A stretch of DNA of 64,000 nucleotides, taken from NCBI GenBank assembly GCA_025331435.1, contig JAIWNI010000004.1, forward strand, positions 372,001 to 436,000. The letters run 5' to 3'. Under the pieces are notes generated by a model. That model searched no databases. It saw only the letters and a program-made list of their open reading frames with translations, and was not told where the DNA came from. Positions 1 through 64,000 of the stretch are shown here, piece after piece. The DNA comes from Choanephora cucurbitarum (Eukaryota; Mucoromycota; Mucoromycetes; Mucorales; Choanephoraceae). A program made the translations under genes and the position numbers. Position 1 is the first letter of the stretch. Each line of letters begins with the position of its first letter.

Positions 1-285
1 TTGGCTTGCTTTCTGATTTTGTCTAATCTAGCCTCCATTGCTTTGACGGTAGACTTGCTGTCAACAGAAGAAAGAGACAATAGGTAAAGAAAAAAACAAG
101 AAAAAAATGTTTAAAAGTCCTATATTCGTGACTTGATTTCGGCTTTTAAGCCCACTTGCATAGTTTTCTTTAACGCATTTTTTCTTTCTTTTGAGTTGGC
201 TTTGAGATACAGTCGTTCTACTCTCAACTGTGGGTCGTGCCTACTACAATTACCACATGGCTCGGTCCAATCTTGGATGTGGCTA
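1..285 (-). other. Possible edge fragment of a minus-strand gene (zinc-cluster-like)
   Basis: On the minus strand, bases 1-53 read as an exon preceded by a good intron end (polypyrimidine tract, then TTGACAG). One frame gives STVKAMEARLDKI, which resembles the linker and dimerisation helix of Zn2Cys6 regulators. Further upstream, around 130-285, the same strand encodes EPCGNCSRH, similar to the second half of a binuclear zinc cluster. The reading frame between them is not clean, and the first half of the cluster is missing. It could be a diverged gene, a pseudogene, or chance. Any gene would continue off the left edge. Confidence 0.22.
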
Positions 286-2315
286 TAGACTCTTAAGTTG
301 CGCTTTTATTCTCAGACCATCATAAATAAAGAGAAAAATTATGCATGATTCTATTTCCTTACACCTTTCTAAGCCAGCTTTTTCAATTTCTTTTGAGGTG
401 GAAAAACTAATGCCAGAGAATTATCTAAGGGTAGACACTCACCACGTCCTTTGTCTTTGTTTTACCAACATGTCTATCTACTATCTGTAAACAAGTGCGA
501 ATTGCTGTAAAGCTTATATTGGTACACACAACTATCTATCCATAGAAGCTAGTTTGTTTAATTGGAGACCCAAAGGAACTTTTTTCTACCAACGCATCAT
601 CAAACACAATGGAATCAAGCGAAAGACAATTCAGCTACTCTGTTTGCAAGTCTACAAGTATTTTGTATGTATTGATTACTTTAATTGATGCAATATGAAA
701 ATGCAAAGAGTAAAAAAATGTCTTGCTTAGATGAACTTGACTTATAATTCATCATTTCCTTCTGCCCTCGCATTGTAACTGAGGCTCATGGGTGTAGTAG
801 ATCTAAAAGACTTGGTAAAAGAGTATGAGAGACTTAGATATGTTGATCAAGTAGTATGAACGATGAGGAAGAATGCTTGAGGCTCATAAATAGATTCTAC
901 TTGTCAACTCTTCATGATATGTTTTAAAGCAATTAAGCGCAATCGATAGACATTAAGATTACCCTGATACCAACCGAAGGATTCGATCATTATGAGAAGC
1001 TAATACTCAGTACGAATTGCAGATATCTAAAAGCATTTTCTCGTATTGCAATCAATAACACGACTTCTTGTGTTTTTCTTCAATGTAACTTACCTGTGTC
1101 TTTTAACAGTACTCACTCAATTTGAGGACGGTTGCTCTAGCGATGCTTTTTCTTTAAGAGTGATGCCCTTAAATTCAGAAGATTCCTGTGCGCTTTATGC
1201 TTAATCTATACCCCATCCATCCCCTCTTGATTTCTCAGTAAGTATAAACCGAACAGAGCGGTGGTATACTTTATTTACAGTGTTCTTCGTCTTAACTTTG
1301 GCGAGAAGAATACGATATTTTTTCTTTTTGATTTGTATTGTTACTAAAGGTAGCAGCAGTCGTCACCCAATGCTGTAAAGCATTCCCAGAACAAGATCAA
1401 CAGCACAAGAAAATGTTTATCTTGTTTGTTTCAGCTAGATAGCAGTTCTCAAACAAGTTCAATTCTACAAAGGTAATTCTATCAGACATTGAAACTAACT
1501 TACAACTCCCTTTACTCGTAATCATCTAATAGTCTTTTTGTGTGCATGCTTGCTTCAGATGGTTAACTCACCAGGAACACTCAAGCCATTTTTCTTCTTT
1601 TTTTTTTTTAATATTCTCTAGCTTAAGTTCGACAAATCGAACGATGCCTTGTGAAAAGTCAGCTTTCAACCCGAAGAATTCCATTCAAGGCTTTGTCATT
1701 TTTTTCTTTGATTGGCAGGATGATCAAGGAAAATTTCAAAATCGGACATTTCTTCTCTAAAAAAGAAATCCCCACAAATTCGGACTATCGTTTTGCCCCA
1801 TATAAAAGGGACACAATTGTATTCGGCTTAATTCTAACTGTCCTCGAAACTTGCCGATTTCAGCCTGAGTTGAGTTGCAATATCTTGTATTCAGAGCTAG
1901 ACTAATAGCAATTCATGCCGACCTAATTTGATATTCTAGCGTTCCTGATGATCTCATTCATTCAACCTTTTTCTCTTTCTCTCAGATCAATCTAACAAAT
2001 TTGCAGCAGACTGATTTGCCCTACAAACAACTTGACATAGTCTTCATCAACATACCCTATCTATTCTACAACTCATTTCCTACTATTGGATTTACCTGAT
2101 ACATACAAAATGTGATTACCTCAGGAAGGCAGTGATACACTCTGTGTTATATGGTGATTTATTGAATTCAAATCTACGAATTAATTTTCCTTGAAAGCCG
2201 CAATTTGACTAATTGTTTTCCCGCACTCACTTTTATGTGAAAAAACTCCATAAATACATGTGAAAAAAACTGTGAGAAAAAATATGAGTAAACAAATCTA
2301 ATTTATTCTAGAAAC
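286..2315. other. Intergenic region, no gene supported
   Basis: AT-rich DNA with only short, low-complexity ORFs that lack recognisable motifs. The right end (about 2160-2315) is the 3' flank of the isocitrate dehydrogenase gene. A TATA-like TATAAAAG occurs near 1801 with no convincing ORF after it. I see nothing else. Confidence 0.5.
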
Positions 2316-3811
2316 TTAAAGAGAGGCACGACTACGAATAGAAGCCAACTTGTCAGCAATTTGTTGTAAGAAGAGTTCAGTAGTAGAATAGTGTTCAGAT
2401 GTCATGCTGTTGTAGAAAAAAAAATACATGTATCAGTACTGTGATAGAAAAATCCCATTTTAACAAATCCAATTTACCTCTTGCCATAAATAATCAAAGC
2501 CAAATCCTTGGTCATATGCTTATCGACTTCAATTGTCTCAATACAAGCCTTTTCAAGATCCTTACAGAATTGAAGCAAGTCAGGGTTGTTGTCCAACTTG
2601 GCACGGTGTTCAAGACCGCGAGTCCAGGCAAAGATGGAAGCAATTGGGTTAGTAGAAGTCTTGTTACCCTTTTGGTGTTCTCTGTAATGTCTGGTTACAG
2701 TACCATGGGCAGCCTCGGCTTCAACTGTCTTACCGTCGGGAGTGTAAAGCACAGAAGTCATAAGACCGAGAGAGCCATAACCTTGAGCGACAATGTCTGA
2801 TTGAACATCACCATCATAGTTCTTGGTGGCCCAGACAAAGTTACCGTCAGACTTGAGAGCTTGAGCAACCATATCATCAATCAAACGGTGTTCATACCAA
2901 ATACCAGCAGCATCGAAGTCTGCTTTGTATTGTTTTTCATAGATTCCTTGGAAAATGTCTTTGAATCGACCATCATAGGCCTTTAAGATGGTGTTCTTAG
3001 TAGACAGGTAAAGAGGCATCTTGCGCTCGAGAGCAATACGGAAACAAGCATGAGCGAAACCTTCAATGGATTCATCTGTGTTGTACATGGCCATACCGAC
3101 ACCTCCTGACTTTTCAAATTCAAATACTTGCATTTTTTTGGGTTCAGAACCATCTGCAGGTGTGTAGACAATTTCAAAAGTACCAGGACCAGGAGCAACA
3201 AAATCAGTGGCACGGTACTGACACAAATACATCAGCAAACGCCTTTCTCTTTAAAACGCACATAAGCATGAACTTACTTGATCACCATGAGCATGTCTAC
3301 CAACAATGATAGGGTTGGTCCAACCAGGAACCAACTTGGGCAATGTTTGGACGATAATAGGTTCACGGAAGACAGTACCGTTCAAGATGTTACGAATGGT
3401 ACCATTAGGTGACTTCCACATCTTCTTCAACTTGAATTCTATTATGAAAATAAGTACAATACCTTATGCATGACCCATAGAGACATTACCTTCGACACGA
3501 GCCTCATCAGGAGTGATAGTAGCACACTTGATACCTACATTGTACTTCTTGATAGCTTCGGCAGCGTCCACTGTTACTTGGTCATCAGTCTAATGACAAA
3601 AGGATAAGAAAGAACGAAACCAAGTAAAGTTTTTTTTTTTTTTTTGGTAACTTACAGCATCACGGTTTTCAACACTGAGATCAAAGTACTTGATGTCAAG
3701 GTCAAGGTAAGGCAAGATTAACTTGTCCTTGATAAGTTGCCAGATAATTCTGGTCATCTCATCACCATCAAGGTCAACAACAGGATTCTTAACAACAATT
3801 TTACCAGCCAT
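2316..3811 (-). CDS. NADP-dependent isocitrate dehydrogenase
   Basis: Catalyses oxidative decarboxylation of isocitrate to 2-oxoglutarate with reduction of NADP+, supplying NADPH and 2-oxoglutarate. I place five exons at 3811-3656, 3589-3490, 3438-3278, 3217-2478 and 2406-2316, all with GT-AG introns. The product is 415 aa, the usual size for eukaryotic homodimeric NADP-IDH. Visible hallmarks are [10 protein letters not shown] near the N-terminus, [20 protein letters not shown] (substrate binding), [14 protein letters not shown] (NADP-type signature) and [16 protein letters not shown] (cofactor region). The N-terminus [19 protein letters not shown] starts directly in the fold with no mitochondrial presequence, so a cytosolic form is likely. 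The C-terminus ends SRASL, which is not a standard peroxisomal signal. Family identity is very secure; compartment is inferred. Confidence 0.96.
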
Positions 3812-4602
3812 TTCAATTAATAAATACAGAAAATAAAGTAAAGAAAAGAGGAAAAGAAAGCAAGAGTTAATCCACCTTAAATAGCCAAAAAAAGAATGTA
3901 CATTTGCGCACGGTACTTTAAATCGGGGTTCATAATATTCTGCATAGGTAGGACACATATATTCTATACTTCAAAGTGATACAGTTTATCAGACGAAAAA
4001 GAGAGAACTCTAAACCTAATTTTACTGCATAACCAAAACCAATTTTGGTGAATCCCTGCTTGCTATTTCTTTTGCACGCTTGGTTTAAGTTCGGATTAGG
4101 CAGTTCGGATTGAGAGGTAAGATTCACTATTGTATCTCAAGATAGGCCTCCTGAATATGGTGATGCTTTGTCTAAGACAACATTTTATCTGATTTTAATG
4201 CATTATATTCTCTATGCTCTCATACTGTTCTTATATCTTCATGATCTCTTAGATGCGCACTTCAGGAGTCATTTCTTCTCTATAGTACCATCAAGGATAA
4301 CATTGTTAATAGTACCGACATCTTAGCTCTCCTATCACCTATTACCCAAATAAAAAATAGCCTTGAATGAACTGTGCTTGAATCTATGTAAAACTTGCTC
4401 AATGTTCTATTGTGATAAGCTGACTGTCTTGAAAATAAAATAAAATAAAAAATAGAAGCCAATAGATTTACTTTCCCCTTTTCTTTCACTTGAAGACTGT
4501 TAAAAAAAAGAAAGAGGGATATTTCAGACTACATACATCTAACGAAAGCATCATTACACCGAGTTATTCAAGCGAAATTATCGGATTATTGGCCCAGATA
4601 AA
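3812..4602. promoter_or_regulatory. Divergent intergenic region between IDH and the F-box gene
   Basis: This 791 bp segment lies between the two divergently transcribed start codons and must contain both promoters. It is AT-rich with several T/A tracts. I see no clear TATA box, operator or RNA gene. Confidence 0.4.
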
Positions 4603-6378
4603 ATGTTGCAAAATCTATCCTTCGAGCTTCAATTATGCATTTTAGAGCATGTTGATCCACTTGCCTTATTACAATGTCAGCTTGTGTCTCAAGCATGGAA
4701 CAGACCAGCCAGGATTCTGTTTTACCGCGATGTCACACTCACTGACAACTTTCAGTTCAACCGCTTTGTGTACGCATTAAGAGATACACCGTCCAATGGC
4801 CTCTTGGTAAAACGACTGACTTTTTACTGGGGCTGGGAAGAGATCTTACCGAAAAGCAAGTACCGACAACAACGCATGTGGCACTATATAGAGCTGATAA
4901 CACTCACACCCAATCTCGAATCACTTAGCGGTTGCACCATTCCAACATCAGTCTACAGCTTGTTTATATGCCTCCTTCAGGAAGGTCAATGGCAACGTCT
5001 GAGCCATCTTAGAGATCCTCATCATCGTGGATACAGAGAGTATCAAGGTGATGACCTTTCAAGCACCAAACCATCTCGTTGGGAATGGTACTATTACATT
5101 TTGAGTACCATGAAGGATTGGTTCAAGACAGTTGCACTGAACGCTACTGTCTTGCCATCTCTAGGAAATGAGTTGCACTGCTTTTCTTTTGCTGAAGACA
5201 TCACTCGAGAAACTCGGTTTGTCAACGCAAAAAGCTTAAGTTGTGTTTCCTTCAACGGCATCAGCATCAGCAATCTGGAAGACATTCTTGCTTTGTGCCC
5301 AGCCATTAACTCAGTCTGGCTTGATACCAGTAGTTTTGACACCGACAGAGAAGGATTACATAAGCTAGATCCAAGTATACATGTGACCAAACTCCAGCTT
5401 CATATAGACCAGATCGACAAAAACAGTATTCTGTATTTTCACAAAAAGTTTCCTTCTGTAAAGCAGTTTGAGCTTTTGCTCAGTTATCCAGTCGCCAATA
5501 GGGTTACACTCAGGCACAAGTTGCAATCTGAAGAGATAGATATGCTGGCAAAGTATGTCAGTGGAATGGACAAGTTTAGCCTCCATGTCACTGGCGCTCA
5601 AAACGGAGAGGATTTACATCGCTTTTTCCAGACATATCCATGGAGAGGAAAAAAGAAATTCGACATGGGCGACCATTCTTCCTATTACGTTCAAGTAAAC
5701 CATGCAAGCTTCAAAGTGATCTTTGAGAAGCATAGACAAGATTCAACCACCCTGAGGATTGGAACTGATCGATTCAGTACTGATTTTGAAGAAAAGAACG
5801 CCAATCTCTTAAAGACAATCGATCAGTTGATTATTGTTGACCAGACTTATTCGCCTCCCAAGCCAGACGAAGTGTATAATCGGTTACTGGGTCGATGTCA
5901 AAATATCACTCAACTTCGCCTTGAGAAGACCAGATTATCTGAATGGGAAATGGAAGAATCTCCTCCGCATATTACAGACCTAGTACTCTATGACTGTAGC
6001 TACATAAAAAAAGGATTGTGTGATCTATCGAAAAAGATGACAAACCTCAAAAACCTCCATATGTGGAGGACCAACACAAGCCGTGCTGGTGATGTCTTTC
6101 GAATATACATGCCTCATACATCCTTCCAAAGGCTTTTCTTTGAAAATTCAAGTAGCTGCTCAGTGGTGATACTTTCAATACAGATGAAAGGTCAAAAGAA
6201 TAAGAAGAAAAGGTACTATCGTCGTTCTGAAGGCCGATTGACTGAAATTACCTCCAAAGAATACGATGACCATGTCCGCAAGAAGAAGTCTGCCTGCCGA
6301 GTTGAACTGGTATGCAAAGATATCAAGCTTCTTGAAATAAAACTTGAGCCCAACATTCATTTTAAGTGTGAATTCTAA
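4603..6378 (+). CDS. F-box protein with diverged leucine-rich repeats
   Basis: Single-exon gene of 591 aa. Residues 1-45 form an F-box: LSFELQLCILEHVDPLALLQ, then CQLVSQAWNRPARILFYRDV, the usual helix-loop-helix with its conserved Leu and Trp. The F-box docks Skp1 in SCF ubiquitin ligases. The rest consists of irregular leucine-rich stretches (for example around residues 205-240 and 430-500, with NITQLRLEKTRLSEWEM and MTNLKNLHMWRTNT), which would select the substrate. A basic KGQKNKKKRYYRRSEGR stretch lies near the C-terminus. Intronless F-box/LRR genes with this N-terminus are a large, fast-evolving group in Mucorales. No substrate can be named. Confidence 0.85.
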   Translation: MLQNLSFELQLCILEHVDPLALLQCQLVSQAWNRPARILFYRDVTLTDNFQFNRFVYALRDTPSNGLLVKRLTFYWGWEEILPKSKYRQQRMWHYIELITLTPNLESLSGCTIPTSVYSLFICLLQEGQWQRLSHLRDPHHRGYREYQGDDLSSTKPSRWEWYYYILSTMKDWFKTVALNATVLPSLGNELHCFSFAEDITRETRFVNAKSLSCVSFNGISISNLEDILALCPAINSVWLDTSSFDTDREGLHKLDPSIHVTKLQLHIDQIDKNSILYFHKKFPSVKQFELLLSYPVANRVTLRHKLQSEEIDMLAKYVSGMDKFSLHVTGAQNGEDLHRFFQTYPWRGKKKFDMGDHSSYYVQVNHASFKVIFEKHRQDSTTLRIGTDRFSTDFEEKNANLLKTIDQLIIVDQTYSPPKPDEVYNRLLGRCQNITQLRLEKTRLSEWEMEESPPHITDLVLYDCSYIKKGLCDLSKKMTNLKNLHMWRTNTSRAGDVFRIYMPHTSFQRLFFENSSSCSVVILSIQMKGQKNKKKRYYRRSEGRLTEITSKEYDDHVRKKKSACRVELVCKDIKLLEIKLEPNIHFKCEF

Positions 6379-6602
6379 ACAGTTGGATAATAAAAGCTTG
6401 AATGTAGAGAGCCCCACCTTTTTTTTGGGATTGTATATTAAATCAACCTGCTTCCATTGTTATGAATAGATAGCTTCTCAGAGGCGGTCACACAAAATAC
6501 AGTCTCATAAATCATTTACGCGCCTTTTTTTTTATGTCTTGGTTGAACTTTATTCAAGCATTCGTTTATCGTGTTTAAAAAAAAATATATAGAAATAAAA
6601 TT

Positions 6603-9075
6603 ATGGCCTCAATAGAACGAACCGCTGAATATGACAAATTTATTGATGAACTAAAGGCCTTTCATGACAGAAAAGGGTAAATGCCTTTTAGAGAAAACAA
6701 CATGGCATGTCTAACTGATGATGCTATAGCACTATTCTACAAGTAGAACCTGTGTTAGGTGGAAAGAAATTAAATCTGCTGACAATTTACAAGACAGTGA
6801 TTGATGCTGGAGGTTATGAAAAAGTAAACTATACGAAAAAGCAACACTGAGAGCCATGAAGTCTAATGATGTTTCTTTTTAGGTGACTTCCAATCGCGGT
6901 TGGAAACAAGTAGGCGATCCTTTTAATTTTCCTGCAACATGTACCAATAGTGCTTATATTTTAAAGGCAGTCTATACAAAATATCTGGTAAGCAACGCAT
7001 CGCAAATAAGAACAACAAAAAGACTTAGTTTTGTTGCCTACAATAGCTTGGTTGGGAAGAAGAGCACTTTTGGAAGAGACCATGGAACCCACCATCTGAC
7101 TTGCTTGTCAGTCAACAACAAAAGACAACAGCCTCACCTATGTCCTATAGAGATAACAATAGCGTCAGCATGACCTCTCGACATACAGGCACAGCATTCA
7201 CTCAACCAAACGCACGCATTCATTCATCACAACCATCCACAACCACCACAGCTACTACAACAGCAGCAGGCTATTCACAAGGTAAACAATAGAAAATAGA
7301 AGTAGACCTCTCCATTATTTTGACAACATTTTTTCCCTTTCATACACAGCTATCTTTATGGATCAAGAATTTAGAGCACGTATCCTTCTAGCACTTCAAT
7401 CCAATCTGCCTAACGAAATAGACTGGGCATTCAACACATTGATCAAATTTTCATACGCATCAGAAAACTTTTGCCTAGACTTCATACCTACCCTAATTGA
7501 TCTCTTACTGGACTTCACTACCGACTTTTTTGAGCAGACTTCATTTGAGACTGACAGTATCAACAACTTGTTTTGCACAAAAGAACAACAAGTGACATAC
7601 GAAAGAGTCCTGCAAGTATTTCACATTTTACGCAATTTTTCATTTCTGGAAATGAATGTTCGTCGTCTAGCCATGCATGAGCGATTGGGCGCTCTTTTGA
7701 TGCAAACAGTAGTCATGCCACCTCAATCAGCCTATGGAGAACTAAGTAGACATTGCCTGGATATTCTTGAGAACATCGCACCTCAGATCCAACTCTCAAG
7801 CCGCGACGATGCTTATTTGACAGCCATGATCAAAGCCTTATTCTCACACGATCGCTCCTTTGTGTTAGGTGCCATTCGTGCATTGACTCGAGTCGCAGTC
7901 ACCGAATCAAACGAACGTATCTTGGGATTTGCAGATAAGCGAGTGATTGAGCGTATGGCACAGTTTTTGTTGGTGGACGATGAGGAATTAGAGGCAGCCA
8001 CGTTGGAATACCTGTATCAATACTCGAGTCTGAAGGGTAACTTCTCTACTGAACTGTTACGATGTTATCCTGGCAACCTCATTGGTCTCTTGACAGGCTT
8101 TCTGTCTTACAAATCTTCTCTAGTGCCTCATCAGAATGAATCTGCAGCTGTGGTAGGTGGAGGTGCTATCGGTACAATCCATGGTATTCCTGCAGCACAA
8201 ATGATTCGTGTGCCTGAGGCTAGTATCACGCAACAACCTTCTATTCCTGATCTAACAAACTATGCTTATCTTGACGAACCTTATCGTTGTCTTGGATGGT
8301 AAGAGAAGAAAAAAAAAGTTGGATTTTGAGAATCATGCTAAGAATACGCTGCTAGGCTTAAGGATCAATTGTTGAGTGGCAGTACTACTGAAGACCAAAT
8401 TGTGTTGAGAGAAGTATTTGAAGCTTATCAGAAACTGTTTGGATCAGAAAAGCCATTGGGCATGAAAGAGTTCTACACTGTCTTGAAAATTGCCTTTCCC
8501 CAACCAGCCGCAGTAGAAGAATCGTTTACAAAACAACCAAATCCTCTGGATACAGTGCTACAGAATGTCCGTTACTCACCTACAAGAAGAAGAGATGGTA
8601 AGTTTATGTGCATTATCATTTGTGAAGCGTATTCATGTCAATCTGTTGGTTAGGTCCTGTATGTTATTGGGGAGAATGTAAAGAGGGCTTTGATAGTCAA
8701 ACAGATTTACATAAACATATCATCAAAATACATCTAGAAACACCTTCAGAGAGTCATTGTCACTGGATGAAATGTACACGCAAGACAAAAGACAAATCAG
8801 AGGCCATTCGACACATGCGTACACATTTTGCAGGCAAGGTCAAGAAACAATCTACACAGAAAAAGACATTTGCGATATCCAAAATGCCAATTGATGACAC
8901 AGAAGTGTCTGGCATTCCATTAACTTCTGCATTATTATTACGAAATTTGGCAAGACATAAGCAACATCATGCATTCTATCTTCCTTATGAGAATGAGCTA
9001 GGTCTTATAGCCATTCAAAGACCTAAAGTGTCTAAATACATCTTAACTGTCCTTAATGAATTACAAGCTGTTTAA
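6603..9075 (+). CDS. ARID-domain chromatin remodeller subunit (Rsc9/ARID2-like)
   Basis: I assemble seven exons: 6603-6676, 6730-6823, 6883-6987, 7047-7281, 7350-8298, 8356-8597 and 8654-9075, giving 706 aa. The N-terminal 105 or so residues form an ARID DNA-binding domain: YDKFIDELKAFHDRKG, GGKKLNLLTIYKTVIDAGGY, SNRGWKQVGDPFNFPATC and ILKAVYTKYL. A Ser/Thr/Gln-rich linker follows, then a helical armadillo-like region (exon 5: FRARILLALQSNLPNEIDWA, NTLIKFSYASENF). The C-terminus has two C2H2 zinc fingers: CYWGECKEGFDSQTDLHKH and CHWMKCTRKTKDKSEAIRHM. This order (ARID, helical repeats, C-terminal C2H2) is that of ARID2/BAF200 in PBAF and Rsc9 in RSC, so a nuclear SWI/SNF-family subunit is the best call. 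The small exons were placed by splice sites and ARID continuity. Confidence 0.9.
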
Positions 9076-9188
9076 CAGATATACAACTCAATAAAGGCTC
9101 ACTTTTCCTTCTTGTTTTTTTTTACATAAAGCTTAAGTTTATTACAAATTATTTACAATTTACATACAGAGAAGATAGATGGTGTAAT

Positions 9189-9485
9189 TTAAGAGCTGAA
9201 TTCCTTTTGAGCTTCACCCTTCTTTTGTTGCATCTTGTTTCCGGTTTCAGCACCAGTGTTACCAGCAAGAGAGTTGTAAGCACCCTTGACAGCACCAGCA
9301 ACTTGGTCCATAGTACCCTTGACGTAGTCAGAGACGTTGGCAGCAGTTTCTTGACCGTGACCAGCAGCGTTTTGAGCTTGGCCCTTAGATTCCATAGATT
9401 CGTTACCGAGAGCACTACCGACGTTTTGCTTCATGGAGCCAACGAATTGGTCTTTCTTAGCATCAGTTCTTGAGGGGGAGTCCAT
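9189..9485 (-). CDS. CsbD-like stress-response protein
   Basis: Single-exon, 98 aa, highly hydrophilic and rich in Gly, Ala, Gln and Lys. The repeated patterns DQFVGSMKQNVGSALGNESM, ESKGQAQNAAGHGQETAA and VKGTMDQVAGAVKGAYNSLA match the CsbD family (small, abundant, stress-induced proteins; a fungal member was described as a cruciform/mismatch DNA-binding protein). It is probably intrinsically disordered to amphipathic-helical. It is convergent with the ARID gene: the two stop codons are only 113 bp apart, so their 3' ends are close. A long T-rich and A-rich upstream stretch may be its promoter. Confidence 0.8.
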   Translation of the reverse strand: MDSPSRTDAKKDQFVGSMKQNVGSALGNESMESKGQAQNAAGHGQETAANVSDYVKGTMDQVAGAVKGAYNSLAGNTGAETGNKMQQKKGEAQKEFSS

Positions 9486-11370
9486 TTTATTGATTAATTT
9501 AGATTATATTGTTGTAATATGCAGAAGAAAAGTTAAAGAATGTCTGCTTCTTTTATACTTTTTTTTTTTGACATAATTTACGTCATTACCAAATTCAGTA
9601 GAGGATTGACACCATCACGTCATATATTTTTTTTTCTTTGTTGATTTTTTCAGCATGTATTTTTCAAAAAAGCTATGTTTCACATGTTGTCAAAGTAGCG
9701 TATTTTTAAGACCGATGTTATTTTGATTGGAGAAAAAAACAAAGTGAGAGCGAAAAATTACAAACGTAAAAATGATATCATAAACGTAGTCAAGGAAAAT
9801 CAATTGTAGTCTCGATTCTCTAAAGTCTTTTGCTAAGAGTATCTTGACTACATGAATGACGCATGACAAGCTTTAGCAATTTTATCTATAACTTCATCAG
9901 TAGACATAACTATTGGTCAAGACCACATATGCTACCTATTAAGGATTGTCTTGGAGTGAATTCAAGTGTGATTCAATTGCTTAGAGTAAAAGCCTTTCGT
10001 AGGAAAAAAAAAAAGAGAGACCAATTAGATACCATTGACGCTTTAGTGGAGCATTATATAGCCTGACTTTCATATACTACAGTTTCCTGGTTATCATTGC
10101 TAGCTATTTTTGGCACTTATATGCATAGTTTATGAAAAGCACTCTTTTACACTTTTCGATTTAATCAAGATTCATTACATTTGCAGCGTATTCAATGTTT
10201 CAGAATAGAACAGACTGATTAATGCCCAACAGTTTTTCTATTTAGTCTGCATCTACAAAACTTGCTGTTTTCTTTTAGATTAAGTATGTGCTATAGGAAT
10301 TAATTAGGCTCATTTCAGAACCACTCTTTATTGGGGATAGAACACTTTGCAATGATGTAGCTATTTCTAATCTGATTTTCGAGTCAAAGATATACAGATC
10401 AAATAAAACATGTTAGATTGAATTGAAACCTATGTTTGATCTTTATTAGGAAAATCAAGCATGCCTTGTGGATAACAAAAGAAGTTACATATTAAACAGT
10501 ATGATACTCTTGCTTCTCTTAAAGCAAACAGATCTATGCTCTGAAAATCATATTACTACTGTCACTAACGAGAACACAATGAACGTACTTTCTCAAGGGA
10601 TGTGCCTTTTTTGGAATTAAACAAACAACCCTCCGAAGAAAATAATGCAACTAGCTCCTTTTTTTTTGTATAAGGAAAAGTACGTAGCTTTCAGTCTAAA
10701 TATCAGCTGATCTCTATTATACCATGATGTTGATTCATCGATCAAAGTAAAATTGTCTGATGTATTTTGAAGGACAAAACAAGTTATATATTCGATGAAC
10801 ATACATGCGTTTACTTAGGCTTAAAAAAGATTAGTATACGGCAAGCATTAGAGTGAAGAGACAGAAAATTGTGTAACTTGAAATGCTCTTATGATCAATA
10901 AGGCTATCATCATCTTCTTCTTTTTTTATGTGTTCTTTGAGATACAGCAAGTACCAAAGAAACTCTGTAATCTACATGGAAACCGATTTAAGTTACATGA
11001 GTGAAATTCTTTGCAATTACAATAGGAGCACCAATGTTAGTATGAGTTTGTCAAGAGAGTATCCACAAGGTGTATTGAACAGCTCAATATGATATTATTG
11101 CAAAAACTCTACTTTCCAAGTGGTGCTTGATCTGTTTGAAATCAAGTTTATAATTTTCCGCTTTCCATAATGTGACAGTTTATCAACTGCTTCATGTATC
11201 CTCCCTAAACCTACCCTTCACCATATGTATTCTCTAAGCGACAAAGAACAAACTATGATAATACTCAATTACAAAAACAGAAGCACGATCATTCACTTGA
11301 CCCATACATCATAGCAAAGCAATTCAAATACATATAAAGAAAGAGCAGTAACTCTAGAATTGACTGATAT
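9486..11370. other. Intergenic region, no gene supported
   Basis: About 1.9 kb of AT-rich sequence. The first 250 bp hold the promoter of the CsbD-like gene. The ORFs here are short and unsupported (for example 9863-10066 on the plus strand), and there are no tRNA, repeat or transposon signatures that I could see. Confidence 0.45.
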
Positions 11371-12615
11371 TTATTCTGTAAGACCAGATGTAATCCAATT
11401 CTGATGAATACGAACAAGTTCTGGAATAATCTTGCTTTCGATCTCTACCTCTTGATCCATCTCATCCTTTGAAAGCGATAAGACACTCTGGTTATTCTGT
11501 GTAATCAAGGTTACTGTCTGCTTTCGGGTCTTGAGCATGTTGCCGATCACAACTTGATGGCCATACCGAGTCAATGCTTGACGAGCCTTAGGTACCAATA
11601 AATTATCATCTGTCTCAAGCTAATAACAAAGTATAGAGCATATCAGCCTCCTCCTTTACCGTATTAACTCTACATTCTTCTTTTACCTTGAAAGAAACAA
11701 TTAATCCTTTTGATGCCCAATGGCTTACTAATGGCTTTAAGAATTTGGGCACTTGATCCAATGTCAATGTCAAACCACCATCACGGGACTGAATCTTGTG
11801 TTCAGCCATCTTTTCTGATCGGATGAAGAAATCACTAACAGCAGCTGCCAAATAATACATGGCTTTATCTTGCAGACGAGCGAAGATCTTGGTGCCCGAT
11901 TGAAGCTTAAAGAGGTATTCAGGTAATGTGACGAATTCGAGCATCAAGATGCGGTTTTCTTGTTTGGCATGGTTGTATTTTTTTAGGACATTGTGCATCT
12001 TACTGGCATATTCAGTACGTACTATGTTATTGAATTGTCAATAGATTTTAGCTTAACAGATAGACACAAGGCCTCTCTCCCTCTCTCTCTTTTTCTCTTA
12101 TTTTTCTATTTGTACCTTGCACTGTGCCATCTTCTTTTGGTTCCATATAATCCAAAAATCCTAGGTTGGAGGGTATAAAATGACGATGATAAGGTTGTAT
12201 ACTGTTTTGGCGATGCATGAACACAACCGCATAACCTGCTTCCAGAAAATATTCAGCAGAAGTAGCACCACGCGTACCGTTACTGAAGTTATCGATAAAA
12301 CGAACTGTCTGATTTTCTAAAGGTACAGTAGTACCACCGCTCTATACAGATACAGATTAGTCTATGCAGTTGTTACATAAAGGGTGATGTTATTCTCTTT
12401 CTCTGTTGGTATACTGTAATAGTGCAATAACTTACAGTAATAAACACGACTTTACTTTGCTTTTCTTTGTGATAGTCGATAAACGCGCTCAATTTTGATT
12501 CGAATTCAGGTAGATCAGCAGGTGGTTGGTTGATCTGGAAATAGACATCGGGATCAATAACACCTTGACCGTTGTCAAGAATAGGCTCGTAGGTCGTATT
12601 AGTAGTGGCAAACAT
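11371..12615 (-). CDS. CAB2: Phosphopantothenate-cysteine ligase (PPCS)
   Basis: Second step of coenzyme A biosynthesis from phosphopantothenate: ATP- or CTP-dependent condensation with cysteine, cytosolic. I place four exons: 12615-12436, 12341-12116, 12021-11687 and 11619-11371 (329 aa, normal for eukaryotic PPCS). The family signature spans the first intron: [20 protein letters not shown], directly followed by [13 protein letters not shown]. Also visible are [10 protein letters not shown] (active-site region), [18 protein letters not shown] and [20 protein letters not shown]. The start at 12615 ([11 protein letters not shown]) is preferred; an in-frame upstream ATG at 12732 would add a hydrophobic leader foreign to the family. 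The gene symbol follows the yeast orthologue and is by homology only. Confidence 0.92.
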
Positions 12616-13704
12616 GATCGAAGCAATAAAGAAAAGGAGAAAAAGGATGAATTGAGTTCTCAGATAATGTAAGTGGTACAAAATATAGCATTCTGTGTTT
12701 GTATTCTCACAACAGTTAGTGAATTGTTGCACTGGTTTCTGTTATAGCCTGAAGAGAACATTGATTTTTATAGTGATTCTTTCTAAACACTGACCGACTT
12801 TACACAAGTCAAAGAGAGCGTATACCAAGGTTTAAAGTCATCAGAACTTTGGCTCTGAATTCTTTATGATTCAACAGATATAAGAGCAACATTTCTAAAG
12901 TCTTTAATTGAAAACTAAAAGGGCATACTATACTTCAACTATTTAATATGTGGTCTCAATGTTTCGGTGTATTGCAGAGTTCTTTGGCTGGCATTAATTA
13001 GAAAATTAAAAAGTAAAACAGAGATTTAGAATTACTGGAATTAGCCCTCCAAAGGTTAAAAAAAGCTTACTTTAAAGTTAGACTTATTTCTTTTGTTGTA
13101 TCGTGCGGCTAATTAGCGAGTAGAAGTTAGAGACGAGTAATTAAAAAGTGTGTTTAAATTTGTATACACAAAGAATTGAACTATAAGCTAATGCTGTTTG
13201 ATAAGATAATGTATTGTACTAGAATGAGTACCTCTATCTAACTGTGCTGATTAGAATATATTGTTCAATCATTCTCTTCTTTGGAATCCAATCAATCGAA
13301 AAAAAATTAATGAACATGCTAAGGCAAAAAGTGAGCTTTCTATTGCTTGAAGTAGAATAATGTGCTTGTAATGTTTGGCACAGCTCTAGTTAAACATTGA
13401 TGTGAAATTGATCTGCTTTGACTGTCTAAAACAACAGACATGAGATTATCTTTAGATAATTTCTAGTCAAAAATAAACAAAGCACTGTACTAGAAATGGC
13501 ATATACTTATAGTATGAACTGAAATCATTCGACTACGTTTGTTTATTGCGTATGCTTATCTTAAATGCATTATAACTACCTAAAAACTATACAAGCGCTA
13601 TACATAGGACAAAACAACCGGCCCTGTCCGGACCGAAAACCAAATATCACGTGACTGTCCGGCATTAATAAACGGAACATATTGTACGATAAAATTTTTG
13701 CTAA
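12616..13704. other. Intergenic region with CCGGACCG-type motifs next to the retrotransposon
   Basis: No gene is seen. At 13614-13660 there is an unusual GC-rich cluster in otherwise AT-rich DNA: CCGGCCCTGTCCGGACCG, then ATCACGTGACTGTCCGG, about 50-90 bp before the left LTR of the first gypsy element. A related CGGTCCGGA cluster occurs at 33083-33110 before the second gypsy element. Confidence 0.4.
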
Positions 13705-14660
13705 TGACAACGGTATAATTCTCTCTTATGTTTACCTTTGATATTTGACTTCACAAAAATAAACACAAATGATATAATATTCAGTAGAAGACTGTAAAAG
13801 ACTACGTCGTAATTATATACAGAGAAAAATACGGGTTTTAGGCACTTGTTAGCTTCAAAAAGGAAATTGAAGAAGTATAGGAAATCAAACTTAAAGAAAG
13901 AGATGTTTATTCAACTATTCAGCTTAAGATACTACTTATAGCATCTTGTATTCGCACAGTAATGTTACTTCTTGTTACAATAAATATTTTTTTGAGCGCC
14001 TTCATTATTCTTCTTTTTTTTTTTTTTTAAGTTTTCTTTTTTTTTTTGATTTTTGACAATGATCGCCGACAGGGTCTAAGTTGCACCAAGCAACACAATC
14101 ATTCTTCATCGCATTGTAACCTTGTACCTCACACGATATTCTTACCCTTGACTTCCATTGCTGTTTTGGACAACACCGAAGGCCGGCAGAGACAACGAGA
14201 TTACCATAATAGATACAAGATAGACGGATAAATAATAAAATAAAAATAAACGGGAAGAAAGAAAAGGATACACAATATAAGAAAATAAAAGGGAGATAGA
14301 AATAAAATAAAGAAAAGGATAAGCAAAAGGATAAATGAGTAGAGACAACAAAAGATATAATATACAGAATAACAATAGAGACAAAAGATAGTAACAGGGA
14401 AACAGACAAAGAGAAGAGACAACAACTTGATACAACAGATAGATTCACTTGACAGGTACATATGGCATCATAATCAACACCCATTTCCTTCAATCCCAAT
14501 TGAAGAGCCGATCTAAGAACACACAATTTTTCTTGACACTCTTTTTCTCTTGCACTACTTCTTGTAACAACCTCGTTTGTCATCACTACTTCTGAACACC
14601 AGCACTTCAAGACCCCACACCGAACGAAAGGCGACACAAAACAAAATACAACATGTATCA
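13705..14660 (-). repeat. 3' LTR of gypsy element 1
   Basis: A 956 bp direct repeat of 20165-21100, starting TGACAACGG and ending ATGTATCA on the plus strand (TG...CA ends in both readings). It is almost identical to the other copy except around 14010-14050, where the T-rich tract is longer here. ORFs inside it are hydrophobic low-complexity readings present in both copies and are not treated as genes. Confidence 0.92.
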
Positions 14661-14694
14661 CGTACCCTCCCGCTAGCCTTGAGTTCACCATGAG

Positions 14695-16248
14695 TCAAAA
14701 CCGAGAAGCAACACCAACCACGTTAGACGCGTTCAGTCTATGATCAACCCACCGTTGGAACTGTTTGTTCGCTTGACTTATGACCTCAGGGATCATTCTA
14801 TTGACTTCGCCATGGAAAGACTTGAGTCGATCACCATTCACCGGTCTTTCAAACCTTAGGCTGTTCTTGCCAACCAAATAGTAAGTGCCGCTTTTATCAT
14901 TTCTTGACAGGATCTTGTATGGGCCTTCCCACTTATCACCGAATTTAGACTCAGGAACTTGTACCTTCAGGAGCACTTCTTCACCGACTTCGAATTGCTT
15001 ACGGAACACAACCTTAGCATCATAGCGCTTCTTAGCCAGCAACTTCTTCTGATCGGATACTTTTCTAGCCTTATCACGCACTTCAACCAGTTTATCATTG
15101 ATAAGACCAATACGCTCAACGACTTCTTCTTCTTCTTTACCAACTTCATAGTCAAGTCTTGGTGGTACCCATACTGCAGGAGTCCTCATTTGGTAACCGA
15201 AAAGCAGATAAGCGGGTTCGTAACCTGTACCAGAGTTCTTAGTAGTACGTATGACCATGAGAGCTGCATCTAAATACTGATCCCATTGATTGATGTTTTT
15301 AGCATCCCGAGCGAGTTTAGCCATCACCGACGTAAGAGATCCATTGAAACGTTCACACAAACCATTTGCTTGGGGTCGATAAGCAGTAGTCATGATGCCT
15401 TTACAACCGAGTTGCTTGAGTAGATAATGAGTGTAGTATGAGATGAAATTTTGACCACGGTCAGAGAGTAGATAAACAGGTACACCAAAGTTCTTGACGA
15501 TTTCTTGCATGTAAAACTCACCAGTCGTAACCTCATCGATATCGGGAACAGCTCTTGCAACAGGATATCGGGTTAAGTGACAGATTCCAGTCAAAATATA
15601 GCGGTTTTTCTTATCAGTTACAGAGAGGGGACCAATTGCATCAACACTAACAGTGAAAAATGGATGTCTGGGAGTCTTGACATGAGTACCAGGGTTGGAT
15701 CTAATAGCTTTGATTCTGGCACGGAACTGGCATGTTTCGCACCCTTTCACTACAGCAGTAACCAATTCACGAGCGTCTTGAAGAAAATAGTATTTGACAA
15801 CCTTGTCCAGAGTATTAAGGATACCTTGATGTCCTTCTTGATGTATAGCCTTGACCTTTTCCAGTGCATTTCCTTCGTGCAAAACTTCACGACTAGACAC
15901 TCTCTCCATCAAACGACCATCATCATATATCACCAATTTCTTTCCTTGGTAACGAAGACGTTGCCTTATTTTCTTGTCAGCATCATTGGGGAACACTCCA
16001 TCCAGAACGAAATAGTAGAGGGCTAAGAACCAAGCAAAAGAGATAGCCATCAGAAACAATACAATTGAATACAGGGTACTAGGGGTATTCAAAAGGAAAC
16101 AGACTTCGACGAGACCAACACAAGTAAGTAATAGACAAATACTAATCAGAGCCAATATAGTAGACAGGGTATAGAGGATCAGATTAAAAAAAAAAAATAA
16201 AAGTAAAGTCAGAAAATTTATAAAAGTGATGAGAAAGCGAAAGAAAGG
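14695..16248 (-). CDS. Integrase ORF of gypsy element 1, hydrophobic N-terminus
   Basis: Joins donor DNA to the target. Motifs in order: WFLALYYFVLDGVFPNDADK (tether start), an HHCC zinc finger (HQEGHQG then CETCQ), and a catalytic D-D-E core (VSVDAIGPLSV, LLSDRGQNFIS, YRPQANGLCERFNGSL). A C-terminal DNA-binding region follows (VLLKVQVPESKFGDKWEGPY). The frame is open from 16248 but has no ATG until 16050, so the true start is unclear. The stretch before the tether is strikingly hydrophobic (LISICLLLTCVGLVEVCFLL). The ORF is in a different frame from the RT ORF, separated by about 90 bp with AATAAA and homopolymer tracts, so it may need a separate mRNA, splicing, or may reflect decay. Confidence 0.85.
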   Translation of the reverse strand, partial: PFFRFLITFINFLTLLLFFFFNLILYTLSTILALISICLLLTCVGLVEVCFLLNTPSTLYSIVLFLMAISFAWFLALYYFVLDGVFPNDADKKIRQRLRYQGKKLVIYDDGRLMERVSSREVLHEGNALEKVKAIHQEGHQGILNTLDKVVKYYFLQDARELVTAVVKGCETCQFRARIKAIRSNPGTHVKTPRHPFFTVSVDAIGPLSVTDKKNRYILTGICHLTRYPVARAVPDIDEVTTGEFYMQEIVKNFGVPVYLLSDRGQNFISYYTHYLLKQLGCKGIMTTAYRPQANGLCERFNGSLTSVMAKLARDAKNINQWDQYLDAALMVIRTTKNSGTGYEPAYLLFGYQMRTPAVWVPPRLDYEVGKEEEEVVERIGLINDKLVEVRDKARKVSDQKKLLAKKRYDAKVVFRKQFEVGEEVLLKVQVPESKFGDKWEGPYKILSRNDKSGTYYLVGKNSLRFERPVNGDRLKSFHGEVNRMIPEVISQANKQFQRWVDHRLNASNVVGVASRF

Positions 16249-16339
16249 TTATCTTTATTAAGTGTTATGACAATACGAGTATTTATATTCTATGAGATGG
16301 ATAATGATATTATTTTTTTTTTTTGACAATCTTACGATT

Positions 16340-19244
16340 CTAAACTAAATTAATGACATCTTGACCTTGATCTAAGGCACTCTTGAATTCTTCAATTGAT
16401 ATAAACCGGGACAAAGGGTCAGCCAAGTTTTCTTCAGATCTTTTGAACTTGATATCAAAAGCGTAATCGAGCACAGCAGCACTCCACCTGGTCAACTTCA
16501 TACTGGTCTTAGTTGGCCTAAAGATCTGGACAAGACTTGAATGATCAACCACCAGCAAGAAACGAGTACCCTTCAGGAAATGCTTGAAGTAACCAATACC
16601 CCAAACGACAGACATAGCTTCGAGATGGTGAATATGATATCTTGACTCAGCACCCCTAAGACCACGAGACGCATAGGCAACAACCTTCTCATTAGCCATT
16701 GACTCTTGATTGTCAACCTGTGTCAAGACAGCACCCAAACCAAGATTACTAGCGTCGACGTACAAGATGAAGTATCTATCCCGTGCTGGATAGGCCAAGA
16801 CGACAGGCTCAGAGCAAAGGGCAGTCTTCAAAGTATTAAAGGCAGCTTCATGTTCTTCAGTCCAGACAAAGGTAGTGTTCTTTCTTGTCAACTTGTTCAA
16901 GCAGGCAACAATAGAGGCGTAACCCCTAACATACTTCCTAAAGTAGTTGCAAGTACCCAGAAAAGACCTCAACAACGCAGCAGATTCAGGCCTTTGGAAC
17001 CCCAGTATTTTCTCCTTGTTGTAATCAGCAAGAGTACTACCTTCAGAAGTAAGCGAATGACCCAGATAAGTGGTACTAGAAGCCATGAAAGTACACTTGG
17101 CTCTCTTCAGTTTAAGATTGGCACGCTCACAGGCTTCAAATACAAGACGCAGATGTCCAACATGTTCTTCTTGAGTCTTGCTATACACCAACACATCATC
17201 CAGGAACACCAATACGAATTTACCAATATAATCACGGAAGATATCAGAAACGACCCTCTGAAACTCAGAACAACCAGGAGAGATGCCCATCGGCAAGACC
17301 TTATACTTGAACACACCACGGTTTGTCACGAAGGCCGTATATTCAGCGTGATCGGGGTTCAGCTCCAACTGATGGTATCCGGACGTGCAATCGCAAGAGG
17401 TAAACACAGTAGCACCAGCACAAGCCTCCGTTAGTTCAGCGACAGTCGGCGTAGGGAAATTGGTACATAGGATCAACTTGTTCAGCTTACGGTAGTCGAT
17501 TACACACCTTTTGGAACCGTCACGCTTGTCTACCAAGAAAGAGGGCGAGCTATATATACCAGTGGCCTTCTCAATCAAGTCCAGCTCCAACATCTCGTCG
17601 ATGTACTTGTCCATGGTGTCCTGGTCCTCCCAACCCAGACGAAATGGTCTTGCCTTCACTGGAATAGCCCCTTCCTTCAGATAGATGTTCATACGGTAGC
17701 CCTTGATTCTTGTCAAGCCAGAGACCTCAGAGAACACATGCCTGAACTCTTCAAGTAAAGGCTTCAGCATATCCGGAGCACCTTCAGTAATGTTATCAGC
17801 AGTATATACAGTTTTGACAGGCTTCTCTTCAGTACCCAAGTCTTCTTCTAGTGTTTCGGTATACTTCTGAGCAAGACCAACATGATAGACCTCCTTCTGA
17901 TTAGACCTCAGAGCAGCAAAACGATCATTCAAGGACTCACGAGTACAATCAACACCAGAACAACCAGCACCAACAACACAAGAACAGCCTTCATCACCAA
18001 CACCAGAAACACCAGAGACACCAGAGACACCAGAGACACCAGAAACACCATCAACTACACCAACTTGATTTGCAAAGGGCAAATGACTAGTATAACAACC
18101 GAGCTTGACCATACCACTAGTAGTAGGGATCTTGATACTAGGTTCGTTCAAGCACATTTCGATACCATAGTTTTGCAGCCACTGGATACCTAATAAACAG
18201 AGCTTGTCACCATTGTCACCTTCAGCAATACACATGTGATCTGGTCTTAGCTTGCCTGCGATCATGATAGGAACATTCATAACCACATCAGACTTGGTAG
18301 GGGTCTTCTTGTTGTTAAAGCCGATGAGATGCAAACTATCGCCATTGGGTACTAGTCCCAGAGAGTCAGCCAAGTTCTTAGAAATAACAGAGACACTAGC
18401 GCCAGTATCGAACACTGCTTCAACTGCTTGACCGTTGATTGAAATGACACCACGCAGAGGAGAACTGACCTTCATCTTGTTCAAGTGATATGGATATTGG
18501 TAGACTGAATCCATGTCACTGAATTCACGGTCATTCACATTGTCAATTAGAGCAAGCTCAGAAGCCAACGAACTAGATTCACCAGTAGACGATTCATCAC
18601 CTTCAGAGTCATAATCAGAGTAATCACCATCCGACCCAGAGTCATACCCGTCGCTATCAAAATCTTGATCATTATCCACCACGTTAATCAAAGCACCTTG
18701 ATGAGCACCAGTACCAGTAGCCAAAGCAGCAAGATGCTTCTTAGTTCGCTTAGGTCGTTGAACCCTTAGATCTCTCAGTCCATCGACTAAATCCTTGGCA
18801 GCATCACGGTCTATAGCAACCCAGTCCAACATGGTAAGTCCAGAGTCTAGATGTCTTAACCTTTCCCAGATATTAAGCGTTCTTGTAGGCACAGGTAGTC
18901 TTCTTGGCTTAGCACGTTTTCTTTTAGGTTTAACCGGAGAATGAGCTTGATTGACAGGTGGTACCAGAGGTAAATTGACTTGAGTGACAGGTGGTACTAA
19001 GGGTACAGGAGGTTGAGTCCTGAGCGGTACTTGAGAAGACAAAATTGGTTGACCGACAGGTAACGCAGGAGCAAGTTCTTGGGTTTTTGTTGAATGGTAC
19101 ATCCACCGGTTCACCTTGAGACCTAACACGCTTGACACCAAACACTTCAGCTTCACCAACTGTATCAACCAAATGGACTTCTTGTTTTTGAGGATTTAGA
19201 TTTTTATGAGTATCAGTTACCTCGTTTACTGATACTCGTTCCCT
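16340..19244 (-). CDS. Protease-RT-RNase H of gypsy element 1 (frameshifted)
   Basis: The main open frame runs 16340-19168. Domains in order: aspartic protease (AVFDTGASVSVIS), reverse transcriptase (VIDYRKLNKLI, FTSCDCTSGYHQLEL, LVFLDDVLVYS with the catalytic DD pair), RNase H (YVDASNLGLGAVLTQ, HHLEAMSVVWGI, LLVVDHSSLVQI). The region just after gag reads sensibly in the -1 frame (19244 down to about 19090: VFGVKRVRSQGEPVDVPFN), then continues sensibly only in the main frame. A single extra base, most likely in the A5 run at 19084-19088 (minus strand), would explain the switch. A run of GVS repeats lies near 18000-18055. Translation is expected from a gag -1 slip. Confidence 0.88.
18000..18055. 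repeat. 9 bp tandem repeat inside the pol ORF
   Basis: ACACCAGAG-type units repeat about five times on the plus strand, encoding successive GVS triplets between the protease and RT regions of element 1. It is followed by a cysteine-rich patch (CSCVVGAGCSGVDC). A simple slippage expansion in a linker. Confidence 0.8.
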
Positions 19245-20131
19245 TTTCCCTGTTCGATAGGAATGGCGTTACTACCAGTAGCTACAGGACTTGACGACCG
19301 CATTTTCTCCAGAAACTCAGGACATTCAGTCTTGCGATGGCCTTCTTTATTACAGAAAAAGCAGGTGAGGACACGACGGACCGGAGAAGGATAAGAGGAT
19401 TGTTTAGCTTGAGTACCGGTTTCTTGTAAATTAACCAGATTAATGCTAATCTTTTCCAACTTGTCAACCAGAGAAGCCATAGTACTAGCAATAGAAACAG
19501 AGTCATTATCTCTTGACATTAATGAAGACACCACAGAGTCAGAAGAACGTTGAACAGATACAGGAGCATCAACACCACCATACTTGACGAAACTCTTTTC
19601 AACCAGAACAGCCTTATCCCTAGCGGATTCAAATGACACAGGAGTACCTTCTTTTTCGACTTCAAAAGCAATACGAGGTTGGATAGCATTAAGGAAGGTG
19701 CGTACTTGAAAACGCTCTGTCTTGTTGTCCAGAAGACCAAATATTTCTTGCATCTTCAAGGCTAGGTCGTCCACAGTAGGATATTCACCACCCTGTCTTA
19801 AGGCATGCAATTGGTTCCACCACTTGTCTTCTTGGTTTTGTAAATACTGTTTCTTAAAGGCAGACACGAACTCGTCCCAGTTGTTTACTTGACCACCAAC
19901 AACATTGTACCAGGTTTCAGCCTTCAACACCATATGGTCACCAGCAATAAACAGGATTTCCTCGTCAGAGAGCTTAGCAGAGACCTTGAGACGCTCTAAT
20001 TTTCTTAACCAGATAGCCGCTTCATTACCATCATTACCACCAGTAAAATCTTTAGGTTCACTCACAAACCGAGCACCTCTTCGTGGCAACATAGATTCTT
20101 TTGACATGGGAGAACTTTGATAAAATAACAT
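19226..20131 (-). CDS. Gag of gypsy element 1
   Basis: Structural capsid/nucleocapsid protein, about 301 aa. The start is the ATG at 20131 (MLFYQSSPMSKESM); an earlier TTG within the LTR edge is not needed. The central capsid fold shows the retrotransposon gag pattern (AIWLRKLERLK, AETWYNVVGG, WDEFVSAFKKQYL). The C-terminus carries a CCHC zinc knuckle, CFFCNKEGHRKTECPEF, for RNA binding. The end of the gene contains the heptamer G GGA AAA at 19250-19244, correctly phased for a -1 slip into pol, seven codons before its stop. Confidence 0.92.
   Translation of the reverse strand: MLFYQSSPMSKESMLPRRGARFVSEPKDFTGGNDGNEAAIWLRKLERLKVSAKLSDEEILFIAGDHMVLKAETWYNVVGGQVNNWDEFVSAFKKQYLQNQEDKWWNQLHALRQGGEYPTVDDLALKMQEIFGLLDNKTERFQVRTFLNAIQPRIAFEVEKEGTPVSFESARDKAVLVEKSFVKYGGVDAPVSVQRSSDSVVSSLMSRDNDSVSIASTMASLVDKLEKISINLVNLQETGTQAKQSSYPSPVRRVLTCFFCNKEGHRKTECPEFLEKMRSSSPVATGSNAIPIEQGKGNEYQ
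19244..19250 (-). other. Candidate -1 ribosomal slip site (GGGAAAA), element 1
   Basis: The gag frame reads CAG GGA AAA GGG, so the heptamer fits the X XXY YYZ rule. The -1 frame stays open past the gag stop and encodes plausible pol N-terminal sequence. The same heptamer sits in the same place in element 2, which has otherwise diverged, supporting function. Confidence 0.65.
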
Positions 20132-20164
20132 GGTTAATACTTTATCAGGTAGGCCGGACCAAAA

Positions 20165-21100
20165 TGACAACGGTATAATTCTCTCTTATGTTTACCTTTG
20201 ATATTTGACTTCACAAAAATAAACACAAATGATATAATATTCAGTAGAAGACTGTAAAAGACTACGTCGTAATTATATACAGAGAAAAATACGGGTTTTA
20301 GGCACTTGTTAGCTTCAAAAAGGAAATTGAAGAAGTATAGGAAATCAAACTTAAAGAAAGAGATGTTTATTCAACTATTCAGCTTAAGATACTACTTATA
20401 GCATCTTGTATTCGCACAGTAATGTTACTTCTTGTTACAATAAATATTTTTTGAGCGCCTTCATTATTCTTCTTTTTTATTTTTTTTGATTTTTGACAAT
20501 GATCGCCGACAGGGTCTAAGTTGCACCAAGCAACACAATCATTCTTCATCGCATTGTAACCTTGTACCTCACACGATATTCTTACCCTTGACTTCCATTG
20601 CTGTTTTGGACAACACCGAAGGCCGGCAGAGACAACGAGATTACCATAATAGATACAAGATAGACGGATAAATAATAAAATAAAAATAAACGGGAAGAAA
20701 GAAAAGGATACACAATATAAGAAAATAAAAGGGAGATAGAAATAAAATAAAGAAAAGGATAAGCAAAAGGATAAATGAGTAGAGACAACAAAAGATATAA
20801 TATACAGAATAACAATAGAGACAAAAGATAGTAACAGGGAAACAGACAAAGAGAAGAGACAACAACTTGATACAACAGATAGATTCACTTGACAGGTACA
20901 TATGGCATCATAATCAACACCCATTTCCTTCAATCCCAATTGAAGAGCCGATCTAAGAACACACAATTTTTCTTGACACTCTTTTTCTCTTGCACTACTT
21001 CTTGTAACAACCTCGTTTGTCATCACTACTTCTGAACACCAGCACTTCAAGACCCCACACCGAACGAAAGGCGACACAAAACAAAATACAACATGTATCA
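20165..21100 (-). repeat. 5' LTR of gypsy element 1
   Basis: A 936 bp partner of the LTR at 13705-14660. Its plus-strand right end (ATGTATCA) is followed by nine bases (GTCATACAA) and then the tRNA-Arg gene. In element orientation it begins TGATACATGTTG and ends CGTTGTCA. Confidence 0.92.
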
Positions 21101-21109
21101 GTCATACAA

Positions 21110-21182
21110 GGTGTCGTAGCGTAATGGATAACGCATTAGACTTCGAATCTAAAGATTGTGGGTTCGAGTCCCATCGACATCG
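21110..21182 (+). tRNA. tRNA-Arg (anticodon TCG)
   Basis: The 73-base cloverleaf folds by eye. Acceptor GGTGTCG pairs with CGACATC (one G-U); the D arm is GCGTAATGGATAACGC; the anticodon stem-loop is ATTAGA-CTTCGAA-TCTAA with TCG at the anticodon; the T arm is TGTGGGTTCGAGTCCCA (box B GGTTCGAGTCC). The discriminator is G at 21182, and a T6 Pol III terminator follows near 21191. No intron. It is the presumed docking site for insertion of gypsy element 1. Confidence 0.95.
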
Positions 21183-22239
21183 GCACCAATTCTTTTTTGT
21201 TTTATTGTATACATTTTGTTACATGTCAAAAGGCCGTTTTAAGAAGAGGTACCTGTTGTGTATAATCTTACTGCACGAACTATTTGCTATCCTGCAGGCA
21301 AAACTTTTTGTTTAATTGGATGAGTTTTAGGACTAATTCCGATGATTGATTGTCTAATCAAAAGGAGTAATCAAAGTATATAGAGCTTTAACCTGATCAA
21401 GGGAAACAAAAGAGAAGAAAAGGGAGTCAGATTACTTCAGGTAACTGTAAAGCGAAAAAGTTAAAGGAGGAGCTTACTGCCCTGTAACTTTAAGATGTCT
21501 AAACTGTTCAAATAAAGGTGAATAGAACAAGCAAAAGTGACATGTTTTATAAGGAGAATACAGTGATATAATATATTATAGGGGGAGCTTTAGACAATAT
21601 AGTAGGATGGTGTGTATTAATATGTAAGTAGAACAAACCACAGCAAATCAAATCGAAAGCAAAATTGATTCTTTACTGAAACGCTATATATGAATTTTAA
21701 GAAGCTGTGCTGAGCTTGCAGCTAACAACTTAAACGGTCAATCTAATAGATCCAACACTAAACAAAGGATACGAATTTGGATCCGAAGAAGTGGGGAGAT
21801 GTCAAAAGAGCCAAGTACTAAATAAAACTCTAGGTATAATGACATTGAAAATAATTTTGAATAGCTTGCCAAGGTTGGCACTTCACAAATATTCAGTTTG
21901 TATTGTTTGACCGTGGTGAAATAAATAGAAAGTAGACATTGCCCTGCTTATTTATTCATGAGTTGATATACTGACAAGTTAAAAAGATAATTTCATAGAG
22001 CGCAATGTTTCGAAATCGGATAGCCAGAATGAATATAGTAATTGCTCTATTCAAGAATGCTCATGCTTTGTAACCAAATACACCTTCTAATCAATTGTTC
22101 TTAATTTAAGCAACTTTGCATCACAATTTCTTTTTGAATGCAAAAGAAGCTCATATGTATTGGATCATGAAGAAAAAGAGTTATACGGCTTTTATTTTAT
22201 TACAAAATGTTGTAGTGACAAATACAGATTAAAATAATT
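21183..22239. other. Intergenic region downstream of tRNA-Arg
   Basis: No gene. It contains the tRNA terminator and a degenerate repeat (described separately) that also occurs downstream of tRNA-Ile. The last 100 bp hold the 3' flank of the methyltransferase gene. Confidence 0.45.
21560..21790. repeat. Degenerate dispersed repeat, copy A (possible old solo LTR)
   Basis: The core at 21587-21670 shares TTTAGACAATATAGT, then GG, TGTGT, a TATA/TGTAAGTAGAACAA stretch and CAAAT with 45734-45820. A second weaker match follows (AACAAAGGATACGAATTTGGA here, GCAAAGGAAGCGAAGGATTTG at 46105). The TATA-like centre suggests an old LTR promoter. Both copies lie 0.3-0.6 kb downstream of a tRNA gene. Confidence 0.5.
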
Positions 22240-23735
22240 TTAATTTACAAAATCCTCATAATCATCCATTACATTCATTGATGCGAGATCTAGGTTTTGA
22301 TAAGCGGCGTTTTGGTCCAAGCGTGCATCAGGTTCATACAAACAAGAATATTCGGGCTTGTGATCAGGCATCATACCAGGTGTATAATTATAGTTGTAAG
22401 TTTGCTCATGTAATTCCCAGACACCACGACGGACAAATGGCCTATCTTCAGTAGAAATTGTAGCGAATGTTTCACGATTAATTTCTTGGGGATCACTTAA
22501 GACTTCTGAGCTGGAGGCAGTGATCTCTACAAAAATAGTGTACGAACGCATGTCATTCACAATACAACGCATCCAACCTCGAAGCTTCTGTCCTGCATTG
22601 ACAGCTAAAGGCTCCTTAAACAAGAAGCGTACTTGCTGCCAATGTGTGCGTTCAGCAGCAGGCCCTGTAGACATTTCGATTGTAGTTCCTAAATCCTCTG
22701 GGTTAGGTTGATCATAAGGGGGAGGAGCAAACACAAGATCGAACCATCCGGCAACACCATGCATCAAGCCTGTATACTGTGCTGGCCAACTGAAAGGAAT
22801 TGTCATATCTTGTAACTGGTTCAATGTGACGGTTGAGAAGTCAACAGGATAAGTGTCAAAAAGCGAAGGGGTGGTAATCAGACTACGAGGATCGAAATGC
22901 CCAACAACAGGCATGCCAAACATTTCATCACGGGCATCTTTATAGAGTGGACTGAAATCAATCCCGTAAAAAGAGGTTTGTTCCCAGAAGCGTGCCTTAG
23001 CCATTGTTTCGCTCCATAATGTGGCATCTGTAAATGGCGCCAAATAGATGTTACCCTTTGAGGGATACAGGGCGCCACCTTCCTTCAGGTAATGGTCTCT
23101 TGCATAAATATAACTCTCAAGCTAAACCCCTCATCTTTCAAATCAGCCAAAAAAGAATAAACATAACATACTCGTCATTAAATAACCGTCAACGTACCAT
23201 TCTTTCATGAAACAAAAGTACACCAATAGGTTCAGAAATAATAGTGTCCACCTTTGGTATAGGGAGATTGGGATCTTCGATTTTGGCTAATCAAATAATC
23301 AATTCGTCTGTTCTTTCTGAAAAACTGTCTTATCGCAGCTTACCATTTATCACTTCCACTTTGTCTTTCAAAAAAGCGTTTTTCCCAGTATCGGCAGCGC
23401 TTACCAATTTCTTCATTTTGTTGGCCATACCAGAGGCTTCCACTGCATATACCTTTTTGGCACCTGCTTGCACAGCAAAATAAGACAAGATGCCAGAACC
23501 AGCACCAACATCCATAACAAGCTTATCTTTGAATGACTTGGGTCCATTCAACAAAATCGATGAACGATATGTTGAAGTGCGCACTGTGTCTTGCAACATG
23601 TTTTGCTAATTAGAAAAGATCAATACGCGTTCATATATTTTCTGTAGCCTTTTATATTACTTGGTGTTGAAGTTGAGCATAGTAGCCAAAGTATTGTGGG
23701 TCTCGGTGCTCGACACCAGGAACTTCAGAGCTCAT
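22240..23735 (-). CDS. Protein arginine methyltransferase, CARM1/PRMT4-like
   Basis: Transfers methyl groups from S-adenosylmethionine to arginine side chains of histones and other nuclear proteins. Four exons: 23735-23661, 23605-23344, 23286-23198 and 23121-22240 (435 aa). Motif I is [20 protein letters not shown], followed by YAVEAS (post I). The double-E loop spans exons 3-4: [13 protein letters not shown], then [12 protein letters not shown]. The late motif is [10 protein letters not shown] (the THW loop). SEP rather than SEW, plus ERMLESY, favour the CARM1/PRMT4 subfamily over PRMT1. The N-terminal residues [20 protein letters not shown] match the PRMT YF-x-x-Y helix. The C-terminus has an extra Tyr/Asp-rich tail after the beta barrel. 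Complete by eye. Confidence 0.93.
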
Positions 23736-24893
23736 TGTTTATAAAGGAAAAAAAAAAAAAGAGGAAGAGGGAGAAGAAGAATGGAGATCTACGATATTCA
23801 TTCAATATTTTAAAAATACGCGCTTTAAGAAAAAAAAAAAAGGTTGTACGCGCTTTGTTTTGCATTGCAACACCTCTAAAGTATCTTTACCTTTGATTTA
23901 TGGTTTAGGGTATTATAGAGAGAAACCATCAGCTCGAAAGTGCCATGTCGCAACATGTTGTTACCGAATGCATTGTGAGCAAAGTGTCCTGCATAATTAG
24001 GCATCTGATCCAGTTCATTAAAAGAGCAACTTCAAAACACAGGCCCCACGTTTAAAGAAAAAGCCAGATTGTACATATTGTAACGCTTACGATAGATTTG
24101 TGAAGCATAAGCAAATTCGGTACCTGTTTGAAGAATACAACTCATATAACTGCGCTGGCTGTTGTTGGGAATTGCAAAGAAGAGATTAAGGTGAGTTTCT
24201 TTAACCTCTACTTCTAAAGAGATAATCAAAAACATCTGATAAAAACACAGCAGTTGAATGATAGCCAAACCTGTCATGAGAGAGGTGCTTCTGATTGTAA
24301 AACAATAAAAAAAAGGTTATGGTATGGCTTGCATAGAAAGTAAATCCCTTCCTTTTCTCTTGTTCTTCTAAAAAAAATTAGACCATGCAACTAAAGAAAT
24401 ACACTTCGATAGCTCTATCCTTTGCTCACTGTATAGTTTTATTAGCTGATTTTTATCAAGTAACCACAGAGCCACAGAGATTCACTTTTTACTATCTAGA
24501 AATGGCTTTCGTTTTCTTCTCTTCTTTGTGTGTACTTACTTCCATTACAAGTCAGGTTATCATGAGCTCTTAATTGATTTGTACTTTCTTGCTTTTATAT
24601 GTCTTCCTTTCGGTCTTTTGAGTGAAAAGTTTTCAGAAACAGCAACAATTGGGTGTGCATGATCACAGCTTATAGATGGTATTTGTTTGTTAATAAAAAA
24701 TGCATTAGTTATCAGAACAATTATTTCTACCAGTTTTGAGGAGATTGAAAATAAAGCAGCTTAAAAAGAAGCGAGTAACTTTTATTCAACCTATTAGTTG
24801 CTTCAAAGAGTAACAATGAAGCAACATATGGATTATAGGTAGTGAGAACGATTGGATAGCCTGTCAATTGCCTGTACAGAAACTATACCATTA
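23736..24893. other. Intergenic region with two small divergent ORFs
   Basis: Two short ORFs point away from each other: 24277-24032 (-, 81 aa, hydrophobic N-terminus TGLAIIQLLCFYQMFLIISL) and 24385-24573 (+, 62 aa, two hydrophobic stretches). Either could be a small membrane protein or chance. I recognise neither family and see no introns linking them to larger genes. The first 100 bp hold the promoter of the methyltransferase. Confidence 0.25.
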
Positions 24894-25077
24894 CAGTGAT
24901 TTGCGTTTGAAAATAGAACAAGAGAGAAAATGTAAAAGCAGTAGAATTATCATCAAAGCAAAATACGCCTTCTTTTTTTTTAGAGAAGATTTTGACACAG
25001 GGAATAAATATCTCAAAAGAGCCAGCAACGTATATTTTTTGTGAGAGCTTTTCCAAATCTGTGAGTTAGGAGCAACA
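24894..25077 (+). repeat. Left terminal inverted repeat
   Basis: A 184 bp sequence, reverse complement of 28207-28390 with only a few mismatches (for example GGAGCAAC against GGAACAAC at the inner end). Confidence 0.92.
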
Positions 25078-25231
25078 TTGTCCCCCAAATGCTGCTTTGC
25101 TTAGAATTGGTGTCTGAAATTTGTAACCAGTCTTGGCTTTTTGGCTTTGATGTTTTCTTGAAGATATATATATTCTGGTCATTCTTAAACATTCTACTGC
25201 ATTTTTATAAACTTAACCTATTCATTTTTAC

Positions 25232-26447
25232 TTGCCTTCTGGTGAACTTGCTTCTGATGAAGAACCTGGGTATCAGCCAAAACAAGATGGAGCAGCTATC
25301 AAGTCGTTGTATCAGATGGGAAGTATTCCAGATTATGATAGCTTGTCCGAGGATGAAGATGATGATCATTTTAATACAGCAGTAGCTATGGAAGAAATTG
25401 ATTTAGAAGCAACGCCTTTACCTAATATGATTTGGACACCAACCAAGTATAAGCCGAAAGATGTTCCTCACTTTATTTCTCTGTTGCAAAACAAATATTT
25501 TAAAGTTTCTAAAGCTGCAAAGGAAGCTGGCATTGGACTAAAAGCTGCTTATAAGTTTAATGATCAATGGGAGAAAAATTGGAGGAACCATCTTACCTGG
25601 TTACAAACCGGTTTTCGAAGTTAAGCGTAAAGGAAATAACGCAAAACTGACAGAGGAACACTCACAATATTTAAAAGAGTTTGTTGAAAAGCATCCTACT
25701 TGCATTGTGAAAGATGCTACAGAATCTCTTTGTGAGGCTTTTCATGGCCTAACAGTTAACAAATCCACTGTATATTGTTACATTACTGAAAAGCTGGAAT
25801 TCACTATGATTCGCACACAAGCAAGATTTGCAAACCGAAATTCTGATGATATGCTTGAATAAGGTAAACAATTTATTGAACATATCGACGCAATGAATGA
25901 TGAAACCTTTTACAAAAGAAAATGCATTTTTGTGAACGAAAGCGGGTTCAAGAAAAACATGGTACGTCCCGTAGCATGGTCTAAGAAAAGCGAACCTATA
26001 GAAGTGGATGTAGAAGCAGAAGGCACTAATCTGAGTATATTGGGTTATATGTCAGCCTATGAACTGATGGCTGTTTCGCAACAGGGTCCAAAATCAAGCC
26101 AAAAAAAAAAAGCTGCTGCTGGTATAAAAAGAGGTCTAACTCATGGAACTAATTCATCGCACTTTACATTGTTTGTAGAAGAAATCGTTTCTGTTTTGAA
26201 CAAACTTGAATCGAAGAACATGCACATTGTTATGGACAATGCTGCCATCCACAAAACACCAGAAGTTCTGAAAGCGATTAGGGATAGTGGACATTATGCT
26301 TTATTTTTGCCCCCTTACTCGCTCATGTTAAATCCTATTGAAGAATGTTAGGCAAAAGTTAAGTCGGTAGTACGCAAAAATCCACTTGCAAAGAATAAAA
26401 TGATTGCTGATAGAATAGAAGAAGCGGCAAAAAACCGTAGAGGTTAG
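25232..26447 (+). pseudogene. Broken Tc1/mariner-like (DDE_3) transposase
   Basis: Three consecutive readings make one protein. Residues from 25232 end in an N-terminal helix-turn-helix (KYFKVSKAAKEAGIGLKAAY). A one-base frameshift near 25575-25580 leads into PGYKPVFEVKRKGNNAKLTE. An in-frame TAA at 25860 and a TAG at 26349 interrupt the catalytic core. The core reads KCIFVNESGFKKNM, HIVMDNAAIH and LPPYSLMLNPIEE, matching the DDE superfamily endonuclease, but the first catalytic Asp is Asn (VNES instead of IDES). An acidic stretch (SLSEDEDDDHF) precedes the HTH. With a frameshift, two stops and a lost catalytic residue it cannot be active. The original start codon is unclear; the open frame begins with TTG. 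Confidence 0.85.
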
Positions 26448-26981
26448 ATTCGTCATTCCCAAAGGCAACTTCCAAAATTTCGCAATATGGAGAGATTGTA
26501 ATATTTATTTCAACTAAGATACTGATTTGCATTTGTGAAGAAGGGACCAAGAAGATGCATCCCAACTTTATCGCTTTCTTCTGTCAAGTTTAGTATGCTA
26601 GGATTTATCGTTATTTCCAGTGTTTCCGATGGAGGGGTAGAAAAACGATACTCCACAAGCTTTTTCTTGTGTTCTTGAAGTTTTGTCATGATGTCAGTAG
26701 CTTCTTCAAGTAAACACTAGTAAAGTATAAAATTGTTACTTGCTTGCTCTTCATTCATACAGAAATCATTTTTTTTGTGAAATTTACCTTCATTGATCAG
26801 TAACAGTATAAGTTACTTGTAATTTCCCTATCCAAATCGCATTGAGAAAGTGAGCTGCTCTCTCAGTGCGCTTGCAAAATAAGCTTTGGGTGAGTTGCTG
26901 CAAGACTAGCACCACCCACTTATGCTTCTGAACAACTTTGTTTGAAGAGTTGAACACAAAAGACCGCCACTTTAAAATAGC

Positions 26982-27248
26982 TTCAGGAGATGCAATATGG
27001 CCTTTGCTTTTACTTCTTTGAGATGCGAAATTGGCAACAACAACCTTGGTGATATGCCTTTCCAAATCCATGGCCAGATGTATCCTATGCAAGATCCTTT
27101 CTTTTGTCTGAAAAAGGATAAATATACAAGATATGCTCAGTTGTATATCCTTGGTCCTCAGCTTCCAGCTTCACTTGGAGCAAGCGACAATAGCTTCGTG
27201 CTGCAGTCAGTACAAATGTTGTCCATTGGGTCAAGATCGAAAGGTTAG
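26982..27248 (+). pseudogene. Helitron-like N-domain fragment inside the DNA transposon
   Basis: The ORF beginning at 26997 reads AFTSLRCEIGNN, then MPFQIHGQMYPMQDPFF and YTRYAQLYIL. The pattern F-x-I-HG-x-x-Y ... AQLYI resembles the N-terminal Rep-associated domain that precedes helicases in Helitron-type transposons. No Rep HUH motif or helicase follows. An overlapping minus-strand ORF (27092-26790) has no recognisable family. This looks like captured cargo; chance resemblance is possible. Confidence 0.35.
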
Positions 27249-28206
27249 AGACGGCCAAAGTCCAAAATATATGCAGCTCTGGGTCACGTCTAAAAAAAGA
27301 TAAAACTGTCTATGAGTTAGATGAATGTTATGGTCCTTCTAACTGGGTGTTGATGCTTACTTGGCAAGTCTCACTTGTTGCAAACCTTAATGAAAAGAAA
27401 AAAAGAACATAGACCCACATCTCAAACAGGTTTTACTTGATAAATGAAACTGATATAATGAAAATTAAACATAGGCAAGTTAAATCCGTGATAGTAACTC
27501 TTTAATTCGATTTTTACAAATACTCTCTTCATTGCAAGCAAGCATGATCGGGTCGAGATAAGTCGATTTATTCTCTTATCTTGGTAACCGCTATCTTTAT
27601 ACTGTAGGGCGAAAGCAAGGTATTCGGATAGTTCGGTTGTGAGCAATCTCTGTGGGCTTGGTGGAATCCTTAATATGCAACGCAGCTAAGGCACGTTCCA
27701 AGAGCTGGCTTACTTGATTGTAATGTTCACTAATGAGTTGCTCATCGAGATTGCTTTTGTTTAATGTGATGCTTACACCAAATATGTATCTACTTATATA
27801 TATCTTAGGTAAAAAAAAGTTATTACTTTTTTATTCATATTTTTTGTACTAATGTCCATTTTTTTTTATATTTTGTAACTTCTTTATTAACTTTGACCTC
27901 CCAACTTCCCTTTGCTGTGTGTTGGTATTACCATTGCGATGTCGGGAGAGGCTCTTTGAAATTTATTTTGGACTCTTGTCTTATTTTCCTTCTGGAATTA
28001 ATTGTACTTTCACCCTTTTGTGGTTAATTCTGTTAGTATCAAAGCTTGTTTGCTTCGAGAACCAAGAAAAAGTATTGAAAGTTTTCTTTGCTCAATAATA
28101 ATATGTTTAAATAAGCTCTCATGTCATGAACTTGGGAAGTAACATGTAGTGCTATCTTTAACTTTTAGTTCGATCTGATTATGTTATTGCCTCTTAAGTT
28201 CTTGAT

Positions 28207-28390
28207 TGTTGTTCCTAACTCACAGATTTGGAAAAGCTCTCACAAAAAATATACGTTGCTGGCTCTTTTGAGATATTTATTCCCTGTGTCAAAATCTTCT
28301 CTAAAAAAAAAGAAGGCGTATTTTGCTTTGATGATAATTCTACTGCTTTTACATTTTCTCTCTTGTTCTATTTTCAAACGCAAATCACTG
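28207..28390 (-). repeat. Right terminal inverted repeat
   Basis: Partner of the left inverted repeat; ends CGCAAATCACTG followed by the TA duplication. It lies 157 bp upstream of the NC2-beta start codon. Confidence 0.92.
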
Positions 28391-28547
28391 TACATATACT
28401 ATTGAACCATTTTGAATGCGAATAATTTCCGGAAATCGTGTATAGAAAAAAAAAGCGGCTGATAACAGTTTCCAAAAAAAAAACAAACTTTTTTCTTTTT
28501 TTTTTTCTTCCTCTTCTTCCTCCCTTTATATTCTACATTACCTTGTC

Positions 28548-29152
28548 ATGAGTGATAGTGAGCGTGCTGGAAATCCTGTCGATGACGAGCTTTCTCTTCC
28601 TAAAGGTATAGATCTATCTATCTAAAAAAAACGACCGAAAAAGTCTCCTAACTACGTTTTATAGCAACTGTGCAGAAACTCATCAATGAGATGATGCCAG
28701 ACGACATTGTCTGTTCAAAAGATACTCGTGACCTATTGATAGATTGCTGTGTTGGTAAGACGAGCGAAACAAGAAGCTACTTTTCAATGACTGATCGCTT
28801 TTGCTTATTATCAGAATTCATCCACTTGATTGCTTCAGAGGCTAATGAGATATGTGAAAAAGAGACAAAAAAGACAATTGCTGGAGAGCATGTGTTGAGT
28901 GCACTAAAAGAACTTGGTTTCGAGGACTACATGGAAGAAGTGGATGAAGTGTTTAAGGAACACAAGAAGCAGCAAAAGGTAAAATACAGCTATAGGGTAA
29001 AGGGTATACAGAATAATTGACTCTCGTATTAGGATCGAGACAGAAAAAGCACTCGACTGGAAAACAGAGGCATTTCTGAAGAAGAATTATTACGACAACA
29101 AGAATTACTCTTTGCTCAGTCACGCATTAAATTTGAAGCACAACAACAATAA
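28548..29152 (+). CDS. NC2-beta / Dr1 transcription cofactor subunit
   Basis: The histone-fold subunit of negative cofactor 2, which with NC2-alpha binds TBP on DNA and blocks TFIIA/TFIIB entry. Four exons: 28548-28605, 28665-28754, 28815-28978 and 29033-29152 (143 aa, typical). The fold is clear: LPKATVQKLINEMMPDDIVC (alpha 1 and loop), SKDTRDLLIDCCVEFIHLIA (alpha 2, spanning intron 2), SEANEICEKETKKTIAGEHV (loop 2) and LSALKELGFEDYMEEVDEVF (alpha 3/C). The C-terminal Gln/Arg-rich tail ends FEAQQQ. The promoter must be short, since a transposon repeat ends 157 bp upstream. Identity is secure. Confidence 0.95.
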
Positions 29153-29391
29153 CCTAATTTTATTTTATTTTTATATTTTTCTCTTGTACAGTTTCTTCCT
29201 TTCTCTTTATACATATGTTACAGCATGCTATAGTAAAAATAAAACATTTTTCCTTGACCGAGTCAGCGCGCGTGTTTTTTTTTCTCGTTTAATCGGAGCA
29301 GTGGACAAGTCAATGCACTCTCAAAAAAAACATTGAATCTGCTTTTTTCTTTTTTATCTTCATTTTATTATTATTACAGTTATCATTTGTT

Positions 29392-30282
29392 ATGTTCATT
29401 CGACGCTTTTTTTCTGTAAAACAAACCTTTGTGGGGCGCAGTTATTCTACCAAAATACCGTTTGATGCCAAGGCGTTCCCTTTCTCTCGATTTGAGCCCT
29501 GTTGCCCCGACACTTCTGTACAAGCAGCAGAAAACGGATTTGTGCCTTGTCAGAATCATCCTATGCCAGCTGTTCTCGGAAAGAAGATTGACATGGTAGA
29601 TAGCATGCAACGACCTGCTTCGCTTCGTCATATTGTTGGTTGTGTAGGTCATGATGCTGTTGAATGGACTCGTGCCAAAGTAGAGGCAGTTCCTGACGGC
29701 GTTGTTCAGACACTCTTGACAGCTGAAAATGAATGGTTAAGACACAACCGAAGCTTACACGACAGTTCCGATGTGCTTGTTACAGTAGCTGATAGACCTT
29801 CCGTCGATCCCCAGGCACCCGATCTTTTGTTTTTCCCTGAGTTCAAAATGCTCAAACATGTTAACGCAATAACACACGGTTCGCCTATCTATTCTGTCAT
29901 GGATTCAATCTGGAGGGACGCTCATCAGCCATTAAATGAGACAAACGAATGGGAAGAGATAAAGGCAAATACAGTAGTACTTGTATGCACTCATGGTAGA
30001 AGAGACTTGCGTTGTGGGAAACTAGGTCCTCTGATTGTAGAAGAATTTAAGCATTGGATTGAAAAAGCAGGTTATAGCGACAAAGTAGAAGTATGGGGCA
30101 CTAGTCATTTTGGAGGTCATAAATTTGCTGGCAATTTGATTATCCATCAACGCGGCTTAGGCGGTCATATGTATGGTAATGTTAGACAATGTCATGTCAA
30201 GGATATTGTAGATAGGCATATCATCCATAGTAAGGTTATCAAAGAGATCTGGAGAGGTCAAGTAACACCTCCTCTCGTTTAG
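29392..30282 (+). CDS. Sucrase/ferredoxin-like (Apd1/Aim32-type) Fe-S protein
   Basis: Single exon, 296 aa. The C-terminal thioredoxin-like ferredoxin domain has the family signature VLVCTHGRRDLRCGKLGP, followed about 35 residues later by GTSHFGGHKFAGNLIIHQRG. In Apd1/Aim32 proteins these Cys and His residues bind a [2Fe-2S] cluster. The first 20 residues (MFIRRFFSVKQTFVGRSYST) are basic, hydroxylated and lack acidic residues, which fits a mitochondrial presequence and suits Aim32, which acts in mitochondrial redox quality control. The molecular reaction is not established. Length agrees with the family. Confidence 0.88.
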   Translation: MFIRRFFSVKQTFVGRSYSTKIPFDAKAFPFSRFEPCCPDTSVQAAENGFVPCQNHPMPAVLGKKIDMVDSMQRPASLRHIVGCVGHDAVEWTRAKVEAVPDGVVQTLLTAENEWLRHNRSLHDSSDVLVTVADRPSVDPQAPDLLFFPEFKMLKHVNAITHGSPIYSVMDSIWRDAHQPLNETNEWEEIKANTVVLVCTHGRRDLRCGKLGPLIVEEFKHWIEKAGYSDKVEVWGTSHFGGHKFAGNLIIHQRGLGGHMYGNVRQCHVKDIVDRHIIHSKVIKEIWRGQVTPPLV

Positions 30283-30728
30283 TACAAATAATGAACTGTA
30301 AATAAACCTCTCAATTAGATTGTTTTGTCAATAGAATCTTTCTAGGAGAAGAGAAGGGAGAAGAGGACACATAGTACATAACGTTTGGAATTTCGTTAGT
30401 TTGAGAAAAACGGCTTCTAAATTTTGTCATGTTTCTTATCTTTTAACAAAAAGACCTGGCTGTCTATCCTATTTAAATATGTCTACATCAGCAGCGCAAT
30501 GGTATCCTCTTAAATAGAGGGTGCACGCCTTTCCTCTCATTCGTTTCTTTTTTATATATCTAACATCTTGCAGATTTCTCTTTTACGTAAAACTGCTAAT
30601 TGGTCAATAGTGAAAACTGCAGGAGTTACAAATTTACCATCTTAACCATTTGATACTTTTTTATACAAAGTTTCTTTCTTACGAAAAAAAAAAGAAGAAA
30701 AAAATACATACCTATACAGTTGAAAGCA
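30283..30728. promoter_or_regulatory. Intergenic region upstream of the Sec2-like gene
   Basis: A 446 bp spacer. It holds the 3' end of the Apd1-like gene and, at its right end, an A-rich leader just before the next start codon. No other feature was seen. Confidence 0.4.
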
Positions 30729-32465
30729 ATGGCTTCAACAACTGAGCAAGACAGTTCAGTCATCACAGACAAAGCGATTCATCTCTACAATAGTCTGAAG
30801 GCAGCTATTGAAAAACCAACTATTAATCCCGAAGCAATACAGATACCTTTACCACCATCACCTAGCACTTCATCTTCCTCTGTGCAATCAATCAAACAAA
30901 GGAATGAAGTTGACGACGACGATGATGGCGATGATGATTGTCCTTGTCAACACATTCTCGGAAGTGGTCAAGAGATAACAATGTGCTCTCTTTGCCAATC
31001 ACCTATTCCGATTATAGAAGCACTATTGGCCGAAAAAGATAGTTATGAAAGCGAAATACTTGAACTCCAAGCACAACTTGAAATCGAACAGAAGAGGATT
31101 TCTGAACAATTGACTTGTATTGACCAACTTAACAGTCGTCTAGAACAAGTAGTCCTTGAGCTCAACACAAAGACAACTGAATTTGAGGCACTTCAAAGCG
31201 ATATGGAATTGTTGAATGACAAATATGTAGACGAAATTGAACGAGTAGCAGAGATACAGCACTCAAAAGATATGGTAGAATCTGAATTAGAAGATCTATC
31301 TCGCCGATTGTTTGAAGAAGCGAATGGCATGGTAGCACATGAGAAGCGAGAAAAGCACAACTTAGAAATAGCTCAAAAACACTTAGAAAATCAGTTGAAA
31401 GAGACAAAAGAACGATTAGGAGCAGAACAGATGCAGCTGAAGGAACTTCGAAAGAGGATGGAAGACATGGCACTTGAATCCGAACATTCAGCTAATGAAA
31501 CAGTCTCCACAACTGAAGCACCTTTGAAGCAAGATGGAACTAGCCTATCCACATCAGATCAAGCACAGAATGCAGCTCGTCTGTTTGATGAGCGAACACG
31601 TCTGCTCTCTGAAGACCAAAAGAGAGCCAATGCTATTGATACTATGGTACTCTCTGAATTTGAGGAATTTGTCAAGACAGGTACTTCTGTCCCACTCAAA
31701 AAACTACATACCATCCCGTTCATGAAGAATTGTCAAGAAGAAGATGTTGAGGCCTGTTTGCGGTTTGGTCCTAACAGCCGTTTATCTGCTCGCAAAATCA
31801 ATGAAGCAATCGTGCTAAATACTTGTTTTATTGAAGAAGCACCACCAGGTTTTGCCCAAGAACAAGCAAAACGCATCATGAGTGAAATGCCTCTCAAGAT
31901 CTCAGGTGCCAAATCAATGATGTGGGAGCGATTCAGTAGCAATCACCTGGCAACTGTGTTCAGCGGATGTCAAGCATGTGGTAGAAACGACGGTACTACC
32001 TTGCCTTATCGATTTCGCATCTCTTATTTCGATGATTGGGCTTGTATTGACCGATTCTGTCGAGATAGATTAGTTGCTGTTTGTGAGTTCTATGTGCTCA
32101 TTCGTAATGTTCGTCAGGGGCTTTACAGCAATCGAACAATATTGGATCTCTATCAAGAAGCCATGCGATTGAGGCTGCAGATGTTTTATGCTAGGTAAAG
32201 CTCATCTAAATTGTTCTAAAAAAAACTAACTTTCTATTTTGCGGGCAACAGAATGGGTGCTCTTCCTTGGACTTTGCGCACAACAGCTGCTGCTAACACA
32301 AAACAAATTGAAGTCATCAGCTCAGAATCATCGCCACTACCCAAATCGATAAAGACCATACAGGATGTTCGCAGAGGCAGTTTGAATGAAATCATATCTA
32401 ACAAAAAATCAAACTTGACATATGCAACTACTGCACTAAAGCAAGACAAAGAGACTGAAAACTAA
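30729..32465 (+). CDS. Rab guanine nucleotide exchange factor, Sec2/Rabin8 family
   Basis: Activates a Sec4/Rab8-type GTPase on secretory vesicles for polarised exocytosis. Two exons: 30729-32194 and 32252-32465 (559 aa). The middle (about residues 105-260) is one long coiled coil, the Sec2 exchange domain (EKDSYESEILELQAQLEIEQ, then QSDMELLNDKYVDEIERVAE). Before it is a cysteine cluster, CPCQHILGSGQEITMCSLCQ, preceded by a poly-Asp run. The C-terminal half matches the Rabin8/GRAB tail: EFEEFVKTG, CQACGR, YRFRISYFDDWACIDRFCRD, RLVAVCEFYVLIRNVRQGLY and MRLRLQMFYARMGALPW (spanning the intron). The ATG at 30729 is preferred to an in-frame TTG three codons upstream. Confidence 0.9.
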
Positions 32466-33158
32466 TCTTAATTTAACAACTTCGTCTTTTTACTCAATAT
32501 GTATTTACTACCTCCTTTAATTGTTACCCTATATTAACTCACTAGTTCTCTCTTTTCCTTACTTAAACAAAAGAATTGCAATACCAGCATAATTACACAA
32601 ATATGCCTTAATTAACCAAGTAATAAACAAGCCAAAGAAAGAAGCTTTACTCTGATACAAAACTCACAATTTAGCGCAACACAAGTTGATAATATTGAGC
32701 CAACCTTTTAGACTTGGTAGCCAGAAATGCGACAAGTTTGGTCATTTATGCGATTAAGCAAGAACTATTCATATGGTGGACGCTGAAATCAAAACATATT
32801 TTTGAGAGTAATCAAAAGCGTCAATAAATTACTAGGAATATAGTATATTCTTTAACTATTGTATGAGCCAATCCAGTTGCAACATTTGTTTCTTCTGATC
32901 ACAACATGCAACGCTGAATGATTCCCTTAAAGCTTCATATCGAGACAATACAATTTAAAAAAGCAATTAGACAAGGTCAACTGATACCATAGATCGCAGA
33001 CCAATGTTTACAACTTGATAAGGTATGATATAGAAGAATGCATTACGATTCTATAAAAGAAACATCTTTTACTGTTAGATTTCGGTCCGGATAAAAAGCT
33101 CCGGTCCGAACAAAAAAAATTAGTTAATGTGATATATTTAACTGCACATAAAGTTGAT
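32466..33158. other. Intergenic region with CGGTCCGGA motifs next to element 2
   Basis: No gene. Near 33083-33110 two copies of a CGGTCCG core appear (TTCGGTCCGGATAAAAAGC, then CTCCGGTCCGAAC), 50-75 bp before the left LTR of gypsy element 2, echoing the cluster before element 1. Confidence 0.4.
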
Positions 33159-34146
33159 TGTCAAGGTATAATGATGAATGTCTGAGCAATTTGAAGGAGG
33201 TTTATTTCTTGAGTTTTCAATTGAGCACAGATCAGAGACGAGCAGCAACAATAGAATGCAGATAGACGAGAGTGAACAACAGGAGTTTTGATGAGGAAAG
33301 ATAAAGAGCAAAAAAGGAGGATAAGAGGGAAGCAAATGCGTGCAATAAATCAAAAATAACAATAAAATAGACAACAAGTACAAAGAAAGATCAAAATCAC
33401 AACAACTAACCAAGTCTTTTCCAAAAGAACAAATTTATCCTGAGACCAGATTAGAGCCAAAAGTTTTTCTTGTATTTTCTTCCTTGTGTTTCCTTTAGAT
33501 CACTTATATCTTGAATCAATTCTTCTAACTAAGAATGTCCGATTCAGTCCTGAGATAAGCTTCTTGTACACAGCAAAATAAACGTCAGAGTCTTTCCTTT
33601 GGGTCTTGAACTTAGACTGAAAATGTGTTCGTAAAAAAGATTATCGTAAAGATAAAAAAAAAATACTAAAGGTAATCCCCCTTTTTTATTCATAAAAATA
33701 GTAATGATATTTATATACTTCTTTTTCACTGATTTGTTTTGTTACGGATACGATGAGGGATAAATAATAGAGATAGAAATATTTGCATTTGATGATGGGT
33801 ACGATGAGAGATAAATAAAAATAAGAAAAATATTTGTAGCTCACGATGGACATCATGAGAGATAAACAGTAGTAAACAAAAATATTTGTGGCAACAAGTA
33901 CGATAGGAGGTGTTTGATAACATTTAGGGTGAAAGATACAGAAATGGAAACTTGACATTTTGGGAATGCTATGGATTACGGCAGACAGACTTCTTTTCTC
34001 AATCCTGCTCTGCTTCACCTGAGCTTGACAGGTCCTTGACATAACAACTTCCTTGTCAATCCAATCTGCTTCATTCAAGACATTGTGATTACTTGATCTC
34101 CCGAGTCTCCAAGACAACATTTCGTCATTCATATCACCTCTTGTCA
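33159..34146 (-). repeat. 3' LTR of gypsy element 2
   Basis: A 988 bp direct repeat of 39590-40577. It starts TGTCAAGGTATAATG and ends CACCTCTTGTCA on the plus strand, so both termini carry the short inverted repeat TGACA/TGTCA. Apparent identity with its partner indicates a very recent insertion. Confidence 0.94.
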
Positions 34147-34183
34147 ACAGCCCCTTCGAAATTTGTCTTGAGTGCACAAATAG

Positions 34184-35695
34184 TCAACTTGCTGTCCTTG
34201 ATATCCATCTCTTGAATTGATTATGGGCGGACTTGATAGTAATGTCAGGCACCATATTGTTTGCTTCGATAAATGGTTTCAACATGTCTCCATTCACAGC
34301 ATCCTTGATGCGAGTAGAGTTCATTCCTTCAAGGTAATAAGTACCATTCTTATTTACTTTGATGATGCTAAGAGGTCCAATCCACTTGTCTGCAAATTTG
34401 TGCTTCGGCACCATCTCTTTCAGAAGAACTTGCTCACCCACTTTGTAAGTCTTGACGTGTACAGTTTGATTGTATCTAACAGCATATCGTTTCTTGGCAA
34501 TGTCAGATGCCCTTCTAGCAGTCTCAATAGCTTCCTTCAAATCCTGATCAACAAAACGCACTCGAGATTTCACTGCATTCTCCAGGTCCACGTCTTCGTA
34601 ACCATGAATGGGTGCTTGCCATGTTGCAGGTGTCAACATTTGATAGCCATAAAGTAAAATGCTGGGTGAATAACCTGTCGATTCGTTTACCAATACTCGA
34701 ATCACCATTAGAGCCGAGTCAATGTAACGGTCCCACTCCAGGTCACCTCTGTTTTCAGCACATAACTTGCTCATGATTTTGACTAACGTTTGATTGAGAC
34801 GTTCGCAACTACCATTCGCTTGTGGACGGAAAGCTGTAGTGTAAATGCTCTTGGCTCCAATTTGAGATAAGAATTTTTGAGTATAAGCTGATATAAAATT
34901 GCCACCACGATCGGATAGGATGAAACGCGGTACACCATACTGACTGATGATTTTGTCCTTGTAGAAGCGTACTGTAGTCTCTTCACTTATATCCGGCACT
35001 GCTTGTGCAATAGGCCATCTGGTCAATTGATCGATAGCTGTCAAGATGTACTTGTTACCAGAAGACGATACATGCAATGGTCCAACTGCATCAACGCCTA
35101 TCAAATAGAACGGTTGTGATGGAGTCCGTATAGGCTTAGCTAGATTTGTTCTTGTGAATTTCGGTCTTGCGTGTTTTTGACATATGAGACAGCTTGATAC
35201 CACCTTCTTGGCCTTGTCATTCACATTTGTACAGACGAAATTGTCATTGATCATTCTTGCTAGGTTGCGTACCCCAAGATGGTTCTCCTTATGAAGTTTG
35301 AGAATGACTTCCCATTCATCTGCATCATGCAACACTCTTCTTTCCGTGGTTTTCTCAACCAGATGATCACCCTTGACCAAGTATCTTGTAGAATGTCTAC
35401 GGATTTTTTGCTTGATCACCTTAGTAGAGTCGTCAGGGTAAGTTTTCTTGGTCAAGTAGTAAAAGATAGCCAAAAACCATGGATACTTCATGCTTGCAAC
35501 GTATTTGATGACAGATGGACTCTTCAAAAAGAAAGTTGAAAAGAAAAGAAAAGTAAAAATAAGGGAAATAGAGAAAATAAAAAGAAAGATAACAATACAA
35601 CGAATAAACAAAACGTAGTATTGTTCTACCGGCATCCAGTGTTTGTTTGTTTGTGAAAGTAAATGAGCCCAACTTGTACTGATCATATGATCTAG
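34184..35695 (-). CDS. Integrase region of gypsy element 2, after a readthrough stop
   Basis: In the same frame as the RT ORF and separated from it by one UGA (35698-35696). The first ATG after it is at 35686. Residues 1-60 are strongly hydrophobic (YYVLFIRCIVIFLFIFSISL and onward), then the tether (YPWFLAIFYYLTKKTYPDD). An HHCC finger (HKENHLGV, CLICQKH) and the DDE core follow: LIGVDAVGPLHV, ILSDRGGNFISAY and FRPQANGSCERLNQTL. The C-terminal part has the expected beta-rich DNA-binding segment (VLLKEMVPKHKFADKWIGPL). Likely product: fused to RT by readthrough, or separately initiated at 35686. Confidence 0.9.
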   Translation of the reverse strand, partial: LDHMISTSWAHLLSQTNKHWMPVEQYYVLFIRCIVIFLFIFSISLIFTFLFFSTFFLKSPSVIKYVASMKYPWFLAIFYYLTKKTYPDDSTKVIKQKIRRHSTRYLVKGDHLVEKTTERRVLHDADEWEVILKLHKENHLGVRNLARMINDNFVCTNVNDKAKKVVSSCLICQKHARPKFTRTNLAKPIRTPSQPFYLIGVDAVGPLHVSSSGNKYILTAIDQLTRWPIAQAVPDISEETTVRFYKDKIISQYGVPRFILSDRGGNFISAYTQKFLSQIGAKSIYTTAFRPQANGSCERLNQTLVKIMSKLCAENRGDLEWDRYIDSALMVIRVLVNESTGYSPSILLYGYQMLTPATWQAPIHGYEDVDLENAVKSRVRFVDQDLKEAIETARRASDIAKKRYAVRYNQTVHVKTYKVGEQVLLKEMVPKHKFADKWIGPLSIIKVNKNGTYYLEGMNSTRIKDAVNGDMLKPFIEANNMVPDITIKSAHNQFKRWISRTAS

Positions 35696-35698
35696 TCA
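35691..35698 (-). other. Candidate stop-codon readthrough signal (TGA CTA G)
   Basis: The RT ORF ends CGG ATG TGA CTA GAT CAT ATG, and the following codons remain open in the same frame through integrase. UGA followed by CUAG is a known leaky context in cellular and viral readthrough genes. Readthrough would give the full PR-RT-RH-IN polyprotein normal for Ty3/gypsy. Confidence 0.7.
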
Positions 35699-38553
35699 CA
35701 TCCGTTCTGGAATCAGCCTTGATAAACTATCTGCAGGATTGATCTTTCCAGGTATGTGTTCAATTGAGAAATCATATTCTAACAGCACAGCAGCCCACCT
35801 TGCTAGCTTGGCACTTGTATTTTGCGACTTCAATATGTGATACAGAGCTGAATTGTCTGTTCTTAAAACAAAGTGTCTTCCCAAAAGGTAGTGTCTGAAA
35901 TGACTGACAGCCCACACGATGGCAAAGCCTTCTAGATGTACAGCAGCGTAGTTCTTTTGTGCAGCAGAAACAGTCTTCGAGATGTAGGCAATAACCGTTT
36001 CACCTTCTTTTGATCCATCTGGTGATTGTGATAAGATGCCTGCAAATCCCTTGGTGGATGCATCAGTAGTCAAAATTTGCACCATATTTTTGTTGGGGAA
36101 GGTCAATATAGGAGGTGTCCTTAAGGCAGTCTTCAAAGCCATAAAGCTAATTTCCTGGTCTTGACCCCAAATAAAGGCTTGTCCCTTTCTGGTCAACTTG
36201 CTCAAGGGTTGTGCTATTGCAGCATAGTCTTCAACAAACCGCCGATAATAGCCTGTGGTACCCAAAAAGGAACGTACTTCATCTAAATCCTTTGGCGTAC
36301 TAAAGTCAGCTATTTTATTCATGTTTCTTGAGTGAGGGTAAATGCCTTCTGCAGAGATTTCATGTCCAAGGTATTCAACCTTAGGCTTCAAAAAATGGCT
36401 TTTGGTCAGATTCAGCCTCAAATTGTGTTCTAAACACTTCTCCAACACCAACTTGCAGTGTTTTCTGTGATCTTCGATGGTCTTGGAAAATATTATCACA
36501 TCGTCGATGAAGACAAACACGAAATCACCAATGTATGGAGCGAGTAATATTTGCATCATTCGTTGGAAGGTACTGCTAGCGGAAGTGAGACCAAATGGCA
36601 TGACATTAAACTCGTAGCATCCCTGTAGGGTGACGAAACCGGTATACTCCTTTGACTTCTCTTCCAATGGTACTTGCCAAAAACCACTAGCGCAGTCAAT
36701 CACAGAAAAGAATTGATTTCCTCCCAGGTGATCTAGTAAATGATCTATGATTGGCAAAGCATACCCAGATTTCACTGTCATTGCATTGAGCTTTCTATAG
36801 TCTATCACCAAACGCAGCTTGCCATTGTTTTTCTTCACGAAAAAGCAGGGACTACACCATAATCCTTGCGATGGTCTAATCAAATTAAGCTCCAACATTT
36901 TCTTGATTTCACCTTTCAAAGTCTCTTCTTCATTCCATGTTAATCTGAAAGGCTTGGAACGAATTGGTACCGGCTTATCTTCCTTTAGCGGAATATCATG
37001 ATTTAAGAAACTAATCAGTCCAGGACCACTCACTTCAACAAAGACTTCAATATATTGTTCAAGGATCTCTTTTATTTCAGGGTCATTGATATGTTCAAAA
37101 GTACGTAATCTGGCTAATTCAGCTTCTTCATCAACAATATCTTGCGCATAGGTGGTAGTTTGTATGACTTCGTCAGTCTTGCTTTCAGCCCCTTGACTTG
37201 TAGTTATAGTCACAACAAAGATTTCAGAGGTTGCTTGATGCTTGAGATTATCACTTGCTTGATTGGTTCGTTGAGATGTACCACGCAATTCAACATGTTG
37301 ACCATTATTCGTAGGAATACAAATAGCATCATCTGCTACTCGAAGCGTAACCTTGTACTTTTTGAACCAAGTCATACCAATAATACAAAAGTTTGAATTC
37401 TTCTGGTTATTGGGTGGTTGTATCCAAAAATGTTCATGGCTGACATGACCGGCAACATTAATGGGAACATTGGCAGTAACTCTTGCGGGGTTACGATACT
37501 TTTTGTCATCAAATGATACTAACACCATTTCATCGACATGCGTAGGTTCCAACTGCAATTGCTTCGCCAGACTTTCACTCATAACGCTAACACCAGCACC
37601 AGTGTCGAAGATACAATCCACTAGTTGACCATTGATCAATACTGGGGCACGAAGAGGAGTGCTTGCTTGAATAGTATTGATGTTGAAGTCATCAAGTTTT
37701 GATATAGGTGTACGTTCACTTTCAGTTCCTGATTCATCAGATTCAGAGTCACTATCTTCATAATCAGAATCACTAGTAGATGTCCAAGCATACGCAGATT
37801 CTTGTTCATGATTCACTTCACTACAATCAACGTCAGAGTCAGCACCCTTTTCCACTCTTGTGCTCCAATCAAGAATGCCTTGTGCGTTATTTATTTCCAT
37901 AGGAGCAATAGCAGAGTTATCAGGATCAAGTATCAAATTCATGCTTTGTTTCTTTTTCTTGGTAGCTCTCATTGTACGTATAGCTGCAAGTATGTCACTT
38001 TGGGCTTCTTTATCATACACCATCCAGTCCAAGATTGACATTCCAGAATCGGCTCCAGCAAGTGCAGAAATGATTTTCTTGGTGTTTTTCTTCAACTTCA
38101 TGTATCTTACAGGTCTTCTTTTTCTTGGCTTCTTAATTTGACCATTAGATGCAACGGGTTGTTGATTATTCATGACATTGTTTTGAGCTTGATTAATGGG
38201 AACTTGATTAATGGGAACTTGATTAATGGGAGCTTGATTGTAAGGAACTTGTGTTTGAGTCTGTGTCATATGATGGCTAGGTACCAAAGGTGGTCTTGTG
38301 GATGGGCCTCCACTTCTGTCTTCATATGAGTAGCCTTGATGAGCTTGTACACTCTGATTGGCAACAGTAGGCATTGGACTTTTTCCTTTGTCAATCGCAA
38401 CAGCTTCTTGATCATGATTTGTTTTTCTTCTTTTTTGTGTAGCAGACAATATGGACATATGAGGTAGAGAATCAATATAATTGATGTTAGATGCAGTAGA
38501 AGGATTTTGGTTTTGCACGTCAGGACCTTCATTATTCACTGGCGTGCTTTGTC
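35696..38553 (-). CDS. Protease-RT-RNase H of gypsy element 2
   Basis: Enters by -1 slip from gag at 38554-38560; the frame is open from there to the UGA at 35698. Order: Gln/Asn/Pro-rich linker with three VPINQ-type repeats (near 38185-38240), a basic patch (KKPRKRRPVRYMKLKKN), an acidic Ser-rich stretch, aspartic protease (IFDTGAGVSVMS), reverse transcriptase (LRLVIDYRKLNAM, SVIDCASGFWQVPL, FVFIDDVIIFSKT with the DD pair) and RNase H (TTDASTKGFAGILSQ, HLEGFAIVWAVSHF, LRTDNSALYHIL). All catalytic residues I could check are present. Confidence 0.93.
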
Positions 38554-39495
38554 TTTTCCCGATTCTTGTGCAGTACCATCTTGAAGGGCTTGTTTGAGTT
38601 TAGGACAGTCCGCTTTTCGATGGCCTTCTTCTTTACAATAGAAACAGGCGAAAGACCTCTTGCCGCTTGTGTTCTGTGAATTCTTATGGTTCTGATTTGA
38701 CCCTGAGTTATTTGTACTAGTAGCCTTTAGAAGACTAACTTTCATTTCGCGGAATTCTTTAATCAGATCACTCATAGAATCACCACCAACACTAGTAGTT
38801 GAAGTTTGATAGCCATATTTGTCATGCGAATAGGGATTATAGTCTCTTCCAGGAATAGAAGATGGAGCGGTAGATGAATTTTGTGTCTTGTCAGCATTTT
38901 TGTATTTTCTCAAGAATTTTTCTGCTTTCATTGCTTTCAACACCAAGTCTTGAAGAGTAGTCTTGTCATCAATACCACTTCGTTCAACTTCAAGTGCAAT
39001 TTCGGAATGAATAGCCTTTAAAAAGGTGCGTTTGATCATGCGTTCATCCTTAACTTCAACCAGTTGGAACAATTCGCGCATGCGTATTTCAACATCTTCA
39101 ATGGATTCGTCAGATAATTGTTTGATATTGTGGATTTCATCCCACCATACTTCAGTTTGACCAATACAGTATTTTGCCTTGAATGCAGCCTTGAACTCAA
39201 CCCAGGTGGTGTCTTCATTACCAGTATAAGTCAAATTGTACCAACAACCAGCTTGTTCAGTGAGGTGATCTACTGCAATAAGCAAAATGCTTTCATCATT
39301 TAATTGTCCAAGAGTTTTGATACGATCCAGCTTTTTCAACCAGTTAATAGGATTAGTACGTCTTATGTCACCAGAGAAATCGGTTGGATCACTCATGAAC
39401 TTCATTAGGAATGGGGAGAATTGTATCATGTTCTTTTCGCTGATCGTGTCAGCACGCGATTTGCCTTGTTCAGGATTCAGCGTCATATTTTTCAT
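38536..39495 (-). CDS. Gag of gypsy element 2
   Basis: 319 aa, ATG at 39495. Capsid-type helices: WLKKLDRIKTLGQLND, CWYNLTYTGNEDTTWVEFKA and WWDEIHNIKQLSDESIED. A C-terminal CCHC knuckle, CFYCKEEGHRKADCP, binds RNA. The frame contains TCG GGA AAA GAC at 38561-38551, the phased slip heptamer, followed five codons later by the TGA stop at 38538. Confidence 0.93.
   Translation of the reverse strand: MKNMTLNPEQGKSRADTISEKNMIQFSPFLMKFMSDPTDFSGDIRRTNPINWLKKLDRIKTLGQLNDESILLIAVDHLTEQAGCWYNLTYTGNEDTTWVEFKAAFKAKYCIGQTEVWWDEIHNIKQLSDESIEDVEIRMRELFQLVEVKDERMIKRTFLKAIHSEIALEVERSGIDDKTTLQDLVLKAMKAEKFLRKYKNADKTQNSSTAPSSIPGRDYNPYSHDKYGYQTSTTSVGGDSMSDLIKEFREMKVSLLKATSTNNSGSNQNHKNSQNTSGKRSFACFYCKEEGHRKADCPKLKQALQDGTAQESGKDKARQ
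38554..38560 (-). other. Candidate -1 ribosomal slip site (GGGAAAA), element 2
   Basis: The zero frame reads TCG GGA AAA, satisfying X XXY YYZ; the -1 frame continues open into pol. The gag stop and the pol frame overlap (gag TGA at 38538-38536), the classic arrangement for programmed frameshifting. I did not compute a downstream pseudoknot. Confidence 0.7.
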
Positions 39496-39589
39496 ATAGT
39501 AGTGTTTTGCTTGTCTTTTTTCCTTTATAGTAAGTTTTCAGAATACCAGGACCTTGTATTTTTTATTCCACTTTAGCCGCACCAAAATT

Positions 39590-40577
39590 TGTCAAGGTAT
39601 AATGATGAATGTCTGAGCAATTTGAAGGAGGTTTATTTCTTGAGTTTTCAATTGAGCACAGATCAGAGACGAGCAGCAACAATAGAATGCAGATAGACGA
39701 GAGTGAACAACAGGAGTTTTGATGAGGAAAGATAAAGAGCAAAAAAGGAGGATAAGAGGGAAGCAAATGCGTGCAATAAATCAAAAATAACAATAAAATA
39801 GACAACAAGTACAAAGAAAGATCAAAATCACAACAACTAACCAAGTCTTTTCCAAAAGAACAAATTTATCCTGAGACCAGATTAGAGCCAAAAGTTTTTC
39901 TTGTATTTTCTTCCTTGTGTTTCCTTTAGATCACTTATATCTTGAATCAATTCTTCTAACTAAGAATGTCCGATTCAGTCCTGAGATAAGCTTCTTGTAC
40001 ACAGCAAAATAAACGTCAGAGTCTTTCCTTTGGGTCTTGAACTTAGACTGAAAATGTGTTCGTAAAAAAGATTATCGTAAAGATAAAAAAAAAATACTAA
40101 AGGTAATCCCCCTTTTTTATTCATAAAAATAGTAATGATATTTATATACTTCTTTTTCACTGATTTGTTTTGTTACGGATACGATGAGGGATAAATAATA
40201 GAGATAGAAATATTTGCATTTGATGATGGGTACGATGAGAGATAAATAAAAATAAGAAAAATATTTGTAGCTCACGATGGACATCATGAGAGATAAACAG
40301 TAGTAAACAAAAATATTTGTGGCAACAAGTACGATAGGAGGTGTTTGATAACATTTAGGGTGAAAGATACAGAAATGGAAACTTGACATTTTGGGAATGC
40401 TATGGATTACGGCAGACAGACTTCTTTTCTCAATCCTGCTCTGCTTCACCTGAGCTTGACAGGTCCTTGACATAACAACTTCCTTGTCAATCCAATCTGC
40501 TTCATTCAAGACATTGTGATTACTTGATCTCCCGAGTCTCCAAGACAACATTTCGTCATTCATATCACCTCTTGTCA
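39590..40577 (-). repeat. 5' LTR of gypsy element 2
   Basis: Partner of 33159-34146. It ends exactly where the 25 bp LINE target duplication starts (40578), 10 bp before a truncated tRNA-Ile 5' end. Confidence 0.94.
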
Positions 40578-40602
40578 AAAGAAAAGTGCTCGTTTAGCTC
40601 AG
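40578..40602 (+). repeat. Left target-site duplication with truncated tRNA-Ile 5' end
   Basis: Twenty-five bases matching 45383-45407 with one mismatch (T at 40587, C at 45392). Bases 40588-40602 are the first 15 nt of tRNA-Ile (GCTCGTTTAGCTCAG), including part of box A. The rest of the gene is absent here, so this copy is dead. Confidence 0.92.
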
Positions 40603-40882
40603 GTGAAACATTATATTTTATTATATACAACAATTCTTTGGGCAACTCTATGGAGCATAAGCCGAATTGGATGAACTAAACTAAATAAAAGAGTGGGAAA
40701 AAGTACAAAAAACCCAGCAGAAAAACGAACAAAAGGGAAAAGAGGAAACAGAAGGACAGGAAGAGAGAGCAACAGAGTACTGAGACAACTTTAGAGCCCA
40801 AAGGCAGCACCAACGGATGGGAACTTTGATAATCACTTACCACCGTGGTTGCGCAGTGAGCAGGCTAAAGAGGTCATTTTGT

Positions 40883-43108
40883 CTATGGAGAGATCGGAGG
40901 AGAAGGAGGAGGAGGAGGAGGAAGCCATGATCCATTTGGATCAGGTTCTGGAGCGATGGTAGCAAGAGGATGCACCAGAGAGTCTATTGCATGAAGCAAT
41001 TGGAGAAGAGAGGACCAAAAAGGAGGAGGACCAGCGGAAGCCTTTACAGGCAGAGAGTTGAGGGCATGGTCGATCGGATGAACGCCAGCCGGAGGAGAAG
41101 GGAGGTCGAAAAAGAGGGATGGATCAAGTGCACTACAAGACAAGAAATGATCTCTTGAAATGTAGGCACCGGAGAGGCAGGGACATTCTTCACGAAGATT
41201 CGCAAAGCGACCAAGACGCCAACGAACAAGCCTACTGCGAGCAGTAGTTGTCATTGGGAGGTAGAGGATTGGATCCGGCTTTGAAGTGCACGGACGACAG
41301 GCACGCAAGAGGACAGCACGGCCACGAGAAGCTTGAGTTGCCATTTGGCGGTTGAACTGATCCTGCCAATATCGCCTAAAGTGAGCACGAAGCTCAACAT
41401 TAGAGACAGGCGGTGGATCAGGGAGAGAGAGGTAGAGAGCATTCTGTTGAAGAAGCTTAGAGAGGCGAGGGTACCGTAGTTGATCACGTAAGAGCACAAG
41501 CAAGCAGTCATCAGGGAGGTATTGTACACGAAGGACGTATCTTGTGACAAGGACATTGTACCTATGAATCATGGCAGGCAGGCAAGTGATGTGTTTTGCT
41601 ACTTGAAACCAAGAGCCACCAATGAACATACGGACCAGCCGGTTTTGAAGGTCATCGAGCTGTTTCATATCTGAAGAGGAGATACGGGCAATAGCCAACC
41701 CATACTCTATCTTTGGACGGATAAAGCAGGTATACAGTCGAGAGGACAAGAGGAGAGAGAAGCCGTTACGGTGGACACCTACTGAGACCAGCAGGGCCAT
41801 GGTCTTGACAGCCTTAGCTGCACGAAAAGAGACAATATCGGGACCAGAAATGCCCTTTGAGCGAAAGGGTACACCGAGGTATACAAATTCGTCAACGAGC
41901 GGTAACGGTTCATCATACAACGTCAATCGTGGGCCATCAGGTCGTGCGTTGAGGACTGCACATTTAGACGGACTCCAGCGATATCCGAGGGAGCGAGAAT
42001 GCTCAGCGGCAATGTTCAGCATCCGTTGGACCTGACTACGAGAGCCAATGATCGCAACGTCGTCCGCAAAAAGAAGACAATTCAGAGGAATTGGAGAGGT
42101 AGAAGGCGAACCAGGTGGACATACCAAAGTAGTACCAGCCGAGGCAGCAGAGCGAAGCGCAGAGGGAAGAGAGTTGATGTACAGAGAGTACAGATGCGGG
42201 GAAAGAACAGAGCCTTGGAGAACACCAGTGACAGGAGAGAAAGGCGCAGAGGAATGGTTAGCGATCAGCACCGAAATCTGAACGTCATCAAACAAGTTGA
42301 TGAGCAATCCGAGAAGTGGGCGAGGTAGAGAAGAATCAGCCAGAGCATTCCAGATGACACGTCGGTCAACAGTGTCATAAGCAGCCTTGATGTCAAGGAA
42401 AGCAACCACAGGACGGCAATGATTGGTAAGCAGGTAGTCATGCATCAAGTCATGCAAGCAGAGGGCTTGATCCAGAGGGCTACGCTGCGGGCGAAAGCCA
42501 CCTTGCGCAATGTCAAGTGGAGGCGAGTGTTCATACAGACAACGAGAGATGCAAAACTCAAAGAGCTTACGCATAACCGACGTCAGAGAGATTGGCCGAT
42601 AGTTTGCAGGATCAGAGGGATCGTTTTTCTTGTGTATCGGAAATACACTGGCTAGACGCCAGAGAGAAGGAGTGTAAGACCATTGATAACACAGAGAGAA
42701 GAAGAGAGAGAGGAGCGGGGCAAGGTCCGTTGCAACGGCCTTCAGCATTTCTGCTTTCAGGTGATCGCTACCCGGTGCCTTGCGTAGAGGTAACCGCTTG
42801 ATGTGATCCATGATAGCATCTACAGAGAAAATGTCCAAATCATCAGGCAGAGCAAAAGGAAGCAAACTATCGTGAGGTGGTGGAGAGGCGGGGCGAGCGT
42901 CAGGCGCAGGCAAAAGGGAACCGTTGTAGACAGTGGCCAAGTGAGAGGCCATGGTATCCACTGATGCAGCAGGACCGTCAGGATGAGCATAGGTTGATGA
43001 GCAGTCACGACGCCTTTTTATCCTTGAAAGAGAGGCCGTAGCTTTAGAGAAATCTTTTTCAAGTTGGGCACAGAAATTCTTCCAAGAGAGACGTTTCGCC
43101 TTTGATAC
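40883..43108 (-). CDS. LINE ORF2, reverse transcriptase part (frame-disrupted)
   Basis: The open frame continues ORF2 after a frameshift near 43094-43111; its first ATG is 42961. RT motifs in order: LPLRKAPGSDHLKAEMLKA, VFPIHKKNDPSDPANYRPIS, VAFLDIKAAYDTVDRRVIW, GVLQGSVLSPHLYSLYIN, CLLFADDVAIIGSRSQ (catalytic ADD) and YLGVPF. Downstream are a thumb region and a C-terminal Cys-His knuckle: CPCLSGAYISRDHFLSC. The protein ends in a proline-rich tail. In frame upstream of the ATG, KRLSWKNFCAQLEKDFSKAT is clearly coding, showing that the true protein was joined to the endonuclease. Clade (L1, Tad or other) cannot be set by eye. Confidence 0.9.
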   Translation of the reverse strand, partial: VSKAKRLSWKNFCAQLEKDFSKATASLSRIKRRRDCSSTYAHPDGPAASVDTMASHLATVYNGSLLPAPDARPASPPPHDSLLPFALPDDLDIFSVDAIMDHIKRLPLRKAPGSDHLKAEMLKAVATDLAPLLSLFFSLCYQWSYTPSLWRLASVFPIHKKNDPSDPANYRPISLTSVMRKLFEFCISRCLYEHSPPLDIAQGGFRPQRSPLDQALCLHDLMHDYLLTNHCRPVVAFLDIKAAYDTVDRRVIWNALADSSLPRPLLGLLINLFDDVQISVLIANHSSAPFSPVTGVLQGSVLSPHLYSLYINSLPSALRSAASAGTTLVCPPGSPSTSPIPLNCLLFADDVAIIGSRSQVQRMLNIAAEHSRSLGYRWSPSKCAVLNARPDGPRLTLYDEPLPLVDEFVYLGVPFRSKGISGPDIVSFRAAKAVKTMALLVSVGVHRNGFSLLLSSRLYTCFIRPKIEYGLAIARISSSDMKQLDDLQNRLVRMFIGGSWFQVAKHITCLPAMIHRYNVLVTRYVLRVQYLPDDCLLVLLRDQLRYPRLSKLLQQNALYLSLPDPPPVSNVELRAHFRRYWQDQFNRQMATQASRGRAVLLRACRPCTSKPDPILYLPMTTTARSRLVRWRLGRFANLREECPCLSGAYISRDHFLSCSALDPSLFFDLPSPPAGVHPIDHALNSLPVKASAGPPPFWSSLLQLLHAIDSLVHPLATIAPEPDPNGSWLPPPPPPSPPISP

Positions 43109-44246
43109 CTAGACGACGGAACGAACGATGAGCATCAAGATGCAACGACCACCAGTACGCTTTGTCAACACCTAGGGCGTGACGCCACATACTATAACAG
43201 CGATCGCGTTCACGAGCAGCAGACTCGATTTCCGAAGTCCAGTATTTCTTCCACCACTTACCAGACCGAGGTGCTCTCACACCAACCGATCCATCCAAGG
43301 AATCGTAGAAGCACTCATTAAGAGTAGCATTCAGACCATCAATGTCAGGGCGGCATGTAGGAGGAGAAGCAACCAGAGCGGACAGCGCATCACCCAAGGG
43401 CGAGACACTAGTCCTAAACCTGGACCTAAACAGAGCTAGCGGTTCCGTGTCTTGCAAGCGAGACAGGTTCCAAAGCCGTCTAGGAGCCAAGGTTGGCGCC
43501 GAAGCACCAGCAGCCACAGACGCATAGTCGAAAGACAGAGTCAACAATCTATGGTCAGAGCCAAGAGACAAGTCTGATTCTACCACGATCTGAGCCGAAC
43601 GCATATCCTTTGCAGGTATATTTGTTACGAACAGATCGATGATGCTACTCACTTCCCTTTCACGCCGAAACGTAGAAAAGGTAGCAACACCTGGAGAAAG
43701 AGACGAGTTGAGCACAGCCAACCCACATTGTTCAAGCCATGTTGCCATAGCAAGTCCACGGGGATTGGTAGCGGAATCACCGGTAAGAGCACCAAAACGA
43801 GCATTGAAGTCACCACAGATAATGGAGTCAGAGTGAAGGGGGATTTGTTGTAAAGCGGATAGCACCAGATCATTAGAGATACTGGGTGGAAAATAAACAC
43901 AATGCACATTGACCTTATCAATTTTCAAAGAAAGAGTGTATGCATTGAGAGAGGGAAGTTGAGAGACAGAGAGTTGACAATGAGGAGAGATGAGTGCCGA
44001 AACACCACCAGAACCACGGTTGTTTGCGTTTATTAGCCTCTTGCCATAGAGATGGTACTGAGACCACTCAACTGGAAGAAAGCCAGATGTGAGCCAAGTT
44101 TCTGTCACAAAGAGGACATCGGTGTGGAGGACATGGGATAGGACATCGTGGATGGTTGAGGCCCGAAGGCCATTAGCATTCCAGATGCTTAGAGAGAAGG
44201 AGCGGAGAGGGGTGGGTATAGAGAAAGGATCTGTAAGAGGACTCAT
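43059..44246 (-). CDS. LINE ORF2, AP-type endonuclease part
   Basis: The N-terminus of ORF2 nicks target DNA to prime reverse transcription. Motifs of the exonuclease-endonuclease-phosphatase fold: LSIWNANGLRAS (Asn), DVLFVTETWL (catalytic Glu), SIICGDFNARFGALTGD and DLSLGSDHRLLTLSF (Ser-Asp-His). The ATG at 44246 overlaps the ORF1 stop (TAATG). The last 17 or so codons before the TGA at 43061-43059 are out of the true frame; the next domain continues in another frame, consistent with one inserted base. Confidence 0.9.
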   Translation of the reverse strand: MSPLTDPFSIPTPLRSFSLSIWNANGLRASTIHDVLSHVLHTDVLFVTETWLTSGFLPVEWSQYHLYGKRLINANNRGSGGVSALISPHCQLSVSQLPSLNAYTLSLKIDKVNVHCVYFPPSISNDLVLSALQQIPLHSDSIICGDFNARFGALTGDSATNPRGLAMATWLEQCGLAVLNSSLSPGVATFSTFRREREVSSIIDLFVTNIPAKDMRSAQIVVESDLSLGSDHRLLTLSFDYASVAAGASAPTLAPRRLWNLSRLQDTEPLALFRSRFRTSVSPLGDALSALVASPPTCRPDIDGLNATLNECFYDSLDGSVGVRAPRSGKWWKKYWTSEIESAARERDRCYSMWRHALGVDKAYWWSLHLDAHRSFRRLGIKGETSLLEEFLCPT

Positions 44247-44248
44247 TA
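44244..44248 (-). other. UAAUG stop-restart overlap between LINE ORF1 and ORF2
   Basis: ORF1 ends CTT TAA and ORF2 begins ATG AGT, sharing the A: TAATG. This exact overlap is known from other LINEs (for example SART1), where ORF2 is translated by termination-reinitiation. Confidence 0.75.
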
Positions 44249-45172
44249 AAGAGACATTACAGAATCACTATCGTCAGAGCCGGTCTTTGAGAAAGCAAAG
44301 GACTTGGCACGGGGATCTTGAGCCTGTTGGCGAGAGTGAGCAGCGGCGACAGCAGAACGGAGATCGGTGTCATCGATCCATCCCCAATCCAAAAAGGAAC
44401 GGGCAACAGAACCGACAACAACAGGACGAAGGAAAGAGAGAGTGTCAAGAGCACGACCGTTAACCAGCTCATGCATTTGAGCGGCACGTTGGTCGACCGA
44501 CAGAGAGGCAAACTTGGGATCAGCAAGGTTGGATGGATCCAAAGGATCGAAATCCTTCACAAGCTCAGCGCCAGCCTTCTGCATGACAGCAGTGAATTGC
44601 TCCACATACTGAACATGCATCAGCACGCCAAGAACACCAGAAGCAGGAAAAGAGATGTCGAGGACACGACCGGTATCGACGCCAATGCGTCTGAGACGAG
44701 AGCGCACTTCAGATCGGTTGATCTTTCGTGAACGCCCAAGGTAAATGTACTTAAAGCCTTGAGGACCTTTGGCCTCAGGGCTCATGAAAGCGCGAGCAGC
44801 AGCTACACGCTTTTTGGTAGAAGGTGCACGAGCCTTCTTGGCAGGTGCAGAGGTAGGAGCGGCGGGTTTGGCAGCGGTATCCGCCCAAGAGGAAGCAGCA
44901 GGACCATCTGTTGGCACAGAAGCTTGAGTATCAGGCAACGTCACCTGAGTGTTAACCATATTGAGAAGTCTTTCATTCTCAGAGATTAGTTTTTTGTTGT
45001 TTTCCTCTAGGGAAAAAATTTTTTCTTGTAGAGACTCTATGTGTTTGAAGAGCCCATCGTGTTGTTGAACTTGTTGTTGCAATTGCACAACAAGATTGTA
45101 GAGCTGGTGCACGTCAACAGGTTGATCGCGCACGAAAGAGGTGGGTGCATTCAGTTGCATTGGTGAAGTCAT
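44246..45172 (-). CDS. LINE ORF1 protein
   Basis: 308 aa from the ATG at 45172 (MTSPMQLNAPTSFVRD); the frame is open further upstream, but that part falls in the 5' UTR. A Gln-rich coiled coil (VHQLYNLVVQLQQQVQQHDG, then SLQEKIFSLEENNKKLISEN) should oligomerise. An Ala/Pro/Lys-rich basic linker (TSAPAKKARAPSTKKRVAAA) follows. Then comes an RRM-like segment (GFKYIYLGRSRKINRSEVRS, RLRRIGVDTGRVLDISFPAS), giving RNA binding. No CCHC knuckle is seen. Architecture fits L1-type ORF1 chaperones. Confidence 0.82.
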   Translation of the reverse strand: MTSPMQLNAPTSFVRDQPVDVHQLYNLVVQLQQQVQQHDGLFKHIESLQEKIFSLEENNKKLISENERLLNMVNTQVTLPDTQASVPTDGPAASSWADTAAKPAAPTSAPAKKARAPSTKKRVAAARAFMSPEAKGPQGFKYIYLGRSRKINRSEVRSRLRRIGVDTGRVLDISFPASGVLGVLMHVQYVEQFTAVMQKAGAELVKDFDPLDPSNLADPKFASLSVDQRAAQMHELVNGRALDTLSFLRPVVVGSVARSFLDWGWIDDTDLRSAVAAAHSRQQAQDPRAKSFAFSKTGSDDSDSVMSL

Positions 45173-45382
45173 CTTGAAAACTAATGTTCCAAAAGGACTT
45201 GAAAAAATACGCTGGAAGGTGCCTGAAGATCTAAGCTTGTTATCCAAGGTTACGTATGTGATGATGAGTTGACTAGGCTTCTGGCTAATAGACTTCTTTA
45301 GTGTATTAGCGTTCTGATTGGCTGTAAAGGGGGAGATCACGTGACTTTTGTTACACAAATGTAAGAAAGTTATGAAAAAGCG

Positions 45383-45407
45383 AAAGAAAAGCGCTCGTTT
45401 AGCTCAG
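45383..45407 (+). repeat. Right target-site duplication
   Basis: Matches 40578-40602 with one difference. It contains 10 bp of tRNA upstream flank plus the first 15 nt of the tRNA, and is continuous with the rest of an intact tRNA-Ile. Confidence 0.92.
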
Positions 45408-45466
45408 TTGGTTAGAGCGTGGTGCTAATAACGCCAAGGTCACAGGTTCGACCCCTGTAATGAGCA
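45393..45466 (+). tRNA. tRNA-Ile (anticodon AAT)
   Basis: A 74-base cloverleaf. Acceptor GCTCGTT pairs with AATGAGC (one G-U); the D arm is GCTCAGTTGGTTAGAGC (box A TAGCTCAGTTGG); the anticodon arm is TGGTG-CTAATAA-CGCCA with AAT; the T arm is ACAGG-TTCGACC-CCTGT (box B). The discriminator is A at 45466, then a T6 terminator. It remains intact because the LINE insertion duplicated its 5' end; its upstream flank beyond -10 is now LINE sequence. Confidence 0.96.
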
Positions 45467-48400
45467 TTTTTTGTTTTCTTTATTTTGAAGTGCGTGTAGA
45501 CAAATTTTCCTATGTTTGTTTTTGGTGCTCTTTTTGCAGTATTATAGGACAAAGGTTAGTTTTTGCAGTAACTTGTAAAAGAGAATCAAATAGATACAAC
45601 AAAGCAATCAGACAGTAAGGCTATATGTAATGGGCATCAGGTTTTAGGTCCTCTGACTAACTTTATAGATAATATAGAACAAAGACGATATTTTCTATAG
45701 AAAGAGAATTACAACTATAGAATGTAGTATCAAGGGACCTTTAGACAATATAGTCGGGCGATATGTGTTTGTATATAAGTAGAACAACCCGAAACAAATT
45801 AGAGTGAGAATAAAGATGTTGTTTTGTGAAGAAAGAGTCAAAGAGTTCATATACCAATTCAAAAGAAGTCGTCGAGTACAATAGTTACCTAAACTGAGAA
45901 TGTTTGATATGAAAGCATATTAAAGTAAATGCAGGAAACCCAAGGGTTTATCATCTATAGCGTGCTGACTAGCAAGTTCAACTCATGTCATAATAGCTTT
46001 TTAGGAAGAAAGAATTTGGCTGATATCTCTTTCTTTTTGAAGAAACACTCGATCACTTGGGAAGAAAAGATACGAAAAGAGCATAGCTCACTAGGTTAGT
46101 ATTGAGCAAAGGAAGCGAAGGATTTGTATCCTGGAACTGACCTATATTTGAAAAAAGGGATAGCCTTGGAGGAAAAATAGATAGTGGTGATTTTGCCAAA
46201 AAAAAAAAGCTGGTTGATCAAAGTCATCTTCATAAAAGATTGAAAAGAAGTTAAGAAATACGAATCAGAAAATACATCCTGTATTTGATCTGTATATTTG
46301 ATAGGCTTGTGAGGATTAGGTCACTAGAGTTTTCTATTCTACCACTAACTGGTACCATCACCTATAATATCTGCTTCGACTGATTTAATCTAAGTCTGGC
46401 ATGTCTGTTGGTTTCTAGATTGAAATATTGTCACACCTATTGCTTTTGTGGTCTTGGCAGGACTACTTGTTTCTCCAATGGGTATAACAAGTTATAGACG
46501 ACTCCTTCCTTTTCCTTTTTTTTTTTATCTAAAATGCCCTTTAATCTCAATTAAACAAAAAGCACCATTCGATCAGCCAGCTCTTTGCTGACACTACCAA
46601 AGATGTCTGTGATATCAACATTGTTGTTAGCACCACTTTCTCATTGCTCAATAATGGCAGTTTCAGGCTATTTAATAAAGAAAAGCAAAAGCTTGGAACA
46701 GGTATCTGCTTAGAAATCAAACTGTATCCAACATCTTATCAACAAGTACTTGAATCCCTTAAATAAGCGATTGTATAATCTCGAATGATTGATATAACAC
46801 AACTCTGAATGTCATAATTCAAAATTGAGTATTTCATTTTCTCTATTTGAAAAAGTGTCATACTTTTCCCTGTCAACCGAAATAGTAAAAAACGATTGAC
46901 ATCGTACGACAGACACACTACTGAGCGTCATGAGTTTCAGAGTTGGCTATTCAAGTCATATACTAGTGATGAGAGAGGGCAAATCGATTGAATTGAAGAG
47001 CCATTTGTCATTCAATACTATCCGAGCATGATAAAAGTCACCTCTCAAGCTTGTAATGAATGCCGATATCACCACTTTCTCTCTTGTCTTGGAAAGAAAG
47101 TTTGGTCATGAGGAACAAGAACAGGAAAAGCACTTTTAGTATCATACAGATATTTTGTATTTTTACCCAGGAAAATTATCGTGTTGGTTCTGATGCCTGG
47201 CTGTAAATCCGTCTGTAGCTAATATGTATACTTGGGGAAGTAAAACTTGATAATAGGATCAGTAATTCCAACTGTATCGCTTGCTCTCAAATGACAGAAA
47301 TAGTACCTACAAAGCCAGTGAATTAAATAGAATCAGTAACAGATGATATACTCCTTCCCGAATTTATATGATTTGCAATACTAAAAATAACTGATCGTTC
47401 ACTATCTCGTTGTTTATGCGTCGGCCTATTGTCTATGAGATTAATCTGTTTCGGTCAACCAAATGATTTAATATGCATACAATATGTGTGACTAAACGCT
47501 TTGATATTCCTCTCCTATCAAATGCTTACTCACCTTAAAAATTACACTCAACGTCTTGACTTCCTCGGATGGACACTCGAAGGTTTTGTTCAGTTCATAA
47601 AGAAGCCGTGATCTGAAAATTCAATCAGGAAAGAGGTGGAGGAACTACCAGGTTTTCTATAAGAAAAAAAGCTCCTTTCTTGGCACTGATGCCCTCAGAA
47701 ACAAACTTACTTTGGCCAAGTTGATGGTAGCCTTTTTTAGATATAAAAGTTCTTACAGAAAGAAGCGCAGCAACAAATGAAGCAATAGAAGTTTTTGCTT
47801 CTTCAACAACATCTTTCATCTAAGATGTCAAATCAAGTGCCCCTTCATGATTGATATGTGTAAGCTTTATTCTTTTGGTGCTCATCCTTCATGTGCTTGA
47901 ACAAATCACAAAGAAGCAGTCATAGACTAAAGCCGTTTCAGTAAACGCAGGGTTGGTTCTACTGCTGGAGTTAATGGTATTGTGTATTAGGATAAGCGTA
48001 TCAAAAATTTTGTAAGAAGAGTTTCAACATTAGCTCATGGAATTGCAGTCCAACTATGGTGCACCTTCTGTTTTTTAAGGGTTGCAACTACATGCCATAC
48101 TGAAGCTCGCCTTTGCACTTGGAAGGTACAAGGTATGATTGCGAGATTTTATCTCTGAACTTCTAAAAGTCCAGTTAAATATTTTTAGTGAACCTTTGAA
48201 ATCGTCAAGACACTAACAAAAGAACTGCTGAATCAGTCATATTAGATCATCAACAAACTGACTAAGTGGTCGTTTGACAACGTAAGAGAAAGACGCTAAA
48301 AATGGCACCATCAAGTACTAAGTTTATTCTTGGCGTGTTGCTGAGACAAACTTTCTGATACAGTGTCGAAGAAAAAGGAATACATCCAAATAACATTCAA

Positions 48401-49337
48401 ATGTACTGAATGCTTTATATCATTACACCTTTATTACTGGGTTTAGAAGAAACAAAAAAAAAGCAGGAAACTTCAATTTGGGACCAACAAACTCTATTTT
48501 ATGCTAAGCACAGAACATGGTTTGATTGATTGCGGTAAAGACACGCAAGGGACTTTATCATTGATTTTTATATCTTCTACCGGAACCAAAGAAAACTTTC
48601 ATTCATTTCTCTCAATATAAAAAGAAGCTTCTGGCCTTGTATTTACTAATTGAAAAGCATTGAAGTGTATTTACCTGTACACAACAGAATACTTGCACTA
48701 GATCTAAAGTAAAGATATAAATATGTTATACTTGATTGATATGAGCAGTTTAAGTTTATTCTCTCACTATATGTAAACTTCTATGCATGTCTCAGATCAT
48801 ATTGAAAAGTCGATTGTCAGTCCAAAACAGATATGCATGGACCTTCCCCATACTTTTCCCCTGAGCTCAATTCTATCAATCCGTTTTGTTCTGTGACTAA
48901 GACAAAGGGTGAAAAGAGAGAAATTTCCAGAGAAGAAGACCTTGGCTTTGAAAGTGCTTAATGGTATCTATCTGGCAAAATCTTCATAAATTCTGTCGAT
49001 GCTCTGGCTTAAAGCTGCAAATATGTTCAAATAAAAGTTGCATAGTTGTACAGTCTTTATTTTTTGTTAATGCAATTTGAATTTATTACTAACGCAAATT
49101 AATTTTTTTATGTGTAATACGCTTTTCTCTTAGTGTACGAACTATTTCTGGAAATGAAGTATTTGTTAGTTTAATTAGTTCTCGATTTTTCACAGAGCAA
49201 TTTAGTTCGACTATTTAGACTCGTTCTTTGTTTGTTCACTTTCTTTTTTTTTTCTCGAAAATCTTATTCCATTCTATTGTCTTTGGTTGCTCCCCTTCCT
49301 TTCCTTTCCTTGTTTCTCTTAGATATCCAAATCAGCA
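45467..49337. other. Gene-poor region downstream of tRNA-Ile
   Basis: 3.9 kb without a supportable gene. It holds the tRNA terminator, copy B of the degenerate repeat, and short unsupported ORFs (for example 47819-47625 on the minus strand, 64 aa, no recognised motif). Sequence texture suggests decayed mobile DNA. The last 250 bp form the promoter of the first protease gene, with CT-rich tracts before its ATG. Confidence 0.45.
45690..46130. repeat. Degenerate dispersed repeat, copy B (possible old solo LTR)
   Basis: The core at 45734-45820 matches 21587-21670 downstream of tRNA-Arg (TTTAGACAATATAGT, TGTGT, TATAAGTAGAACAA, CAAAT). The TATATAAG here is a good promoter element. A weaker match continues near 46100-46130. 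The two copies have drifted apart, so they are much older than the gypsy elements. Confidence 0.5.
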
Positions 49338-50902
49338 ATGATGCTCACCAATTCTGTACTTCTTGTATGCATAGCTTCAATCACTTGTGTTGATTTAGCA
49401 GCAGCTGCCGAAAAGGTACTGCGACTACCTTTAAAACAACTCGATAGATCCAGAGGCGATCTTCAAAAGCGTGATGGCAGTAACAAAGTTCCTCTGTACA
49501 ACGCAAATGGAAAAGAATATTTGATTGAAGTAGGCGTTGGAACGCCACCACAATATTTCAATCTGACAATGGATACCGGAAGGTAAAACGATTCTCCATA
49601 TAAAAAAAGGTTAACAGAATACTCAAGCTTCTTTTTCCCTAATGTAGTGCAGACTTTTGGATTCCATCTTCAGCTTGTCCTAAGTCTATGTGCCCTCATA
49701 CTCGCTTCAATAGCACATCTTCATCCACATTCATACCGTTAAACAACCAAAAACTTTCAATCGAATATGGGGTGGGCTCTGCTGAAGGAAATTACGGTCT
49801 TGATACCCTCACCTTCAAAGATTCTAATGTATCATTATCCAACACTACCATCGGAGTTGTTTCCAATACAAGTGATATTCTTGTCGAGACTGACGGAATG
49901 CCTTCCAACGGGATTTTAGGTATAGGCTACCCGGACCTTTCAATGAAATCTGACAGAAGACCGCATCATATAGTCACTGAATTATTTGACGCAAATGTCA
50001 TCGCCGAACCAGTCTTCTCATTGTTTTTAAATACACAGTCTGCTTTTGGAAAAACGGGTGAACTTATACTAGGTGGCACTGACCCTACAAGATATACAGG
50101 CCAAATTGAGTATGCACCAATAGTAAACTTTCATCTTGGAGGGAAGCATGTCTCTCCCAACTTGGGAGCCAACAAGACCAATGCGGGTAATGATACTTAC
50201 TTGTATTGGGCTGTGCCTGGTCAAGGTGCTTCTACCTCTACTGGATACCATTATGATGCACCTGACTTAAGTGCATATGTTCTGGATACTGGCACTACGT
50301 TAACTTATGCTCCAAAAAAAGTAGTTCAATCAATTGTTATGTCATTGACAAACAATTCCAAGTCTACCGAATGGGATGCTATTCAAGAAATTTACACTGT
50401 TAGCTGCTCTTTGGCCAAAAAATCAGATCTTTTTGTTGAATTTCTCATCTCATCTTCAGATACCGCCAAATCAACTGCACCCATGAAGATGACTGTTCCC
50501 GCTTATGAGCTAGTCATTCCTTTGGACGACTCACCTACGCCAGAAAATGCTACTTCATGTATGTTTGGTATTGCACCAATGCCTACAGGATTGAAGCTAA
50601 CATCAGGTGACACATGGGTATTGGGTGAATCTGTATTGCGATCTTTGTACACTGTCTTCGACTTGAAACAAAATCGATTTGGAATGGCTAAACTTTCTTC
50701 ATCTTTTGCAGAAATGACAACATCCCGTTCAACCACTGCTGCCACCAGTCCTTCTCCTACTTCAACACTTTTAGCTCAGACTGATGCATATTCTGGCATC
50801 TCAAACAATGAATCAGCCGCTTCTTTGGTTTCCAAACCCTCTTTTATTGTATCCTTATTAGCTCCGTTCATAGCAATTCTAGAGCAAAATTTCCTTTTTT
50901 AA
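49338..50902 (+). CDS. Pepsin-like aspartic protease A, secreted or GPI-anchored
   Basis: A1-family endopeptidase, 499 aa, exons 49338-49582 and 49648-50902. Order: signal peptide (MLTNSVLLVCIASITCVDLA), a propeptide ending at a Kex2-type KR (DLQKRDGSNK), first catalytic motif MDTGSADFWIP (the Ser codon is split by the intron), flap YGVGSAEGNYGLD, second catalytic motif VLDTGTTLTYAP, and CMFGIAP with WVLGESVLRSLYTVFD near the end. Many N-glycosylation sequons. A Ser/Thr-rich stalk and a hydrophobic C-terminus (PSFIVSLLAPFIAILEQNFL) suggest a GPI anchor or membrane tail. First of three related genes; it has ADFW where the other two have SDLW. Confidence 0.92.
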
Positions 50903-51127
50903 ACAATAAAAAGAAAGAAAAGTTTCACACAGAGATATCTTAGAAAAACTCGGTGGATAAATAAGCACGCATGCATTTTGCAAGCTTATAAAGTGCAAAT
51001 GACGTCTTGTCCCTAATTCACGATGGTCCGAAAATGTCTCGGAAAAGTTGGTGTATATATACATCTATTTTACTGCATTATTTGTTTTCAATCTTTCTCT
51101 TCTTCTTTAGTTTACTATAACAAATAA

Positions 51128-52733
51128 ATGCACCTGATCGCTGCTACCACCCTTACACTTTTGGCATCTACTACGCTTGCAGCTAGTACCCAAGAGAAGA
51201 TTGTTCGTACACCTATCATTCGTAATCCCCACCTTGGCAATCCTCTGGAAGAAGCGAGAAAGAAGTACAATCTTATTACTAAACGACAACAGCTCGACAG
51301 GAGAGCTGAATACAATGCTCCTTTGTACAATGACCAAGGCTCTCAATATCTTGTTCAAGTGGGCATTGGTACTCCAGCACAAAATTTCACAGTAACGCTT
51401 GATACTGGAAGGTAACACAAATTCGACAGAAACTAAAAAAAGAAATTCGCTGATGAAAAATTCATTACGTAGTTCTGACCTTTGGGTTCCTTCTACTCAA
51501 TGCCCTCAATCCAATTGTCCATTTTACCGATTTGATACAAGCAAATCCTCCACTCTCAAGCAATTGAATGCTCCCTTTGCTATTCAGTATGGTATCGGTA
51601 GTGTAAATGGTACCTATTACACCGACACTGTGACTGTTGGTGGTGCCACAGTTCAAAACCAGCAGTTTGGTTTAGCGTCAATGACAGAAGATATCATGCA
51701 AGCTGACCCCTCGGCTGGCGGACCTGGTTCGTCAGCTCCTGAATCATACAACGCCAGCAGCAATCAAAACGTAGAGGGCAATGGTATTCTTGGCCTCGGA
51801 TATCCCGGTCTTACTCAAGCAAACAGTCAAGGCGAAGGAGCCTATAATCCTTTTGTCTTCAACTTGGTTGCGCAAAATATTATCAGCGATCCTATCTTTT
51901 CTATTTTTCTAAATTCTGTCTCAGAAACCGGTTGGTCGGGTGAAATTATTTTTGGTGGTATTGATGATTCAAAGTTTGATGGTAACCTTACCTACCTGCC
52001 TGTAGCCGGTCTTACCACAAGATCATCCGGCAGCAAAAGTGGCCGTCAAAGTAGCAGCAACAATAGCTCTCAAGCCAATTACTATTATTGGATGGTCTAT
52101 GGTCAAGGTCTAGGCGTCACTAACTCAAATACCGGCTCAAACCCTAGTTGGAGATTGCGTGAATTAGGTGCTTTTATTTTAGATACAGGTACTACATTGA
52201 CTTACTTGCCAGCTTCTGTTGCTACTGAAATTGTTACTGCCTTTGCTGGTGAAAGAAACTTTGCATATGATCGTCAATCTGGTGTGTTTATTGTTGATTG
52301 TAATACAGCCAAAAGCCCCGCCCGATTTGAACTGCAAATGTCTCAATCAAACCGAATCAGCAGCAATCCTCTAGTTCTCAGTGTTCCTGCTTCTGAGTTA
52401 GTCATTCCCATTGATAGTAACACTGCTGATAGCGCTAGCGTTTGTATGTTTGGTATTGCTCCTTCGGGTGGCAGTGGTGGTGTTGGCAACAATCTCTATC
52501 TTGTGGGTGATTCCGTACTTCGTTCTGCTTATATGGTTTTTGATATGGGACAAAATCGTGTCGGTATTGCTGCTACAAAGAAAACAGGTGGTGCTGTGTC
52601 TCTTGGTAATTCTAGCAGATCAAGTATCTCTAGTAGTGCTGGAAACACTATTGACTATCACTCTTTTACACACGTTACTATCACCTCTTCCCTTGCTTTG
52701 TTTGCCATTGCGTTGATTATGAACGCATTCTAA
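51128..52733 (+). CDS. Pepsin-like aspartic protease B, secreted or GPI-anchored
   Basis: 514 aa, exons 51128-51411 and 51473-52733. Signal peptide HLIAATTLTLLASTTLA; propeptide with KR and RR sites (LITKRQQLDRRAEYN). Catalytic motifs LDTGSSDLWVP and ILDTGTTLTYLP; flap YGIGSVNGTYYTD. A Ser/Gly/Asn-rich insertion (SSGSKSGRQSSSNNSSQ) lies between the two lobes. The C-terminus is Ser-rich then hydrophobic (ITSSLALFAIALIMNAF), a good GPI-attachment pattern. Starts only 225 bp after gene A and in the same direction, so this is a tandem duplication. The closest family would be fungal yapsin-like or mucorpepsin-related proteins; substrate unknown. Confidence 0.93.
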
Positions 52734-54651
52734 AGTGGGAATATATTTGTTTTATTCTTTGTTATGTTTCCTCTATGTTAGATATAGGCATGTTAAATTC
52801 TTTCTCTTTAAACCATTTGCTCTTGTACAGTATTCTTAATAAATTAAAGCTTGTATAAATTTATCCAGTATACTATAACCTCCTTGTCACACTGGCATGA
52901 GAAATGAACTTCATCTTCGGTAATCTGTCGCTCATGTCCTCTCTTGAAAGACATCAAAGTAAAACTCATCTAGTGAATGAAAGTAAGTATGATAGCTTTG
53001 TCCTCCTTCTTGGGGGCCAACTTTCTACTGTTGATTGTTGGAATACTACAATAGCATAATTTAGGCGAAAATAGTCTTTCTTAAATGTGTTGTTGTCGAC
53101 CAATATGAAATGTCTTTCTAACTTCAATCTGTTAAGTGTTCTATGTTGAGTTGAAACAAAACCTGAGAACGAGTAGTATAAGTGCTATATTAATATACTG
53201 CTCTGCTAAAAAGTTAAGACTATTTAATGTGCGGCTCCCATTCAACTAACAAGCGAATCAATTGAGATGATTTGATATTCAAGTAGATGCCCAGGCAAAA
53301 AGAAAAACTTAGTTTGATCAGCTTTTAGGGTATCATTTTTCTTTGTTCTGGTAAATAATCGTCCCGTTCGCTTTATCGTTTAGTAGCTCTTTGGCCTTAC
53401 CTAAAAACAATTCTATGTGCAATTACTGAGACAAAATATTCTAGAATCCTTATTATTGCCATCTTGTATACAAAGAAAAAAAGAGAAGCATTATAATTTG
53501 ACAGCTTGATGTCTTGAATAATATCTCGACTGTGCTTTTTCTTGTTCTCACAGATTGATGACACAAAATTTCATAGCAACAGTATCTGATTTGCCAACCA
53601 TTGACAAAGAATTACTAGGTATCCCTAAGACATTCAAAATCAATCTTAGAGATTTGCATCTTCAAAGTAGTGGGTTTGCTTTTTAACGCAGTCTGAAATA
53701 CGCAAAAGTTGTCCTAGAAGGTCAAGAAGGACAAGCAGCGGAGGCAGTTCTCTCTCAATATCCTCTAAATAACAGCTACAGCTCCTGAAAATGATACAAC
53801 TGCGTAAATTACGTATTAAGAGCAGGAGCATACGTCAAGAAACTTTTATTACGGTTCTGCTCGCAATAAAAATAAGAGAGAATATGAAATGAGCTAAGAG
53901 AAAGCTTATGATTGAACATGCTCAGTTAAGAGGAGGTAAGGTTAATTAGAACAGCAAGTACTACATATCATGTTTGTGGGTGATAGAGGTTATAGCTTCA
54001 GCTCGCTCATTCGAGGATTACGTGTTTTTGCTTTGAAAAAAGCAAGTCATCCATTGATAATTATAGAGAAAGATAGAAAAGAAAGTTTCAAGACAATCAA
54101 TGGTACCTCTGTATGTGTCAACAAAACCTGTATTGTTAATCTAGCAAAACAATGCAATAGACCAAGAGACTCTTCATCTACCTTGATTATTGGTGTTTCT
54201 GGCGACTCTAAGCTGACTGATACAAGAACCCTTGATTTATTGAATCCTTCTCTGTAGTCACTCCATTGTCTACTTTTTTAATCGCATCTTTTCTTTACGA
54301 AAAATAGGGCTAGGGTTAATATCGGTGGGATGTGTGTACCTTTTAGAGTAAAGTACAAGACACTCCTTTCACCAAAAAATCGATCTACTAACTCTTTCAA
54401 AATTCATGTCTCCAACTGTGTCAATTATTGCATCCTTAATGTACATGCGAGTAGTTTATATCAATCTTCGGGACACTAATCCCAATTATCATATATGTTG
54501 CGACTCGTAATTACTTTATCCTCTCAGTATGATTGCTTTATTAAACAAGTCTCAATAGATGAAGGGTTTTAGTTTCAATAAAGTAAAGATGATTTGTTAC
54601 TAACCACTATATGCTTTCTCTTTTTATTTATTTATTTTCTTGTTGTAAATA
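52734..54651. other. Intergenic region between proteases B and C
   Basis: 1.9 kb that separates the third protease from the first two. It contains a possible RuvC-type nuclease remnant (described separately) and a short ORF at 53560-53690 after an intron-like acceptor (MTQNFIATVSDLPTIDKELL) that I do not recognise. No complete gene. Insertion of a now-decayed element may have split an originally compact protease array. Confidence 0.4.
53970..54257 (+). pseudogene. Decayed C-terminal fragment of a Fanzor/OrfB-like nuclease (tentative)
   Basis: A 95-codon ORF with FVGDRGYSFSSLIRG, then INGTSVCVNKTC and, 14 residues on, RDSSSTLIIGVSGD. The order GD-x-G, a Cys-x4-Cys element and RD followed by a hydrophobic helix resembles the C-terminal zinc-ribbon and RuvC III region of OrfB-like transposon nucleases (TnpB/Fanzor), related genes of which occur in Mucorales. 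Only one Cys pair is left and the N-terminal two thirds are missing. No flanking repeats found. It could also be chance. Confidence 0.28.
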
Positions 54652-56084
54652 ATGCTGGTAAAAGCAAGGATAGCTTTATTGCTAATCTCGTGTACTCTTG
54701 CTTCATCAGAAAACACTATACAGCTTGCTATCAATAAAAAGAACAAGAAACTAAATCACTACTCGAAAAGAAAGAACATATATCAAACACAACTCTTTAA
54801 CAATGATGGATCAGAATATCTAATCAACATTGGCGTGGGTACACCCGTACAGAATTTCATTGTATCATTGGATACAGGAAGGTAAAGATGATGCATGTAC
54901 TGATTTATTTAAGAAAGTATTGACTGATTTGGATTTAATTTAGCTCGGATTTATGGATTCCTTCTATTCAATGTCCAACTCAAGAATGTCCACATAGCAA
55001 GTTCGATGCCTCCAAATCAAGTACATTTAGAGATGTTGACAACAATCAACCTTTTTATATTGAATATGGTATCGGTTCAGTCAATGGGTCATATGCTAGA
55101 GACAGTGTACATCTTGGTGGGGCCCATATACCTCAGCAGCTCTTTGGATTGGCCACATCTACTCGCGACATTATTTTACCTTATTCATCACCTTCAAATG
55201 GTATCTTTGGACTTGGTTATCCAGCACTTACTACAGGCAATAGGAATTATCAACCGTTTGTATTTCAATTGGCAGAGAGGGGGCTGATTGAGAAGCCCCT
55301 ATTTTCAATCAGCATGGGGTCAATGATTGAAACAGGATGGTCAGGCGAAATCTTGCTAGGTGGAATAAATCAAGACAAATACGTTGGCAAACTAGTATAT
55401 GAGCCTGTAATCAGTGGAGAAAGCGGCAACACAACCTATTGGATGGTGGGGAGTGATTCGATCCAAGTAAGACGAGATCATACAAGGAATCAAGATCTGG
55501 TTTATGACAACACGTTCTCTCATGCCCGAGGCTTAATTATTGACACAGGCACTACCTTGACATATACGGATTATGAGATGGCTGAAGCAATTGTTCATCG
55601 CGTTGCTTATGGTCATGTCCTGTTTGACTCCAGGTCTGGGGTTTATATTGTTGACTGCCGAACTGGTGTTGATCCATCCAGAAGCTACTCAGTTCGCTTT
55701 ACCCTGAGCCAAAGCCAGACAAAATTGAGCATTCCTGTCAGGGATCTTGTGCTGCCAATTGGAGACGGATTATGTATGTTTGGTATTGCTCCATGGATGA
55801 ATACCGGCAATAGCGCAAAAATGAAGGAAAAGGGTTGGATTTTGGTAGGCGATTCTGTGCTTCGATCAAGCTATCTTGTGTTTGACATGAAACAGCATCA
55901 AATTGGGTTTGCAAAGGTAAGTGCCTCAAAAATGTCAATCAGTCATTTATCTTACATGCAGTAACAGGCTGCCTCTCAAACTAATTTCAGGCAGAATTAT
56001 GTCTCTTTGGGTAACACAGTGTATACTATAGAGATTACCTATTTAATCACAACTGCCTTCATTGTTGTTGTTGTTGCCATATAA
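54652..56084 (+). CDS. Pepsin-like aspartic protease C
   Basis: 439 aa, exons 54652-54881, 54944-55916 and 55968-56084. Signal peptide (LVKARIALLLISCTLASS), short basic propeptide with KR (HYSKRKNIYQ), catalytic motifs LDTGSSDLWIP and IIDTGTTLTYTD, flap YGIGSVNGSYARD, and late motifs CMFGIAP and WILVGDSVLRSSYLVFDM. The third exon is my inference: it starts at 55968 after TAACAG, restores a tail aligned with protease B (AAS...YVSLGNTVYTI), and ends in a hydrophobic segment (ITYLITTAFIVVVVAI). Without it the ORF would stop at 55964 with no anchor. Shorter than A and B because the inter-lobe insertion is reduced. The first intron position is shared with A and B. Confidence 0.9.
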
Positions 56085-57456
56085 AGAAAACGCTGCTATC
56101 TGTGATTTATTTATTTTTTGACCAAGGTAGCACCAAGAAACAATTTTGATGGATTCTTGGTACACGGTTGATTTGCACAACTTTCTTAAATTACGATGAT
56201 GCTTTGACTTTTTCTAAAAAAAAGTGAGCGAAATGTAACGTCAGTACCTTGTTGCTCTGACAGTAGAATAAAGTGTCTTTTAGAGTCTCTTAAAAAATAC
56301 TGACATCGCCTTAAAGAACTGTTGTCCCATAAATAAAGAAAAACGCATGCTTGTTTAGTTCAACCTTCAGTTTCCAACTGTTGAAAAATTCGAGACCGAT
56401 AAAGGAGCAAAGGAGACGGCTTTTGACCCTTTAAGAATAAGCTTGATTTAGTTTTCTTTCTATGTAAAAAAAAGAAAACTTTCAATCACAAATGTCGAGA
56501 CTGAAAATGATAGAAGTATGTATTTCTTGATCAACATAAGAGTTGAGTTGCATTATGTCAATGAAAACAATAGAGATTGCTGCTTCCTCTTTGTCTCAGA
56601 AATGATCACTAAAAAGGTTAGGAGATGGCTCTAAGCAGAGACAACTTGCGTCAGAATTTTGGACAAATTGAGCAAAGCCGCTCAACACAAGGATGATGTG
56701 CTTATTCTCAGTATTTGAAATGTCAGATTCAACACAAGAAATTGAAGCATTCTTTTCAGATCAACAGCACACAAGCTTTAAAAGCTTTCAATAGGCGCTT
56801 TGCAGTTGACATTGATGTTTCCTCCTCACTTAGAGTTTGTCAAGTGTACATCCATCCTCAAAACGGCACTATCAAGCTATCACGAGTTGTTTGGCTCTTT
56901 CTATCATTAATACTTTTTAAGAAAATAACACATAAAAAATAGTTGTACATATAGGGCATAGCAACCTCAATATCAAGAACTGTAGCTTTCTCTTCTAAAA
57001 GAGGCTGTCAATGCTAGTGATAGTACAGAAGAAGCTTACCACATCCAAGAAAGTATCTTTATGAAGTCATACATGTGATGATGAAGTCGATAAAAATATT
57101 GTATTTTGAGTCTGATTTACCTTGACATTTCAGTAAGAATGCAACAGAAATTTACAAATTAGAGAGCTATTGGACAACTACTGTCTTTGTAAGAAGGATT
57201 TAACTATGCCATAGCTGATAGGTCAGATGCCCAGAAAGTAGAGCAAATCTTCATCTTAAAAGTTAATTTAGCCTGATTATCCTATTTTGTGACCACCTGA
57301 AGGATGTAGTATTTTCCAAAAGTAGACTTTTTCTATTACAAGTCACTCAAATGCACCAATTATATTCATTAGTGTTTGTTTATGAAAAAAAACGTTTTAT
57401 TTTTATTTTCACATTTTTTCTTTCTTTTTCATTTTTTTCCATACATATATATTAAA
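56085..57456. other. Intergenic region, no gene supported
   Basis: 1.4 kb of AT-rich DNA; an ORF at 56715-56942 has no recognised motif. The last 100 bp are T-rich, fitting a promoter/leader for the next gene. Nothing else seen. Confidence 0.4.
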
Positions 57457-58071
57457 ATGAATGTCATTGATCAACAGACTAATTTTCAGTATGATATCAA
57501 TAAAGAGATTCTTATGAAAAGATTAGCAGACGCAAGTCAATATAAGATTTATCCTTCAATTATACCAAAAAACGAACTACCTTTAAGAAAGATTTTACTG
57601 ACCACGAGGTAAATTCCCACAATACATACACAGCCAGCAGTGGTTATTGAAAAGCCTCAGAATAGACTTTGGAACCATGTCCGTAGACAACAGGCATTAA
57701 TGACAATACCCTCTTCTGCTAATGAATGGTTATTTCAGCAGCAGGATAATACCATCATATTAGAACCAGAAATCAAGGAACAGGAAGATATACCCAAAAA
57801 CCAATATGACTGGTCTTGGTTCGACAAAGAAGAAAGATCATCTTTGAGTCACGAGGATACGTCATCACAAGATACCAGCTCATTTCATAACACAACTTCA
57901 AAAAAGCGGGTGTTAGACCAAGAGGATGAAAATGAAGACAAGGAACAAGTTCAAATCAAAAAGATAAAACTTCATTTTAATACAATTGATTCCCCGGCTA
58001 CACCGGCTGGACCGGATGCTGTTGAAACCACTACCACTACCACTCATCCTGCAGTTCTACTTAGTGCATAA
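57457..58071 (+). CDS. Hypothetical protein, two exons
   Basis: I do not recognise the family. Exons 57457-57608 and 57666-58071 give 185 aa. The acceptor at 57665 (AGAATAG) is chosen because nearer AG sites break the frame, whereas this one gives a continuous RLWNHVRRQQALMTIPSSA. The N-terminus is charged and helical (NKEILMKRLADASQYKIYPS); an aromatic motif YDWSWFDKEE sits in the middle. The C-terminal third is acidic, Ser/Thr-rich, with a nuclear-localisation-like cluster (KKRVLDQEDE, IKKIKL) and a Thr run before the end. This suggests a small, partly disordered nuclear protein; function unknown. Confidence 0.6.
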
Positions 58072-58807
58072 ATTCAAGTTTGTTAATTAGCTCATTGTTT
58101 AAAAATAGATCTTCACTCTCCCTTTCTCATTAATCTCATACAGTCTATCTTTGTCTATGCGCACTCACATTTATACATATCACAAGCGTTACAGTTCTTT
58201 CATTCTGTCCTTCTCTTTCTTTTATAAAGCTATACATTAGGGGAAAAGACACGAGAAGAAAAAATAAACATAAAATTGTAGAAAAAAAAAGCAGTGCGTA
58301 AAGTCAGCATAAAAAGGGTTACACCTGACCTATTTCTTTTTATGTAAGTAGTACCATATGTGTCAATCGATCTAGTGTTGTCGTTGATAAAAAGAAAATA
58401 TCAAGCTCTGAAGCTATTGAGACCTATTTAATTATAGCCCTTTTCGGAAGGTTCCGTATTATAGAGTGCTTTGATCCTATGTACAAAAAGAAAGCTGTGT
58501 AATGCAGTAAGAAAATAAATGCGTTATGTACCTGTATAGGCAAATGTTACTGAGAGTAACCCTTCAAATGTCTATTTGACAATTCAGTTAGATGTTCCTC
58601 TTATAGGTTGCATTAGTAAGATTGATCAAATATAATTTTGTTTCATTTGTACCTATTAAGAATAAGACAAAGGGAAAGAAAGCAAGCAGCGCAGAATAAG
58701 CTTATGTATTACAAGAGAAACCTTTCATTTGTTAAGGCCTTTTTATTGGAACACAGATAAGCTTAATCTTCTATTACATATGCTTTTTTTGGAATAAAAA
58801 AAGTAAT
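58072..58807. other. Convergent intergenic region
   Basis: 736 bp between two genes that end toward each other. AT-rich, with poly(A)-signal-like AATAAA sequences; no gene or RNA recognised. Confidence 0.4.
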
Positions 58808-60026
58808 TTATCCTTCTATTGACATTTGTTGATCTATCTTTTCTTCGATGCCCACTTGCTTGTTTAGTATGACAAAGCCTACTAAAATGAACAGACTGCC
58901 AAAAATGGTAGGCAGAGGTACCATAACACCTGTAATCAAAACGTCTGTCACAGCAACAGCAGGTATTGTTAGCATCACACCTACTGCAGCGAATACTGGA
59001 TTGACAAGTGCAATGACAGCCATAAAAGTAGCATTATAAATTACACTCATAGAAGCAATCGCAAGAATATAACCAAATGTTTCCAGATCTGGTAGTTCAA
59101 ATGTCTCAATATTCAGCATATGAAGTATAGGAAAAGGTATCCATAAAACCAAAAGAGTGATAAGGCCAATGGTTCCTGTCAGTGTATTGGCAAACAGAAC
59201 AGTAGGCTGGGAGGGAGATGCGTATTTTTTGTAGTATACTTCATAAAATCCATATAATGCTGCACCTATACTGGCCACTAGAATGCCCATCCATTCCGCT
59301 ACATTATCTTTTTGTGCTTGCTTAATATCGCTGTCTTCAGAGGGTAGAGGCCAGCATGCCATAGTCAATACGCCTATCAAACAGAGCAAAACAGCACATA
59401 TCTTAGTCAAGCGCAGTTTATCCTTTAGCATCAGGATACTAAACAGATAAGCAAAGAAGCAGCCTGTGTTGTAAATGGCAGTCAAGCTAGACATAGACGT
59501 AAGGTTGACGCTAAGGTACCAGATATAGGCAGGTAGCGTTAGCAATACAGAGAGCCATAGGCTTGTCTTGATCACAAATTGCATAGGATCTGTATGGTCA
59601 CCTTGAACGCGATACTGTAGTTCGCATAGTGATTTCTGAATAGATACTATACTGCTGTCTGTTACCTGAATGAGATCGTGCAATGCAGTGCCCAAAGTCT
59701 TATGAGGTAACTGAGCATACTCTGCCAAAATCTGAATGGGAATCATAAATACATAACATGAGTGACTTATGTATCTAAGAAACTGTCATTAACAAGCGCT
59801 AGCACAACATGTAAACTTTTTCTGTTACTCACAAAATAAAGTAAGGCTTAGAATACTGTGTGGTTTTTTGAACATATTGAGTCAGTTCTGTTTGCAATAC
59901 AAAAGTGATGATGCATATAGTTAGCATGACTGTCGCTAAAACAGATCGAGATTGCTTATGTCGATACTGAATTGCAGGCGATCTTAAAGGCTGTTCATCT
60001 GTTGGTAGAGTGTGGTAAGAGGCCAT
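58808..60026 (-). CDS. EamA/SLC35F-like membrane transporter
   Basis: 386 aa, exons 60026-59833 and 59774-58808. The N-terminal TM follows a short cytosolic tail (VLATVMLTICIITFVLQTEL), and the exon junction gives KPYFILYISHSCYVFMIPIQ, the conserved early motif of SLC35F/YML018C-type drug/metabolite transporters. About nine further hydrophobic helices follow, including LWLSVLLTLPAYIWYLSVNL, SSLTAIYNTGCFFAYLFSIL (the EamA S-x-T/A signature) and FGSLFILVGFVILNKQVG. The loop between the two halves is long (PLPSEDSDIKQAQKDNVAEW). Orphan members are placed in Golgi or vacuole membranes; the substrate is unknown. Confidence 0.87.
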
Positions 60027-61043
60027 AGTTTATAAATAAGACAGAAATTGAAACGACTTTAGGAGAACATGTAGTTGCTTTGCACTATAAACCAGCAACG
60101 CAAAAAAGCAAGGCAAATGCGATTATCAATCTCAAATATTAAAAAAAGGAGAAGATCTGATTGGCTATAGAAAAAAGAGAGTAAAAAAAAGTGCTTATGC
60201 GCATAGTAGGGCGGATCAATAATATATGTAGCATGATTCTCTATTGTCCCTTTTTTCTTTCTTCTTGCTTGCATATATATACCTTTCAAGAATTAGGAGG
60301 CTGAAATACAAGAGAATCAAGCCATAAGTTTGTATGGTTCATCTTATCACTTGTTGAAACATCTTCTGACCTAAATGGAATATCCAGTGCGTGTATTGTG
60401 TTCAAGAGAATACTCTTTTCAATTCAAGTGCTAGTCATTCGAAAACAAGGACCGAGTCGCCGCTTGCTCACTAGGTAAGCTCCAATGCAGTCAAAGTGGC
60501 TTGAGTCTATGTAGTTACATTCAATTTTATTCTGCATCACCTAGTTTGAGATGCGATAGGCGGGTAAAGAGAATGCCGAAATTATCTTGAGTCGCGTTTG
60601 AATCACCGAAAATGTGTTTGTTAAACAGCTTTAGCACAGCTTCTAACTTCACCATAGTTGAAGTTCCAACTGTAGAAAAGAACCAGGTCAACCAAGACAT
60701 ACATAATAGTAAGTTTCTCTCGGCAATTCACTAAAATGTTTGTCTGAATTATTTCATTCAGAATGCCTTATTTGATGAGTACCAAATTCTTTCAGGGACT
60801 AATTTTTTTTTTGCTTCAGTTGGATTAGTTACACAATCTGCTGATTATGAAGCATAATTCTTAATCAAGAAATCAAACGAGACTTCAGATTCCTATTTGT
60901 GTAAGTCAGATCATGTTCCACAAGGGAATAAATGATAGTAAGCAGTAAACGATTCGAAGCTTATATATTCGGTCTTTTCTTCTTTTTCTTTGTTCTTTTA
61001 TATTGTCTACTATTGCTTATTTAGTCTTGAAGACAACAATACA
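60027..61043. promoter_or_regulatory. Divergent intergenic region
   Basis: 1.0 kb between two divergent membrane-protein genes, so it includes both promoters. AT-rich; a TATATATA stretch lies near 60273. No RNA gene or repeat seen. Confidence 0.35.
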
Positions 61044-62106
61044 ATGATATATAAAGACCAACGGATAGAACCCTCAAAATATGCTATTGTCAATTGGTTG
61101 GGATTAACCGAACTCGTGCCCGAACGAGCAGTGACATCGTATTGGTTTTCATCAAAGATTTTCTTTGTAATTCGATTTGTTTTGACTTTATATTCCACCA
61201 TTGTCCTGTGGACAGATATTGGCACTACGCATTCCGGTTATTTCTTCATGTTCTTTACATCATTTACTTTCATTGGTCTTCATGCTTATTTAGTTGTAAG
61301 ATAATATACTCGAGATTTATCGTTTCGATTCCTGTTTCTTATAACTCTAACAATATGTTTGTAGACTTCTTGCGTTCATCATGCTCGCTACCTCATGAAC
61401 AAAAATATGGATTTCATGTTGAATCAATATGCAATTCTCAACTACCTCTACATGTACCTTTATTCCACTGTCGTCACTTTCAAGTAAGTAAACATGATTT
61501 GCGCCATATCACGCAACCTTCTGATTATAGCCGTTAGTATTGTCACACCTGTTGTTTATTGGGCTCTGTTGAATGCAACCAGTACAGCAAGTAAGTAGCA
61601 ATGGTAGAAAAAAAGTTTCTGTATGTATCACCTAAACAAAAAAAAATCATTTAAGAAACACCTGTCGAAGTATGGCTCAATGTATCTGTTCATGGTGTAT
61701 CTTTCTTCCTTATGATTTTCGATGTAATTATGAATCGTATGAAAATTCCCATCCGCATGGTCGTCTTCCCTTTCATCACTATTGTTGGGTTCATGCTGTT
61801 TTCATTTGTCGTTTATGCTTGGTAAGACAATGAATCATATAGTTACGTTTAAGCGTGCATCTAAACTATAACTTTGTTTTTAGTAATGGAATCTGGATTT
61901 ACCCCTTCTTGGATTGGAGGCAAGGTGGTATGGCTGCAGCATGGTACATTATGGTTGGTGCCATCTGTGTCATTGGTTTTTTCGTCCAAGTCTTTATTCA
62001 TTGGCTTCGTGACTTTATTGCCCGCAAATTGGGTAAGACAACCACTCAAGAATTAGATGAAAAGACAGAGGCTCCTTATAAAATGGAGGAAGCACAAATG
62101 GTTTAG
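61044..62106 (+). CDS. AIG1/FAR-17a-like multi-pass membrane protein
   Basis: 270 aa, five exons: 61044-61295, 61365-61483, 61538-61590, 61656-61821 and 61884-62106. About six hydrophobic segments: IFFVIRFVLTLYSTIVLWTD, YFFMFFTSFTFIGLHAYLVV, YAILNYLYMYLYSTVVTFN, VEVWLNVSVHGVSFFLMIFD, MVVFPFITIVGFMLFSFVVY and AAAWYIMVGAICVIGFFVQV. The pattern WxNxSVHG...D with a later IYPFLDW matches the AIG1/FAR-17a family, whose animal members hydrolyse FAHFA lipids using a Thr and this His. The C-terminus is soluble and acidic. Family assignment is moderate and enzymatic activity only inferred. Small exon 3 (53 bp) uses the second of two possible acceptors, as the first gives a stop. Confidence 0.75.
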
Positions 62107-62349
62107 AAATTTTTTTTCTGAAACCTTTTTAGTTATTTTACATCCATGTTACACATTAATAATACCTACTATGTATAGATTCTTTCTTTATTGCTTTTAT
62201 CCTTTCGCCGCGCCCTTACTTTCTGTTGCATATTATGTTATATCAAGTTTTACTTCGAATAACTGCGTGCGCAAACACTGTTATCTTCGCCTTTAGTTTC
62301 CGCAAGAAACAGATGTTTTTCTTTATTGAGAAATTATTAATTCATTTCG

Positions 62350-64000
62350 TTATACCCAAGACCCATTTGAAGTGTCTTGCCAACATGTCTGCTCAGATTG
62401 AGACTGTTGAGGCTGTAAGAGATAAGCCATCCAGTCATCCATTTCTATCGTGCTAGGCACCGACCAGAATGGGTTATCAGGTCGATTTCTAAATATGCTG
62501 TTATTATCCATCAAGTTGTTCAACGGAGGTTGACTTTGCGATGATAACTGAGTGTGCGGTTGTTGCGTATAGCATGCATTGTTACTCATGTTGTTATCAA
62601 GATTAAGTAAAGGGTATGGTTGTGTGTTGACAGCATCTGAATTATTAAGATGATTAGAAAGACCAAGAAGAATACTATCAATAGGATTTGTAGGCATAAC
62701 GAACTCATTTCCATTCGAGGCACCTGAGTTGGGCTGTTGATATGACATTGGTGCTTGCTGATAGGAAGATGTCGCACTGGTGTTGAAGCCAAATTGCCTT
62801 AAGGAGTAAGGTAGAGCTTCTACATGATTCATATCAACTGGTAGAGCTTGATTCAAAGATGGAGGATCTATGCGAACAAGTCAATTAGTCAGATACACAG
62901 ACTTTAAGCATATGTAACCTCAATACCTCCTCTATCTGCTTGAAGACCTGAATAAAGTCCATTGATCCAGTCGCCATTTACTGATGAGCTGGGTGTTGAA
63001 TGTGAACTTGCAGGAGCATCAGAATCAGACCAGCCAAGCACATCTACTCTCAAGTCACTCCTTTCTTGGGAAGGGATAGTTGTATCGTCTAGAGTTGTTA
63101 CTGTCAACTCGTTGCTCTTTTTTGCCTTCTTGTGTCGCTTCCTCTCCCGATCAGAAGGAAGCTCATAGGGATTCCGTCCGTCACACTTAATCAATTTATC
63201 AAACGTGATGTCACGGTTCATTATAAGCTGATCAACAATTCCATGCAATTGAGTAGCTGCAAACGACATGCGGGATAATCGCTCAAGCAACTTTCTTGCT
63301 CGAATCAGATTTGACTTAGCTGTATCAGAAACATTAGGATCCGGGTTAGATGCACTGTTGACATGAATAAGAGTGGCTGTAAAGACTGGGTAGACAGCAA
63401 AATTCCAAGCTACCAATAGAAAGTCGCGGTAATGCATTTTTTCAGCAATAGCTACGCATTGTGTTGCAGCACTTGTGCATATACTGAGCGAAGATTGTGA
63501 AGAACGCGTCTTTTGCTCACCATTCTTCTCAATAAAAGGGCGATGAAGTAATATGAGAAGCGTGCAATAGGCCATATACATGATGGCTTTAAAATAGAAC
63601 AAAAAAACGTACCCCTTTCATTTTAGCTAGAGTTTGAATCAGCTTTTCTTTTCTGGCTTACCTGACATGGATATAAGTGGCGTCAAGCCATGATTGTTTA
63701 GTCGATGCACATTGGTAGAACAGATTTGTAGAGCTGGAGGTAGAGCAGAACGCCATTCTGAGAGCGCATTGTCAAGATAATTGACGATGGCATCACTGCC
63801 GTATTTCTCACTATGTTTCTTAGCCAATGGTGTGTACAGTCCTTGTAACAATTTTCCAAGAATTTCGGATAATTTGAGTAGTTGCACGAATGGTTGATAG
63901 AGAGGGATGATACCACGTTTGACTTTCCGTGCGACATGCTCATCTAAAGAAGGGAATCTGGGGCCATCGTTTTCATCCTCGCCTTCCTGTGGAACATCCA
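62350..64000 (-). CDS. Fungal-specific transcription factor (fungal_trans domain), 3' part
   Basis: Three exons seen: 64000-63662 (continues off the right edge), 63586-62927 and 62867-62350. The middle homology region is typical of zinc-cluster regulators: RFPSLDEHVARKVKRGIIPL, YLDNALSEWRSALPPALQI, YMAYCTLLILLHRPFIEKNG and a helix-rich part (CVAIAEKMHYRDFLLVAWNF). Exon 2 holds a nuclear-localisation-like cluster (DRERKRHKKAKKS). Exon 3 encodes a Gln/Asn/Ser-rich tail (SYQQAPMSYQQPNSGAS) suited to activation. The DNA-binding domain would lie beyond 64000. The intron at 63661-63587 was chosen because its ends keep phase; other acceptors hit stops. Confidence 0.82.

Follow-up and report, generated by a model that had tools for sequence, protein, structure and literature searches.

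An APE-type LINE recurrently joined to the A box of tRNA genes in Choanephora cucurbitarum

The window, a 64,000-nucleotide stretch of the genome of Choanephora cucurbitarum, harbors on its minus strand a 4.8-kb APE-type LINE (40602-45392) flanked on one side by a 14-nt stub of tRNA-Ile and on the other by the complete tRNA-Ile(AAT) gene. The features of the locus, with the extent of the target site duplication (TSD) as computed, are as follows:

40588..40601, plus strand: left TSD copy, a dead stub comprising nt 1-14 of tRNA-Ile(AAT), identical to 45393-45406
40602..45392, minus strand: LINE (non-LTR retrotransposon) with a full-length 5' end; in element sense, 3' end ...AATGTTTCACC at 40602 and 5' end at 45392
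40883..42961, minus strand: ORF2 part 2, reverse transcriptase (RVT_1, 1.1e-25), in a frame different from that of part 1
43059..44246, minus strand: ORF2 part 1, APE-type endonuclease (PF14529, 2.5e-12; PF03372, 3.6e-8)
44246..45175, minus strand: ORF1, 309 aa, with weak Pfam matches under their cut-offs and 54 homologues, the best one of 308 aa
45338..45343, no strand assigned: CACGTG, within TCACGTGA of the LINE 5' UTR and 55 bp before tRNA +1
45393..45406, plus strand: right TSD copy, comprising nt 1-14 of the intact tRNA
45393..45466, plus strand: complete tRNA-Ile(AAT) gene (ARAGORN), abutting the LINE 5' end and transcribed away from the LINE

The TSD of the window copy is the 14-nt sequence GCTCGTTTAGCTCA. 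The initial annotation had proposed a 25-bp duplication, and near-identical 25-mers with one mismatch (40578-40602 and 45383-45407) are indeed found, but the TSD accounts for 14 nt and the extra 10 bp preceding the tRNA, AAAGAAAAGC (45383-45392), are the LINE's own 5' terminus. A 25-bp TSD was rejected because the same LINE 5' end recurs in the other copies compared; the resemblance of AAAGAAAAGC to the 10-bp left flank AAAGAAAAGT is best read as a local coincidence. The G at 40602 is likewise an element base, as the junction reads GCTCA followed by GGTGAAAC even where the target carries A15 (tRNA-Ala, tRNA-Lys(CTT)). The LINE 3' end is joined directly to the stub, without poly(A). ARAGORN called the right-hand tRNA and nothing at the left stub, bearing out the earlier description of a dead left and a complete right copy, and the placement of the insertion inside box A also stood, with the cut after A14. 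The claim that the LINE replaces only DNA beyond -10 did not hold, as the LINE reaches right up to +1 and all native upstream DNA is displaced.

With an APE-like endonuclease (EN) and a reverse transcriptase both predicted, the element is, by sequence and model, an APE-type non-LTR retrotransposon. Its ORF2 is disrupted in the window copy and forms a single uninterrupted frame in some other copies. The marks of target-primed reverse transcription are present, namely a constant 3' end, 5' truncations and target duplication. An AlphaFold2 model of the EN (pLDDT 86.9) has the LINE-1 and TRAS1 endonucleases as its nearest structures (TRAS1 structure 1wdu, E 1.9e-12), and phmmer of the EN against PDB returned only ExoIII matches, all weak. 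Residues E49, D146, N148, D204 and H232, which we take to be catalytic, are invariant across 37 aligned rows. The EN type is shared with R1, whose target is 28S rDNA, and with TRAS, the target of TRAS1, unlike that of this LINE, being telomeric repeats. RNase H gave no Pfam match in the three ORFs scanned. Among the 120 homologues listed of 712, the named ones belong to Mucoromycota. Two protein scans of viral contigs gave no relatives; separately, L068-L070 from a DNA pattern scan were rejected as chance matches inside phage-like coding sequence.

Alignment of the junctions of the other copies supported the earlier expectation of repeated use of a tRNA box A target. Of the 20 LINE 3' ends found across the genome, 14 are joined to nt 1-14 of a tRNA gene that the assembly contains (tRNA-Ile at C292, C40 and C347; tRNA-Tyr at C90 and C303; tRNA-Lys(CTT) at C294, four times; tRNA-Ala(AGC) at C19, twice, C175 and C113:359; tRNA-Lys(TTT) at C251), and three more, in the C235 array, join a tRNA-like 14-mer without an intact partner. 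Unrelated targets, named beforehand as the refutation of this idea, were seen at just two ends (C113:249 and C5), while C147 was placed in no class. The cut falls after CA in 20/20, and the 14 verified stubs share the ending TAGCTCA. TSD length was 14 nt in 10 of the 11 readable insertions and 15 nt in one. At the other end of the element, AAAAGCGAAAGAAARG plus C, CC or T precedes the tRNA or stub in eight of the nine copies compared (next to tRNA-Ile, tRNA-Tyr, tRNA-Lys and the C235 target), and the remaining one, C303, is 5'-truncated; full-length copies begin exactly at tRNA +1. Two copies at tRNA genes, C40 and C294_0, belong to an older subfamily with about 86-88% identity to the main subfamily across the final 640 nt. 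Both share the tRNA-junction habit, which is therefore older than the subfamily split.

These counts come from one genome, in which several copies lie at contig ends. They leave out three matches with 3 mismatches (C54, C112, C353), whose loci lack element sequence, and pieces without a 3' end (the third C19 copy, C146, C307 twice, C357, C246, C326 and C57 twice). The 5' end of the C146 relative (69%) lies about 550 bp away from a tRNA-Thr; a stub was looked for there and none was found. Exceptions in flank structure were also noted: the copy at C175 is bordered by an Ala stub at one end but by tRNA-Ile at the opposite end, and beyond the C251 5' end about 500 bp are assembled, with the tRNA absent there and the end meeting an inverted copy of a repeat located left of its stub. 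Remnants of older LINEs were also sought on the left side of the stubs. When 12 flank sequences and the L067 locus were compared with the element by blastn, a single 24-nt match appeared (E 0.033); tblastn with ORF1, EN and RT as queries recovered solely the known C146 relative in the flanks, and BLAST of the two LTRs against 23 loci gave no match.

The recurrence bears directly on the notion that a single LINE landed in a tRNA gene by chance. Off-target copies do exist (2/20), but the same base of verified tRNA genes was struck at 10/14 loci, or 11/14 with C235, and on the assumption of 250 tRNA genes of 75 bp the latter has P ~6e-34; the other copies thus refute this explanation, whose likelihood we put at practically nil.

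Site-specific LINEs, R1 and TRAS among them, probably read their target DNA sequence, and the EN may similarly read box-A DNA itself (about TRGCTCANNNGG), with tRNA genes being struck merely as carriers. The uniform stub ends and the constant cut after CA would fit, as would the resemblance of the modeled EN to the TRAS1 and L1 endonucleases. However, the core box-A motif TAGCTCANNNGG occurs 146 times in the genome (vs. 111 for the reversed control) and a B-box pattern follows 11 of these. Because the motif is this frequent, DNA sequence alone fails to explain target choice. Moreover, none of the insertions examined lies at a known non-tRNA copy of the motif, and neither off-target site (AATTGGTTATTTCA^G and TTATTGACCACTCA^A) matches it. 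Sequence-specific endonuclease targeting of box A, as put forward in the initial annotation, was thus insufficient by itself, and we consider it rather unlikely that the EN finds tRNA genes by reading box-A DNA itself.

All three tRNA-Ile(AAT) genes found by DNA search are each abutted by a LINE copy, as are the one tRNA-Ala(AGC) gene and the one tRNA-Lys(CTT) gene found, the other match in the latter search being Lys(TTT) at 84%; of 1531 candidates in the tRNA family search, 63 were scored, so gene counts here are of those found. Among the 11 genes with TAGCTCANNNGG and a B box, six are occupied, and no element match was listed at the remaining five. That every tRNA-Ile(AAT) gene found is occupied suggests that the gene stays usable after insertion. 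At C294, four tandem copies precede one gene, two truncated at different points and two full length, with the outermost belonging to the older subfamily; this array shows repeated insertion before one gene. The two C19 copies, on the other hand, have a common truncation point and a 1781-nt perfect repeat, and that array may reflect tandem duplication or an assembly effect.

Might the arrays and the several occupied loci simply be segmental or tandem duplicates of a single LINE-tRNA unit? Besides C19, the 100% identity of the three Ile genes would accord with this, as would the likeness of the DNA downstream of the tRNA (C175/C90, 85% over 726 bp; C175/C40, 71% over 569 bp). However, this likeness is that of a repeat whose start varies in distance from the preceding tRNA gene, these genes being of different isotypes, and the same repeat also lies behind an unoccupied Lys(TTT) and a Thr gene. 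Between the left flanks at C292, C347 and C40, all of them occupied Ile loci, there is no match at E 1e-3, several isotypes were struck, and the C294 copies differ in truncation and subfamily. Duplication in place of repeated insertion is accordingly improbable.

In LINE copies with a full-length 5' end, TCACGTGA lies some 55 bp upstream of the tRNA, and CACGTG lies at -54 to -56 in 4/5 tRNA-adjoining LINE ends inspected. Among 13 upstream regions examined, eight counted as native after C292 Ile and C292 Arg (LTR within ~10 bp), C147, C251 and C235 were dropped, the latter two having a common 500-bp repeat ending at +1; CACGTG was present at -51 to -64 in three of the eight. Full-length LINEs need an internal promoter, and TCACGTGA may serve just the LINE's own Pol II promoter, its position before the tRNA being coincidental, a reading to which we give somewhat less than even chances. 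Five of the eight native regions have CCGG pairs in place of CACGTG, and tRNA genes also stand beside truncated copies lacking the box: the one Ala(AGC) gene and the one Lys(CTT) gene that were found adjoin ORF2 DNA, and truncation has removed the box at C303. If these genes work, CACGTG is not strictly needed. Against coincidence, the LINE spacing is similar to that of the box-bearing native genes and is kept in both 5' UTR types.

Taken together, we consider it very likely that this fungal LINE targets the A box of tRNA genes, with a nick at A14, a 14-bp stagger and rebuilding of the gene, Pol III guidance and the role of the upstream box being the inferred parts. As implied by the junctions, the tRNA-sense strand is nicked after A14; the 5'-truncated copies and target duplications are consistent with target-primed reverse transcription, and the cut in the second strand falls 14 bp upstream, exactly at tRNA +1. 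LINE and tRNA thus end up head-to-head, with a 14-nt stub past the LINE 3' end and a complete tRNA gene past the 5' end, and the rebuilt gene is open to further insertion, giving head-to-tail arrays. We propose that Pol III factors (TFIIIC/TFIIIB) bring the EN to tRNA genes, that a loose DNA preference, about YNCA^, sets the exact cut base, and that the LINE 5' end, which carries TCACGTGA near -55, can substitute for the native upstream box. A further possibility, which we regard as less likely than not, is that the LINE acts as a self-sparing tRNA cassette: the stagger would equal the A14-to-+1 distance and so restore the gene body exactly, the LINE 5' end would bring TCACGTGA in at native spacing, the entire tRNA-Ile(AAT) family of the host would be run from LINE upstream DNA, and the rebuilt gene would act as a renewable docking site.

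The closest known systems are TRE5 and NLTR-A of Dictyostelium, whose insertions lie upstream of tRNA genes. According to PMC5911963 and PMC5391098, TRE5 (e.g. TRE5-A) is a two-ORF APE-type LINE in opposite orientation at tRNA genes, inserting 40-54 bp before the start of the mature tRNA sequence, with tandems at already occupied genes, an extra C at a 5' junction and, for TRE5-A, an oligo(A) end. Our LINE likewise lies 5' of tRNA genes in opposite orientation; unlike TRE5, it cuts in-gene at A14, its full-length copies abut +1 and its TSD is fixed at 14 nt, and unlike TRE5-A it has no oligo(A) 3' tail. NLTR-A of Dictyostelium purpureum, as far as the accessible description goes (PMC5006619), lies 2-6 bp upstream of the mature tRNA sequence, a final position similar to ours, but carries the RNase H domain that we did not match; an in-gene cut is possible for NLTR-A too, its TSDs being undescribed in that text. 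Three families of Dada DNA transposons in Perkinsus marinus have a putative TSD of TAGCTC in the tRNA A box, although these encode a DDE transposase, not EN and RT, with a 6-7 bp TSD, and the text at hand does not describe gene rebuilding from +1; the same source ties the target-specific zebrafish non-LTR element Dewa to tRNA genes, with a tRNA-Leu spacer as target (PMC3706591). Grem-LINE1 of Mucor, among pericentric L1-like elements of Mucoromycotina (PMC7377519), was set beside our LINE by description alone. The tRNA-targeting retrotransposons in the accessible part of a review insert beside the gene (PMC5911963), and a LINE inserting inside fungal tRNA genes was not found in the literature searched, mainly outside subscription journals.

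An in-gene cut at one base of an essential gene, coupled with fixed-length rebuilding, is a different low-damage strategy. With this LINE one can test how the length of a stagger comes to fit the position of its target, which of the two, Pol III factors or DNA sequence, directs an APE endonuclease, and whether a host can grow reliant on a retrotransposon for the upstream DNA of a tRNA gene family.

Searching the 33.4-Mb assembly (357 contigs, here C-numbers; extracted loci are L-numbers) with the 3' end of the tRNA-targeting LINE yielded 20 LINE 3' ends, and all 20 junctions were read. The copy in the window (contig C292, 372001-436000) is laid out as follows.

40602-45392, minus strand: two-ORF LINE with ORF1, APE-type endonuclease and reverse transcriptase
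44246-45175, minus strand: ORF1
43059-44246, minus strand: APE-type endonuclease (EN)
40883-42961, minus strand: reverse transcriptase (RT)

EN and RT lie in separate frames in this copy; in C90, C303, C235_1 and the 5'-cut C347, the EN-RT frame is open throughout (1126-1136 codons). The EN structure model (pLDDT 86.9, pTM 0.65) was closest to the human LINE-1 and TRAS1 endonucleases, with APE1 next. Named homologues of the LINE proteins from two protein searches (for one of them, among the 120 of 712 matches listed) came from Mucor, Parasitella, Gilbertella, Pilaira, Rhizopus, Cokeromyces, Umbelopsis and others, all Mucoromycota, and the host probably belongs to the Mucorales.

The repeated use of box A by other copies, which the initial annotation had proposed checking, was borne out, with 14 of the 20 3' ends joined to nucleotides 1-14 of a tRNA whose gene is present in the assembly (hereafter a stub).

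Verified stub junctions, by tRNA
Ile(AAT): C292, C347, C40
Tyr: C90, C303
Lys(CTT): C294 (four)
Ala(AGC): C19 (two), C175, C113:359
Lys(TTT): C251, with an intact gene bearing the same 14 nt at C112

Three C235 junctions were to GCTTCCTTGGCTCA, which is tRNA-like in form; no intact tRNA partner of this 14-mer was found in the assembly, the contig stopping within the array. The C147 junction, TGGCGAATAGCACA, was counted neither as tRNA nor as off-target, and C113:249 and C5 were off-target. Per locus (n=14), 10 were verified, 1 likely and 2 off-target, the remaining one being C147. Since the junction of GCTCA to GGTGAAAC was kept even at tRNAs with A at position 15 (Ala and Lys(CTT)), the nick falls after A14 in box A, with the extra G derived from the element.

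Rather than the 25 bp first described, the target duplication (TSD) was 14 nt in 10 of 11 rows with two informative ends, and 15 nt in C5. Among the 20 rows, three were uninformative for having the same element as neighbour, four were lost to contig ends (C347, C235_3, C113:359, C147), and C175 (two different tRNA ends) and C251 (5' end at other DNA) were also left out. The 14-nt stagger seems to be a property of the enzyme, because off-target C113:249 likewise shows 14 nt; from the box A cut, it ends exactly at the first tRNA nucleotide (+1).

As for sequence-specific targeting of box A, re-use of one base in tRNA genes held, while the motif alone did not account for it, as TAGCTCANNNGG occurs 146 times in the genome (111 for the reversed control). 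No examined insertion lies at a known non-tRNA copy of TAGCTCANNNGG: all 14 verified ends fall within tRNA genes, TGGCTCA is present in the C235 stub, and neither the C147 stub nor the two off-target ones carry TRGCTCA. Judged on these comparisons, sequence by itself is insufficient to explain target choice, and we infer that Pol III factors would recruit the LINE to tRNA genes, with a loose preference for YNCA.

One copy, C251, departs from the usual layout, in which the LINE 5' end is succeeded by a tRNA: about 500 bp are assembled past that end, they contain no tRNA, and they form an inverted, 75%-identical copy of a 500-bp repeat left of the stub. This junction may reflect recombination, another element or assembly. 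The repeat itself (L005, L051; 71-75% between copies) ends at stub +1 of C251 and C235, with CACGTG near its end at -53 and -56. C175 (L003) holds a single copy with an Ala stub 3' and an intact tRNA-Ile 5', which may stem from recombination, from an assembly error or from two tRNA genes having been joined. At C146 (L060), tRNA-Thr has a LINE relative (69% identical) at a distance of about 550 bp, likewise head-to-head; no stub was found at this relative.

Eight native tRNA upstream regions (L002-L004, L006, L007, L057, L060, L067) remained after 5 of 13 read were dropped. CACGTG lay between -51 and -64 in three (C40, C112, C146; P = 2.4e-6 at the higher background rate, with the distance range picked after data inspection), and the other five had two or three CCGG at -58 to -91; C112 also has CCGG, at -52. 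LINE ends adjoining tRNAs carried CACGTG at -54 to -56 in 4/5 cases, across both 5' UTR types. Against CACGTG as a necessary box, C303 is truncated short of it, and ORF2 DNA is what adjoins the genes for Ala(AGC) and Lys(CTT). Downstream DNA showed partial likeness among loci (65-96%), with a common repeat (about GGACAAAGGATAGTTTTTGCAGTAACTTGTAAAAGAGAAT) at variable start distance behind 9 of 10 aligned tRNA genes (window, L002-L004, L007, L054, L055, L060, L067), two of them without this LINE at +1 (C112 Lys(TTT), C146 Thr); the window tRNA-Arg lacks it. In our reading this likeness reflects not segmental duplication but one more repeat linked to tRNA genes, perhaps another element aiming at DNA 3' of them.

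Two gypsy elements also adjoin tRNA sequences in the window.

33158-40577: Ty3/gypsy-type element 1, LTRs 33158-34150 and 39589 to about 40577, 99.9% identical
13703-21100: Ty3/gypsy-type element 2, LTRs 13703-14660 and 20163-21100, 97.8% identical

Pfam domains of element 1 were gag, protease, RT, RNase H and integrase. The right LTR of element 1 stops about 10 bp short of tRNA-Ile stub +1, and that of element 2 stops 9 bp short of tRNA-Arg(TCG) at 21110; by eye, no short matching TSD was seen around either. CACGTGACTGTCCGGCA at 13648, directly left of element 2, recurs upstream of tRNA-Lys(TTT) (L067) and may be the box that originally stood before tRNA-Arg, moved away by insertion. According to PMC5911963, Ty3 aims at active tRNA genes; if such elements do so here, element 1 would have been present before the LINE split the gene, and the LINE insertion would be recent.

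A LINE copy abuts all three identical tRNA-Ile(AAT) genes found, and the sole Ala(AGC) and sole Lys(CTT) genes found are likewise occupied. Genes with TAGCTCANNNGG and a B box were occupied in 6/11 cases; the other five had no element match listed in assembly searches, the flank being read directly at one of them (C112). Separately, tRNA-like A/B-box matches occur as inverted pairs spaced about 0.9-1.2 kb on C74, C99, C105 and C180; these may be copies of a repeated element whose ends are tRNA-like. On C19 (L055), the Ala(AGC) gene is preceded by two 5'-truncated copies in tandem, which have a perfect repeat of 1781 nt in common. On C294, four copies (two full length, two truncated at differing points) stand ahead of one intact tRNA-Lys, the outermost belonging to a subfamily 12-13% diverged; this order fits new copies entering on the tRNA-proximal side. 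Insertion rebuilds the tRNA gene and leaves it open to re-use as a target, newcomers presumably landing at its proximal end. These arrays resemble the TRE tandems at already occupied tRNA genes, which are described in PMC5391098. Unlike TRE, this LINE cuts within the gene at one base, has a duplication fixed at 14 nt and reaching +1, and occupies every gene found of three isoacceptors.
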